This document shows, in pieces, positions 1 to 64,000 of a stretch of 64,000 bases of DNA (the first letter of the stretch is position 1; every line of letters starts with the position of its first letter). The stretch comes from Malachius bipustulatus (taxonomy: Eukaryota; Arthropoda; Insecta; Coleoptera; Melyridae). The notes beneath the pieces were generated by a model. That model had not been told where the DNA came from. It ran no database searches and saw only the letters and a list, made by a program, of their open reading frames with translations. The translations under genes and the position numbers were made by a program. The stretch covers positions 37,826,210-37,890,209 of the forward strand of contig OU342633.1 of the NCBI GenBank assembly GCA_910589415.1. The letters run 5' to 3'.

Positions 1-600
1 GCGTCAAGTTTACTGTTTTCGCAGTACTATTGGCGCAGTATTGACACATTGTGAGATTACTGGAGCTCAACCATGTGTGAGGCATGTGTGTCCTTTTCTA
101 AGTCTTTGTCTAATAGTTTGGTTTCTTCTGTTCATTCGAGGCATCATGGAGTGGTTGATTGAGGGTTGCATGGAATGAAACTTGAAATTTTATCGGTTCC
201 ACTGGTTGCACCATTTACTCAGAATAATAGGTAGGTAGTTTTAAAATCATTGGAGAGCTGTAGATATTATATGGGGGGTCAGATGTCGAAGCTTCCTTAG
301 CTACCTGATCAGAAAGCTCATTTCCTCGAATGCGCCTACGTGGAAGAAAGCCCAAAGTGTTGTAACTGCAGTTCCTTTGTTGGCGAGTCTATTATTGCAT
401 GTCTCCTGGATGCTTTGCACTATTGGGCGGCTTGGGTAGATGTTTTGTATGGAATATATTATATTGAGGATAGAGAATCGGGACATATTGCTACCTACTG
501 AGTACACACAATATCTACGAGCTAGTCGGATTTTTTCACCACTGTCGGGGAACAGGATGTCAAAATTGGAATGTCCAAGAAGTTCCAAAAAGACTTGCCT
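1..600 (-). pseudogene. Degenerate LINE: RNase H domain and C-terminal cysteine motif
   Basis: Read on the minus strand, three broken frames give recognisable pieces of the C-terminal half of an I/Jockey-type non-LTR retrotransposon ORF2. From high to low coordinate they are: a PDSLSS segment matching the TDSLSS motif of LINE RNase H, then a segment ending LW-FHV followed after a frameshift by RGNELSDQVAKEAS (the usual GNE-AD--A block), then LRKGHTHASHTW and CQYC, which resembles the GHT-LTH and C--C tail of these proteins. Several frameshifts and stops separate the pieces, so it cannot encode a working enzyme. The element runs off the left edge of the window. The family call rests on motif resemblance only. 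Confidence 0.7.
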
Positions 601-949
601 TTTTGACCTTCCAGAAAATTCCTTTTAACAAAGAGTTTGAAAGTTCTGAGTTAATAGTGGACACTTTGAATGCCAAAAAATAAGGTTAGCATGAAGTTTG
701 AAAAGCATAAAGTTTAGAAATCGAATATTACGTTGTTTTTGAAGACCCAAGGGTCCTTAAAGAAACTGAACGGTATAGCTTCACAGAATGTGAAGCGCAA
801 AGTTTTTTTTGTTGCTTGAAATACACTTCCTGGTGAGCATGACAAATTCAAGTGAAGAAAGAGACAACCGTACAAGTCACCAGGTGAGGACAGCATATTC
901 ACGACCTTTAATTATTGCTTCAAAATGGACCAAAGAAAATTGTGCTGAA

Positions 950-1500
950 CTTAGTCAAAATCGCAAGAAAGTAACGAGATACCCAAAGGTTGGGGAAGGG
1001 CCGAGGTGACTTTCATTCCAAAAGTAGGAAAGGACAAGACGCTGCTAAAATACTTCCCACCAATCGGTATAAATCTTGTATGTATAGGTAATTAAAAACG
1101 ATTAAAAAGGTTGTAGATAATGATTCAAGAACAGAAGAGACCGTTTAGCATCAGTTAACCAGAAAGATCCAGAGTAGACTGGGGATAAGAAAATTTGTGC
1201 CTTTGTGGATATAGAGGGAGCTTTGGAATGATAAAATCCCTCAAGGCAGTTAGAAGCTCTTTAATTAAAACAGGAGCCAACAATTTAGTGTCCAAATAGA
1301 TATGTTAGATGTTAATAGACAGGATAACTGAGACCATAAGGAGATGGTGCCCTTCAGTCGAGCTTAACACAAATCCAGAAAAAATCACTGTAATATCATT
1401 TATCAGAAAAAAGAAATCTTTAACAGAAAACTTTATTCTTCTTCTTCTTACTGGTTATTCTTCTTCTTACAGGTTTCATGGCCTGATCCAATAGAGAAAA
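950..1500 (+). pseudogene. Degenerate LINE reverse transcriptase fragment, opposite orientation to the RNase H piece
   Basis: On the plus strand broken frames show FIPKVGKDKTLLKYFPPIGI (RT block FIPKPGK-----K-FRPISL), then KKICAFVDIEGALE (palm motif A, F-DIEGAFD) and, near 1309-1420, RRWCPSVELNTNPEKITVI followed by FIRKKK, which matches the segment just after the catalytic YADD box in I-clade LINEs. The YADD box itself is missing, so there is an internal deletion as well as frameshifts. Together with the minus-strand RNase H remnant at 1-600 this may be one element with an inverted 5' part. The stretch 600-950 between them has no clear motif. Confidence 0.6.
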
Positions 1501-4500
1501 ATGCCATCTTGAAGCCAGAGGTTAAATTTCAGAGACACTTTCACTAAAAACTCATCATTTGTATACACTCAGTATACACTCTATCTATTTGATGTATATT
1601 TTTAATGGTTGATGGGCGAGGGAGATATTTTTATGTTTGTATGCATGAAAACCATTTCCTTAAAATCTTTTTAAGCTTATTGAGTTTATTTAAATATATC
1701 TGTGAACAATAGTTGTTTATTTAGCATTACTTTGTATATACTTCTTTAATTTAACAAACGTCCTCGTCAGTAATTTTTACGATATATGCGCTTGTTTGTC
1801 AATAATTTCTGTTCTTGGTATTACATATATGGAAATAAATCATTCAATTCAACATCTTTTGAGACCTACATATGCGTTACAAATTCTTAACGTAAATGCA
1901 TTTAAGAGTACCTATCTGATTTTAATAAATTAATAGTAAAGCAGGAAACTACAGTAAAACGAGTAATCGTGCTTTAACAAATGATCAAATTATTCACTTT
2001 TAATTGTGCGATTTGTTATTCTTACTATTTATTAGTAAGTAACTAATAAATTTCAACTTTTGACTAATCGGCATAATTCTGTTGAAGTTTTAATGGCACA
2101 TATTATAAATAAACACCGATAAATATTCAAACAGCAACCACAGCTTTTTTCCATTGCAAAATTTGCATAAAAGAAAAATATCAAGTTTAATAGCCTGTAA
2201 CATTTATTTATTGTCCTTGTCCTTGACGACCTGAATACAGCTTAATTTTATTAACACAAAAGTGTCTCTTGAGGAGGTTGCATGATCTTTTAATGGAAAG
2301 ACTTTTGGCTGCTAAGTTCACAGAATTATGCCGTGGGGTTTCATGAAAATTTCGTCTTGGCGATTAACTTTTCAATTTAATACTCCGAAACGTTACCTTC
2401 ATAATTGAAAATAATTTGATGTTATAACAAAAATATTTGACCTCAAAATATATTTTTTCCTGTCAAGTGACGCTTCAAAAATGGAATATTTTCAACGCAC
2501 GAAAATATAGAGTGTCCCTTCGGCGTAAGTACTCATCAATACCCAGGGGTGAAAAAAGGAGGTAAAAAATCGCTCTTGTTAAATTGACTGGGATTTGAAT
2601 TTTCTTAAAATGGAGATTAAAGCTTTTGTTTTAAAGGTCATAATTTTTTTTTTCAAACGTACGATTTAAAGTTATTTGAAGCCTCGTTTGAAACGAAATT
2701 AACTATTGGTTGGATACAAAAAACTGAACTTAACCTCGTTTCAGATAAATATAAAGATGTCTTTAAAAAAAATTTACTGCATTTGAAAGAAAACCAATTC
2801 TTAAAAATTGTCAATATCATACAGAAGTTGAGTTCTCAACTTCACCTCTTCATACCTCGGTCAATTTACAAGAGAAATTTTTTTCACTATTTTTTTTGTC
2901 ACTCATTGACAACCCCTCAACGTATACTGCAGCGTCTTTACGCCAATTTAGGAACAACCTATATAATAATATTACAAACCCTGTAATTAATTAATCTTCC
3001 TAAATTAATTGTATCGATCGCTAAAAAAATCAACCAAAAATTAGAGCTGGAAGTAGACGTTACGTTACCGAAATAAATTGTTCATCCATCCATGTATTTT
3101 ATTTCTCTTTTTCGCGACAAATTTTAAATATTTTCAAAGTTTTTCTCGCTAAAATCTAATTAATAATTAATAGATATCATTGTAATTTGAGCCTGTTATT
3201 GAAAAATGATCGAAAAATTATTTCCTATGATCTAAAAGGTCAAAACTGGGAAACAAATTAAAGGCATTGCGCGCCGGTGACCTGGAAAAATCTCGGATCT
3301 CATAAAAAATTGCAAAATTTTCAGAGCGAACGAAAAATGTCATAATAATTGTCACATGAAAATATTTGTGATGACTTTTGTTTTCAATCTTTTGATCGTT
3401 GATTGAATATAAAGATAAGTTTGAAATTTTGTTTAACTGTTCTGAAGAATTCAATATCACACAGGAGCACACATGTTGCACCTGTGAAAATTTTAAATAA
3501 GATATTTTGCCTTGACTTTCATTTCAAGTCATGATTTTAAATATTTCTGCTTATTTTTCTTATTTTTAGGATAATTTGCAGAGACATGCGCATTGGAAAT
3601 AGGTAGCAGTAAGCTACAATAACTCATTGTTGTTTAAAATGGAGATAGGAGGTTTTATCCGAGTTTGCTCTTGCTGCAATGTTAAATAAGCGAGTTGAGG
3701 GCTGTTGAAGTGAGAATTTTGACGTCACAACAGCCGCGGTTGTGGAGATATTTCTCAGAGCTTTATATTGAGATAAGAACCAAATGTCGTAATGTCTTAT
3801 TTTCGCGATTCTCATCAAGAAGCCCAAGAGAAAACTTGTCAAGATCAAAGAAAAGTTATTTCTTAAGTTGCCAATGCCATTTAGGGTAACTTCTCCCAAT
3901 ATATTTTTTCATCGAGAATTAATTTAAGATCTCCTGAAGTCGCTTCAAGTTTTTATATAGGAACTTTCCAGCAATTTAGGCTTATATCCTTTAATGTATC
4001 TATGCATGGCTGGGCATATGGAACATTGCATATGTCTTGAATACCAATGGCATCACTTAAGTGAAAATTTATCCTGGAAGTCTCTAAATTCTTATTTTAT
4101 TACTTTTATAGACAAAATATTAATTTAAGTAAACAAGTCACCGTTGGTAGATACTTTCATATCTGATGTCTCTTCATAAATTCCCCGGGTAACAAAAATT
4201 TTGTAATATATAATTTTAAAATATTTCCCTAAAATTCTTCTTAATGAATCTCACACAATATACAGGGGGTTAAGTCCAAGCTCTAGGCCAAAATTTACAT
4301 TTTTCAGACTAAAATATTGCAAAAAAAATTATATACAGAGGTGTCCGCGGTAACACATCATATAAAAGATACCTAAACGAGTTCAAAGTATCAATAAGAA
4401 TTGTTGTTTAAAAATTTTCTTGTCAGTACCTAAAGATAAGTATACACAGTGACAACCACCAAATAATCACGGCCAATGAAATTAACTGTGTTTTTTCAGA

Positions 4501-5914
4501 AAAAAAAACATGAAAAACTATACAGTTTATTAAACCGAATCCAAAGGATTGTTCTTCGGATTATGAATTTATTGCTTTTTGCTGATTTTGAAAAGCCACC
4601 TCTCGTTCAAATTTTTCAATAAAAATAACAGTATCACATAATTATTACATGTAAAGTTGCTTTCTGCAAGTACCAAGAACTGATGAACATTACTACCTTC
4701 AGCTTAGATAGAAGAATCCAATTTTCAACCTTACAAAGTTATTGGAAAAATTATTTGCTGCATTTCTTGATAATATAATTTATCGATCAAAATCATCAGC
4801 GAGGGTAGTTGAATGATTTGAAGCAGCACTCGAAGCAATACGTGCGCCAGCCGTTGGGAAAAAGCAACACGTGGAGGGAAATCAACAGGAAGAAGTGTTT
4901 AAAGGTATGGGACAAGAAATAGTCACTCAACGTCAATCAGTATTAAAATGAAACCCAAGTTTAAACTGATTTTCTTTTCAGTATCTCCACTTTCCTGCTT
5001 TTAGCTGAAAAACGTCCGTTCTTAATAGTCGCCCTGTATCCTTTACACAAAGCTACTTTTGAAAAATCATCAAAGAATTTTCATTCCATTCAATAACCCC
5101 TTGAATATTTGCCATATGTAAAATAAATTTAATTCATCAAATTTAACCGAAAACCATCACATCGTCTGACATCAACAAGATATAAACGCCCGACCTACCC
5201 TAAGCACGACCGGTATCCAGATCATATTGTCGACCGCTCAGCAGGTCAGATCAGTTCAGAGAGCCAGAGAGTCTGGATATGTTTTAAATATTCGGATTTA
5301 AGATCATCATGAACCTTTATAATTTTTGATATTGTTTCTTATTAAAGAAGCACCAGAATAACAGATTCTGATAGGACAGAGTTTTTTTCCTATGTCCCTG
5401 AAGTAATTCTTTCGCCATTCAAACTAGATATATTTGTCTTCGATTTAAACACCGCCGTGAGTCAATCACATCTTTGTATCGCAAATTACAAATTCAATAT
5501 AACAAAAGCATTTCCAATAAACAACTTATTGTAATGAATTGGAATAAATAAATAAATCAACATACCGATATGTGACTGGGTTAGATTAGATATAAGTAAA
5601 ATACCTGTCTCAAGAAAATGCTTAGGACTATTAGTTCAAACAATTATTTTAAATACAATCTCTGAATAAATAATTAAGTTGATGACTGCTAGTATTATAG
5701 TGAGTTTCAATCAATAGGATAATAAAAAAAGTAAGTTATTGTAACATTTAAATGATCCTGTAGCTATAATTAATTATTTTTTCACACCATATACAAAATA
5801 ATGAATGTCAACAATCAGTACACTCCACCTTGGTCGAGTCACCTGTGCGCTTAAAAACTTGAGCTATATATCAAGATAATGTGCAATTGACCACATATTA
5901 ATGCTTGCATACAA
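1501..5914. other. AT-rich intergenic DNA, no gene recognised
   Basis: Short open frames here show no conserved motif, no signal peptide with splice context and no family resemblance. The sequence is dominated by A/T runs. The words ACAGGGGG near 4264 and CCCTGTA near 5033 resemble ends seen on fold-back elements elsewhere in the window, but no matching arms were found by eye. Confidence 0.5.
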
Positions 5915-6190
5915 TTAGAAAGCAGACCGCTGCAGATGGCTCAAGATGTCCTTAAGAATGCCAAATGCAAATGGAGCTAAAAAGTCTTCACTTTGAAGTG
6001 AGAGTAAATTATCATACGTAGAGCTTGATAAAAATATGTGACAAAATAATCCCAAGAGACATTTGCTATAATATAAATATAAAAATAAATTAAACTTACA
6101 TTCTTGAGAGGTGTTCCTCCTGAACCTGAGGACATTTGCATCGGCGACCGCTGCAAACGCCGCAGCAATAAACAGCACAACCCACTTCAT
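5915..6190 (-). CDS. Candidate small secreted protein, first exon plus possibly broken continuation
   Basis: The minus-strand ATG at 6190 begins MKWVVLFIAAAFAAVADA, a typical signal peptide, followed by NVLRFRRNTSQE. Directly after this is a strong donor (GAAT then GTAAGT, near 6100). A TATA box lies about 50 bases upstream, so the start looks real. A possible acceptor (ATTATAG) follows only 34 bases later, which is short even for an insect intron. Joining there gives WDYFVTYFYQ and then an early stop, while the uninterrupted frame gives LQSEDFLAPFAFGILKDILSHLQ ending at a stop near 5915. The two pieces, in different frames, resemble the VxYFY and YLQSEEF stretches of the insect allergen-repeat (ANR/G12) midgut family. 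It may therefore be a frameshifted copy of such a gene; that family call is tentative. Confidence 0.4.
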   Translation of the reverse strand: MKWVVLFIAAAFAAVADANVLRFRRNTSQECKFNLFLYLYYSKCLLGLFCHIFLSSSTYDNLLSLQSEDFLAPFAFGILKDILSHLQRSAF

Positions 6191-6240
6191 TGCAACGAGT
6201 TTAACATTCGACTACTAACCAGTGTAGCCAGAAACAAACC

Positions 6241-6247
6241 TTTTATA
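6241..6247 (-). promoter_or_regulatory. TATA box of the small secreted-protein gene
   Basis: TATAAAA on the minus strand, followed by GGTTTG, about 50 bases before the ATG at 6190. Initiation about 30 bases downstream would leave a short 5' leader, as is usual for insect genes for abundant secreted proteins. Confidence 0.5.
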
Positions 6248-6663
6248 CTAGCTATAGTTATTATTGTTTAACAAATTTTTATCTTTCTTGCTTGCAATCC
6301 TTATTGTTGTTGTTTGGTTGTTGGCATATATGGGCTGCGACTGCAGTTGCCATAATCTAATGTAGGGCTTCCCCAAACTAATCTTCTAAACGGTCATGTG
6401 AGTGGAAAATTCAAGGAGAATTTCTTCGTAAAAATAAAATGCTATCTACTTGTATTGAATAATTACTACTTTTGTTATGTAAGTAATGTATGTACAGGAA
6501 TCCCAGAGTGAAAAATTATGATTGTCTCTATTACCATTTTAAGTCAAAAATGGTCATAATAAATCAACTTAAGGTTCATTTTATAACAGTTTTGTGCTAA
6601 TTTCTTCTTAGTATCATGTATTATGTTTTACAATACAAAATCTAGGAAAATCGAATTCAGATG

Positions 6664-8290
6664 CAGAGCTGGGGCTGGGAGTATCTTAAAAAAAAGATAC
6701 TTTTCAGTATCTAAGCTACAAAATACTATATCTTGTATCTTGTATCTAGATACTTTTTCATTTAATGCAAAATATCTAAACTTGAAAAAATACTTTTTAA
6801 AAGTATCTGCATCTTGTTTCTGTTTTTAAGTGGGTATCTAAGATATTGTGTGAAATGATACTTTTTATATGTTGCAACGTTGGTCGGTGTTGATTTTGTT
6901 GCTTGCAATCAGTGGATTTCATAACGTGAAATTATACCAAAAATTTTATTTTATAATTTTTTACTTATTTGAATGTTCAAGATTAAAAAATCCCAATAAC
7001 CCTTTGCAAGGCAACGATAAATGAATTAGCTATCGATATAACGGTCATCTGTTATCAGGAAATAATAGTTTTTTTCAAGTAGGTATCCTTTAATAGTATA
7101 TTATGCAACGAGCTTATAATGAAGGCTATTAATACGCGAGTATGATGGCCTATACACTCGCCTACGGCTCGTATCTTAACCATCATAAGAGCGTATTAAT
7201 AGCCATTATCTGCGAGATCCATACACTATTTTTTCTACGACCCTTTTTTATTTCATAGAAAAGATTGAAAAATTATATATTTTAACAATGACCCGTGTAC
7301 AATTGCGGATCATTGAGGTTAAGATAGGTTGCTATTTGTTTACGCATAGGTATTACCAAATTTTCTCTTCGTCGCTAAGATTATTCTGCTGAAACATGTT
7401 TTAGTATCAAGTTTAAAGGGCACTACTCACTACTGCGTAATTTTTATTATGCGAAGTTCGAATTCCGAATTTTACGCTTTGATTTTCAGATTTAATAATT
7501 TTAATAACATTGACAGCCATTAATTACGATATTGTTTACCTGCGCAGTGCGCAACGCGACGGTCGCAGCGTTGCCGCTTTGAATACTATCACGGAGCGCT
7601 ACGAATGATATAATACTTTATCTTCCTATCTTTTACACGATATACCTACCTATCAAATTAATTAAGGTAACATAAAATCTTGATAAATTTTCTTTCAATG
7701 TTACTTATGTTCTAAATTAAATAAACGTTCAGAATTTTTTTTCAGAAATACAGAACTTATATCACAAGGCAATTTTTGTCGTGAGTATGACAACTCTGTG
7801 ACTTCGGTTGGTTTGCCGACCCGATTGTGAGCGGAAAGGAACCGATTCGATTGCAAATATGCTCCTCTGCCATTGGATAGCTTGACCAGTGCTTTAATGA
7901 AAATTTGTATCTTAATGAGACCCATTAAAGCACTGGTGATTCATATTTAATATGCAGATTAAAGGTTGGGAGTAGAAAAAAGCTTTTAGTATTTAATATG
8001 GTTTTTGAAAGATAGTTTTAGAAGCATCTTGTACTTGTATCTAAGATACTTTTGATACTTAGTATCTTTTTATATTTGTTAAACGATTATGTGATGCGAC
8101 CGGCAACATGAGTGAAGGCATTTGGTTCAAACAACGACTATCGATAGCTATTCAGAGAGGGAATGGTATTAGTGTGTTGGGAACTAGAGAACCAGAATCT
8201 TTTTTTAGAATATACTTTCATAAAGATCATATTGAAAAAGAAAAAAAAATTGTATCTTAGGTACTTTTAAAAGTATCTTCTCCAGCTCTG
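6664..8290. mobile_element. Non-autonomous hAT-like element with nested insertion
   Basis: The left end reads CAGAGCTGGGGCTGGGAGTA and the right end, reverse-complemented, CAGAGCTGGAGAAGATACTT, giving short inverted termini of the CAG-G-TGG type seen in hAT elements. Both ends are followed by many GTATCTT/AAGATAC subterminal words. The flanking 8-mers TTCAGATG (left) and TTCATAAG (right) match at six of eight positions, consistent with an aged 8-bp hAT target duplication. No transposase reading frame is visible. An ~880-bp repeat is nested at 7092-7981; without it the element would be about 740 bp. Confidence 0.6.
7092..7981 (+). repeat. Structured ~880-bp repeat, copy A
   Basis: Starts AATAGTATATTATGCAACGA and ends GGTTGGGAGTAGAAAAAA. 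Close copies lie at 9731-10605 (same strand) and 46688-47565 (opposite strand). Near the left end is a hairpin centred on a TATGATGG...CCATCATA pair; near the right end are a perfect 14-bp stem (CCAGTGCTTTAATG with CATTAAAGCACTGG) and the palindrome region TTTAATATGCA-ATTAAA. In this copy the hairpin core is inverted relative to the other two. No long conserved protein frame is evident. The family is not recognised; the lack of matching terminal inverted repeats argues against a simple cut-and-paste MITE. Confidence 0.75.
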
Positions 8291-8624
8291 TTCATAAGTT
8301 TTTGGAAGGAGCTCGTGCAGGGGTATTTTCGAAAAGTTATTTAACACTGAAGAATTGCAATTATTAGTACAAAAAACTAAATAAATTATCAGGTCCTTTG
8401 TTTTTCTATTTCTATTTTGTTTTAATCAAGTAAAAAATGTACCAAAAGTTCATAAAAAATCTTATCTAAGATTTTCCTTCAATAAATAAATAAATAAATA
8501 TCTTATGGCTGTGGTAAAGCCCAAGTGTCAGAAGTTTTCAAGTATCCTCAAGGGCCTCTGACGTAACTTAATTTAACGTACCTCCCGGAGCACGATCGGT
8601 CACAGAACTTTTTTTATTTACCAC

Positions 8625-8722
8625 TATAATTGGTCACCCATCTAAGTACTGACCAAGAAAAGTCATGCTGCACTTTAGAGATCGTTTGACCGAAACTCTA
8701 GCAGCTTGGCTATTGTGATTCC
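8625..8722 (-). repeat. 5S rRNA-like relic (possible 5S-derived SINE head)
   Basis: The plus strand reads GGTCACCCATCTAAGTACTG followed by ACC, GCTGCACTTTAGAGATCG, GACCGAAACTCTAGCAGC. This is a degraded reverse complement of the conserved 5S rRNA stretch (the TACTTAGATGGG-GACC and CGATCAC-GAAGTTAAGCAGC region). The gene is far from intact and the 5' half is not clear, so it is a pseudogene or the head of a 5S-derived SINE read on the minus strand. A short AAATAAATAAATAAAT run at 8481-8500 lies about 125 bases beyond its far side. Confidence 0.5.
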
Positions 8723-9484
8723 TTCAATAATTGTTAGTGAAGAGTTATATAGAACATAAATCCACAAAAATCAGTTCTGTGGGTGGTGCGCGTCTCCTCC
8801 TCCTCCCCTCAAAACACACCTTTGGTGAAAAAAGTATTTTTTGCTAAAATCTCGTTGTTAAACATTCTAAATATCAAAAAATACTTTTAAAATAATATTA
8901 GAAAAAAGACAGCTTGAGTGATTTCCTAAAAAAAGGTATCTTGTAATTTTTTCGTAAACTGTATCCAAGAACATGAATGACCAACATGTGGAACTCGGAA
9001 ACCGGGAGATACAAGTGTCGGTTAAATGGGAAAAAAGTTGAGCAACCAGAAGAACAGAATGGCAATGGCAAAATAGATTTTTAAAAATAATTTTTATTTT
9101 CTAATTATTGTGAAAAAAAAAACAAAATTTTAATTTTAGTTTTTATTATTTATGGACGTTGGTGTTGAAGTTTGAGAAAACCTGAAAACACTGTTCAATG
9201 ACATTCATTCGACCAGCTTTATTTTTGAGATGTCAGTTTTTTTTTTTCTGACGATTCATATTCGCAAGACCGGACTGAACTTTACTTTTTTTAAATAGGG
9301 CCCTGGATTTTTTTATTGCAACAATTGAAAGATATTTTGATTCTGCATCTAATGATATGCCACACGTAGTGGTCCAAATTTGTTTTGGACAGTTGTTCAA
9401 AAAAATGTTGTATTTTATGTCCTCTTCAAAACCCATTTTGATTGTTCTTCATAGGCTGTTGGGTTTTCGAGTAATTTCTTCTAT
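8723..9484. other. Intergenic, no gene recognised
   Basis: AT-rich with poly-T and poly-A runs. A minus-strand open frame at 9233-9436 and the plus frame beginning 9357 overlap each other; neither shows a known motif. Confidence 0.4.
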
Positions 9485-10690
9485 AGGCTGCGCGCCAAAA
9501 ATTCAATCAAAGGGACAGTTTTATTTTTCACTGCGCGAAATTGAGCTTTGTCGCTATGAGAATGAGCACTTTTTGTCAAGTCGAGAGCTGAGACAAAAAC
9601 TTATTCGAGAGCCCTATAATTTCGCGCTCGAGATACATACAACATGTTTAGACAGCTTTACTGAAACTCCTTGCGTCATTTTTATGATTTTTATTTCTAT
9701 TTTCCCGCTTATTTCAATAAAGCTGACTAAAATAGTATATTATGCAACGAGCTTATAATGAAAGCTATTAATACGTGAGTATGATGGTTAAGATACGAGC
9801 CGTAGGCGAGTGTCTTAACCATCATAAGAGCGTATTAATAGCCATTATCTGCGAGTTCCATACACTATTTTTTCTACGACCCTTTTTTTATTTCATAGAA
9901 AAGATGAAAAAATTATATATTTTAACAATCACCCGTGTACAATTGCGGATCATTGAGGTTAAGATAGGTTGCTATTTGTTTACGCATATTACCAAATTTT
10001 CTCTTCGTCGCTAAGATTATTCTGCTGAGACATGTTTTAGTATCAAGTTTAAAGGGCACTACTCACTACTGCGTAATTTTTATTATGCGAAGTTCGAATT
10101 CCGAATTTTACGCTTTGATTTTCAGAAATAATTTTAATAACATTGACAGCCATTAATTACGATATTGTTTACCTGCGCAACGCGGGTCGCAGCGTTGCCG
10201 CTTTGAATACTATCACGGAGCGCTACGAATGATATAATACTTTATCTTCCCTTCTTTTACACGATATACCTACTTATCAAATTAATTAAGGTAACATAAA
10301 ATCTTGATAAATTTTCTTTGAATGTTACTTATGTTCTAAATTAAATAAACGTTCAGAATTTTTTTTTTCGGAAATACTCAACTTATATCACGAGGCAATT
10401 TTTGTCGTGAGTATGACAACTCTGTGACTTCGGTTGCTTTGCCGACCCGATTGTGAGCGAAAAGGAACCGATTCGATTGCAAATGCTTCTCTGCCATTGG
10501 ATAACTTGACCAGTGCTTTAATGAAAATTTGTATCTTAATGAGACCCATTAAAGCACTGGTGATTCATATTTAATATGCATATTAAAGGTTGGGAGTAGA
10601 AAAAATGTTTTATGAATCTCGGCTCTCGCCTCGACAAACAAAAAACAAAAAAGCTCTCATTCTCAAGCGCCAAAATTGAATTTGGCGCAC
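9485..10690. repeat. Imperfect inverted repeat flanking copy B of the 880-bp repeat
   Basis: Left segment GCGCGCCAAAAATTCAATC (about 9488-9510) and GAGAATGAGCACTTTTTGTC (about 9560) are matched in reverse by AATTGAATTTGGCGCAC and AAAAAGCTCTCATTCTC at 10640-10692. The arms are short and diverged, with copy B of the 880-bp repeat between them. This suggests an older fold-back or transposon into which copy B inserted. Confidence 0.45.
9731..10605 (+). repeat. Structured ~880-bp repeat, copy B
   Basis: Near-identical to copy A from AATAGTATATTATGCAACGA to GGTTGGGAGTAGAAAAAA, with the same terminal hairpin and right-end palindrome (here perfect, TTTAATATGCATATTAAA). The hairpin core reads GATACGAGCCGTAGGCGAGT, the orientation shared with copy C and opposite to copy A. 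Small deletions relative to A include the loss of a few bases around 9985 and 10180. Confidence 0.75.
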
Positions 10691-10699
10691 TAGATGTAT

Positions 10700-12370
10700 A
10701 AATAATAACTATATTTTGTGTAAATAAAAAAACAATAATAATTTTTCTCAATTGTCAATTGATTCCACGATACAGCTCCAAGCGGCAAATTATACTTCTC
10801 AGAATTATACGAGCAACTCTTCTGGAATAAATTAAATAATTTAATCACGAAAGTATATAATTATTCAATAAAATTCAGTTTTTTAGGCGCATATCTTTTG
10901 CGCCTTGCGATTTCAACTCCTTCGACGTGGTGTCATAGTGATGGTGGGCTTCATCTCTCAAATCATCCTGGTTGTGGAGTAATACTCTTATTTTTTTAAT
11001 TCTCTTTCGGATGGCACCTCGTTTTTTTAAATGTATTTCTGTTCAGTGCTTCTTGGACAGTGTATAAGAATACATCAAATCAAAAAATATTTCTTAATCA
11101 AAAAAGTGTTATAATATACCGGATTACTCGTAATTATGTACGTATCTACTCAAAATTAGGTATACATCGGGATTAAAAATTTGAAAATAATTTGAATTTT
11201 TTTTTAAAAACAAAAGCGGCTCTTCTAGAAATAAAGTACCCACAACTCCTTAAATGGAGCGCTCTGAAGATATTTTTTCCTTATATTTCCGAAACGAGCA
11301 AAAATATTATTTTATTTTCTATGGGGTAGTTTTGGATGTGGAGGCAGTTTCGCTCTTACTTTTTTTGGGTTTGGAATTGTTAAAGTTTAATGATTAATTC
11401 CGATTCTACGTACGATAATTAAAAAATATGAAAGAAGAGAGACGTCATGAGAGGAGTGTGCTGATCGAAGACAATAATTTAAAATTAATTAGGCCCATTT
11501 TTTCATTATACAGAATCATAGTGGCGTACAAGGCCAATGCCATCTAGAAAAGTTGTTTCAAGTTAGACACTCTACACTATACCTACATTATTAACTATAG
11601 GAGTGCGCTTTTTTCGAATTTTTTTCTTTTTTCAGACTTAAGAAATGGTGAGAAGTTGAGAACTGTAATCGGTTCTTCTGTAGTTCTCTTCATTTTAGAG
11701 ATATACAGGAGAAGACTCATTTTTCGTGCGAGGGTTTTAAGTGTCGATTTTTTTTTAAATATTTTTTGACACGCTCCTCGATTATTAGGCCTCTTTTGCG
11801 ATATTGTTCCAAACGACGTCCAAATCGACATCCTGGCGTCGTATGGTAGTCCGGAGCATGAGATTATTGTTTACGACAAAATTTGACCTTTCGGCAGCAA
11901 AAAACATTTTTGATAAAACATTTTCTTAACTATGGCATTAACATTTTGCTTCAGCACGTATTGGATAATGATAATTCTGAACCTGATCGCGGTTTTGACG
12001 GGTGACTCTGCGTTCTCGAGAAATATCAGTCCAAAATTGGAAAGTTGCGAATTTTTAACTTTTGATAATTTTTTTCTGCGTTTTGTGAGAAAATTAGGGA
12101 CTTCACGGCCAAATTTATCAATTCGAAGATATTCGATATCAAAAATATCAATATTTCATGAAAAATTCAAGTGAGTACCTAGGTAGGTATTTGTGAACGA
12201 GGTGAGCATAGTTCAATAAATGTGAGTCCTTTGTTAAGTATTATTAAATAATATGTAAAATATTTCTTGTGCTGTAATATTATCTTAGTGGGTATTAATA
12301 AAATACAATAAAAACAAATTATTTTAAACACTTCTGAATAAAATTTAGTTGTAAAGGCTGGGAATATGAC
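10700..12370. other. Intergenic, nothing recognised
   Basis: AT-rich sequence with short open frames that lack conserved motifs, splice context or repeat structure that I can name. Confidence 0.4.
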
Positions 12371-12384
12371 GAAAAAAGTATTGT

Positions 12385-12460
12385 CTCGAGTGGGAATCGA
12401 AACCATAGTCTCCTGGTTAAGGTAAGGCCACATATTTTAACCACTATAGGCTGTCGAGGG
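12385..12460 (-). repeat. tRNA-like sequence, probable SINE head or tRNA relic
   Basis: On the minus strand TATAGTGGTTAAAATATGTG resembles an A box and GGTTTCGATTCCC, about 40 bases further, resembles a B box. The acceptor stem does not close well, so it is not called as a tRNA gene. Confidence 0.35.
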
Positions 12461-12685
12461 CATTGATACTTATTCTCCAGATATTATTATTATGAATGCA
12501 ATTTTTGAGAAACAATAAATTCGCCCTAAATAATAATTGTGGTTATATTAGTAAATATTAGTTGCTTCACATAATTTGTATGATGCAACTAAAAAAAAAT
12601 AAAACCGTTATAAAATATCCGTGATTGTCATGTTTTTCATAAACATTTCAATAGACAAAAAATTGGCGTTTAAGATCTCTAAAAT

Positions 12686-13985
12686 TTATTTATTTATTTA
12701 TTTTTTATTTTATTTATCTACATCCACCCAACAGCACATGCCGTACAAAGGGTGTGAATAACTGCTGAGTTACATAGAATTTCAGCTCTACAAATAAACA
12801 TACAATATAATACAAAAAAGTAAATGCCAAGGTAAAAAATAAAATTGTAAAAAATCATGTAAGAAGATATACATCAAACAGAATGAACTGCGAGATTTGG
12901 CAAATACGCGGCAGCAAATTCTGGTCAGACTGAGTCCAAGCTTAAAAAATATCTTTTAATCTGTTGAGCATTGCAAAAGAAAACATCAAGGCTGTCAGCA
13001 TGCTGATTAGCACAGTCACACATTCGATGCAGTGGAGAGAAGACAAGAATGTTAGTCCTCGGGGTTCTCACCCTCAAGAACTGTTGCCGCCTAAGAGCAA
13101 CCTGAGGAACATTAAGGGAGATTTGGGACAGGATGAAAGGAGAATCGATATGTCCATTTAACAGTCCCCAAAGAAAGCGCACAAACATATACGCACGCCT
13201 GTCCTCCAAACTTCTAAAATCAAATTCTATCAGAAGTTCAGACTCAGAGTAGCCCTGTACAGGATATGAGCCCGTCCTCTTACGATATAGGAACTTTAAA
13301 AAACGACGCTGCACGCGATCCAGGTTGATAAGGTGACATTTGTAACCAGGAGACCAAATCACACTGCCATACTCCAGTCTAGGTAAGACAATAGCTCGAA
13401 AGAGAGTTATGAGGGTAAGAATGTTTCCAAAATCTATTGAATTGCGAATAATAAAGCCTAGCAATCTAAATGCAGAGGTGGCTGCATAGTCAATGTGTTT
13501 GCTGAATGAGAGCTTGGGATCAAATATTACACCAAGATCCATGAATTCCGTAACCTTCTTAACAGGGTGTCCATCAATCACACACAGTGTATGAAAACTG
13601 GGTCAGAGTATGTTTAAGACTGAAAGACATGGTATAGCATTTGGAGGTATTAAGAGGAAGTAAATTTTTATTGCACCAAATGTTAATACGATCGATGGAA
13701 CGTTGAAGTCTTAAACAATCGTCTAATGAATGAATCTTACAAAAGATCTTCAAATCGTCAGCATATAATAGGTGATCGACCTCAATACCCTCAACAATGT
13801 CATTTATAAATAAATTGAAAAAGATTGGACCCAATTTAGAACCCTGAAAGACACCAGAAGTAACAGGGTATTCAGCGGAGTTGGAACCACCGTATAGGAC
13901 ACATATTGACGTCTGTGAGCGAAGTAATTAGAGAGAAAATCTAAATAATATAATCAAAATAACGCAAGCTGAACGTCGAAAGTAG
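12686..13985 (-). pseudogene. LINE 3' end: reverse transcriptase C-terminal half, frameshifted
   Basis: Two overlapping minus-strand frames (13834 to 13574, then 13581 to 12925) carry GVFQGSKLGPIFFNLFIND (upstream of the first frame start), HLLYADDLKIF (catalytic YADD), LGVIFDPKLSFSKHI, a PRLEYGSVIWSP block and RVQRRFLKFLYRK, the usual order in CR1/Daphne-like non-LTR retrotransposons. A frameshift near 13575 splits the ORF and another lies near 13920. The tail after the stop ends in TTTATTTATTTATT read on plus (an AAAT-type 3' repeat). The element is 5'-truncated at about 13985. Confidence 0.8.
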
Positions 13986-14040
13986 AGAAGTGTTTGAAAT
14001 TGACATGAGAGTTGAATATAATGAGGTCATTATTCAATAG

Positions 14041-15057
14041 ATTTCTTATATTGAATATATCGATGATGTCGCTGATGTGTTCAGGGTTAAGCACCTGCTA
14101 TACGCTGACGACATGAAAATATATACGCAGATTCGCTCTATGGCAGATGCTCTCCTGTTGCAGGAGGATTTGGGGAGATTCTCCGAATGGTGCACACGTA
14201 ATGGAATGGATCTGAATGTTTCCAAATGTACCGTGGTCACCTACACTCGTAACAAAACACCTTTTTTGTATCCTCACGAGATAAATACATCCCCTATTCC
14301 TCGTACAAATCAAGTAACTGATCTCGGGGTTACATTTACCTCCTCACTGTCGTTTAAACCACATATTGAACATATGACTTCGAGAGCTCTTAAATCCCTC
14401 GGATTTATTATCCATAACTCCAGAAAGTTTTCCAACTACAATACTATGGTCACTCTATTTAACTCATGGGTTCGACCAATGCTTGAATACTGTTCTATTG
14501 TATGGTCTCCTGCTACCCTCGGTTCAATCGGAACCGTATACTTAGGAAGTTTTTAAAATACCTCTCCTTTCGTGTAGATGGTAGCTATCCAGAGATCGGA
14601 TATCAGGAAAGTTTATTGCTTCAGAGATTCGGTCAAACCAGTCTTGAAGAGCGACGTAACACTCTTGCCCTCATATTTCTCTTCAAGCTTATTAATGGCA
14701 GTGTCGATTGCCCTAATTTACTCTCTTGGATAAGCCTTAAAATACCAAGACTTGGAGCACGGCACCCCAACACATTTTGGCTGCCGATTCCACGAACTTG
14801 TGTTCTAATTACTTCTGCCCTACACCAACTCTGTAACAACTACGCCCGCGTTCAGGGTTCTCTGGATATATTTCATACCAGCGTTAGTGAAATCAAACAT
14901 TTCTGTAAAGCTCTAGATTCATCCGAATCTTATTAGCTTTGTACCTCCTGTACATACATACTGTATTTATCTGTTATAATTTAACTATTGTATTTGTTCT
15001 CACCTATGTAAACTTTTCCCATCTTAATTTGGCCTTTTGGCTGTATGATGGTGTATC

Positions 15058-15092
<35 letters not shown>

Positions 15093-15095
15093 ATA
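14041..15095 (+). pseudogene. Second LINE 3' end, plus strand, frameshifted
   Basis: Plus-strand frames 14077-14556 and 14502-14936 hold HLLYADDMKIYTQI, LGVTFTSSLSFKPHIE, RPMLEYCSIVWSP, then after a frameshift near 14520 RKFLKYLSF, SLEERRNTLALIFLFKLING and a stop at 14936. The layout and motifs match the minus-strand LINE at 12686-13985, but the protein sequence is clearly a different subfamily. About 120 bases of 3' UTR follow, then an (AAAT)n tail at 15058-15094, which marks the true 3' end. The 5' truncation is near 14041, 55 bases from the truncation of the opposite element. Confidence 0.8.
15058..15095 (+). repeat. (AAAT)n LINE 3' tail
   Basis: About nine units of AAAT directly after the LINE 3' UTR, as expected for CR1/Daphne-like elements that end in short tandem units rather than poly-A. 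Confidence 0.8.
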
Positions 15096-15860
15096 TTACT
15101 CATCAACAGAGCAATGGTACCTATATAATGCATGTTATTAATGGGCGCAAGAATAATTCGTCTACTAATCTAATAGAAACAGATAAACAATAAATATTCT
15201 CATCATAATCACGAATAAATTGATATATATCTATATGTCATTTGAATGTCAAATAATTCTTGGGAATTTTTGTGCCAGTATAAGAAAAACAAAAATGTAA
15301 TCAAATAAAATTTCACGGCTATTCATTCCGCAAATAAAATCTAAATGAATATCATGTCCTAATGTAATGTGTGCCTATGAATAATAACAAACTTTATCTT
15401 TATAAATAGTTTATAGTTTATATAAGGGGAACACCCTGTAAATAAGATATAAATATTTATAGAAATCAGAAATAAATTATCAATTTAAAAGCGGGATTTC
15501 CATATTACAGGAATATTTTTGAAATAAATATAAACTGATTAAGTTTAAGTATTAATTATTAATATGTGTTCATATTTGTTTAAATATTTTGCATGACATG
15601 TTTTTGATAAACCTTAATTACATTATTAATTTAACGTATATTTATGCATTTATTAATAGGTCTCAGATTACAATACATATAGGTAGGAAAAAATTACATA
15701 CTAAGACAATAATAATTATTAAAGTCTGATTAATCATTTAATTTGATATTATTTTTTCTAAAGCTTATTGTTTATGATACTTATTACAATAATTTTATAA
15801 TGTATAGCATAACATAAATATAAACTTTTTTTGATATCATTATCAATAATAATAACACTG
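15096..15860. other. AT-rich intergenic spacer
   Basis: Very AT-rich sequence without open frames of note. It borders unit 1 of the segmental duplication. Confidence 0.5.
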
Positions 15861-16173
15861 ACCTATAACAGTGGATTTGGTGCAGAAAGAAAAACCGTTT
15901 TTTAGTATACTCGTTATTCTATTTCTAAGGGGACATGTATAAAAACAATAATAATTAAAGATGGATTTAACAAGAATTTAACAGCCGTTTTGTTGATTTT
16001 GTCGAGTGAGTTTCCTCTAAATACTCAAGATACGCATTAAGCTTCAGTAGTAATTAACTTTTCCGAGGTCCTGGCATTTTCTTCAAAATTTATTAAGTCC
16101 TGATTAAATTACTTCATTGTTCTAGACAATGTCTGGAAAATTGTCTGATTGGCCGTGGATGCTAGTAGACTAT

Positions 16174-17642
16174 GTAGTGGCGTGTGTGAGTCGGACGAAC
16201 AAATATTTTGAGCTGGAACAAGATTACTTCCCCCCCTCGTTTTCGAGGATGCTGAACACGATGCCGTTGTCAGAATTTCTCTTTGGGGTTGCGCAACCCC
16301 TCAAAACGGCCAAAAACCACCCCCTAGAGAGATAAACCGCGCTTCAATCCATTTCCCTGCAAAAAAAACCTTCCCCCCGTTTTCGAGGATGCTGAGCACA
16401 ATGGAGGTGCTGGACATCGCGTGCGACCCCGACCAACCCCTCCACCGGCCAATACTCACCCCCGAAATGGGTGATTTTTTTTATGTATTTGTAGGCCAAA
16501 CGATGGACTTTTTCGAAAAACTTTTTGAAAATTCAAGTACAGAATCACAATGGCCATAATTTAAAATTATTTTGGAGTATAAAGAGTGTCCCATATGACA
16601 GTGACATATCAAAGTTATGTTTTTTTAAATGGAATGCTCCTATGTATTGCATTTTTAGATTGTTTGAGAAGAGGAAATAAGATTGGCTTTTACAGTTGGT
16701 GTTTAAATTCAGAAGTTTTTGAGTTATAAACAAGTCAAAATCGTCATTTTTCGAGTTCAAGGCCCTGTACAACGAAATCGGTTCAAGATAGAGAAAAACG
16801 ACTTACATGTCCCTATTTTAACTTTTTATGTACTATCCTATGATATAGAAACATTTATTTTGTACTTTCTTTGATTTTTTTATTTGGCGACGCGTGGAGA
16901 AATCTCAGATTTTTTCAAATTTTTTATCACCCTGTAAAAACATTTCATCTACATCATAGGATAGTACATGAAAAGTTAAAATAAGGACATGTAAGCCGTT
17001 TTTCTCTATCTTCAGCCGTTTTCGTTGTACAGGGTAGGGTCTTGAACTTGAAAAATGACGATTTTCACTTGTTTATAACTCAAAAACTTCTGAATTTAAA
17101 CACCAACTGTAAAAGCCAATCTTATTTCCTCTGCTCAGACAATCTAAAAATGCAATAACATAGGAGCATTCCATTTAAAAAAACATAACTTTGATATGTC
17201 ACTGTCATATGGGACACTCTTTATACTCCAAAATAATTTTAAATTGTGGCCATTGTGATTCTGTACTTGAATTTTCAAAAAGTTTTTCGAAAAAGTCCAT
17301 CGTTTGGCCTACATATACATAAAAAAAAATCACCCATTTCGGGGGTGAGTATTGGCCGGTGGAGGGGTTCGTCGGGGTCGCACGCGATGTCCAGCACCTC
17401 CATTGTGCTCAGCATCCTCGAAAACGGGGGGAAGGTTTTTTTGCAGGGAAATGGATTGAAGCGCGGTTTATCTCTCTAGGGGGTGGTTTTTGGCCGTTTT
17501 GAGGGGTTGCGCAACCCCAAAGAGAAATTCTGACAACGGCATCGTGTTCAGCATCCTCGAAAACGAGGGGGGAAAGTAATCTTGTTCCGGCTCAAAATAT
17601 TTACAATTTTCGGGGTATTTTCCGACTCACACACGCTACTAA
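16174..17642. mobile_element. Fold-back element FB1, ~1.47-kb near-perfect palindrome
   Basis: The arm 16174-16850 (starting GTAGTGGCGTGTGTGAGTCGG) is the reverse complement of 16945-17640 (ending CCGACTCACACACGCTACT) with only scattered mismatches over roughly 690 bases. The spacer is about 95 bases and contains CACCCTG. The arms include the unusual C-rich words TTACTTCCCCCCTCGTTTTC and CACCCCCTAGAGAG. Small open frames in each arm (16129-16335, 17246-17479) are mirror readings and not genes. It has no transposase and lies downstream of OR-1. An inner arm portion (CATGTCCCTATTTTAACTTT) recurs at 30629. Confidence 0.85.
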
Positions 17643-18138
17643 TGTTGTTTGCATAGAACATTCGAGCTTTCTGAAAATTTTAAGTGCGGCTTATACCAAT
17701 TCGGTATAATTTTCGAACTTATGATTTTCTGGCAATTTTTTTGAACCATGCCGAAAAAAGCAATGACGAAAAATGACCCGTGCCAGAAATCTTTCTTTTG
17801 GAAGGTCGAGGTATTTGATTTTGATTATACTTGTTATAAAAGTTGAGTAAAACAAAGGATTTTGATTGCCTATTTTCGATTGCACTAAATTGGCTGCCTT
17901 GAAGATCAGGTAAGTTATTAAAATTTGGAAACGGGACGTCTTATGAAGGAGGCAGAGATCTTTTAACGACGTCTTTTTTTCACTTAACACTATGTATATT
18001 GCCAAAAAAAAAGAGTCATAATAATATTTCCTGAAAACCGTATGCACATATCTTATTTGAGGATAAGAGACTTTTTAAAACATATTATTAATCTAACTCT
18101 ACCACTGATTAAAGCTCCCCACATCTTTTTTCTAACCC

Positions 18139-18391
18139 AGTATAAAGTAAGTGCGTACCGTGGTGTAGTGGATAGCGCGTTTGTCCGCCAGCCGGGTAGA
18201 CCATGGTTTCGAACCTCACCAGCAGCAAACAAAACTATAAGGTCGGGATCCACCCAACGGCAAACCACCGCATGGTACTTTGTCCTCTCAAAAAAAGAAG
18301 GTCCCATACGATAGCTCGCGCACCACGGACATATGCGAGAGGTAGCGTACGCCCAATTGTGGATATGGCATATAAGTAGAAGTATAAAGTA
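18139..18391 (+). mobile_element. tRNA-derived SINE with 11-bp target duplication
   Basis: The head carries TGGTGTAGTGGATAGCGC (A box) and GGTTTCGAACCTC (B box), about 40 bases apart, as in tRNA-derived SINEs. The body continues with GGTCGGGATCCACCCAACGG and ends near 18380. The insertion is framed by a perfect direct repeat AGTATAAAGTA at 18139-18149 and 18381-18391. The matching stretch of duplication unit 2 (TTAGAATAAAGCAGTTCATA near 39510) lacks the element, giving an empty site. Length without duplication is about 231 bp. Confidence 0.85.
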
Positions 18392-18825
18392 GTGCATGAT
18401 AATACTTGCTAGAAAACAGAGATGTGACTTCAAGGTTGAAGCCTAAAATGCGCGCGTTGTTTTCCGAATTAACGTTAAATTGACCAGTGACTCTACACAA
18501 TATAGTGGTGACAACTAATAATAGATTGACGCTTTCTGTCTCTTTTCTATACAGGGTGTATCTTTATTAATGCGAACAAATTTAAATACACATTCTTTAG
18601 TCTTGACCTCATGACCTAGTGACCCTTTAATCTAAGTGAACAGAGTACAGAAATTTTTCACATAAGTACAAAATGTGGCGCTTCTCTCGTCTCGTCACTT
18701 GGCGCCTCTTGTGTTAGCCTTCTTTAGTTTTACATTTTATATTACCTACAGAAGAGAGTCACAGGCCACAGGCAATACAATAATTGAATTAACTACAAAA
18801 CTAGAGATACCTACATGTAGAAGGT

Positions 18826-21800
18826 TTACTTTGATATTTTCAACAGTATCGCAAAATAGGAATATGCGCCTTTATAGATCTGAAAAAAATTATATCAATT
18901 AATATTTTACTGACGAGTGTTATAATTGAATTTCTTTTACCTCAAGAAGTGAAAACAATGAGAGCAATATCATATCACCTGCTTGTAGAGCTAACGGTTT
19001 TTCTGAAGCAACCAACATTGCCAAGACCAATTTTTTGTTCCTTTCGCTCAAGTTGTACCATTTTATGTTGTAAATTGTGTTCCTCAACTTGTTGCCCTAA
19101 AATGTCAAAGAGCTGTTTATTTATTACAAATGCTTAGAGACCGTAAGAAGTTCAAATATGTTTTGAAAATTATTTTTTGTATACAGCTGGCACCTTTTTG
19201 GTTTATTTTCAAACACTTTATATTTCAAATCAAAGTAGTTATTGAATTAGACTTGGAATGGAGAAGCAACACTCCAATTGCTATGATATGAAATGTTTAA
19301 AAAAAACCTTTTACCCACTCGTCGCTCAGTTGGTACTTAATGCTTATTGCCGTGAATTTTCGCAAAGCATACCGCACAAATACATTGTACACACAAAACG
19401 AGCTCACTCATTCTCAAAAACTCGCATCACTATTCTATTCGTTATACAGGGTGGCCCAACGAAAACGTACCAGACTAATAACTTGGGAAGTGAAAATGAG
19501 CGCGAAAAACGCCGAAACATGTCAATTTTGTTATTGAGGTATCTCCAGGTAAGGTAACAAATTTACCCATCCATCTTAATCATCTTAATCTTCTTTGCAC
19601 GCGTAGTGATAGGAAATAGACATGAAGCGATACATCATTTGGAAGCTACTTGAATTCCCTTTACAAGAATGGGTTTCGCTTGAATGTTACAAGGCGAATC
19701 GATGAAAAAGAGGTCTACTTCATAAACACTTCTTTTTTTTTGGAAAGAAGCAAACAGATTTGTTTTAATACAATGTCACACCTCACAAGCTACCATGATA
19801 GTAACCAGTGAAGTGCGACATTTTAATAAAAACTACCTATTCTCTCCGCATATATCCGAAGAAAAGGAAGCAATAATAATTGTTAAGCAAACGTGTTTTA
19901 TCGAGTCGTCCTTTATCTAATATTTTTTTAAAATCCAAAAACCGATACATCGTTGTAAACAGAATTCAAGTAGCTTTTAAATAAAGTATCACTCGATATC
20001 TGTTCAATATGATGACAAGCGAGGGGGTAACCACCCCTGCCGAGGGGACGAATTTGGATTATTAAATTTGTTACCTAAAGATGTCCTTTTCAATAACAAA
20101 ATTGACATATTTTGACGTTTTTTGTATACATCTTCAGTTTCAAAGTTATTAGGCCTATTTATTTTCGTTTGACCATCCTTTAGGTATGAGATCCGTTCAT
20201 TGTTGAGTAGGAGAGATCCCTGCAATTGTGCTATATAATTGTTGGACTGTTAAAAAATATTTCCATCTACAGCCCATACAGATTTCCCGTAAAACCGTAT
20301 AGTCCCTCGCCTGCATCTTGGCTCTGTTAAAGTGCCTGTACACCGGGTGGAAGCCTATAAAAAAACACCGTTCGTGTGAGAATAGACTCCAGCTGATCCC
20401 TAGCATTTCCCGTTTCTGCATTGAACTACCAACCTTAAAGGCAAGGGTACTATGAAAACACCATATTATGTCACTTGGACAGCAGAGAAAACTTTTCAAG
20501 ATGCTTTTCCCGAGGGAGTAAACCCTTAATTAAAATCTTACGCCCGCAAGAAAATCGTAGAAACCGTATGAATTTGCTTGAGTCCCAGGAAGATCACAAA
20601 TAAATCATTTTCGCATTTTACCAATAATTAATAATTATGTTTTTGTAATTTTTCTTTAATAATGGTAAAGAAGAGTTTCTCTAATTTACTAGAGACTCTA
20701 AGTACGTTTTGGTACCTATATTAGGTTCCTATTTATTATGTAGGTAATTAGGTATACAATGTGTCCCAGATTCGCGTCTCTATATATACAGGGATCTCAG
20801 CTCCTATTACACTTACAGCAAAGGTTAAATAGGGAAAGTTTTAGGGGAAACTTTGTGCATTCGATAACCGGTTTCAGATTTACGATCGGTCAATTGGTTT
20901 TGGAAATGTCGGCCAAAAACCGAAAATGGCGGATTTTGTTTTTCGCAAATAAGTCCGAAACGGTTAATTTGACAGCTGTCAAAATGTGACATTATCAGGA
21001 CACTTTTTTAAGACGAATAAGATGACAGGTCTCAATTTTGTTTTGCTATTCGGCAACCCGCCTCAACTTTCGTTTTTCTTATGACCGCCATGTTGAATTT
21101 TTCCCTTTTTGAAGTCAATTTATTTTTCTGATTACTACACTAACGCCCGTATTCACAAACGATAATTTCCTAAATAATTACGTAATCAATTATCCCCATC
21201 TCATTCTATTGCAAAAAAACTGCATATCTCCATCTCACTCATTTAAATAATTACGTAATTATTTAGGAAATTATCGTTTGTGAATACGAGCATAAGAGTC
21301 ATAATTTTTTTTTTAAATCCAATATGGCGTCCATACGAAGAAAAGATAAGAACTAACGATTTTTCGCCATCTTAAAATGCTAGAGACTCGAAAATTGTTT
21401 TTGTATTCCTTGTTGAAAAGTGTCCTAACAATTAATATGGCGAAAAATCGATATCTACCTATTTTTTCTTCTTATGGACGCCATATTGGATTTTTTTAAA
21501 TATTATAACTCATATGCCCGTATTCACAAACGATAATTTCCTAAATAATTACGTAATTAATTAAATGAGTGAGATGGAGATATGCAGTTTTTTTGCAATA
21601 GAGTGAGATGCGTATAACTGATTACGTAATTATTTAGGAAATTATCGTTTGTGAATACGGGCAATAGTGTTATACATCTTAGTAATCAGAAAAATAAATT
21701 GCGTTCAAAAAGGTAAAAATCCAACATGGCGGTCATAAGAAAAACGAAAGTTGAAGCGGGTTGCGGAATAACAAAAGACGATTGAGACCTGTCATACACG

Positions 21801-24036
21801 CTATCTTATGCGTCTTAAAAAAGTGTCCCGATAATGTCACATTTTGACAGCTGTCAAATTAACCGTTTCGGACTTACTTGCGAAAAACAAAATCCGCCAT
21901 TTTCGGTTTTTGGCCGATATTTCCAAAACCAATTGACCGATCGTAAATCTGAAACCGGTTATCGAATGCACAAAGTTTCTCCTAAAACTTTCCCCATTTT
22001 AACCTTTGCTGCAAGTGTAATAGGAGCCGAGATTCCTGTATAGAGACGCGAATCTGGGACACATATTGTACGTATACTTACTTCATTTATGGATATTTGA
22101 CATATGCTTTCCAAAGCCGATAAGCTTATAATCCAACCAAGAAAATTAGTTATTGACTGAAAGTTAGGATCCTGAAAAAGAATTTACACAAATTGAAATA
22201 TTAAAATGTAATAATTCAAGTTAATTATTAGGTATATGTTTTTATTCACAATAATGATCAACAAATTTTTCGATGTTGAAATTATAAAATATCTTTAATG
22301 TTCTCTTCAATATTCTCTTATAAGTGATCATAAGAACATGATCCTTATATGTTTTTGCTATTAAATACACTTAAATCGTAGATAAAAATCAAATTGATAC
22401 TTACCTCAATTATGTAAATAGCAAAAAATGCTAGCAAAAGTCCAGCAAAGTAATAATGCACCAACATCATATACTTCAAATCCATATTTATAACGGTAAA
22501 TCTTCTGCAAAAAAGGCTGTTAAAATATAAAGGCATAAAGCATGTCTGTCATTGTTCTTGTAACTTCTACATCCTTTCGAATGCACCAAAAGATTTTCAT
22601 GGATATGACTTTTCACATAAGAATGATTGCAAGATCTGGACGTACAGAAGCTACCGTGCCTATCATGTCATTATTATGAATTTCATTTGTAAGCATAAGC
22701 GATGTAGTCGGTTTTTATTAATTTATTTCTTTATTTAAATAATTATTTTAATTAGGTAATTTTAAATTTACACATTGGCGAAGGAAGTTCTATTAAAGAA
22801 ATAGTATAGTATTTTTACACACTACTAATTTTACTCTAATAATAATTATTTATTCATTTATTATTTACTCATTCATTCATTTGCCCAACAGAACAAGTCC
22901 ACTTACAGGCAAACTCAAAGACGTTGAATACACAATTGAAAAAACCTTCTTGCGCATCAATCGCATAAATAGTGTATTTTTAAGCGATCCAATTTATGAA
23001 TATTTTCACCGCTTTTTAAATTGGCTTTCTGAAAATTTCCCTAGTCAGGTCATATTAGCGTAGTGGTTAACTGTGAAAATTGCATTTCACTTCGTTTGAA
23101 AACGTGCCTTAGAATGGATTTTTAAATTTAACAAAACCAAAATAAATGGTAAAATTGAACAATTTTGCCCCTTTTCCTTTGCCCGCCACTGGCTGACTTT
23201 ACCTAAAAAATACTATTTTTCACACTACCTTCAATAGAACTGAAAAAGTGAAAAGGGAGCTTTGAAAACTGAAAATTTGGAATTTTATAGGAATAAACAT
23301 AATTTAAAAATATTCAAATATCTCCGTTCATTAATCTTGAAAGGTGAAGCTACAGGAGCGTTTTTAAAATTTTAGAGAAATAAACCTCATGTAAAAAAAA
23401 TTCAAATAACTCCGCCATTTTTGTTATTTACTTCTTGAAATTTTTAAGGGCTAGAGGCTATTAGTATAGTTGCCTACTGTGAAAATTTCAATTTAATTCC
23501 TTCAAAAATGTGCTCATAAATTGTTAGAGAAATTTAGCGATTTTTACCCTTTTCCTACCCACGCCACTGGCTTATTAATAAAAGTAATGCAAATTTTATA
23601 ACATTATATCAAATTTCAATTAATTTTCCTCCAATCATGTTGATTTAGTTTCAAAGTTATTTTTCCATCTTACTCATACAGGGGTTCAAAAAAAAGCAAT
23701 TTTTCCAAAAATTCAAATGGCCGCCATTTTGAAACGGCTTGGCCGATTTTGCTCAAGTACAATACCAGACCAGTTTTTATAGATATCTTACTCCCACAAA
23801 AATTTCAGTCCCCTAGATTGAAAACTGCGACCTGAAATGAGATGACAAAAACGGGGTTTGGGGAATTTTGAAAGGACACCCTGTAGAAGTAACGCGACTT
23901 TAGGAATTTTTTTCAAAGAAAATCTAACGTCGTTCCAAAGCTTTACAAGGATCCAAAATTTCATTCACTAATCTTGAAACATAAAGCTACAGGAGCCTTT
24001 TGAAAATCGAAATTTCGCGATTTTGGAGAAATATAT

Positions 24037-24102
<66 letters not shown>

Positions 24103-27100
24103 CGTGGGCAGGTGAATTTTGGAAAACTACTTTTTCGTAATCTGGGGGTCATGATCGATGGACATTTGATGAGTTTGGGTGATTTTCGAAAAGTGATGTC
24201 GTCCTCAATAGTGTATTTTTTGTTAAAAAATACACTAATAACATAAAGTAAACCACATACTTCTCTGTATGTGAGGCGGGTTACTGGGGGAATTAAGTTT
24301 CTGTTTAACTTGCTTAATAACTCCATAGATTGTAGCTTTTTACTTAGCAGGGTTAATTTCCTGGTGCCTCGTCCATGTGCCAGATTTAGCTGTGCTTTTT
24401 ATTGTTCATCCAGTAGAACAAATGCATTGGTGAGGTCACCGATCAATGTTATATGTGAGCTTTTCAATGCAATATCTGCTATGTGTGATATTAATGCTGA
24501 TACTTTTGGCGTAATATTGGCCTGCATTGTTGCAAAGTATAATACCTAACTATACTGAAGTTTCAGAATAGTAGGCACTAAGTTCTCGGAAGTGGTCGTG
24601 ACGTATAAGCGCTCAGTTGGAGCATTCAGTGGCGGACGCAAAATATCAAAATAGGTTCAGACAATAATGAATTTATTGAGAAATATAATTGTAAACTTCC
24701 AAATAATATAGCATATAGTAAATAATATAGCATATAGCAAAAATAAAAATAGCAAAGAAAATAGGAAAAAAATAGTACCTTAGTCATCGTCAGAAGAAAA
24801 ATCGTCGGATGATGGACAACTATCCCGATCACCGTTATCGTTCAAGTTGATAATTAATGGCTCAACCGAAACATCAACTATTGTGTCTAGATCCCACATT
24901 CTGTCTTCTTCTTTTGTAGTATGTCGGATGCAGTTTCTCCATGTTTCAGCCGTCACATCTCCTATTGCAGTAGCTAGCAGGCGTTTCACTTCATCCATCT
25001 TGAAGGTCACGTTTTGTTTCGCCACTTGGTTTTTTATTTGAGCCCAAATAAGTTCTATAGGATTCAGTTCACAGTGGTAAGGAGGGAGGCGGTGTACAAT
25101 GATGTTGCACTCGCGAGCCAATTCGTCGACAGCATATCTCTTAAAATGAGGTATTTGTGCCCTTGCGATGTTTAATAGTTGCACTTTTAACATGTTGTCA
25201 TCAAATGGTATATTTCTTTGAGCCAGCCAGTTAATGATGTCACCTTTTCGCCATGCAGTTGTTGGCGATGGCTCCAATCGTCGACTATGGTAGGAAGCAT
25301 TGTCCATTACCACGACCGAATTTGGCTCAAGGCTTGGTAAAATTTTTAAAAACCAGCTTTCGAATTTTTCCGCATCCATTTCCTCATGGTAGTCACTAGT
25401 TTTCTTCGATTCGAAAAGTAGCAATCCGTTTTCCAAAAAACCCGAATCACTACCTATGTGAGTTATTATGAGCCTCCGCCCCTTGCCCGCTGGCGCTTTT
25501 AGTCCTGTGGAAAAACCTTCAAAAAAAGCTTGTCGACGGCTTGTTATTTCCAAATCTTGCCAAATTTTCGAAACAGTATGACCTTGATTCAGCCAAGTTT
25601 CGTCTAAGAAATATATTTTCTTCCCTTCACGACGATACTCTCGAATTTTTTGTAAATAATTTCTCCGCCACAAAATTATTTCTTCTCTTTCTATAAGAAG
25701 ACTTTTTCTCTGCCTTTTCATATGCCTTATGTTCATTTGTCTTAATGTCCGCAATAAGACACGTCGCGATATTTTCGGCATTGCGTCATCCGAATTGATT
25801 TCGGCAGCGATTGCTTTTAATGTTGGAATTTCATTTCGGAAAAAGAACGAATGAAATTTTCTCCGAACGGCGTATTTTATGTCATCATCAATGTCAATGC
25901 GTTTTCTCCCCCTTGTTTCAATATTTTCAGCTACCTTTTCTGTTCCGCCTTTGGACTCTTTGAAAGTTTTCAAGATTCGGTGTACACTCCTAGTTGACAC
26001 TTTGGTTAAATCACTACACAAAGCAACTACATCGTTTACCAACATACTTTGATTCCTTTCACGGAGTCCACAATACACGTTGTATATAATAGTTTTTTCT
26101 CCTGTAGATAAATTCGTACGACGACGTTTACTTTGGCTGCTCTCGCCTTCCATATTGCTCACAACTTTAAATTTAAACAGTATTTCACTTCGGCACTCAA
26201 AGAAGCTTGCTTCTTTCCCGTTTACACCACAGTGAGAACTGAGAAATAAGATTCAGACAGGAAATCTGATGAGCGACCCTTAAAGCAACCAAGCTATCCC
26301 CACTAATTATGCACTTTATTGTCGACCGGGTATGGGTTTTTCCGGGATGGTAATTCCGTAAATTTCTTATAGTTAAACTTTTTCTGTATCCTGGAACTCA
26401 GTTCATTCCCAAAACAGGAATCATTATTGTATTATTATTTTACCAAATAATTAACTAATAACTAATTATTAACAAATTAGTAAGATATTGATTTTTTATA
26501 GCTTGTATTTCTTAATTACTTCACAGATTGTCTATGAACAATATGAAATATTCAAAATTTTGTTGTTCCCGAGAGTCGAGAATCTTCTTCCCCCGGTAAT
26601 ATTAATTTTTCTTTTCTGACAACCAGAAAACAGAAAGAGAAAAATATACAAGTCCCGATCGACATCCAATAACAGCCCAAAACAAACAACTTTTCTTTTT
26701 GTTCAGGTTATTCCACTGCCGCGAATTCTTTTTCATTCATTTTCATGCGTTTTTTAATTTTTGTGATGCTTCAATAATTCAGCAAATATAAACATAAAAA
26801 TAAAATATTAAGGATTTAAAGGAGCGATAAATGTTATATTGCAGCCCCTCACGAAAATAGCATGAACGATACGCCACTGAATACGGAGCTGCCTTGGACG
26901 GACTGGCAGCATGCTCGATATATATCCATCTTACTTTACCTTACTGCAAGTTGGACCTGCTTATCCTTTGTACTTGTTGACACTGCTGTAATGTTGCCAT
27001 ATATTATATTTTAAGGGACCGAACCTCATTGAAATTCTACATCTTTTGCTATTAAATATCGATGTTGTGAAATTATTATAGCAGAAAAATTACTCAACAA

Positions 27101-30100
27101 ATAAAACACAGTATTTTTTATCCTACAACCATTTACCTGCATGTGAATGATAAAAATACAAAATGATAAAACACCAAGAATTAAAAGCTGGCAACAATGT
27201 GTTTACTTTAAGTCCGTAATATTTCTAAGAACTTAGTGCCTACTATTCTGAAACTTCAGTATAGTTATTTACGACTTAGTTGGGAGTAAACCTTTTGCAT
27301 TCTCCTCTACAAAGGCGGATTTCAATTCTCTGAAATAAGGGTAGAAACCTTTCTTCAGGTACCTGTTTATTACAACAAAACTGCTTGTTCACAGCATGTG
27401 TCTAAACTTGTAAATTATTGCTGTAGTGACGGGTTTATAATAATAATCATAAACTTTATTCCGATTTTATGTTCAACTTTGATGGCAAATTACTCAATTA
27501 TGGTTAAAGATATCGATTAACAAATTACTGTTTCTTATAGAAGAAACTTTTTTCTACAAGTGTATGAAAAATCATAGAGATGCGATTAGTATTTCGTTAT
27601 AAAATCTATGTCGAAAATCGAAAGTCGCATTTAATTAATTTTCCAAAAATGATTACATCATATTATAGTAGGTTTATTGTAATCCACGTATGTAAATTTT
27701 CATATAAAAATTTTAATTAGAAGTACCTTTTTTCGCGAGAATTCTATACGATGGGACACCCATACAGAGGGTCTCAGACTTAATTGACCAGACGATATCT
27801 CATATACTAGACAAGTTGAGATAATCGAACCGAATTTAACTGGATGTTATCAGAATTTTTAAAGCTCTAATGAACGAAAGTTCTAACGCATGAAAGCAAC
27901 CCCCACTTCAAGATCTCCTACCCTAAGTTACAGCCCTCACTCTTAAAAACATGAATAGCACCCTTTACGAAATGGGTGCCCGATCTGAAAAAAACGTTAT
28001 TCTTTTTATTTATGCTTAAAATACGATTTTATACATGACGTTTGATTTTGGCTGGCCCCTTACCGAACACCCTGTATTCAACCCGATGCAGTAGAAATGA
28101 TCTCGACCGTAAGTTAAGACCGCAAAAATATGTAATGTCATGATAACCGTGAATTGGTTTATTCGTAGAATTCTTAGATCCAATAGATGATGATCCATTT
28201 TCTTCACTTTAATTTGCCATGTTAACGCGTACGCGTGGTTCTGTTATTCTGCAATAACCCGGCTTGGTGTTTTCGTCTCCGCGCAACGCTTCAGGACTTG
28301 TTGGCCCTGCTATACGGGGTAACACTGTTACGATTTTCAGATTTACCGTCCCGTAAAAGAAGCAAACAACTATTGATTGTAAAGGAATTAATCTTTGTTT
28401 TTTGACTATTTCTGATCGTGCCTTCTTCGTCCCGTTCATTTCATGTACACACTGCGTTGAATTTACTGTTACAGTCTAATGCCCGTATTCACAAACGATA
28501 ATTTCCTAAATAATTACGTAATCAATTATACCCATCTCACTCTATTGCAAAAAAACTACATATCTCCATCTCGCTCATTTAATTAATTACGTAATTATTT
28601 ATGAAATTATCGTTTGTGAATACGGACATAAGAATCTAATTAATTGAGATTTGAGATCCTTTTCTTGTTTACGAAAACATGTACCAGCCCCTTGGTCTTG
28701 TTTGTATTTACCTATCCTAAAAATTATCGTTCACTTTTTTATTGAGGAATCATCAGAAAGGGAAGGAACGTGACAAACATTTAATCTAATTATGAATGAA
28801 CTAAATTCAACAAATTTTTTATTAATATCCTCTGTTAATTCGTCACCCGAAAATATTTTTCAAAACACAAAAATCTGAAAAATGTCACCTTCACCCATTT
28901 TTTGTGCCTAACACAGTCACTTCTTCATATCATTCTTAGATGAAAAATATATTCAGGGATGTTAACGAGAATTTTGACTTGTGCAGGTATGTGTACTTAT
29001 TTAAATAAATGCTAAATAATTTTTTATTCGGTGTGTCCCTAGATAGGTCCCAGGATAAAAAATTTTTATTGGAATTTTGGTTATTTTTTTTATTTGAAAA
29101 ATCAAGCATACTATGGAAATTAATAAAAAAAACAATTTTTCTGTAGGTAAAATGTAGAATCAACACTTAGGCTTCTATACCACATTGTAGAATCATAATC
29201 TATAATATTTTTTCATTTCTTCCGTGGTCATATTTCACAAATCAAAGATTTTTATTTTTGAGAAAGACTCAAGGACTGAATACGCGCAGTCGGCCGATGG
29301 TTCTGAAATTTGGTATAAAGGCCTAAACGTTCATTCTAAACAACTTTTTTGCTGTATTATTTGCCGCATAGAAGACACAGAAAGACACAGTTGCTCCACA
29401 GAAAAATGTTTTTTTGAAAATTTTCAAGGCATGTTTATTTGATATCTCAAAACTAAATTTATGTTAGAAATTAGTATTTTCAGGGGTACCTACTCCGAAA
29501 AATTAAAATAAAATCTAAAATTCCTAATCATTTACAAAAGTCGCTCCACCAATCCGGAGATAAAAAGATCACTATATAATTTTCCTGATGTAATAATGGA
29601 TTTTGTAATGTTGAAGGTATCTAACAATCTACTATAAAACTTCTAACAATTTTATTTTATTACATCATTTACCTACTTAGTCTAGTCCGGCAATATTCTC
29701 ATTATCATCCATTTATATTTTTTTCTTCATTCATAATAATAATATATAACATAGGTATAGTTACTTACTGCAGAGCAGCACCTTGTCTTGCTATGCATCT
29801 CGTTAAGAAAGAATAAACTTCAGTCTCTTCTGTTGGAAACTTCGTCTTGATTGCATGCCTCAAATTGACAATTTCGATAATCAATTGTTCCAAGCAGTAA
29901 AGCGTAAATATTACCAAGTTGATGAATAATAAGAAAGCAAAAAATAGTGAAGTGCACTGAATGAAAAGCAGGATTTGCTGTTGGGGAAACGTCTCATAAT
30001 CGAATGGCAAATAAATAGGCAGAACAAAGCCGCATGACTCGCCGATGGACACGCCTTGACTGGACCTCTTTTGACAGTTTTCCAAGTCCCATTTTTTGAT

Positions 30101-33100
30101 ACCCACTGATACAATAACCACCATGAGAAGACCCAATTTGATTAGTCTTAGTATTAATAAGTAATTGAGTTTATTACTGTCTGTTGTTCTTCTTACATAG
30201 TTTCGAAAATTTTTAACAACGACCTTCAAATTCGACATATACATGATAAGAATAATTGTGTGGCAGACGTAAACAAGTACAAGAGAAAGATCGAACATTA
30301 AAGCTGAACTACCATCTAAAAAAGATTACACAAATTAAAATTTTATATAGGTACCTTACATACATAAACACTTGTGTTGAAAAAGCTTCGAGACCCTTCA
30401 ATAAATCCTTTAATTATGAGTTTTGAAAAATATTATAAAATAGGTCAATTTTATAATTCAATTTACTTTCTATTGATGTAAAAAATATATATACAGGGTG
30501 CTACTTGACTCAGTAATAAAGACATTGTCTATTTTTTTAAATAGAATACGCTGTATATCATTGTATTTTCAATATTTTCTATTTTTAATTTTCAAAGTTT
30601 ATATGAAACACGGCTCAAGATATGGAAACATGTCCCTATTTTAACTTTTATCCCAGGATGTAAATGAAATTTTTATAGAGGGTGATGAAAATTATCAGAT
30701 TTTTCATCCCCTGTATACAAATTTCCTACCTACACCATAGTATAGTACATTAAAAGTTATTATTTTTCAAGTTCAGGGACTTTTTCAACACCCTGTATAA
30801 TCAGAATTGATACAGAAATGAAATGCTATTATTTTTCTACCAATGGGAACTCTGATATCGTATTATGGGATGGGTACAAAAATATCGTACCTGCGTGTTT
30901 ATTTAATTTCTTTTATTAAAAAATAGGATCATGCTTAACTGTATAGATGTTACTGTAAAACCCCGAAATTATTGCTATCGGTAAATACAGTCGGGAGGTT
31001 ACAAGAGGTATTTATTACCACAGAGTGTATAGAGTAGATAATGTAAATTACTAAAAGTAACAAAAATAAACAGTTTACGCAAAATGCTACATTAAAGAAA
31101 ATAGAACGAAGAAAACAGCAAATTCATTTGGTATTACATGACAAGCTCCCATGACATTTCGAGTTACAAAGCTTGTTTGAAGCTTTGCACATACATCTTT
31201 TCGTGGTACATTTTTGTGTGCAGTTACATCGCTGATATCCTTGCCCACCAGATAGGGACATCTGTCTTACAGCTCCTCTAACAGCTACTTCCTTCTGTAA
31301 TACATCTGAGAGGTATTAATAAAATTTTCTTAGCAGACAGTAAACTGGTTTCTTGTAAATAACTGTGTGATAGTTCCTGCAGTTGTGCCAAGACGATAGA
31401 ATTCTTCGTCTTGCACATCTAATATAACTGCTAATAACGTCCTTGGATCTGTTTTGGATCTGTCTACGTTGGGTATTTTTATTTTCACGGTTTGTCCTCG
31501 CTGCGCCTCAGGAAACTTTTTGTCGGATGTCATCTTCATTTTTTCGCTTGTTCCTGTAATGCGCAATGTGCTTCTTGTCATCTGGCAGGGTGGACTCATT
31601 TACTAATGAATGTGGAAGCATTAACGTTTCAGCTGTGTTTTCTTCTAGTACAGTACTATTGCGGCCTTCATCAATACATAATGTTTGGAGGTCGTCTTCG
31701 CTGTGAAGACTGGGAAGCAGGTTCGCTGGTATAATATGCATATCAAGGAGTTGATAAGCTATTTCTTCTGCCCGTTTAGAACGAAGAGATCGAATAACAA
31801 CGAACTTCGTTAGATGATCCTGATAAACCATGATGAACTTGAAATCCTTGTCCGGGTTGGATTGCATGTCGATTAAATCGATTTGACATTTAGAATTCAT
31901 TTCTCTTTGCAGTATAGGTTTACCGACAAGCCCGTTCTGCAGATGGCATTACTCACAAACAATATCGCACAAAAATAGTAAACAAAGTTTTCCTGTATAC
32001 CGGTAGATACGTACCTAGGTACGCAGCCATCTGCATAAATAATCAGCTGTTTTAAAGACCCAGTGAACATGCGTGAGAATGAGCATTTAAACCATTCCGA
32101 CATTTACCGATAGCAATGTGCACATCCTAGGATTTACCAAAAAATGGTAAATGCCCGAAATGCCATGTAACCGAACAACATTTCGGACATTTACGGTTCA
32201 GTTTTGGTAAATCCTAGGATGTACGCGTTAAACCTAGGTTTTGCCTAATTTCGGGGTTTTACAGTAACATAGATAATAATACCTACATCATATGGGCGCC
32301 ATACTGTGGCAGTTTTTATTCCTGCTTTTCCTGATTATGCCCAATCTAACATTTAGAAAACTATTTAAGAAACGATTGTTGACGAAAAAAAGAATGACAT
32401 ATAGTGTAAGACAGCATGCCATTCATTAATGTTGTGCTGTGAGTAGAGGTGGAAACTGTAGACAGTGCTTCGTTCTGCTTGGGACTCATCATCATGCATT
32501 TTAATTGTTTAATAAAAAATAGAGTTTGAAAAATAATCTAAATAAATTAAAAAGTCTATACGCCGTATAGTTAAAGGCATTATGGATGTACATAGTCATG
32601 TCCAAAACGTTATTATAGGCTGGATGATTTTCGAAGTTGCTGGCTGCTTGGTCGAGAAAGAGAGCCGTAGGCTCTGAATTGGATGTTCTCTTTCCAGGCT
32701 ATATCGCTCAACGAACAGAAACCTTCTCGATAATTGCGAAATTCATTGTTTCTTAGATGCCACTACAGTTAAATGAAAAAGACCAACACGCTCATTCAAT
32801 CAGGCTGGTTGGGAACAATTGCGAGATAACCGAGAATTGACAGGGCGTGTATATAAACTTAAATCTATAGTTTGTTATTGTTATTATTATTATAGTATAA
32901 TAATATGAAGTTGAATAAAATTTTTTAAATGGCACTTACGGTGCAGGAAATGAATTAAGTGTGCAAAAGCACCATAAAATGGCAAAGTGAAAGTTATAAA
33001 GCTCACTAGTGCCTTAAAATAAAAATATAAATTGATCTCGTCTTCTTGATCAGTTTTCGGCCACAAATAAAATATTTTCAAGTATTTTGTAATTTCATCA

Positions 33101-33132
33101 TAAGTCTTCTCAAATTCAGAGTTGGTGGCCAT
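18826..33132 (-). CDS. Odorant receptor OR-1 (7tm_6 family), six exons
   Basis: Exons, minus strand: 33132-32940, 30315-29769, 22504-22405, 22171-22082, 19096-18941, 18879-18826. Every junction has a GT donor and AG acceptor, phases agree (1,2,0,0,0), and the sum is 1140 nt, 379 residues, the normal size of an insect odorant receptor. Exon 1 starts MATNSEFEKTYDEITKYLK; exon 2 holds the second extracellular loop PIYLPFDYETFP and the TM3-TM4 region; exon 3 carries TM5; exon 4 TM6 (TNFLGWIISLSALESICQI); exon 5 the conserved third intracellular loop YNIKWYNLSERNKKLVL and start of TM7; exon 6 the hallmark C-terminus IYKGAYSYFAILLKISK. Such receptors form ligand-gated cation channels with Orco in olfactory neuron dendrites; the ligand is unknown. 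Introns 1, 2 and 4 are full of transposons. Confidence 0.92.
19446..20183. mobile_element. Fold-back element in OR-1 intron 4
   Basis: The left arm starts ACAGGGTGGCCCAACGAAAA and includes ATGTCAATTTTGTTATTGA. The right arm reverse-complements to GGATGGTCAAACGAAAATAA and ATGTCAATTTTGTTATTGAA. Further in, GAAGCTACTTGAATTC (19650) mirrors GAATTCAAGTAGCTTT (19962). The centre is near 19785. Arms are more diverged than in FB1, so it is older. It has no protein-coding capacity. Confidence 0.7.
20330..20525 (+). pseudogene. LINE 3' fragment shared with OR-2 intron 4
   Basis: The stretch from GAATAGACTCCAGCTGATCC through TTTCTGCATTGAACTACCAA to the GAGAAAACTTTTCAAGATGC region closely matches 40760-40905, which follows the RNase H end of a LINE in OR-2 intron 4. 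Same strand and same intron in both receptor copies, which suggests insertion before the duplication. Open frames on the minus strand here are shadows. Confidence 0.6.
21145..21291. mobile_element. 147-bp palindromic MITE, copy 1
   Basis: Begins GCCCGTATTCACAAACGATA and ends with its inverse, TATCGTTTGTGAATACGAGC. The core contains CTCATTCTATTGCAAAAAAA and CATCTCACTCATTTAAATAA. Nearly the whole element can fold on itself. Sits in the left arm of FB2. Confidence 0.85.
21516..21662. mobile_element. 147-bp palindromic MITE, copy 2
   Basis: Same family as copy 1, with perfect ends GCCCGTATTCAC and GTGAATACGGGC, at the mirror position in the right arm of FB2. Confidence 0.85.
22540..24270. other. 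OR-1 intron 2, distal part: diverged tandem and fold-back debris
   Basis: Two diverged tandem segments, about 23040-23210 (TTAGCGTAGTGGTTAACTGT ... CGCCACTGGCT) and 23455-23570 (TTAGTATAGTTGCCTACTGT ... CGCCACTGGCT), lie here. The stretch from ACAGGGGTTC (23680) to GGACACCCTG (23874) has fold-back-type ends. No exon is present; the sequence is intronic. Confidence 0.5.
24030..24102. repeat. (AT)n microsatellite
   Basis: About 73 bases of almost pure AT dinucleotides, interrupted by three extra A residues at regular spacing. In intron 2 of OR-1. Confidence 0.95.
24271..24548 (+). pseudogene. LINE ORF2 C-terminal fragment, cut by transposon insertion
   Basis: The plus frame FLFNLLNNSIDC-FLLSRVNFLVPR followed by SSRTNALVRSPINVICELFN aligns by eye with FLFKLINGSVDCPNLLSWIS and IPRTCVLITSALHQLCNN of the LINE at 14502-14936. 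Only this end of the protein is left. The Tc1/mariner-type element at 24549 inserted at a TA in its last part; the frame may continue for a few codons after 27267. Confidence 0.6.
24672..24677 (-). terminator. Polyadenylation signal of the transposase gene
   Basis: AATAAA on the minus strand, about 105 bases after the transposase stop codon and before the transposon end. Confidence 0.55.
24780..26162 (-). CDS. DDE transposase, Tc1/mariner superfamily with DD82E spacing, 460 aa
   Basis: Single intact ORF from ATG at 26162. The N-terminal third is basic and helix-rich: KRRR at 12-16, a helix-turn-helix candidate around VSTRSVHRILKTF (55-67), an AT-hook-like RGRKR (84-88), and a second HTH-like stretch ISRRVLLRTLRQMNI (131-145). 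The catalytic domain shows IYFLDETW (D187), VVMDNASYH (D287) and LNPIELIW (E370). There are 82 residues between D287 and E370 instead of the 34 of classical Tc1, through an insertion that includes WRKGDIINWLAQRNIPFDD (305-322). The tail is acidic and serine-rich (SSDDFSSDDD). It would bind the 38-bp ends and catalyse cut-and-paste transposition at TA. From memory this spacing matches the DD82E (Sailor) lineage. Confidence 0.93.
   Translation of the reverse strand: MSNMEGESSQSKRRRTNLSTGEKTIIYNVYCGLRERNQSMLVNDVVALCSDLTKVSTRSVHRILKTFKESKGGTEKVAENIETRGRKRIDIDDDIKYAVRRKFHSFFFRNEIPTLKAIAAEINSDDAMPKISRRVLLRTLRQMNIRHMKRQRKSLLIEREEIILWRRNYLQKIREYRREGKKIYFLDETWLNQGHTVSKIWQDLEITSRRQAFFEGFSTGLKAPAGKGRRLIITHIGSDSGFLENGLLLFESKKTSDYHEEMDAEKFESWFLKILPSLEPNSVVVMDNASYHSRRLEPSPTTAWRKGDIINWLAQRNIPFDDNMLKVQLLNIARAQIPHFKRYAVDELARECNIIVHRLPPYHCELNPIELIWAQIKNQVAKQNVTFKMDEVKRLLATAIGDVTAETWRNCIRHTTKEEDRMWDLDTIVDVSVEPLIINLNDNGDRDSCPSSDDFSSDDD
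27268..29768. other. OR-1 intron 2, proximal part
   Basis: AT-rich intron sequence between the transposon and exon 2. It contains the third MITE copy (28481-28627). Nothing else was recognised. Confidence 0.5.
28481..28627. mobile_element. 147-bp palindromic MITE, copy 3
   Basis: Left end GCCCGTATTCACAAACGATA, right end TATCGTTTGTGAATACGGAC, same core as the other copies. Flanks are TCTAAT and ATAAGA. Confidence 0.85.
30494..30800. mobile_element. Fold-back remnant related to FB1, OR-1 intron 1
   Basis: Framed by ACAGGGTG (30494) and CACCCTGTA (30790). The words ACATGTCCCTATTTTAACTT (30628) and TAGTATAGTACATTAAAAGT (30739) match inner-arm sequence of FB1 at 16806 and 16961, in inverted relation. 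Arms are diverged. Confidence 0.55.
30949..32268 (-). mobile_element. Integrase-bearing DNA transposon with 6-bp target duplication
   Basis: The left end GTTACTGTAAAACCCCGAAA and the reverse complement of the right end are identical for 23 bases. The flanks are a perfect 6-bp direct repeat ATAGAT (30943-30948 and 32269-32274). OR-2 intron 1 has the unoccupied equivalent (ACTGTATGTATAGGCAGATA near 47921). The 1320-bp element carries a decayed integrase gene on the minus strand. An internal palindromic zone with GGTAAATCCTAGGATG/CATCCTAGGATTTACC lies at 32120-32225. Terminal repeats plus an integrase-type protein suggest a Ginger- or IS3EU-like DNA transposon; the 6-bp duplication favours the latter from memory. 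Confidence 0.8.
31330..31990 (-). pseudogene. Decayed integrase gene (KRBA2-like)
   Basis: Minus-strand frames give CHLQNGLVGKPILQREMNSK (end of an integrase zinc-binding segment), CQIDLIDMQSNPDKDFKFIM with the first catalytic aspartate, VYQDHLTKFVVIRSLRSKRA, and, after an internal deletion and a frame change, KIKIPNVDRSKTDP, LLAVILDVQDEEFYRLGT and FTRNQFTVC to the stop at 31330. The order matches integrase proteins annotated as KRAB-A-domain-containing 2-like in insects. The second aspartate and the catalytic glutamate region are missing, so it is inactive. It sits within the inverted-repeat element 30949-32268. Confidence 0.7.
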
Positions 33133-35670
33133 TTTTTAAACTATTTTTATGCTCTCGTTTGAACGTAAGTCCTGCAACTGAATAATCAATTATATGTATA
33201 TTACTTATGCCTAGATAACTATATGGTTTTTTTTCATGAAATGTAACCCATCATTAAAAAAAAAACCTTACGGGCTTGAAACTTAATATAGCAATAAACA
33301 TTCGAAGTTTATTCTGATTGGTGATTGAAAATCGATCAAATTATTGATTTAAAGGTGAAAGAAAAGCTAACACATTATTATTAGACTACCGGGAAAATGT
33401 GAAGCATCAACGCGATCTATTTGTTTTTTTAATTTGTTGTTAATTCCCATTCTTGCATTCAAAGCCAAAGTTCATTAAACACAAAATTTTTGGTCCTTCG
33501 AGAAACGAAAGCAGTTATCAACTTTTTTCATGTTGTGAAACTTTAATGTTACGAAAAATTTCAAGTTGAAATTGCGATTCCTTGTCAATAACTATCAGAA
33601 GGGGTTGAAAATTGGAAATTGAAAACTGAAAAACCAGGTTTTCCATTGTACATTTTTGTGAGTAGTTTCAAAGTTGCAATTTGAAAAAACCCCTTTTAAA
33701 ACCTGACCCTCTCCAAACCATTTTATTCGTTTGAATTTTTCTTGAAAAATGTACCGTTTTTGACGAAATAAATAAAATACAAGTCATCATGTAATTAACA
33801 ATATTCAAAAATATCATATTTTATTTATTTGCTCAAAATCGGTGCACTTTATTAATAAATAAAAAATTAAAATGCTTCGGATTGAGTCAGTCTGTGAAAG
33901 GTCATTTTTCAAACTACAGTTTGTACAACTCCACAAAAATGAACAATGGAAAACTCATTAAGAGTTGAATTTTCAACCCCCCTGAGGGTGAGAGAGATGA
34001 ATAAGAATATGGGTGATGATGAAAAGGGTTTAATTAAGTAAAGTTACCATGGAAAATATTATTCTTTTATGTTTTTTCAGATCTGGGAAAGTAAATTCAA
34101 GCCTTATTTTAGCCTGCCCCGTTGAAAAGTGTAACTTCGAGTGATGACGTTTTGTTTTAAACAATTTTGTATGAAAAACCGCTGCTAGTTTTTGACAAGA
34201 CCTTGAAATTTTTCACAATGATAATGAATCACCCTGTACCTATAATACATAGCTATAAGTGATCATTTTAAATTCTAATTTATAGTTTATCAAAAACTTA
34301 TTCTTTGTTTATCCATTTAATATGTAAGATGTACCTAGTTAGTTCACTTAGCGCAAAGAGCCTCATGAACTAACTCATCTGCGTGCATAATATACAACTT
34401 TACCCACTTGTAAATGTTAATAAATATCATATTCAACTATTAAACTATTTAACTATCATTATGCATACCTACACTGCCGGACTGACAACTTCAGTATTGG
34501 TATAACCCTAACTGTGAGGATTAACAAATCGTACGGTTGATATGATGATAAACCGAAACATTGTAAACTCTGAAGGTTTAGTAAGAATTTTACTTTATTT
34601 TTCTAATGACTTACATGTAATGTTTATCGATCAACAAACTGGAAATGAGATCAAAGTGCTTAAATATAATTGCCAATAATGTTACCTGGACGGTAGCTAG
34701 ACCCATTACCCTCAAATGAAATTTTACAAAGTATTAATTTATAAATTCATAACTTTTCAACTATACCTACGGTATATGGTATTCATTAAAGATAAACATT
34801 CAGGAAGTTACGTATTCCGTAATGAAGTTAATTATTTTCTTAGATATGTACATACAATAAAATAAATAACTTATGAGCTAACAGAAACTGAAATAACGAA
34901 AGAAATACACATAACAATAACAGTACATAGCAGCTATTAAAATAACAAGAGAGAAAACTTTTTTAACCCGAGACAATGATGTAGGTATTACCTACAGGGT
35001 AGGTAGTTCATTAAAGGGAGTTTTTTACAAATTTGGTATTGTTGGATTCATACAAATGTATAGAATCCAAAAATATCATAATATATAGGGTGTCCCATTT
35101 AAAAATAAAAAGTTGGTAACATTTCCGGAAAAACCGGATGTGGGAAAAAATTCAATTTTCTGCTAAAACGTGCGCTCTATCGAGGATATGCGACGTACCA
35201 AATTTCAAAAAATTATCTTCAAAAATAAAGAAAAAAAAGGGGGTGTACCATGCCTGTGACACACACTGTATATCTGTGTTCAATTGTTTTTCTGTTTTCA
35301 CCATTTTAATAAGCGACAAAAATTCTTCATGTAAACTGACTTTATAGCTCCAATAATAATAATGAAGCTACCAATGGTGAACAGAAAAAAATTGAGAATA
35401 GGAGATTTTTCATCACCCTGTATACATATTCACTTCACGCTCATGAACCCTTCTGATCGCCATTAACATGATTGAATTTCAGCAATCTTAAACGTAGGAT
35501 GATTCCCATTTGATCCGTGCGAAGGCCAAACTCTAAAAATTCATAAAATCAACTTTACTGGCAGATATCTACAGTTGGGCGAAAGATATTCATCTGCGAT
35601 TTTTATAACACCTTAAGAATATAATTCTCTTTTCCACTATCTAAAAATGAATATAAAGTCTGTACACTGA
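33133..35670. other. Upstream region of OR-1 with fold-back FB6
   Basis: 33133-34820 is the 5' flank of OR-1 and matches the OR-2 flank 49667-50450 in blocks (GTAAGTCCTGCAACT at 33163 and 49702). No convincing TATA box was identified. 34820-35670 holds no gene; ATAGGGTGTCCCATT at 35086 and CACCCTGTATAC at 35414 are fold-back-type ends without clear arms. Confidence 0.5.
33598..33985. mobile_element. Fold-back FB6
   Basis: GGGGTTGAAAATTGG (33601) with GGTTTTCCATTGTACATTTT (33637) is mirrored by AAAATGAACAATGGAAAACT (33935) and AATTTTCAACCCCCC (33967). The centre near 33800 has AATAAATAAAATA mirrored by TATTTTATTTATTT. Confidence 0.65.
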
Positions 35671-36525
35671 AGCTTTATTCGGGTTTCATTTCTTGAATCG
35701 TTCAAGAACCGTCCTGGGATTGCGCAGAACTAGTTGCGCAATCGTGCAGTTCTAGGAACCGTTCTCGGATTGTCCTGGAAGTGTCCGCGACTTCACAAAA
35801 CTCGAACAATTCCGAACTGTTATAAATCTTGTAAATGGAAATCTTTAAAAGAAGAAGAACTTAGAACCTAACCCTACTTTTCAATATGTAAAATTCAAAT
35901 AAAAAACGCAAAGCAAAGCATATACTGCTCAACTTTTCTTTTAGTGAGAAAAGCGCTTTTGTTTGCGACACGCAAAACACAGTTTATTTATGTCTTTGTT
36001 TATAATTTTTGTGAATTTACTCAATTTTCTGATAATCCAACCAGTACCTAGGTAGGTATATACTTAATAATGGAAAGTTCATCTTGCTCTTCCGAAGAGT
36101 TCTGATGAGGATAATGATGAATTGAAAAGGATATTTTGTATGTAGTCATCCATTATTACCTAGGTATGCCTATTACCAATTACTTATCTAATAATTAACC
36201 TGATCAATAATAGTAAAAACAAAACAACAAGTCCAAGATCAACAAACGCCAGCGAGTACCGTCCTACCGTCGTCGTGTATCGTGTAAAATGAAAATGGGC
36301 ATGCGTGAATTGACAATCCGAAATCAGTTCTTACTCCAGAGCGAGGACTGGTTTGGACGGTTCTTGAACGGTTCTAAAACGGTCCTGAGTTAAACCAAAA
36401 CAGAGAACTTCTGTCTCAGAACTAGTTCAGGATTAGTTCTACAAAACCCGAACGCATGAATTTCGACTGCGCAAACTCCTGACAGTCCTAGAACAGTAAT
36501 AGCAAAAACCCGAAGAAAGCTTGAG
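35670..36525. mobile_element. Inverted-repeat element FB7
   Basis: Ends AGCTTTATTCGGGTTT (35673) and AAACCCGAAGAAAGCTT (36507) are inverted. Inside are many GTTC-A-GAACCGT words (CAAGAACCGTCC, CGGTTCTTGAACGG). No coding potential seen. Confidence 0.55.
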
Positions 36526-37687
36526 AGTTGTCTGTTGTGAGAACTAAGGATACATCATCTCGTTATGTTTCTTACTCCTTCTATTGCATTGCATAGTCAA
36601 TCGAGTTAAAATGGGACGTATTGTCAGAAATACGTTTGAATCGTCAGCAATTCTAAAAAGATGAGCGAGAGTGAGACGGAAGTATCGACTCGCGTCTTGA
36701 TACGCTTAGATTGATACGATATTACGATCAGATTGTCGTCGCTACTATCAGTACTGTCAGTGTCAGCGGTAAATATACTAATAAAGGTTTGTATTGTGAT
36801 TTGAAACGTTTTTAATACGAAATTAGCAGAATTACCTGTGTCCTGTGATAAACTATAAGTAACTTATTATAATTGCTCGAATGCCTAAAAATCTATGTCC
36901 TTGTTTTGCCTGGGAAACGATTGAACTCCCTAGTACGTGGTCTTGTGGTTAAATTGCTGCAATATTTTACTTGCAAATAAGAAAACGGAGGTGTTATTCT
37001 TTCTTTTAAACGGCAACCAGCAGGTAGGTGACATGATATTTCTATCATGATGATAACAATAATTATTATGATTCTTATTCACTTGCATTATATAATATTT
37101 GTTATCAAAAAGTTGCAAGGCTCTACTTCGTCAATAACTTGTCGAAATAATATATTTATAGGATATTCATTATTCCTCAACACACGCCACTGACACGAAC
37201 TGCGATACCACATCTGGTTCGATTTAGAAATAAGTGTACGATTCAAATCGAATTAAATGAAATTGTTTAGTCAGAATCAGTGTGGCATGACAACGGACAA
37301 CTCTCAGTGTACAGAGAGTATATGTATATATAAAAAATTTGACGTACTCTCACCACTTTATTTTTGAGGTTATGACAAAAAGTTTTGATAAAAAAAATCC
37401 AAATTAGTTGGGGATTAGACTACATGTGTTTTAAATACACTCTTAATTGAAACATACGAAGAAACTACCCATTTTCCATTCTGCCATAGTTAACTTATTA
37501 CGCCCCCTAACGGTAGTTTTAGGAGCTCAATAATATTTTCCAGCGATTTTTTGGGGTCATTTTCCTCCTAAAAAATTTTATCCTAAAGCTGTGTGACGAG
37601 CCGTTCCTGAGATATGGTTGGCGTCCTTTCTTAGTGGCCCACCCGGTATATTACTGATATAATACCTATAAGACAGGAGAAAAACAC
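36526..37687. other. Spacer between duplication units, no gene recognised
   Basis: No conserved reading frame. Contains the AT-rich piece 37080-37160 and the stretch TCATTTTCCTCC-AAAAAA near 37558. Confidence 0.4.
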
Positions 37688-38000
37688 TCCTGAAGACATG
37701 GATGGCCATTTTTCTCTTATTGGAGCTCATCGGAATGCCCTACCAGCAAATGCAATTCCCCTTCTTCAGTAAAAGACCAGCAAGTTACTTAAACCTTGAA
37801 TTCACATATGGAATTCCGGGATCTATAATAAGTAGCAACATCTCTCTTGGTGGCTGCAACTACGAGTACTAACAATTTGAAGTTAAAATTCTATGAATAC
37901 GATTTGACAAGTTACTGGGAAGTGCTTGCATTTTCTGGTAGGGCATGCCGATGAGCTCCAATAAGAGCGAAATGACCATCCAAGTCTTCAGCAGTATTTT
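37688..38000. mobile_element. Fold-back FB8, ~310 bp
   Basis: CTGAAGACATGGATGGCCAT (37692) and TTATTGGAGCTCATCGGAAT (37718) are mirrored by GCCGATGAGCTCCAATAAGA (37947) and ATGACCATCCAAGTCTTCAG (37972). The spacer is about 150 bases. Confidence 0.75.
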
Positions 38001-40109
38001 TCCTGTCTTTGGCATTAGATCAGTAATGAACATGAGCCTAGAACCCACGATTTCCTATTTGGTACATGTTTATATTTATATATGTGCAAACAACTACATA
38101 GGTAGGTACTTAAACAGTCAGAGCAGCTTAATCATTTATTTCATAATACTTTTTCTACAGCTTGTGTATGACTACAGTTTTACAATATAATCAAACATTG
38201 TTAAATATTGCTTATAATAACACCAAAAGAAATAGAGAAATAATTATTGAAGCAATAATTATTGTTTAAAAACAAAACAAACACAATATTGTGCTTTTCT
38301 CAATAAATGAGCTCCATGGTGATCAGCAAAACAAAGCCAAGTAAGCAGGTCTGGAGTCACGGACATAGCTGTTTCGGTCTTATTTAACCTCTTCAGCGTG
38401 ACACACCAAACCAGCATAGATGTGTGCTGCCGAATGTCAAAGACAAGGAGTTCGTCCGTCTTATACAAATCAGTGGATTTTTATTCCGTGACTTGCAGGA
38501 CATAGCGACATCTACCGTTAGCGGTAATAACTACCAAACAACTACCAGCTATCACCTTCGTGAGACATTACTCCTCGTGCAGTTTTATATGCTGTGAGGA
38601 TTTGGCAAGTCTCCGAGGCAGCGCTAGCCTACAGCCGGCAGCTCCCTTTACCATTTTCCCATGTGTATTAATAATACCTACAGTGGGTTTGGTGCCAAAA
38701 AAAAACATGTTTAAATAATATGCTCGTTATTCTGGTTCTAAGGGTATATTGTATACATATACGTATTTTGTAGATTTACCATGTATTTTTTTTGATATGG
38801 TAAGTTGATGACCCTAATAATTTACCAAATTTACCATGGTGAAACTCCTTTTTTTATTTCTTTGAGTGAGTTTCCTCACTCACGCATGAAACTGCTGACT
38901 GACTTTGGAACCAAATAGACTATGTTGTTACATTTTACATCCAAACTTTCAATAACATCTTTCTGAACGACATCACCACCAGAGGAGTGTGTCCACCAAA
39001 TCGATGTCGCGTTATGGTTCAGTAAACGAATTTGTTTCTTATCCAAACTTCTTTCTGAAATTTCTTAGCAATATACCTCAGTACAAATTCACGATAATTT
39101 TTGGAATTACGATTCCCTAACAATTTGCATGACGAAAAAACATGTCAACAATTCGGAATTCTGAATTCCTTTCTTTTGAAAGGTCAAGGTCTTTGATTAC
39201 TTATAAAGTTGACTAAAACAAAGGATTTTAATTGTCTATTTTCTATTGCACAAAACTGTCTTTCTTGAAGATCTGGTAAGTTATAAAAAACTGGGAACTT
39301 TTTTCTGAAAGAAGCCACATTTTTCAAACATTGTTGTTTGGAATCCAAAGTTGGTCAACGTCTTTGAGGCCCCAGAAAAATTTCCTTGTGAATTTTTCAC
39401 GTAAAAATTTCACGTTTTGAATATGCTTGGATCCTCTATCATTGTTCTCTAATTCTACCTCCTTATCTAACTCTACGACACATTAAAGCTCTTCATATAT
39501 TTTTTCTAACTTAGAATAAAGCAGTTCATAATAATAACACCTTAATCTAAGTGTGCACAATACAGAAATTATTCACACTAATATTGAATGTGCCGCTTCT
39601 AGTTCCTCTTGCGACTCCTCTTGTGTTATCTTTCTTTTTTATTTACATTTTATATTACTTGCAGAAGAGTCACAGGCAATACAGTAATAATTGAATTAGC
39701 TGTGAAATACCGTTTACGCAAAACCAAAGATACATCATGTAGAACGTTTACTTCAATATTTTCAACAGCATCGCAAAATAGGAATATGCACCTTTATAGA
39801 TCTATTCAAAAAAATTATATTAGTTAATATGATACTGATGAGTGTTATAATAATTGAATTCCTTTTACCTCAAGAAGTGAAAACAATGAGAGCAATATCA
39901 TATCGCCTGCTTGTAGAGCTAACGGTTTTTCTGAAGCTACCAACATTGCTAAGACCAATTTTTTGTTCCTTTCGCTCAAGTTGTACCATTTTATGTTGTA
40001 AATTGTATTCCTCAACTTGTTGCCCTAAAAAGTCAATCAAATTTTTAAAAAACAACAAAAAATGCGGGTAGATATTTCATGTATTTCAAATGGTTAATAG
40101 AGAATTACT

Positions 40110-40905
40110 GACAGAGAAATACTGACAGACAGTCAAGCAGCCATAAAAACGCTGATCTCTCCTGTCATCAGCTATAAAATGGCATGTAATTACCTACAAA
40201 AACTCAACAAACTAAGCAAAGAAAACAAAATTTACCTCAAATGGATACCAGGTCACACTGGGATTGAGAAAACGAACGTGCCCCCTCGTTGACAATAAAA
40301 GGAGCAGCAGCTGCCTTCATAGGACCAGAGCCATTCAGTGGCCGTGAAGACACGTTCTTAAAAGCAGAACTCCAAAAGGAAGAAGGTAAACTGAGAGAAG
40401 TCCATTGGGAAAACCTCTCAGGCTTGAGGCAATCCAAAGAGCTCCTCGGAACTTTAACCGAGAAAGGTCAAGAAAACTCTTGACCCTCAACAAAGGAAGC
40501 CTCAGAATGCTAACGGGATTCCTAACAGGTCATTGCAAGCTCAATGAATACCTAAAGAAACTTGTCATAGAAAAAGATGGCAAAAACGAGACGCCTCGTC
40601 ACCTATTGATGAAGTGCGGACAACACCAGCTCAACGGGGGAGCTCTACCCAGCCTCGATCTCGTTCAAATCCTGAAATTCCTAAGGGAAACGGAATCATA
40701 GTGGCTGTTGCAATGAAAGGAATACACACCAGAGTAAAGAACACGAACAGCGTTCTATGTGAGCATAGACTCCAGTTGATCACTGGCATTTTTCGTTTCT
40801 GCATTGAACTACCAACCTTAGAGGCAAGAATACCTACTATGAAAGCACCATATTATATGGCATGGGCAACAGAGAAAACTTTGCGAGATGTTTTTCTCGA
40901 GTGAG
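40110..40905 (+). pseudogene. LINE RNase H and C-terminal relic, OR-2 intron 4
   Basis: Plus-strand frames give LTDSQAAIKTLISPVISYKM, KIYLKWIPGHTGIE (RNase H W-PGH-GI block), then KGAAAAFIGPEPFSG, LLTLNKGSLRMLTGFLTGHC, KLNEYLKKL, NETPRHLLMKC and ILKFLRETES. This is the order RNase H, GHC-LN-HL motif, ETP-HLL--C seen at the C-terminus of Jockey/R1-like LINEs. Frameshifts occur near 40275, 40440 and 40700. The downstream part 40760-40905 is also present in OR-1 intron 4. Confidence 0.75.
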
Positions 40906-41078
40906 TAAGCTCCAACTAAATTATTTTCGCATTACCTTACATTACATTACAGTTAGTAGGTATGTAGGTATTATACTTACTTCTATATATACTATATATA
41001 GTTATATTATATATATAGTATATTATATATACTATATTAAGTGTTAGACAGTTATACAGTTATAGATGCTTGATTTGG

Positions 41079-41530
41079 ATGTATGAAAGAGAAAACATTG
41101 AATCGCAAACTAATACGCACAACATAGATACAAGATTTGCCGACTACCCGAGAGCTCCATTCCTCCGTAGGTCTGGATATCAAAGATTTATGATATATTA
41201 CGGACCGAAATTGTTCAACTCACTGCAGCCTGAAATTAAAATCATAAAAAATAAAATAAAGTACAAAAAAAGTATACTTGGATATATATTCGCCAATTAC
41301 ACTCGAATAAATAACACATTTCAACAGTTATAGACATGTGTGATGAACTGTCAGTGGCTCGACTCTCTTCCTCACATCAAAATAAAGTCAGAAATTGTCA
41401 CTACAAAATAATATAGAATAAATTAAGACATTTCCCAAACACAAACTTTGTTTAGCTGGGAAATAAATAGTACTTGTTAAAATTATATTGTTGTGAATGA
41501 ATGAATTGCAATAAACAATAAACAATAAAC
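41079..41530 (+). pseudogene. LINE 3' end with (CAATAAA)n tail abutting OR-2 exon 4
   Basis: The plus frame NTHNIDTRFADYPRAPFLRR followed by FMIYYGPKLFNSLQPEIKII and a stop at 41333 resembles the C-terminus of CR1-like LINE ORF2 proteins (NTR...RS-F-YRGPKLYNSLP-EIK). About 150 bases of 3' UTR follow, ending AATGAATTGCAATAAACAAT with three AATAAAC units at 41511-41530. The tail ends exactly at the base next to OR-2 exon 4. A short AT-rich palindromic tract (40980-41040) precedes it. Confidence 0.65.
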
Positions 41531-41577
41531 TTCATTTATGGATAATTGACATATGCTCTCCAAAGCTGATAAGCTTA

Positions 41578-42429
41578 AGGCGGGTTCTCATTAGTCAACT
41601 AAATTGATCAATATAATTGATTCTATGCCATTGAAATAAAACAGATTAATATGAACATTCATTCAACGATATTGTTCAATAATATTGCGCTTCAATCAAA
41701 GTGAAAGGCGTTTCTACTTTTGGTTGATCAACGGAACTGATTCAATGAAACTGAACAGTGCTGGACTATGAGAACATGCTCTGTCAGTCACGTTGAATTG
41801 AGTTTTGAGGTTAAATTTTGTTCTCGTCGAAAATCAAACCAAACTGTAAATATTTGGTGTGAAAAATGTCCAATTTAAATGGAGGGATAACCATATGTCA
41901 AAGTTTCTTGGTTTTTGGGCACTCTGTACAGCGCACTCAGAGATGGAAAAGAATCTCCTGTAGCTAAATATCTTAAAACTACTTGTAATTTTAGTCTTGC
42001 TGGAAGAGCGTCTCTCAATAAAGTTTTTTTTTTCTATATGGCGATACTTTCTGTAAAAGTTCTTCAAATTTTTCTTCGCCCATTCTTAAATGGTTTTTAT
42101 ATGTAGGTATCCAAGTCATCTCTAGCCAATTCCACTAACAGTTTTACTGAAGCACCTTCATATCTCGTCTTAAGATCCATGGTCTCACCCACCAACGACG
42201 AGGTTTCCTCTTTTTCCTGTTTCTGATTACGTTTTTCAAGTACTCACACACAATACGAACTCCAGCACGAGCAATTTTCTTCTTTGCAGCCATTTTTAAA
42301 ATTGACGCTTTCTAGACTGAATATTCAACTTCCTTGAAATAATATGAACGAATTTCACATTGAAATCAATGCTCAATTGCATAGAATCAATGATATTGAT
42401 CAATGAAGTTGACTAATGAGAACCCGCCT
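41578..42429 (-). mobile_element. PIF/Harbinger element inserted in OR-2 exon 4
   Basis: Both ends begin AGGCGGGTTCTCATTAGTCA, and the inverted termini match with few differences for about 55 bases. It is flanked by TTA on each side (41575-41577, 42430-42432), the TWA-type 3-bp duplication of PIF/Harbinger. OR-1 exon 4 gives the uninterrupted site. On the minus strand decayed frames show RRWWVRPWILRR, NHLRMGEEKFEELL and LPARLKLQVVLRYLATGDSF followed by LSALYRVPK, the N-terminal half of a Harbinger nuclease. Stops, frameshifts and loss of the catalytic half make it non-autonomous. Confidence 0.88.
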
Positions 42430-43317
42430 TTATAAGCCAACCGACAAAATTCATTATTGATTGAAAGTTAGGATCCTGAAAAAAAATTTATATGAATTGA
42501 AATGTTAAATTCATATTAATTATTAGGTTTATATGTTTTTATTCACAATAATGATCAACAATTTTTCGATTTTAAAATTATAAAAGATCTTTACTCCTTG
42601 TATATTTTTGCAGTTACCGAAAGATTTTATAACAATATTGTAAATTTTAAGCGCTCTGATATGACGATTTTGGAAGAAAATTTGGTTCATTAATAAATAA
42701 ACGGAAATACTTTCAGAGTAAAACGAGTTAGGTACTCGTAAGATCAAAAGTATAGCTTGGCATATTCGATCATTTTCCAATAAAAAACCATCGATCGATG
42801 ATGAAGGTTTTCCACCTTAATGACTTGGTATTTCAGGTAAGTATTACGATATGGTATAATAGAAAATAATATCGACTAGATGCTTACCTCAACTAGGTAA
42901 ATAGCGAAAAACGCAAGCAAAAGTCCAGCAAAGTAATAATGCACCAACATCATGTACTTCAAGTCTACATTTATATTTGCAAATCTTCTGCAAAAGAGGT
43001 TGTTAAAATATAAAAATAAGCATTAAGTACATTTTTCTCTATAAAGCATTTATGTCATGTCCTTGGAACTTTCCCATCCTTTCGAACCTAAAGATTTTCA
43101 ATTGATACGACTTTTCTGCTAAGAAGATAACGTTTCACCAATCCAGAAGCAAGAGAGTTTACAATAATAATTTTCTTGATGTAGGTACCTCTCTATATGA
43201 ATTTTAATGTTTCTAACAAAAACGACTATAAAACTTACTCAAAATTTTGTGTTATTACATTATTTACCTACTTACTTATAGCCTAGTCCGACAATACTCT
43301 CATTAACATTCATTTAT

Positions 43318-43743
43318 ACAGGGTGTTTCAAAACATGTGTCGGAAAATGAAAAGAGTAATTCCTTGGACTTTCTGAGAAAAAAAGGTTCCATTAACAGGG
43401 ATCTAGTGATACTAGATGTCAAAAAAAATTATCAGTTCTTTCACGATATCTCAGGAACTGTTCGAGATATAAAACTGAATTTTTGTACACATCTTACTAT
43501 TGACAAAAGCTACTATTTTTTAATGCTAACTAAATTTTTTGCCAGAATATTTACGAAAACGGTAACGTTCTGAATTAAACATATCTGCTTTAATTTTACA
43601 GAAATCCATATAATTGAAGGAAAAGCTAATAAGAGAAAAAACACGCTATAGCGTACCTACTCATGTTCTTAGAAACTTTTTTCTTAGAATGAGGCAGGGA
43701 ATTTCATCTTTCATTTCTCTACACATGTTTTGAACCACCCTAC
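43318..43743. mobile_element. Fold-back element in OR-2 intron 2
   Basis: Left end TACAGGGTGTTTCAAAACAT, right end reverse-complemented TAGGGTGGTTCAAAACATGT; about 24 bases of terminal match and further mirrored words (AATGAAAAGAG, CTTTCATTT). OR-1 intron 2 has the unoccupied sequence CATCCATTTATATTTTTTTC near 29707, so the insertion followed the duplication. Confidence 0.75.
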
Positions 43744-44369
43744 ATATTTTTGTCTCTTTTCATAATATGTAATAAAGTAGGTACATAAGTAGTTACTTAC
43801 TGCAGAGCAGCACCTTGTCTTCCTATGCATGTCTTTAAGAACGAATAAACTTCTGCCTCTTCTGTTGGAAACTCCGTCTTGATTGCATGCCTTAAATTGG
43901 CAATTTCGATAATCAATTGTTCCAAGTAGTAAAGGATAAATACTACCAAGTTGATGAATAAGTAAAAAGAGAAAAACAGTGAAATGCACTGAAATAAAAT
44001 AATAATTTGCTGTATGGGAAACGTCTCATAATCGAAAGGCAAATAAATTGGCAGAACAAAGCCGCATGTCTCGCCGAGGAACTCCTCTTGACTGGACCTC
44101 TTCCGACAGTTTTCCAAATCCCACGTTTTGACGCTCACTGATCCAATAAGGAGCGTGATAAGCGCAATTTTGATTAGTCTTATTATTAATATGTAATTGA
44201 GTTTATTACTGTCTCTTGTTTTTCTTACATATTTTCGAAAATTTTTAACAACTATCTTCATATTCGACAAATACATGATAAGAATTATTGTGTGACAGAC
44301 GTATGCAAGTACAAGACAAAGATCGAACATTAAATATGAAGTATCATCTAAAAAAGATAGTTTAGTCAA

Positions 44370-46068
44370 AAATTTTAATTTTATAGGTAAAGTAGAATTC
44401 GGTCTAAATAGTCACATTCAAGGTCACTATCATAATAATTTCCTGACCAATTTTGACACAAAATAACAAATCTTTCAGAAAACATCAAACATTTATTTTA
44501 ATCAGATTATATGGTAAGTTTTTAACTCTCATCAGTTTTCCTCTGTAACTTATAATAATTAATTCGCAAAGCCCGTGATACACTAAAGAAACACGACCGA
44601 GTTTTTGAGAGCCACTGACATCTGAAATCAGTTTATTCACGTCATGATAGTCTATCTTTATGTTTCACATTTATTCGCAATCCGCAAGAATAATCTTGTG
44701 GATTTTTTAATTGTGGGATGACTTATTTAGATATACTGATTTCTTCGCTATTGAAATGTTGTCAGTGGACGTGAGACTCATGAGAAGATGGAAATATTTT
44801 GAGCATGTGTGTTCTCAACTGATACTTGCGACTATTTAGATCGAATTCCACTAAAGGTGCCAGGTAGGTACTTATGTAGTCAGTATACCTACCTACGGAT
44901 ATCCACAAAAAATGTTTACAAATAACCACTTTGAGACGCGTAAGAATGATTATAAGTGCACAAGAATTTTAATTTTATCTTTACCCGTTTGCCAAATACA
45001 GCCCTTTAAGGGTACCGAATTAATTCGAATCGGCGAAACGCTCTACGATTGGCTTGACGTCACTGCCTCGCCGACAGATACCATGCATAACGCCGTAAAC
45101 CAGGCATTCTGCTTCGGTGTAGTGAGGTGTTTTACAATAAATTTGCACATTATAGACTCGAAATTTAAAAGTTTAGTTCAAAATATAAAATAACGATTAT
45201 GGAGGAATTTCAAAAGACCGACTCATATAGGTAGGTACTTTACAGACTGTCGATGTTACAATGGTATCTACAACTGACTTTTAATGAAATCTGCTAATTT
45301 AAATCTGCCCCAGACAGTTCAGTGGTTCTAAATCAAACCAGAAAATATAAAAGACTATACTATTTAAAATGAAACATTTTTTTCCTACGACCACTATACA
45401 AAACACTACTTTGCACATCGTTTTTTGTGCGCAAACTAGCAGATTTCTCACGTATCCAAAACTGTGCGACAAAGTGACATAACGCATAGCCAAAAATCGT
45501 TTCCGTACAGTTTTAATGTAAACAATAGTGATGGGGGGTAACTGAGAACTCAACTGTTACTTATTGTTAATGGAATAAATATTCATTTAAAGCTTCAAGG
45601 TAATAAAATAAACACAAATGGGATAACATATAGAACCCGAGAAGACTATAAAATAGGTATACTCATTATTATCTTGTGGCAGTAATTATTAAACTTTACG
45701 AGTTGATCGCTAATAACAGCATTGGTAGGGTTCAAATTCACGAACGTGATCGTGAAAATAACTCGCACACCTCTACCACCTACTAACTTCAATCGACGAC
45801 GCACAGCGCCTGCGTTGTGTAGAAGTTGCATATCAATGATATACTAACCTCTCTTAAATCATTGTTATTATCTACCACGTCTCCACACTCACGTCACTTA
45901 TTTTTAGTTTACACGGAGTCTAATAATAAATAATAATAATATTGTCGGTAGAATTCATTGATTTAACAGTATATAATAGTAATATTAAAAAGTCATTGGT
46001 AGAATTGAAAATAATATCTACCTAGGTAGTCTGAAAAAATAAACTTTAGTTAGGTACCTATCATTATA
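44370..46068. other. OR-2 intron 1, proximal part
   Basis: No exon. A plus-strand frame at 44912-45193 has no motif that I recognise and lies across a GC-richer patch (45005-45100) containing CGATTGGCTTGACGTCACTG; its origin is unclear. Confidence 0.4.
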
Positions 46069-46278
46069 ATGGATTGTAATTCCTCTGAATCTGAAGCAGA
46101 AAATACACCACCTGAAGACAGAAAACAAGCAGGTTTGTGTTCTTTGAATTTGCTACCTGTAGTTTCGAGAGAAAAATACGAATCTGCTTATAAACATTTC
46201 ATAAATTGGAGAAAAGGTCATAAAAGCAGAGCATTGTCAGAAAAAATAATTTATGTGTTAAATTTGTTAAATAATTAA
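46069..46278 (+). CDS. Short ORF resembling the N-terminus of a tyrosine-recombinase (Crypton-like) protein
   Basis: The 69-residue plus-strand ORF has an acidic start (MDCNSSESEAENTPPEDRKQ) followed by LLPVVSREKYESAYKHFINW and RKGHKSRALSE. This resembles the start of the SAM-like core-binding domain (LLP-KS---Y--AY--F--W) of tyrosine recombinases found in many insect genomes. The ORF stops where the domain should continue, so it is a truncated fragment. It lies antisense within OR-2 intron 1. A hairpin-forming stretch (GTGCGGAAAAGAAATTTCAC with GTGTGAATTGTGTTCCGCAC) follows at 46321-46363. No catalytic region is present. Confidence 0.45.
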   Translation: MDCNSSESEAENTPPEDRKQAGLCSLNLLPVVSREKYESAYKHFINWRKGHKSRALSEKIIYVLNLLNN

Positions 46279-46687
46279 TCTGTTAAATGGTGGTCGTAGG
46301 AAAAGTACTGTGTGTATCACGTGCGGAAAAGAAATTTCACACTCGTGTGAATTGTGTTCCGCACTTGTTTCACAATATACTATTATTGAATAGAAATCGT
46401 TATATTTTATACTTCAAAAATTATTTTTATGTATTAATTATTTGAGCCATGCACATTTCACGTTTCTTAAAATGAAACATACAACGGCTTTTCGGAATAT
46501 CTGTAAATAATCCGTTTCGAGAATATTTAAATTTGTAAGTTGAATAGGAAATTTAGAGACTTTTTTATTTTTGACAAGTAAATATGTGGGGAACTATTTA
46601 GTTGGTAGGACTACAATAGTATTGTAGTATTTTAGAGTTTTATGACCTCCCTTCTCCCTTAGTGTTAAAACTATGATAATATAATAG

Positions 46688-47565
46688 TTTTTTTCTACTC
46701 CCAACCTTTAATATGCATATTAAATATGAATCACCAGTGCTTTAATGGGTCTCATTAAGATACAAATTTTCATTAAAGCACTGGTCAAGCTATCCAATGG
46801 CAGAGGAGCATTTGCAATCGAATCGGTGCCTTTTCGCTCACAATCGGGTCGGCAAGCGAACCGAAGTCACAGAGTTGTCACACTCACGACAAAAATTGCC
46901 TTGTGATATAAGTTCTGTATTTCTGAAAAAAAATTCTGAACGTTTATTTAATTTAGAACATAAGTAACATTCAAAGAAAATTTATCAAGATTTTATGTTA
47001 CCTTAATTAATTTGATAAGTAGGTATATCGTGTAAAAGATGGGAAGATAAAGTATTATATCATTCGTAGCGCTCCGTTAGTATTCAAAGCGGCAACGCTG
47101 CGACCCGCGTTGCGCAGGCAAACAATATCGTAATTAATGGCTGTCGATGTTATTAAAATTATTAATTAATCTCAAAATCGAAGCGTAAAATTCGGAATTC
47201 GAACTTCGCATAATAAAAATTACGCAGTAGTGAGTAGTGCCCTTTAAACTTGATACTAAAACATAGTCTCAGCAGAATAACCTTAGCGACGAACAGAAAA
47301 TTGGGTAATATGCGTAAGCAAATAGCAACCTATCTTAACCTCAATGATCCGCAATTGTAGACGGGTCATTGTTAAAATATATAATTTTTTAATATTTTCT
47401 ATGAAATAAAAAAGGGTCGTAGACAAAATAGTGTATGGAACTCGCAGATAATGGCTATTAATACGCTCTTATGATGGTTAAGACACTCGCCTACGGCTCG
47501 TATCTTAACCATCATACTCGCGTATTAATAGCCTTCATTATAAGCTCGTTGCATAATATACTATT
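46688..47565 (-). repeat. Structured ~880-bp repeat, copy C
   Basis: Minus-strand copy of the family at 7092 and 9731, running from AATAGTATATTATGCAACGA (47565) to GGTTGGGAGTAGAAAAAA (46688). It has the perfect palindrome TTTAATATGCATATTAAA, the CCAGTGCTTTAATG stem and the GATACGAGCCGTAGGCGAGT core orientation of copy B. It lies in OR-2 intron 1, 400 bases from the recombinase-like ORF; the corresponding OR-1 intron lacks it. Confidence 0.75.
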
Positions 47566-48663
47566 AAAATACCTATAAATATCTCTTATAGGCCAAGCAT
47601 CTAAAGGGCAATGACGTCATAAGCCGCTACCCTCCGTCTGGGTGCGTTTGCTACTCTCGTCAAATTAAGGCTCACTTTTTTGCGTTTAATTTGAAAAATG
47701 CGCATTTTTAAACACTAATAAGAAAATTAGTTTTTTTTTTTTTTGACATAGTATCTATCGATTTCAGTGCTCGTTAACAATTAGTGGATATCCGCATTGA
47801 TTCAGAAATTAAGTGCTTGTATTTTTCTACCAACGAAAACTCCAAATTTACGAATTCAAAAAAATCGTGCCTATTTATTGTCTATTTACTTTTTTTATTT
47901 AAAATAGGGAACATGCTTAACTGTATGTATAGGCAGATAATAAATAATCATAATAATATTATGATTTACGACGGTTTTCAAAGGGAGGTGCGATATTCGC
48001 TTCACTATTCAACCGAGTGTTGAATCGACCACGGATACATAGTAAATTGGCATGGGAGGAAAATAACGTTTCTGCAATTTCATGATTTTACTGATTACGC
48101 CCAATCTAAAATTTGGAAAACTATTTAAGAAACAACGTTGACAGATAGAAAAATTGAGTTCGGAAAATGATCTAAATACTAAATTAAAACTTCTATAGGT
48201 CATTCTGATGAAGACTTATTGATAAGCCGTAAGGTTGAGGCATTATTTAGGTATACGTAGTCACTTAAGAATATTATTATGAGTTGGATGATTTTAGAAG
48301 TGGCTAGCTGCTTGGCCGGAAAGAGGGACGAAGGTTCTGAATTGGATGCTCTCTTTCCAGGCTATATCGCGCATCGGACAGAAAATTTCGAAATTCACCG
48401 TATTGTTCTTGGTTGTTTCTAGACTCCACTACTGGTTCAATGAAAAAAGCAACCAACATCATCAGTCAATCGGTTTAGGCCGGGAACATCTGTCGGACAA
48501 CCGAAAATTGACTAACTTATACGAGGCACAATTATTATAAAGTTAATTTTAGTGGTTATTAAAAATTTTAAACTTGAATTAAGCACTTAATTTCTGATCA
48601 ACAAAATAGTCAATCCTCAAAGCACTCTACATCCACGGTTTCGAATGTGCTTATATGGCTTAC

Positions 48664-49408
48664 ATATACAGGAATGTCCGGAAATTATGCGCAAAAAATT
48701 AAGGGGGTGATTCTACTTGATGAAATATTGCCAAAAGTATCCATAATTTTTTCTCGAAAACTCACAAATAAGAAAGTTATGAGCCTTCAAAGTTGATTTT
48801 TTAAATCAATATTTTTTATAACTTTTTTTCTAGTGTACGGATTTTCTTAAAATTTTACACACTTGCCACTGATTTTGCTTTATATTGGTCCAAATTAGAC
48901 TTCAATCCCTCGAAATCAAAAGGCCTTAACTGCCCTTGACCTTCAAAAAAGGCCTATAACTTTTTTCGTAATGACTTTTTCTGAGTTTTGAAGACGCACA
49001 ATTGAAGAACATGAAGAAATCTTCGGAAAAGGCCCTCTTTGTCTATCACGATAAAATGACCTGTTTCCGAGTAAAACTGTTTAAAAAATTTGCTTGCACT
49101 AATGATCACCATAAATTATGATCATTCTGTAACAATACCAAAGCATGCTTTGGAAACAGCAAGTTTAATTTGGACTAAGGATGTAAAGCAACATCAGTGG
49201 CAAGTGTGTCAAATTTTAAGAAAATCCGTAAATAGAAAAAAAATTATAAAAAAATATTGATTTAAAAAAATCAACTTTGAAGGCTTATAACTTTCTTATT
49301 TGTGAGTTTTCGGAAAAAAAATATAGATACTTTTGCCAATATGTATTTCATCAAGTACAATCACCCTCTTAATTTTTTGCGCATAATTTCTGGACACCTG
49401 TATACATA
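48664..49408. mobile_element. Fold-back FB3 in OR-2 intron 1
   Basis: The arm 48664-48905 (ATATACAGGAATGTCCGGAA, AAAAAATTAAGGGGGTGATT, TATTTGTG-type words) is mirrored by 49155-49408 (AATCACCCTCTTAATTTTTT, TTTCTGGACACCTGTATA). The spacer is about 250 bases. The outer end lies about 65 bases from the exon 1 donor of OR-2. Confidence 0.8.
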
Positions 49409-50508
49409 TCCTTACCATGGCTGTTAAACAATAATTTATAGTTGAATAAAATTTGAAAAATGTTCACACTCACGGTGCAGGAAATGAATTAAGTGTGCGA
49501 AGCAACCATAAAAAGGCCAAGTGAAGAGTAGAAACCCCACAAGTGTCTTCAAAAAAAAATATGAATTGATCTCGTCTTCATGGTCATTTTTCGGCCATAA
49601 ATAAAATATTTTCAAGTATTTTGTAATTTGATCGTAATTCTTCACAAATTCAACGTGGGTAACCATTTTTGAACTGTTTTATGCACTCTTTTGACAGTGG
49701 GTAAGTCCTGCAACTAAATACCTAATCAGTTGCATATTATTTATAACTGTATGAATAATTTTCATTTATGAAATATACCCATCGTTTTGAAAAAAAAAAG
49801 GTTACGGACAAACTGAATTGCAACAAACATACTAAGAGTTGAAACAACACAATACTTTTTTTGTCATTTATTGTCACTGCACAGCGATCTTTAGAATCTT
49901 TTTTTATTTTTTTTTATTATAAGAGATCATTTTAAATTTCAAATTAGTTACTTATCAAAAACGCAATCTTTATTGAAGTGTTTGAGAAAATTACACTTAA
50001 TTTAGGAATACTCCGAATACTGCTCTAACTTTACTAAAGTTAAAGAACTTACTCCAAGTGAAAAAGCTCCAAGTATTATTATTACCTATGTGTGCCTGTA
50101 ACAATCTAACTGACAACTTTAGTAGCCGAAAGATACTGAACCTAACTGTGAGGATTCGTACAGTAAGGAATAAATCGAAAGTTTCAAAATTCTGAAGGTT
50201 TCTAGTGAGAATTTTTTTACGTTTTTCAAATGACTTTATCTAATGTTTATCGATAAACAAACTGGAAATGTGATCAAAGTGCTTAAATATAATTGTCAAT
50301 AACGTTACTAGGTCGGTACTCAGACATATTAACCCAAGAATTAAAATTTACGAAGTATTAATTTCTAAATTGATAACTTTTCAACTATACGCATTATGGC
50401 GCCATTCAATAACGACTCAAGTTTTAGGGAGTTACGTATTAGTAAAAAGAGATATGGCGAAAAAAATGCCATGTATCTCCCAAATGGAAGAGAAGCAGCA
50501 GGTTTTTA

Positions 50509-52170
50509 TATAGTTCGAGTCCCCTTCTCAAAATCCGTTCGTGTCGAGTAGGGGTCTAGTGGGCTACGATAAGCGGCTACGGTGTTTTGCTTAGAAGAAA
50601 ATTAGTGGGGGGCATCTATTAGACAACCCCCCAAATTGAGGGAAAATATTTTTTCTAGTTTGCTCCCTGCGAAGATCTCTCCCGGGAGCTCGAAAATATA
50701 ACAAAATAAAATTTATGTTTTCAACCCTTAGGTACTTTATAGAATATCTGCATTCTGATTGATGATCATCAATTATAACAAAATAAAAAAATTCGCAAAT
50801 CTGAACTTAAAAATTGACGGGGAAGTCGTTTATTGTGACCGAGAATATAGAAAAAAAAATGCCTCGAGGGCTTGAGGGCTTGTGACTTTAAAGAGTGCTT
50901 CAAACCCTTTTAGGAATTTCAATTCCATGGCTTGAAACCCTTTTTAAATCGAAGGTTTGTGGCTTTAGACTTTGGAGTTATGAATGCAAAAAATAGCTTC
51001 AATTATTCCTTTCAAGAGTTTTCAAAGCTCTTGATGAGGGCTTACGAAGCCCTCAAGAGCAATTGAAGTCCTTTTGTATTCACAATTCCAAAGCTCTTTA
51101 ATAAAGGAAAACTGGAGAAGCTCTTTAAAACAAAAGTGTGTGAATATTCTTGCGAGTTGCAACTCGCAATTCGCATCCTACCGATGGGAAGACGGAAGGG
51201 GGTGGGAGGTCTGGAATAGGGATGTGCGATTTAAAAAAAGAATCGATCTTTTGAGCGACGATTCTCAATTTTTTGAATCGATCTTTTTCCCCGCGATTTT
51301 TGTCGAATTGATTCTCAGCATCATGCATTTGGGAAAATATCTATTAACAAAAGGCTTTCAAGTACTTTCAAGTACCTACCTACTTGAAGCTCTTTTTCAA
51401 GGGCCGAAGCTCTTTTGCAGAACTTTCAGCCCGTATAAAGCTACAATTTTTTTACAGAAAAGCTTATTGAGGCTTTTGCTGCAATTTCTTTTCAAGTGAA
51501 TTGGGAATTGCAAAGCTCTTTATGTTTAAAACGGAATTGTGGCTTTGAGCTTTCAACCCCTTCCTTATAAGGAAGGGCTGGGGACTTGTGGCTTCAAGCT
51601 CTTTTGTCGAGGACTTTGCCCAGCTCTGATCTTGATTACTCTTGACTATTACTCTTGACTATTAATCTTGACTATTATTTGGATACTAGATTTATTATTT
51701 TTAACATTGATGAAAAGGTTCTTCCTCATTTGGCGACTATAAAGTGCAAAATTTCACTTTGGGAGTAAAAAAACGCGCCGAGCGCATATATCTCATCTGC
51801 ATGATCGCTTATATTTGTTGAAATTTTAGCAAGGTACATTTTGGAAGAAAATTTTATTTTTTAATAAAATACATAGTCAAGAATCATTTGAGTCCAATTT
51901 TGTTTCCGCGGCTGCTTTTTTATTTATATTTTCGGAGTTTGTGTCTGTTAACATGTACTGGAGTTTGCGGCAAAAGAGAAAATTGGAAGAAAATATTTTC
52001 CCTCAATTGAGGGGTTGCCCAAATGCCTCCAGGAATTTTATCCAAATTCTATAAGTTTTTTGAAATCTCTCTAGCAAATCTGGGCAAAACGCCGTAGTCG
52101 CTTATTTACCGCAGCGCGTTAGACACCTGATTGATTAGACGGATTTTGAGAAGGGGACTCGAACTATAGG
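50509..52170. mobile_element. Fold-back FB4 with repeat-rich loop
   Basis: GTTCGAGTCCCCTTCTCAAA (50514) and AACCCCCCAAATTGAGGGAA (50625) are mirrored by TTTTGAGAAGGGGACTCGAA (52143) and TTCCCTCAATTGAGGGGTTG (51998). The arms are about 150-190 bases. The 1.3-kb interior is made of diverged repeats of AGCTCTTT/CTTCAAGG words, plus a segment with inverted AATCGATC words at 51239-51300. The long frame at 51074-51499 reads through these repeats and is not accepted as a gene. Confidence 0.65.
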
Positions 52171-52978
52171 TACTACTATACAAAATTTGGGGAACACTTT
52201 TTGGGGTTCCCTTGCTGACAAACAAGTTAGATTTTCTCAAAATTCTACATGAAGCAAACAGCAATGGTACACTTGAAGTTCTCCAACTCCCAGGTATGTA
52301 TATATGTCTTCATAGGAAGTGACATAACTTGGATGGAATACACCCATTTACCAAAATCAACTTGTCACGTTTTTCAATAAATGAAATTTTGAGCCTAAAC
52401 CACCAGAAGTTCAATGACCCTTAAGTGGCTTGGATGAATAATAATTGAAACTCCATGCACCAAATGTTTGCCGATATCGTCAGTTCGTTATGGAGAGACA
52501 GTTCCTTCTTCGAAATGCAAAAACGACCACAATTATTTATACAGTGCAAGGGGACATAAATAAGGGTACGTACTTAAAGGGGTAGATATAAAATTTATGT
52601 TCTCTACTTTAAGTTTCTTCGATTGCAAGTTATTGGTACCTATTTGGTTCCTACAAATTTAAGAAAAAGACATTTGGTAAATTTTATTAATAATACATGC
52701 ACATGATCATGATAATTAATTAATATATTAAATAAAATTTTCCAATTAATAAAGGCTATTGAAAAATATTAAGTAAACAATAATTAACCTATTTAGCGGC
52801 GTTTTCCAACATTTACCATAAGAGATCAAAAAGAATTCTTATCCGCATTTCAAGCACCACCGCATAAAAAATAATAATTTAAATGCGCGGCACAATCCTC
52901 ACTCGTCCGCATTACTTTTAACGAATCCATTATAGATCATCGCATTACAATAGGCCTAAAGAAACGTATCGACATGCA
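52171..52978. other. Intergenic, upstream of the YGPP-protein gene
   Basis: AT-rich, no gene recognised. The last 100 bases are presumably promoter for the downstream gene. Confidence 0.4.
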
Positions 52979-52986
52979 TATAAAAA
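52979..52986 (+). promoter_or_regulatory. TATA box of the YGPP-protein gene
   Basis: TATAAAAA about 120 bases before the ATG at 53108. Initiation about 30 bases later would give a 5' leader of roughly 95 bases. No intron signal intervenes. Confidence 0.5.
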
Positions 52987-53107
52987 TACTCCTATCAAAA
53001 CTAGAGTAGGGCAATTGGTCTTCCATCCGCTGGCCAACTGAATTTTCATTCCTCATTTCTTTCAAACCTACCAATAACTCACTACCGGTGACATCCATAT
53101 CATAAAA

Positions 53108-54410
53108 ATGGGTCCTCTGAAACTGTTGTTAATCCTTCTGGGTGTAACTTTGGCTAAATGTGGAGAAACTGCCAATAACAGAACTGCGAGAGATTCATAT
53201 TTGGATGCTTATAAAGATTCACATAGGGAGATGGCTCAACCAGAAATTTCGAAAGTGAAAAGTGATCGTGAATACGTTACCGATGCTCATAAATATTATT
53301 ACCCTTCATCTCAGCAGTCTCTTCAATTTGGAGCTTCGGCGGGTCCCCAGTCCCAGTATGGAGCACCAATTGACGAATACGGACCTCCAAGCGGTCCTTA
53401 TCCAGGACCTAAGCCAATTTATGGACCACCAGCTTACACGCAAAGGTCAGTCATTAGGTATTGTGTTTTTTCTTTTAATAATTTTTATCGATTTTTTTGG
53501 CTTTGTTATTTTAGCTAGACAGCAGGGTGAATCATATTATGTACCGGATAAATTCATTTTCTCGGTTATTAGTATTTGTAGAATTGAAAAAAAAACTAAA
53601 ACGAGCTGTATATTATTGTATTTTCATATTGTATGGGAAAATCCAGTAATAAAGGTTTTTACAGTTTCGGTTAAAATTGAGTAGGTTATGAGTTTTACAA
53701 AAAAATCTCTATTTTCAATTTTTTCAGATATTTCAGCAACGGTCCCAGATATCTCGTATGTCTTAACGGGTTCGAGTTGACCTCAAAGTTACATATCTTT
53801 TCTCTAATTTATAACCGATCCTGTATCTCCTTAGCATTTATTAAGAGATAGCAATATTAGAGAAGGATATTTGGTGCACCTGTATAATAATTATTATAAA
53901 TTATTGTAATAAATAATTATTATTGATTTAACTAATGAGTAAATTTTACTCTTAAAGTTATGGACCCCCAAATCCAGTTTACGGTCCTCCACCGCCGCAG
54001 CCATTTTATGGGATTCCATATGCAATGCTGGGATTTCTGGATAAACTTAAACATAAAATCGATCTCTTCCTGATTGGAAAAATTTTGCTGAAACTTGTCA
54101 TTTTTAAGAAATTTATCAGTTTCATTGCAATATTATGCCTACTGTTGTTCATCCCCACATTGAAGAATAAAATTAATCCCATGTCATCAAACGACGAGAA
54201 TGATGAAAAAATGAGGCTGTTAAAAAATGGAGTTTTGGGTAAGTACCTATTTATATCTGTGATGCTTGAATGAGAGAAATATTTAGAATTATTTTCGTTT
54301 ATGATATTTCAGAAACTAGTACTATAAGTAACTTAACATCTCTTGTCACTGGAGGAATTGAGAAATTTTCTAGAAAATATAAGCCGACAAATTCTGATTC
54401 AGTATTATGA
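53108..54410 (+). CDS. Secreted YGPP-motif protein with C-terminal hydrophobic domain, three exons
   Basis: Exons 53108-53445, 53958-54238 and 54313-54410; donors GTCAGT and GTAAGT, acceptors TTAAAG and TTTCAG, phases 2 and 1, 717 nt in total, 238 residues. Residues 1-17 ([17 protein letters not shown]) are a signal peptide. The middle is rich in Y, P and G with repeated YGPP/YGAP units ([19 protein letters not shown], then [20 protein letters not shown] across the first intron). The rest has a conserved-looking block [20 protein letters not shown] followed by [20 protein letters not shown], a basic-hydrophobic segment. This architecture is familiar from uncharacterised insect proteins with YGPP repeats, possibly cuticle- or matrix-associated. 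No enzymatic motif. The function is not known; the cuticle role is inference from composition. Confidence 0.82.
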
Positions 54411-55693
54411 AGATTATTATTATTTTGTCGGGGTAAGTAAAGTGAGGAGTGCTCATTAATTTTGGTTTGTATATTTAGCATTTATTTGGAGATTGAAAAT
54501 TTAAAAAAATATTGATCGAAGCTCTTTTATTGTTCTCTCTCACAGAACTCTTCGGGTGCTACTCGAAATTCTGCCGAAAACAACAATAAATTGAAATGGG
54601 AGTTCCTATGAGAGATCCCCCGTGATGCCATCTCATAGATGTCTAGATATCTATTTTCCCAAAAACATGGGTGCGTGAAGTTGGCACCCCAAAATTTCAA
54701 ATTGAAATATTGAGCATTGTATGCCAGACCCAAAACTATTAATTAATTTTTCGAACTCTTTATAATATTTCCAGACCTCTAAAAAATATGAGGTTTTTGA
54801 ACTTTCGGGTGCCCATTTCACACGACTTTCGTTAACTGATTTATTGATTTATTATTGTTTTATATTCCTGTTATACTGATTATAAAATTTATTATACATA
54901 CGATATTATGGTACCTACTTACGTAATGTTAACCTATTTAATATTTTAGCTCAAAAAAAGAAGAAAAGTGTACATGCATGGTATACTTACCATAACTTAC
55001 CATGTAAACGTTATAAGACTGAAACAATAATATTATAGATACGCATTTGATTATATTTACCATTAAATTTGACATGAGATTCTTAATATTTATAAAAGTT
55101 ATTTATTTTAATTTACTTATTAATTGATATTATTTATTTATTATATTATATTATATTATATACAAGTAAAGACTAGTAATTATTTATACCTACAAGATTT
55201 TCAAGCTTAATTTTTTGTACGCACCTCGTTCTTCTTTTCTGTATAAATCAAACGAAAAATATGATTGTTAAAATGTAATAATATTTTTCCATTTTCAGAT
55301 TGACGAAAAAAATTTATTAATAATGGTGCTTATACATAAATATAGTTGCAGTTTAAATTCTATTAATTTCTATTTAAAAATCTTTACTGTTCATCAGTAT
55401 ACTACTGCGCGTATACCTAAGTTGAAATATTTACACAGGGTGATGAAATATCTGAAATTTTCATCACCCTGTATAAAAAATTTCAACCATTGCGTTCTGT
55501 TCAAGATGTGAAAAAATTTATCTGATTTTATAGGTACAGACGGGTGTTTCATTTTTTATCAGGGTCATTTTAGGAGGTGCTAGATAATCTCAAAATAAGT
55601 GAACTTTTCTCATAAAATTTTTTTCAGAAATGCATAATAACAGAGGTAGAAGTCTTTAAATTTTCATGTTATGAAGATTTGTATAGTCTATAG
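54411..55693. other. Intergenic, AT-rich
   Basis: No gene recognised. Contains a TTATA tandem tract at 55139-55160 and a small perfect hairpin ACAGGGTGATGAAA/TTTCATCACCCTGT at 55435-55473, a miniature of the fold-back end sequence. Confidence 0.45.
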
Positions 55694-56724
55694 GTACAGG
55701 GTTATGCAAATTTCATGGTGCCAGTATTGGGATATCCAGATATCCTAAACCATAAGAGATACAGGGTTACTTAAATTAAATAAAAGTTGCCCAATTTTTT
55801 GCTCATTCAGAATCTGAAAAAAATTCGTATAATTTCAGTCGTTGTTGAAATATCCTGAAAAAAACTGAAAAATTCAGATTTCTTATTTTAGCCATATCTT
55901 CTTTATTATTGGAAATTAATTAATTATTTTTTGTAGGCTTACATAGGTCGGCAAAAGCTATCCGTTTGACATTACAAAAAATTTCAAAGCCAAGTAGATC
56001 CCAAAGTTTTCATAGCCAACTTTTGTTTTTCTTATGGCCGCCATATTGTTTTTCTATGTCATTCGGTATGAAAAAAAAAAAAATAATGGAAACCAAAAAC
56101 TAATAAACTTCAAAAAATAAATTTCAAAAATTTTTATTCTTCTTTTTCCTTAAAAAAATACAACTTGTTAGATAGAATATCATAGAAAAATTTAAAAAAC
56201 CATGAAGCAAGCAGTATGACTTCATATTGACGTATTTCAGCGAATTTTTTTTTTTTTTTCTTTGAAAAAAGAAGAACAAACATTTTTGAAATTTATTTTT
56301 TGAAGTTTATTAGTTTTTGGTTTCCATTATTTTTTTTATACCGAATGACATTGAAAAAGAATATGGCGGCCATAAGAAAAACAAAAGTTATTGGCTATGA
56401 AAACTTTGGGATCTACTTGGCTTTGAAATTTTTTGTAATGTCAAACGGATAGCTTTTGACGACTTATGTAAGCCTACAAAAAATTATTTATTAATTTCAA
56501 ATAATAAGAAAGATATGGGTAAAATAAGAAATTTTGATTTTTCAGTTTTTTCAGGATATTTCAGCAACGACTGAAAATATTTAAAAAAAAAATCAAATTC
56601 TTATCATCAATAGCATCAAATTGTGGACCTTTTCTCTAATTTAAGCAACCCTGTATCTCTTATGGTTTAGGATATCCCAATACTGGCAGTACTGGCACCA
56701 TATGAAATTTGCATAACCCTGTAC
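55694..56724. mobile_element. Fold-back FB5, ~1.03 kb
   Basis: The left arm TACAGGGTTATGCAAATTTC, CCATAAGAGATACAGGGTTA, TTATGGCCGCCATATTG and TAATAAACTTCAAAAAATAA is mirrored by TTATTTTTTGAAGTTTATTA, AATATGGCGGCCATAAGAAA, AACCCTGTATCTCTTATGG and GAAATTTGCATAACCCTGTA. The centre is near 56220 with a spacer of roughly 100 bases. Copy 4 of the palindromic MITE starts 7 bases after it. Confidence 0.85.
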
Positions 56725-56730
56725 ATATAT

Positions 56731-56877
56731 GCCCGTATTCACAAACGATAATTTCCTAAATATAATCAATTATCCCCATCTCATTCTATTGCAAAAAAAA
56801 ACTGCATATCTCCATCTCACTCATTTAATTAAGTAATTACGTAATTATTTAGGAAATTATCGTTTGTGAATACGGGC
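56731..56877. mobile_element. 147-bp palindromic MITE, copy 4
   Basis: Ends GCCCGTATTCAC and GTGAATACGGGC with the family core; a few bases of the left TAATTACGTAAT stretch are missing. Confidence 0.8.
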
Positions 56878-57662
56878 AATAGACTATAAAATTTAAACAC
56901 CGAGCAGGGGGATTTGAATTCATAAACGATAATAATAATTAATAATACGGGATGAGAATTCTCAGTCAACAGGCAATACATAAAATAATAAACAACGAAA
57001 ACTATAGAAAATAAACATTATAACATCTTGGCTAAATTGCTGGAAAACCTCGCGAAATCCTGAAGAAGATGAAAAACACCAGTTGACCGAACTGACAGAA
57101 CGGATGACAGCAAAATTTGAACCAAAGAGCATTAACTAATAAGAGAGGCATTAGTGTAAATGGATAAACCGGCAACAGTACAGCGCCCTCCTCCAACCAT
57201 GGTTACCGTGGATAAATTACTACATATATTAATACGAAACAATCAAAATCTAAAATCAATCGTAAGCGTAAGTGAAATGTTACGTGTCAAAAACCCGAAA
57301 TTATAATTTAATTCAGGTTTTTATTGAATGCGCTACCCTAGTAAGCATTAGTGTCGGTAATGCAGGTTCCCTAGCAAATTTTTTACTATAGATTAAACCC
57401 TCTTTATTTATTTCTCTTTGGTTTGAACTATCAAAAACAATTGACAATGTTGACAATGACAATTGACATGACATCTAAATTCTGTTTATATTTTGATTAG
57501 GTTATGTATTTTTTAAATTTGATTATTAATTTTGTAACACATTTTAAAAGATCTTTTATGAATTTATTTGCCTAAATTACCAAATAAAGACCTAATCACC
57601 TAATGAACTAAGAAATAAATTAAAGTCTATAAATAAAAGTACCTAATTCGTCAGTGATCATC

Positions 57663-59152
57663 ATGACTTTATCCTTGCGAACTCAAATGCGATACATGAA
57701 CCCCTATGATTTACATAAATTGCTCATCAATGAATATATTTTGAAACGACCCGGGGACACAAATCTTTTGAAAAGAGACAACTCAAAAGATAGAACCGAC
57801 TACGACGTTATCAAAGAAAACCACAGATTTCTTTGGGAAGATGAACCAGACACTTGGGAAGGCCAGTTCGCAAAGAAGTACTATGATAAGTTATTTAAGG
57901 AATATTGTATTGGAGATCTATCTCAATACAAAGAAAACAAGGTAAGTGTTCATTATTGAATGAAATAAACTACAAATAATCAATGCTACAATTCCTGGTT
58001 TTCTATAATATACTCCTAGGTAAATGGTAATTATATCGAATAGTGTTAGAACTCCAATTCCTGAAATGTCGGGGGCGCATAAAATTTAGTTCGCCATGCC
58101 TGCTATTTTAGTCCACCGAGTTCCCCTCCAATATCCCCCCAACACTTTTTTCACTCGGTCTGCGCTGGAATCCTCTTACATGCATACGGGTGGCATATAA
58201 TATGGCAACCCTGAAGGGATTTAAGCATGGTATGACCAGAGAAGGTCTGGTGGAGTGATGGCAGTGGAGGGGAACTTGGAGGGCTAAAACGCAGGCAAAC
58301 CTTTGGTTCATATATCCATGTTGAATAAAAATACAAGTGGACTTAATTTGAGATCTATAAGAGATATGAATGATATATATACGATTTTGATTAACTACTT
58401 AAGTGCCCCAGTGGTCATATTTATTTTGTGAGCTGTTAAAATATTCCAGTCTGTGCCAGAAGTTTGCTTTCAATTTCCTTACTTCCACTTCAAATATAAT
58501 AAAAGGAGAAGCATTATTATAATAAGCAAAATATTTATTTCTATTCATATCTCTTGTACTTCCTGGGCCACAATATTTTATTTTCAAGTATAAATTAATC
58601 GTAATGACTATTTTGTGCTTTACTTGTCAAAAAATACCTGAAAGATAGCACTACGATGGCGGATTGAAAAAGAGGTAATAAGCGGTAAAGGACAGTTTAT
58701 ATGTGGGAATAAACATTGTCCAGAAGATGACAACCTTCGCACATGGGAAGTCAATTTTGCTTACCAAGAAAAAGGAGAAAAGAAAAATGCATTGGTTAAA
58801 ATTCGTATGTACATTAAATTTTTCTATTATAATTAAAATAACTGGTTGGAAACTTACAGGTCTGTGCCCAGATTGTTCTTCGAAATTAAATTACCGTACC
58901 AAGAAGCGGGAAATTAAACGTTTGAAGAAAAATAAAAAAGAGAAATGTAAAGAGAAAGGTGAAAAAAGTAAATTGGAAGAATCTACAGAAATAGGGGCAT
59001 CCAGTGAGCATGTGGACGTTCATGATGAAACTGAACAAGAAACTTCTACAGAGCAACCAGAGGAATCCCCTTGGGAAGTTTCTTCAGCACCAGTCGAACA
59101 GAAATCACGAGATGATGAAATGGAAGAGTATTTACAAGATCTCTTGCTGTAA
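57663..59152 (+). CDS. FRA10AC1: FRA10AC1 homologue, three exons
   Basis: Exons 57663-57941, 58645-58804 and 58860-59152, GT-AG junctions, phases 0 and 1, 732 nt, 243 residues. Exon 1 carries the family core KTDxDVIxENHRFLW (here DRTDYDVIKENHRFLW) and AKKYYDKLFKEYCIGDLSQY followed by KENK. Exon 2 has LRWRIEKEVISGKGQFICGN followed by KHC, and WEVNFAYQEKGEKKNALVKI. Exon 3 has RLCPDCSSKLNY, completing a CxxxxC/CxxC putative zinc site, then a lysine-rich stretch and an acidic end EMEEYLQDLLL. All match the human FRA10AC1 protein in order. It is a nuclear protein associated with spliceosomes. The start chosen is the first ATG; the GTG upstream is not used. Intron 1 holds a small fold-back. AATAAA at 59244. 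Confidence 0.93.
58098..58296. mobile_element. Small fold-back in FRA10AC1 intron 1
   Basis: GCCTGCTATTTTAGTCCACC with GAGTTCCCCTCC (58098-58129) is mirrored by GGAGGGGAACTTGGAGGGCT and AAAACGCAGGC (58265-58295). About 200 bp, notably less AT-rich than its surroundings. Confidence 0.6.
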
Positions 59153-59243
59153 TGTTGCAATTATTACTATAACTGTTTAATTTTGTTAATTTTAAATGTG
59201 GTAGATGTTCTTGTTCATATTTTATTTTATTGGATTACCTGAA

Positions 59244-59249
59244 AATAAA
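59244..59249 (+). terminator. Polyadenylation signal of FRA10AC1
   Basis: AATAAA about 90 bases after the stop codon, in the short gap before the convergent NT5C2 gene. Confidence 0.6.
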
Positions 59250-59697
59250 TGTAAAAATTTATAATTTACCTCTTGTTGTTTGCATAACCAGGTTACAGTT
59301 TCATTTAAATTAGCTCTTGCAATAGAAATTTTATTCAAGTTTGTAGTTTGGAGCTGAGTAATCTATTAAAACCAATAATTATTTTGTCATTTATTTATTC
59401 ATCAACGAACGATATTTCACAACAAAGTAAATAAATAAAATCAATTTCATAGAATTATTGTGATGAATAAGAATGAGATGTATAACAAAAATGCAGTTAT
59501 ATTAAGACTCTTCATAAAATTGCTGTAGTTATAATAAAAACAAACATATAAAAAATAACACAAATCCTACACATTAGGTATTAAAAAATAAACTACTCTG
59601 TATCAAACTAAAACATTAATGTGCGCTATAAAAGATCACAATACATTATATATCAATAATATGACTTTACGAATAAAAAAAGCTTCAAACTCTGAGA

Positions 59698-59703
59698 TTT
59701 ATT
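59698..59703 (-). terminator. Polyadenylation signal of NT5C2
   Basis: AATAAA on the minus strand, about 25 bases after the NT5C2 stop codon. It lies about 450 bases from the FRA10AC1 signal on the other strand. Confidence 0.55.
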
Positions 59704-59726
59704 AATTACAGTTTCAATAATAAAAC

Positions 59727-62700
59727 CTACTTCTTTTGATTGCTATTATTGAGCACTCCATTTTTCCGTTCGATGGCCTTTTCTTCACTATCGTCGTCTG
59801 AGAAATCTTCATCGTGAGTATGGGTGAGAGTCCTCGGTGTTTCTGGACGAACATGTGGAACAAGACTTTGAGAACGTTCCATCTAAAAACATACAACAGA
59901 AGAATTAAGAAAACATGCTCCACTTAACTGAAGTCTTACCTTCTGAAGTGCAGACATTTTATTATTTTCATTATTATTACGAACAGCTTTTCCAGCATTA
60001 GTTTCCGGCTTCGTCATGGGATGTTGTTCTAATTTGTATTGCTGCTCGTGGCCGACGGTAGACTCATGAGGCAACAGCATCGCCGGAGCACGGAACATGT
60101 ATGAAAACGGATAATAGAGAAGATTCAGATGCGTGGCAGCGTAAAGATCTGCATATCTTACTACCTAAAAAGACGAATCGTAAGTTAAGCACATTAAGTT
60201 AACCAAAATTCTTCATACCTGAGAAGCGAAGAAAGTTTGTCTTGAGCCGGACCGAAACAGGCTTCCCATCATTCCGTAAGCCATATCCATCTTGTGAGTG
60301 ACATCTCTTATTGCCGACCTAACTTTCGATATATCAGGCTTCTCTTTCGCGCTACTGTCTAAATTTCTATAAAAATATAAAAATTATTAGTCGATATTCA
60401 ACGGTGTTTAGAAAAATTATACTTACTTATACAATTCTCCTAATTCTACATCCAGCATTTGTAATTCGTTGAAATAGTTGCATTTGTCAGTCCAAACGTG
60501 AAGTTCCCTCACTAGTTCCGGTACTAGTAAGAACGTTCTCCAGCCTCTTATTTTCTTGCTTTTTAAAATATCGCCAAAAATATGATCTCCAACGTATAGC
60601 ACATCCTTTCCTTTCGCTCCAAGGAGTTCGGTGAAGACATCGCATGACCCACCAGAATAGACGTCTCCTTTACGGAACGGTCCAGTATGCAAACCGATCC
60701 TCAGAGCGCTCGTATTTGTATCCACCTGTCTCAGAATTGTTCCTTCTCCAAAGAATAACGGTTTGTTTGCATCCACTACTATGGTATCGAAGTATTCTCG
60801 CCAGTTTCGGTGAGGGTCTTCTGGCTACAAATACAATGTTAACACTTCGGTATATCTAAATTGTTAATATTTCTTACTCGAGGACCGTGAGGAAAATCGA
60901 ACAAGTAAGTCATTATTTTATCGGTAAATTTGTAACCACTATTTGTAAGTAAAAACGTTTTAGCTCCGCTGTCACGTAAACGAGCCAAAAACATTGGAAG
61001 ACGTTTATCTTTTGTGAGGTACTTCGGTAAGTTTTCAATTGTTCGTTGCTTTAGATCTCCTTGAATATGAACCCAATCAACTGCATTTCGTACATCCTAA
61101 AAACAAATTGAAGTTCCTGTTATTAACTTCATTGTTCAAATAAATAAAAAAATGTCTCCAAATTCTACATAATCAATTTATATAATTAACAGTAGTACTT
61201 TTTTTAGTAAGCGAAAAATCAAAAAGCGCGCATATTATAGGCGGTTCTATCCAGATTAAGATGCATGCTACTGATTTCGAATATAATAATTTCATGTTAA
61301 ACAATCATAACAACAAAGAACAAGACTGGATTTCAGATTGTTCCAGGCATTAAACTGGATTACTTGAACATACAGTAAAAGTCCTCTGTAAACTTGAAGA
61401 GCAAACAGAACAATAATAAGAATTCCATGAATAAACAATAGGCAACAATAAAATCTAATGGAAAAAGATTAAACATCAGTAGCTTGACAATTAAAAATAT
61501 TAAACAAAAGTTACCAGTCTGTGGCATAAACTAAAAATATAATATAATGCCCTAAAAACATAAATAAACTAAAATAACAATCTTCAGATTTTGAATAATA
61601 TAAAAAATAATTTACAATCACCCTTTGAATGATGACCAATTATTGTGACTTTCAATAATCTCAAAAAAAAACTATACCATAAACACTGAAAATTCATTCA
61701 AAATCAGCATTAACTACAAACGGCCCCAGAGAATCAGAAAAAAAAAATTGGCTCCCGATCAAACTTTTTGCAACTTTGGGGATCAGTGGTATTCGATGAG
61801 TAGATCGTAAGTCTCCAGGGGTATTAGCCCAGGAAAACTGGTGTTCTCAAGATATTCACCTCTGAAGATGTATTTTTCTATCATGACCGTCAGGCAAACA
61901 TTTTTAAATACATACTGGCTCATGTGATTGTTATAGACATTATGTTAAATGCATAATTTCTTAAGATTTGAAAACCGATTTTGTTGCTGCAGCTACATTT
62001 TTAGTCTGTTGAGCGATTGTTAAGGAAAAAAAAATTGATTTGTGACATGTTTCATAAAAGTGTTTCCTTTGAACAATTCCACAAATCATTATTGACGTTT
62101 TTATTTGTAATGATTTTTAATTGTCCACAAATTGATCACGTTATCCTGATTTTCTAGAAAATTTCAATGTGAATCAAATCAATCTTTCTACAAAATCTTC
62201 AATCTTATCAAATATTCCACTCAACATTTCTCTCTAACACAATTAGGGGAGCCAATATTTACCAAATATGCTAGAAAATGCAAGCGATCCTGAGAGAAAA
62301 ATCCATCTCAAGAACATTAATTTTTAAGGACTGGTGTTGATCCCCAAAGTTACAATTATTAGTTTGAACGAACTTCAATAAGGAGTCGATGGGATCCTTT
62401 ATTTTTTATCCATTAACATATCGACTGGACGAGAACAAGAGAATAGTGAACATGAGGAGCGGACGGAATAACCACTGATGATGTCTACCACAGTTGTGGA
62501 TGAAAAGTTGGGAGCAAATCTTCAAGCACCATGGCAAAACAGCTCTGAATCACTTATGATTTCGGTTGAAGACAGCAGTGACACCCTACGAGCATTAATT
62601 TCTTCAACAATCCTATAGAATATGCTTAATATTTTCTCATGTCCATAAAATGTCATTTTTAATGTGCTCATTTTCATTTAAAACTCTTTCATGAAAATTA

Positions 62701-63472
62701 TTAGATAAGTTACAAATTATTATCAAAAATATTATTATAATATTATCAAAATTATTGCATTTATTAATTAAAAGCAATTTTTACTAAAAATATACTTTAC
62801 CTGGAAAATTGACTTGAACGACATAAACAGTTCCCCGCAATTCACACCCGTCAACGACTTCGCGTACTGCGGCGAATTTGAAAAGAAATCCATCAAACAT
62901 GCTAGCAAATATGTTTCCGGCAAGTTAAACAGTGTGTTTAAAACGTATACCCTGGACTCGTCTAAAGTTAAAAACTTATTTGGATACAATTCATATACTT
63001 GTGACCTAGAAAATAAAACAATTATTATTACATAAATTAATAATTATTACCTTGTTGAGACAAATCAAATTGTAAAATCTTATTTTTTTTGTAATACATA
63101 TCTAAATCAAAACCATGGTATGCTTTGAGAGAGTTTTGAATTAAAATTAGTCTCAGTAAAATGATTGATCAGCAAATGATTGATGATGATACTTACTGCT
63201 TAACAAATTTGAAGCCATGTACGCATACCAAAATATTACCGTAAGCGTCTACTTTTAATAAATTTCCATACTGTGTATCAAACCATAAACCACTAAAAAA
63301 AAGTAATACACAAATTAGTCAAAATGAAACATTACTCATCTTCATTTAACTCACCGAACCGCAAAAGTGGGATCATATTCAAATTCTAAAATTTCTTGTG
63401 GATAACCAATGGAGACCATTTGTTCTTTCACCAAATCGAAGCCTAGCTTCTCATATTCAGGAGATTTGTACT
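59727..63472 (-). CDS. NT5C2: Cytosolic purine 5'-nucleotidase (NT5C2 homologue), 3' eight exons
   Basis: Exons, minus strand: 63472-63355, 63292-63197, 63005-62801, 61096-60878, 60824-60427, 60366-60219, 60164-59940, 59882-59727; all junctions GT-AG and in phase. The protein begins inside [20 protein letters not shown], directly after where human NT5C2 has DMDYTLA, so the exon with the catalytic aspartates is outside the window. Visible landmarks: [23 protein letters not shown]-type [48 protein letters not shown] (HAD motif II), [40 protein letters not shown] (GD--FGD, motif IV), [13 protein letters not shown] and an acidic C-terminus [12 protein letters not shown], shorter than in vertebrates. 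The enzyme hydrolyses IMP and GMP in the cytosol. The gene converges on FRA10AC1. Confidence 0.94.
61747..62365. repeat. Diverged inverted repeat in NT5C2 intron
   Basis: ATTGGCTCCCGATC (61747) and GCAACTTTGGGGATCAGTGG (61770) have inverted partners at AGGGGAGCCAAT (62246) and CACCAGT-type GGTGTTGATCCCCAAAGTTA (62333). The arms are short and interrupted. The rest of the 1.7-kb intron shows nothing recognisable. Confidence 0.4.
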
Positions 63473-64000
63473 CTGAAATTTTTATTTTAGTAAATTTAAA
63501 ATCTACCCCTAATCTTTTTTAATCCAGCCTTATATTTTATTGTATGGTCCCCCCAAATATAACATAATCGTTTTTTTTTTCAAGCAACCTGCCATTTTGA
63601 GGATAATGAATAAAGTTTTTATGACTTTATGAGTCTTATCTAATTATGAGAAAAATAAGTTTTCTCTAGGCAGATATGAAATGGACAAAATAAGATCACT
63701 TAAGAGGGGAAAAGTTGAAAAATAAATATTACATAAAATAACGACTCGTTTCGTTTGATCCTTTTACTTTAAAGTTCCTTCCAAGTATTTTGCGAATGTA
63801 TTTTACCCTTTTATCATGGACAATGATAAATATGAAATGCCAAAAATTTACACATAAGTTTTACAAATCAATAAAATGCATTACAAGTTTTTAAGGGAGA
63901 GATCGAAAATGTAGAATAATACAGGGTGCTGTATTTAAAATTTTATAATTATTTACATTTTTAGTTTTCAAGATTCACTAATCACAGTATGTAGTTATCA
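63473..64000. other. Presumed NT5C2 intron at window edge
   Basis: Upstream of the first visible NT5C2 exon. No exon with a DMDYT-type motif is found on the minus strand before the window ends. ACAGGGTGC at 63922 is a fold-back-type end. Confidence 0.5.

Follow-up and report, generated by a model that had tools for sequence, protein, structure and literature searches.

The window, the whole stretch of 64,000 nucleotides of Malachius bipustulatus DNA that was analysed, contains an element that, judged from its sequence, is an intact and very recently multiplied Sailor (DD82E) transposon. We explain it as a burst of a Sailor element whose DDE transposase would insert it at TA, the apparent TATA duplication being a reading of filled sites, and put the probability of this explanation as a whole at about 0.9. 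Shi et al. (2021, PMC8533490) described DD82E/Sailor as a superfamily within the IS630-Tc1-mariner transposons, and according to the same paper it is monophyletic and separate from Tc1/mariner, Gambol and pogo. The sequence-only reading had recognised the DD82E (Sailor) lineage, and spacing and motifs bear this out, but its label Tc1/mariner-type has to be dropped, as Sailor is classed beside Tc1/mariner and not inside it. The parts of the element are:

24553..27261, minus strand: Sailor (DD82E) element of 2709 bp when its terminal TA is counted at both tips, or 2705 bp for CTGAAG...CTTCAG alone, delimited by copies at other sites and empty sites elsewhere
24551..24552: left TA target-site duplication
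27262..27263: right TA target-site duplication; both are placed by empty sites elsewhere, which have TA and not TATA, and extended to the window copy
24553..24586, plus strand: left terminal inverted repeat, 34 bp (TA plus 32 bp), equal to the reverse complement of the right repeat
27228..27261, minus strand: right terminal inverted repeat, 34 bp, equal to the reverse complement of the left repeat
24780..26153, minus strand, stop included: transposase ORF, 457 aa from the ATG, Pfam DDE_3 at E = 1.7e-13, 1077 homologues
25953..26108, minus strand: N-terminal helices, residues 16-67, putative helix-turn-helix DNA-binding region
25602..25604, minus strand: codon of catalytic D184 in FLDETW, a residue shared by all 110 members of alignment A2
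25302..25304, minus strand: codon of catalytic D284 in VMDNAS, likewise shared by all 110 members of A2
25149..25256, minus strand: helical core of the insert, residues 300-335, HeH/SAP-like on weak evidence
25053..25055, minus strand: codon of catalytic E367 in LNPIEL, shared by all 110 members of A2 and lined up with the glutamate of NPIE in Sleeping Beauty

The transposase is encoded by an uninterrupted frame on the minus strand, as had been claimed. The ATG is at 26153, and a GTG lies three codons upstream. Counted from the ATG the catalytic triad is D184, D284 and E367, with 82 residues between the second D and the E; the residues named before, D187, D287 and E370, are the same ones counted from the GTG. 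Alignment A2 consists of the window protein and 109 of the 120 homologues listed. One homologue outside it, P0115, has an alanine at the position of E367. The earlier placement of the catalytic glutamate is upheld by a sequence profile of 34 relatives, in which the NPIE glutamates of these proteins and of Sleeping Beauty align (5cr4, E = 2e-4). A PDB search with the single sequence gave one weak match (E = 0.63), to an unrelated protein. The predicted structure of the transposase matches the fold of Mos1, SETMAR and Sleeping Beauty. At the N-terminus helices are predicted at residues 17-33, 39-50 and 54-67. HTH_29 matches 32 of the 110 relatives at E <= 1, and the window transposase itself has no HTH_29 match. 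In the mechanism that we propose the N-terminal helix-turn-helix domains probably bind the 34-bp ends, and the Mos1-like DDE catalytic domain would do the cutting.

The long D-to-E spacing is due to a helical insert, with predicted helices at residues 303-312 and 323-337. Two relatives, P0028 and P0120, give sub-threshold HeH and Ish1 matches at this position, the best HeH score being 23.9 bits (P0028) against a curated cut-off of 28.9. At E <= 1, HeH is found in six and Ish1 in seven of the 110 alignment members, and neither matches the window protein itself. The modelled insert has a weak fold match to T4 endonuclease VII, and Foldseek with the insert returned nothing at E <= 0.001. The insert may be an extra HeH/SAP-type DNA-binding module that accounts for the unusual spacing.

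The assignment of the element to DD82E/Sailor is supported by the comparison of sequences. Among the 120 homologues listed the spacing is 82 in 98 and 81, 83 or 86 in 17; the script did not find it in four and mis-measured it in one. The published Sailor spacing is DD78-111E, mostly DD82E (PMC8533490). The motifs are IYFLDET, VVVMDNA and HCELNPIEL, where the published ones are I/VVYLDET, VIIMDNA and HCELNPIEL (PMC8533490), i.e. the first two show conservative changes only. Sailor elements are 1.38-6.98 kb long, with repeats of mostly 23-57 bp and transposases of 323-676 aa (PMC8533490), and here the values are 2.7 kb, 32-34 bp and 457 aa. The repeats are thus of classic length, and TATA is visible on both sides, as in the published elements. 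One difference is that the repeat starts with CT after the TATA, while the paper usually finds GT and CC but does not require them (PMC8533490). With DD34E Tc1 (Sleeping Beauty) and DD34D mariner (Mos1) the element shares the RNase-H-like catalytic domain with its matching fold and the TA target, and with Sleeping Beauty also the aligned NPIE glutamate. However, the spacing is 34 in DD34E Tc1 and DD34D mariner, and 34-41 residues from the second D to the E/D are expected for Tc1/mariner, compared with 82 here through the inserted helical segment; the triad motifs also differ, and the element described here ends in TA.

The nearest homologues with an organism shown are mostly from beetles (16 of 22). 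Protein identity is 96% for P0001, 80-81% for P0002 and 72-75% for P0003 (Leptinotarsa decemlineata), and all three fall in the same clade as the window protein with support 100/99, in a tree of 33 Sailor-like proteins only. In the alignment, P0003 is missing a part of the catalytic domain that the window protein has. A search for phage, plasmid and viral relatives gave no match. Sailor elements have also been published from bacteria; in the genome contigs, the search for bacterial relatives with alignment A1 (the window protein and 33 others) gave 33 pattern stretches, none of which was confirmed.

The true ends of the element differ from those that the window alone would suggest. Literally, the window contains a perfect, TA-flanked inverted repeat of 38 bp (24549-24586 and 27228-27265), as had been reported, and the match between the arms grows to 40 bases if the flanking TA is counted. 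This would give an outer TA duplication at 24547-24548 and 27266-27267, with 38-bp repeats starting with AC. We attach next to no probability to these ends. In 17 of the 19 other copies cut out, at least one of the outermost two bases on a side differs from the window; these bases vary among copies and are therefore host DNA. Two copies (L006 and L007) do have AC/GT as in the window, but not the outer TA pair, which is present on both sides in none of the 19. The target without the insertion reads TAAC-TA-GTTA, and because it is palindromic, additional bases match at the ends of the window copy. The perfect 38-bp match is thus an artefact of the palindrome, and the TA duplications of the sequence-only reading were right in kind but placed at other coordinates. 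In contrast, the 32-bp part of the repeat is exact at both ends in all 40 inspected copies, which were located by that part.

Directly outside CTGAAG...CTTCAG, TATA is found on both sides in 39 of these 40 copies, the remaining one having GGTA on one side, and genome-wide there are 420 exact TATA plus repeat ends. This is what the published account of Sailor would expect, in which the target is TATA, four bases are duplicated, and the element would be 24555-27259; TATA is the predominant target-site duplication in that survey (PMC8533490). The paralogous empty sites speak against it. All four that were scored fit a plain TA best. Two of them belong to repeat families, one of 335 and one of 332 matches, in which nearly all of the places listed have TA at the exact spot. 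Exceptions are few: TATA occurs in one of about 100 copies listed of the L012 family, and TACATA in two copies of the L010 family. The paralogues of L052 have diverged, one having AA and the other a longer gap. Outside the scored four, L015 can be compared with its own left flank (49 bp, 78%), where TA aligns with TA and a 3-base gap is nearby. For the window's own insertion no paralogous empty site was found within the window.

Insertions into coding sequence point the same way in two cases: the frames of a LINE (L059) and of a copia element (L054) need TA, although the LINE junction pattern has no match in the genome. On the other side, the frame at the coding site L045/046 is longer with TATA, 179 codons against 103 with TA. 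Compared with its only homologue, joining at TATA gives +3 nt there and joining at TA gives +1 nt, so that neither fits. As a general test of the duplication we rejected ORF length over all junctions, because most insertion sites look non-coding. The 55 entries represent 44 distinct sites (11 occur twice), the GGTA site being left out; across the join, ORF length hardly differs in 53 entries (means 77 and 71 codons), and among distinct sites with a frame of at least 75 codons TA is longer at 10 and TATA at 8. For the sample of ends 35 of 50 rows were kept, 15 being dropped where the repeat was missed in reversed loci, and some of the 35 ends kept are pairs from a single insertion.

Taken from these sites, the four-base duplication appears very unlikely for this family. 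Since the empty sites elsewhere put the duplication at TA, the element extends over 24553-27261. The comparison suggests that the target-site duplication is, at least here, an ordinary TA with a further TA at the element tips, which would contradict the TATA duplication published for Sailor (PMC8533490). The preferred target, as read from the sites, is C-TA-G, so insertion would take place at TA, preferably in this context, with TA alone duplicated. With TA at the element's own tips, TATA appears on either side of a filled site, and we propose the element-borne TA beside the duplicated TA as the origin of the published 4-bp TATA duplication. The main text of PMC8533490 does not mention an empty-site test (the words "empty" and "paralog" are absent). 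We take the disagreement over the four-base duplication to be a mistake in the published description and no ground for excluding this element: the transposase features and the visible TATA keep it in Sailor, from whose published form it would differ by a TA duplication and an element-borne terminal TA.

Our conclusion on the target site is drawn from one Sailor family, and for at least this one a main structural difference between Sailor and Tc1/mariner would be removed. We consider it an even bet that TA duplication, as in the other IS630-Tc1-mariner elements, together with a conserved TA at the element's tips holds for all of Sailor, with the DD82E spacing arising from an HeH/SAP-type module inserted in the RNase-H fold. 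If so, the published TATA duplication is an artefact of reading filled sites only, and so is the argument of a "reduced number of target sites" that was built on it.

The earlier impression of a young copy is strengthened by the genome. Within 3 mismatches 453 repeat ends are found, against none for a reversed control pattern, which corresponds to an estimated 220 or so near-identical full-length copies in the 544-Mb genome, inside the published range of copy numbers (up to 341; PMC8533490). All 48 repeat pairs listed on contigs C1 and C2, which come from the first 100 or so of the 453 ends, are full length, and there are no short non-autonomous derivatives among them. The mean divergence across 21 copies is 0.12%. 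Copies were taken from the 20 best genome matches, the window copy included (L001-L020), and, on contig C1, from 20 of the 27 repeat pairs that come first along the genome (L051-L070). Because the seven C1 pairs left out are among the 40 best matches, any bias is towards too high a divergence and too low an intact share. It is strongly supported by these comparisons that the family is extremely young. Assembly errors or segmental duplications can also yield long identical stretches, but the sequence just beyond the repeats differs among the 40 inspected copies, and copies occur in both orientations and on many contigs, which makes an origin other than transposition extremely improbable.

The element would thus be a complete, probably autonomous cut-and-paste Sailor, in a family caught during or just after a burst, and its activity is plausible. 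It could be young and yet have lost its activity already, be silenced, or fail at some step that escaped detection, and the ORF is indeed broken in 7 of 20 sampled copies. Against this, all 93 transposase matches scored are 100% identical without a stop, and groups of 13 and 7 copies at different places are identical over the whole length, so we regard inactivity as rather unlikely. On the wider reading to which we give even odds, the burst family would be a naturally active Sailor. Having at least 93 transposase genes that are identical and intact, it is a good candidate for one, might serve as a tool in insect genetics, and offers a route to the function of the long insert in the catalytic domain. 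For comparison, the two richest beetles in the published survey have "more than 50 intact copies" (PMC8533490), and here at least 93 copies encode the identical protein.

The element is a Sailor transposon, as judged by its transposase. The gene lies in AT-rich sequence (28-38% GC per 2 kb across the window), in an assembly of 544 Mb and 52 contigs:

26153 (ATG) to 24780 (stop), minus strand, transposase ORF of 457 aa

The protein matches DDE_3 in Pfam (E = 1.7e-13), and its triad is D184, D284 and E367, with 99 and 82 intervening residues. The sequence-only reading had picked the same residues and the spacing of 82, but its numbers (D187, D287, E370) are three too high because they were counted from an upstream GTG. 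A protein search with the transposase gave 1077 relatives. Among the 120 listed, the closest two are 96 and 80% identical, followed by one from Leptinotarsa decemlineata at 72%, and 16 of the 22 whose organism is named come from beetles, which makes a beetle the probable host. In a tree confined to 33 Sailor-like proteins, the window copy groups with the closest relative, P0001, and then with P0002 and the Leptinotarsa protein (supports 100/99).

Allowing up to three mismatches, we found 230 + 223 repeat ends in the genome and 0 with the reversed pattern used as a control. At 420 ends an exact repeat adjoins an exact TATA. On contigs C1 and C2, the span is 2686-2859 bp for each of the 48 listed repeat pairs, none of them a short derivative. 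Three listed ends on these contigs have no listed partner at the usual distance (G000:C1:84960314, 84968118 and G000:C2:59028991) and are possibly truncated or interrupted copies. The pairwise difference among 20 C1 copies and the window copy is 0.12% on average and 0.30% at most. At an insect mutation rate of ~3e-9 per site per generation, a divergence of 0.12% would represent some 2e5 generations. Of the 20 C1 copies, 13 have an intact reading frame of 455-458 aa; among 40 copies there are 33 proteins of this length, 29 of them identical. In a protein search of the genome, 93 of 1795 candidates were scored, and all 93 encode the full 457 aa at 100% identity, uninterrupted by stops.

The 38-bp repeat and outer TA duplication described earlier can be read in the window, but they are not the element ends, as other copies differ there. 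The two outermost bases of that repeat differ on at least one side in 17 of 19 other copies, none of which carries the outer TA at both ends, and in 39 of 40 copies inspected TATA stands outside CTGAAG...CTTCAG on both sides. The extra matching bases around the window copy therefore stem from a palindromic target; with the insertion removed, the site would read TAAC-TA-GTTA. The remaining copy of the 40 (L056, G000:C1:16173722-16176436) pairs TATA on one side with GGTA on the opposite side; its ORF is broken, and it may have a mutated flank or be recombined. Inside the element, an 11-base inverted pair, ATTCAGTGGCG / CGCCACTGAAT, was seen by eye at 24624-24634 and 26872-26882, asymmetrically placed; possible readings are putative accessory binding sites or chance.

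According to the defining Sailor paper, the duplication is the four-base TATA, found by manual screening (PMC8533490); a word search of its main text found neither "empty" nor "paralog". Judging by the titles, abstract openings and passages of the other papers found in literature searches, no further one treats Sailor duplications, and passages of PMC10045372, PMC10379824 and PMC9777934 name Sailor. At filled sites, a TATA duplication is indistinguishable from a TA duplication by an element ending in TA, while empty sites discriminate between them. We rejoined the flanks of 40 sites, then of 44 distinct ones, and compared them with 177 kb of sequence. Four sites had a scorable paralogue across the junction, and at all four the TA join aligned best, with 0, 1, 3, 4 or 6 bases scoring lower. 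Two of these sites (L008, L052) rely on diverged paralogues, and the other two (L010, L012) lie in large repeat families. The L010 family has 335 genome matches with both flanks at most 8 bases apart; among the roughly 100 listed, TATA occurs in 0 and all but two read TA. These two (G000:C1:38488108 and G000:C1:44189659) read TACATA, which we take to resemble the excision footprint of a Tc1-type element. For the L012 family, with 332 genome matches, all but one of the roughly 100 listed read TA. The exception, G000:C1:13780763, reads TATA, possibly a trace of Sailor excision or simple slippage.

Independently of the empty sites, reading frames argue for TA. The L059 insertion lies inside a LINE endonuclease frame that is open with the TA join and broken with TATA. 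With TA, an Exo_endo_phos match spans the junction (E = 2.5e-4, below the curated cut-off). At L054, inside a copia pol frame, SH3 and RVT_2 share one frame with TA only. The recombinase-like frame at L018 is kept with TA, its sole family match (E = 0.035) not spanning the junction. Against TA, L045/046 has a longer open frame with TATA. When the site is set against its one homologue, at 55% identity, the TATA version carries 3 extra nt and the TA version 1, so neither fits. Mean open length over 53 entries is 77 codons with TA and 71 with TATA, and where a distinct site has a frame of at least 75 codons, the longer frame comes from TA in 10 cases and from TATA in 8; these counts decide nothing because most sites are without recognisable genes. 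Also on the side against TA, the junction pattern of the LINE at L059 has 0 matches in the genome. From the sequence comparisons, we conclude that the target-site duplication is most likely TA, and that the element would extend over 24553-27261, boundaries carried over to the window copy from other insertions. At 24 of the 35 ends compared, the adjoining outer base is C, and the target preference is C-TA-G.

The window also contains tandem duplicated blocks at 17791-30347 and 39169-44411. About 6.9 kb of the first (22623-29547), containing the Sailor copy, is without counterpart in the second. Minus-strand ORFs in the blocks (29765-30325 and 43797-44411) have a multi-helix membrane, receptor-like appearance by eye and match no Pfam family above cut-off. 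Open frame remnants lie on both strands: 14041-14556 (+) matches a reverse transcriptase (RVT_1, 1.7e-7), and 12925-13602 (-), with 0 Pfam matches, resembles it by eye. A repeat of ~0.9 kb is present in three copies, 93-95% identical (7080-7993, 9731-10613 and 46678-47575); short inverted matches lie close to one of its ends.
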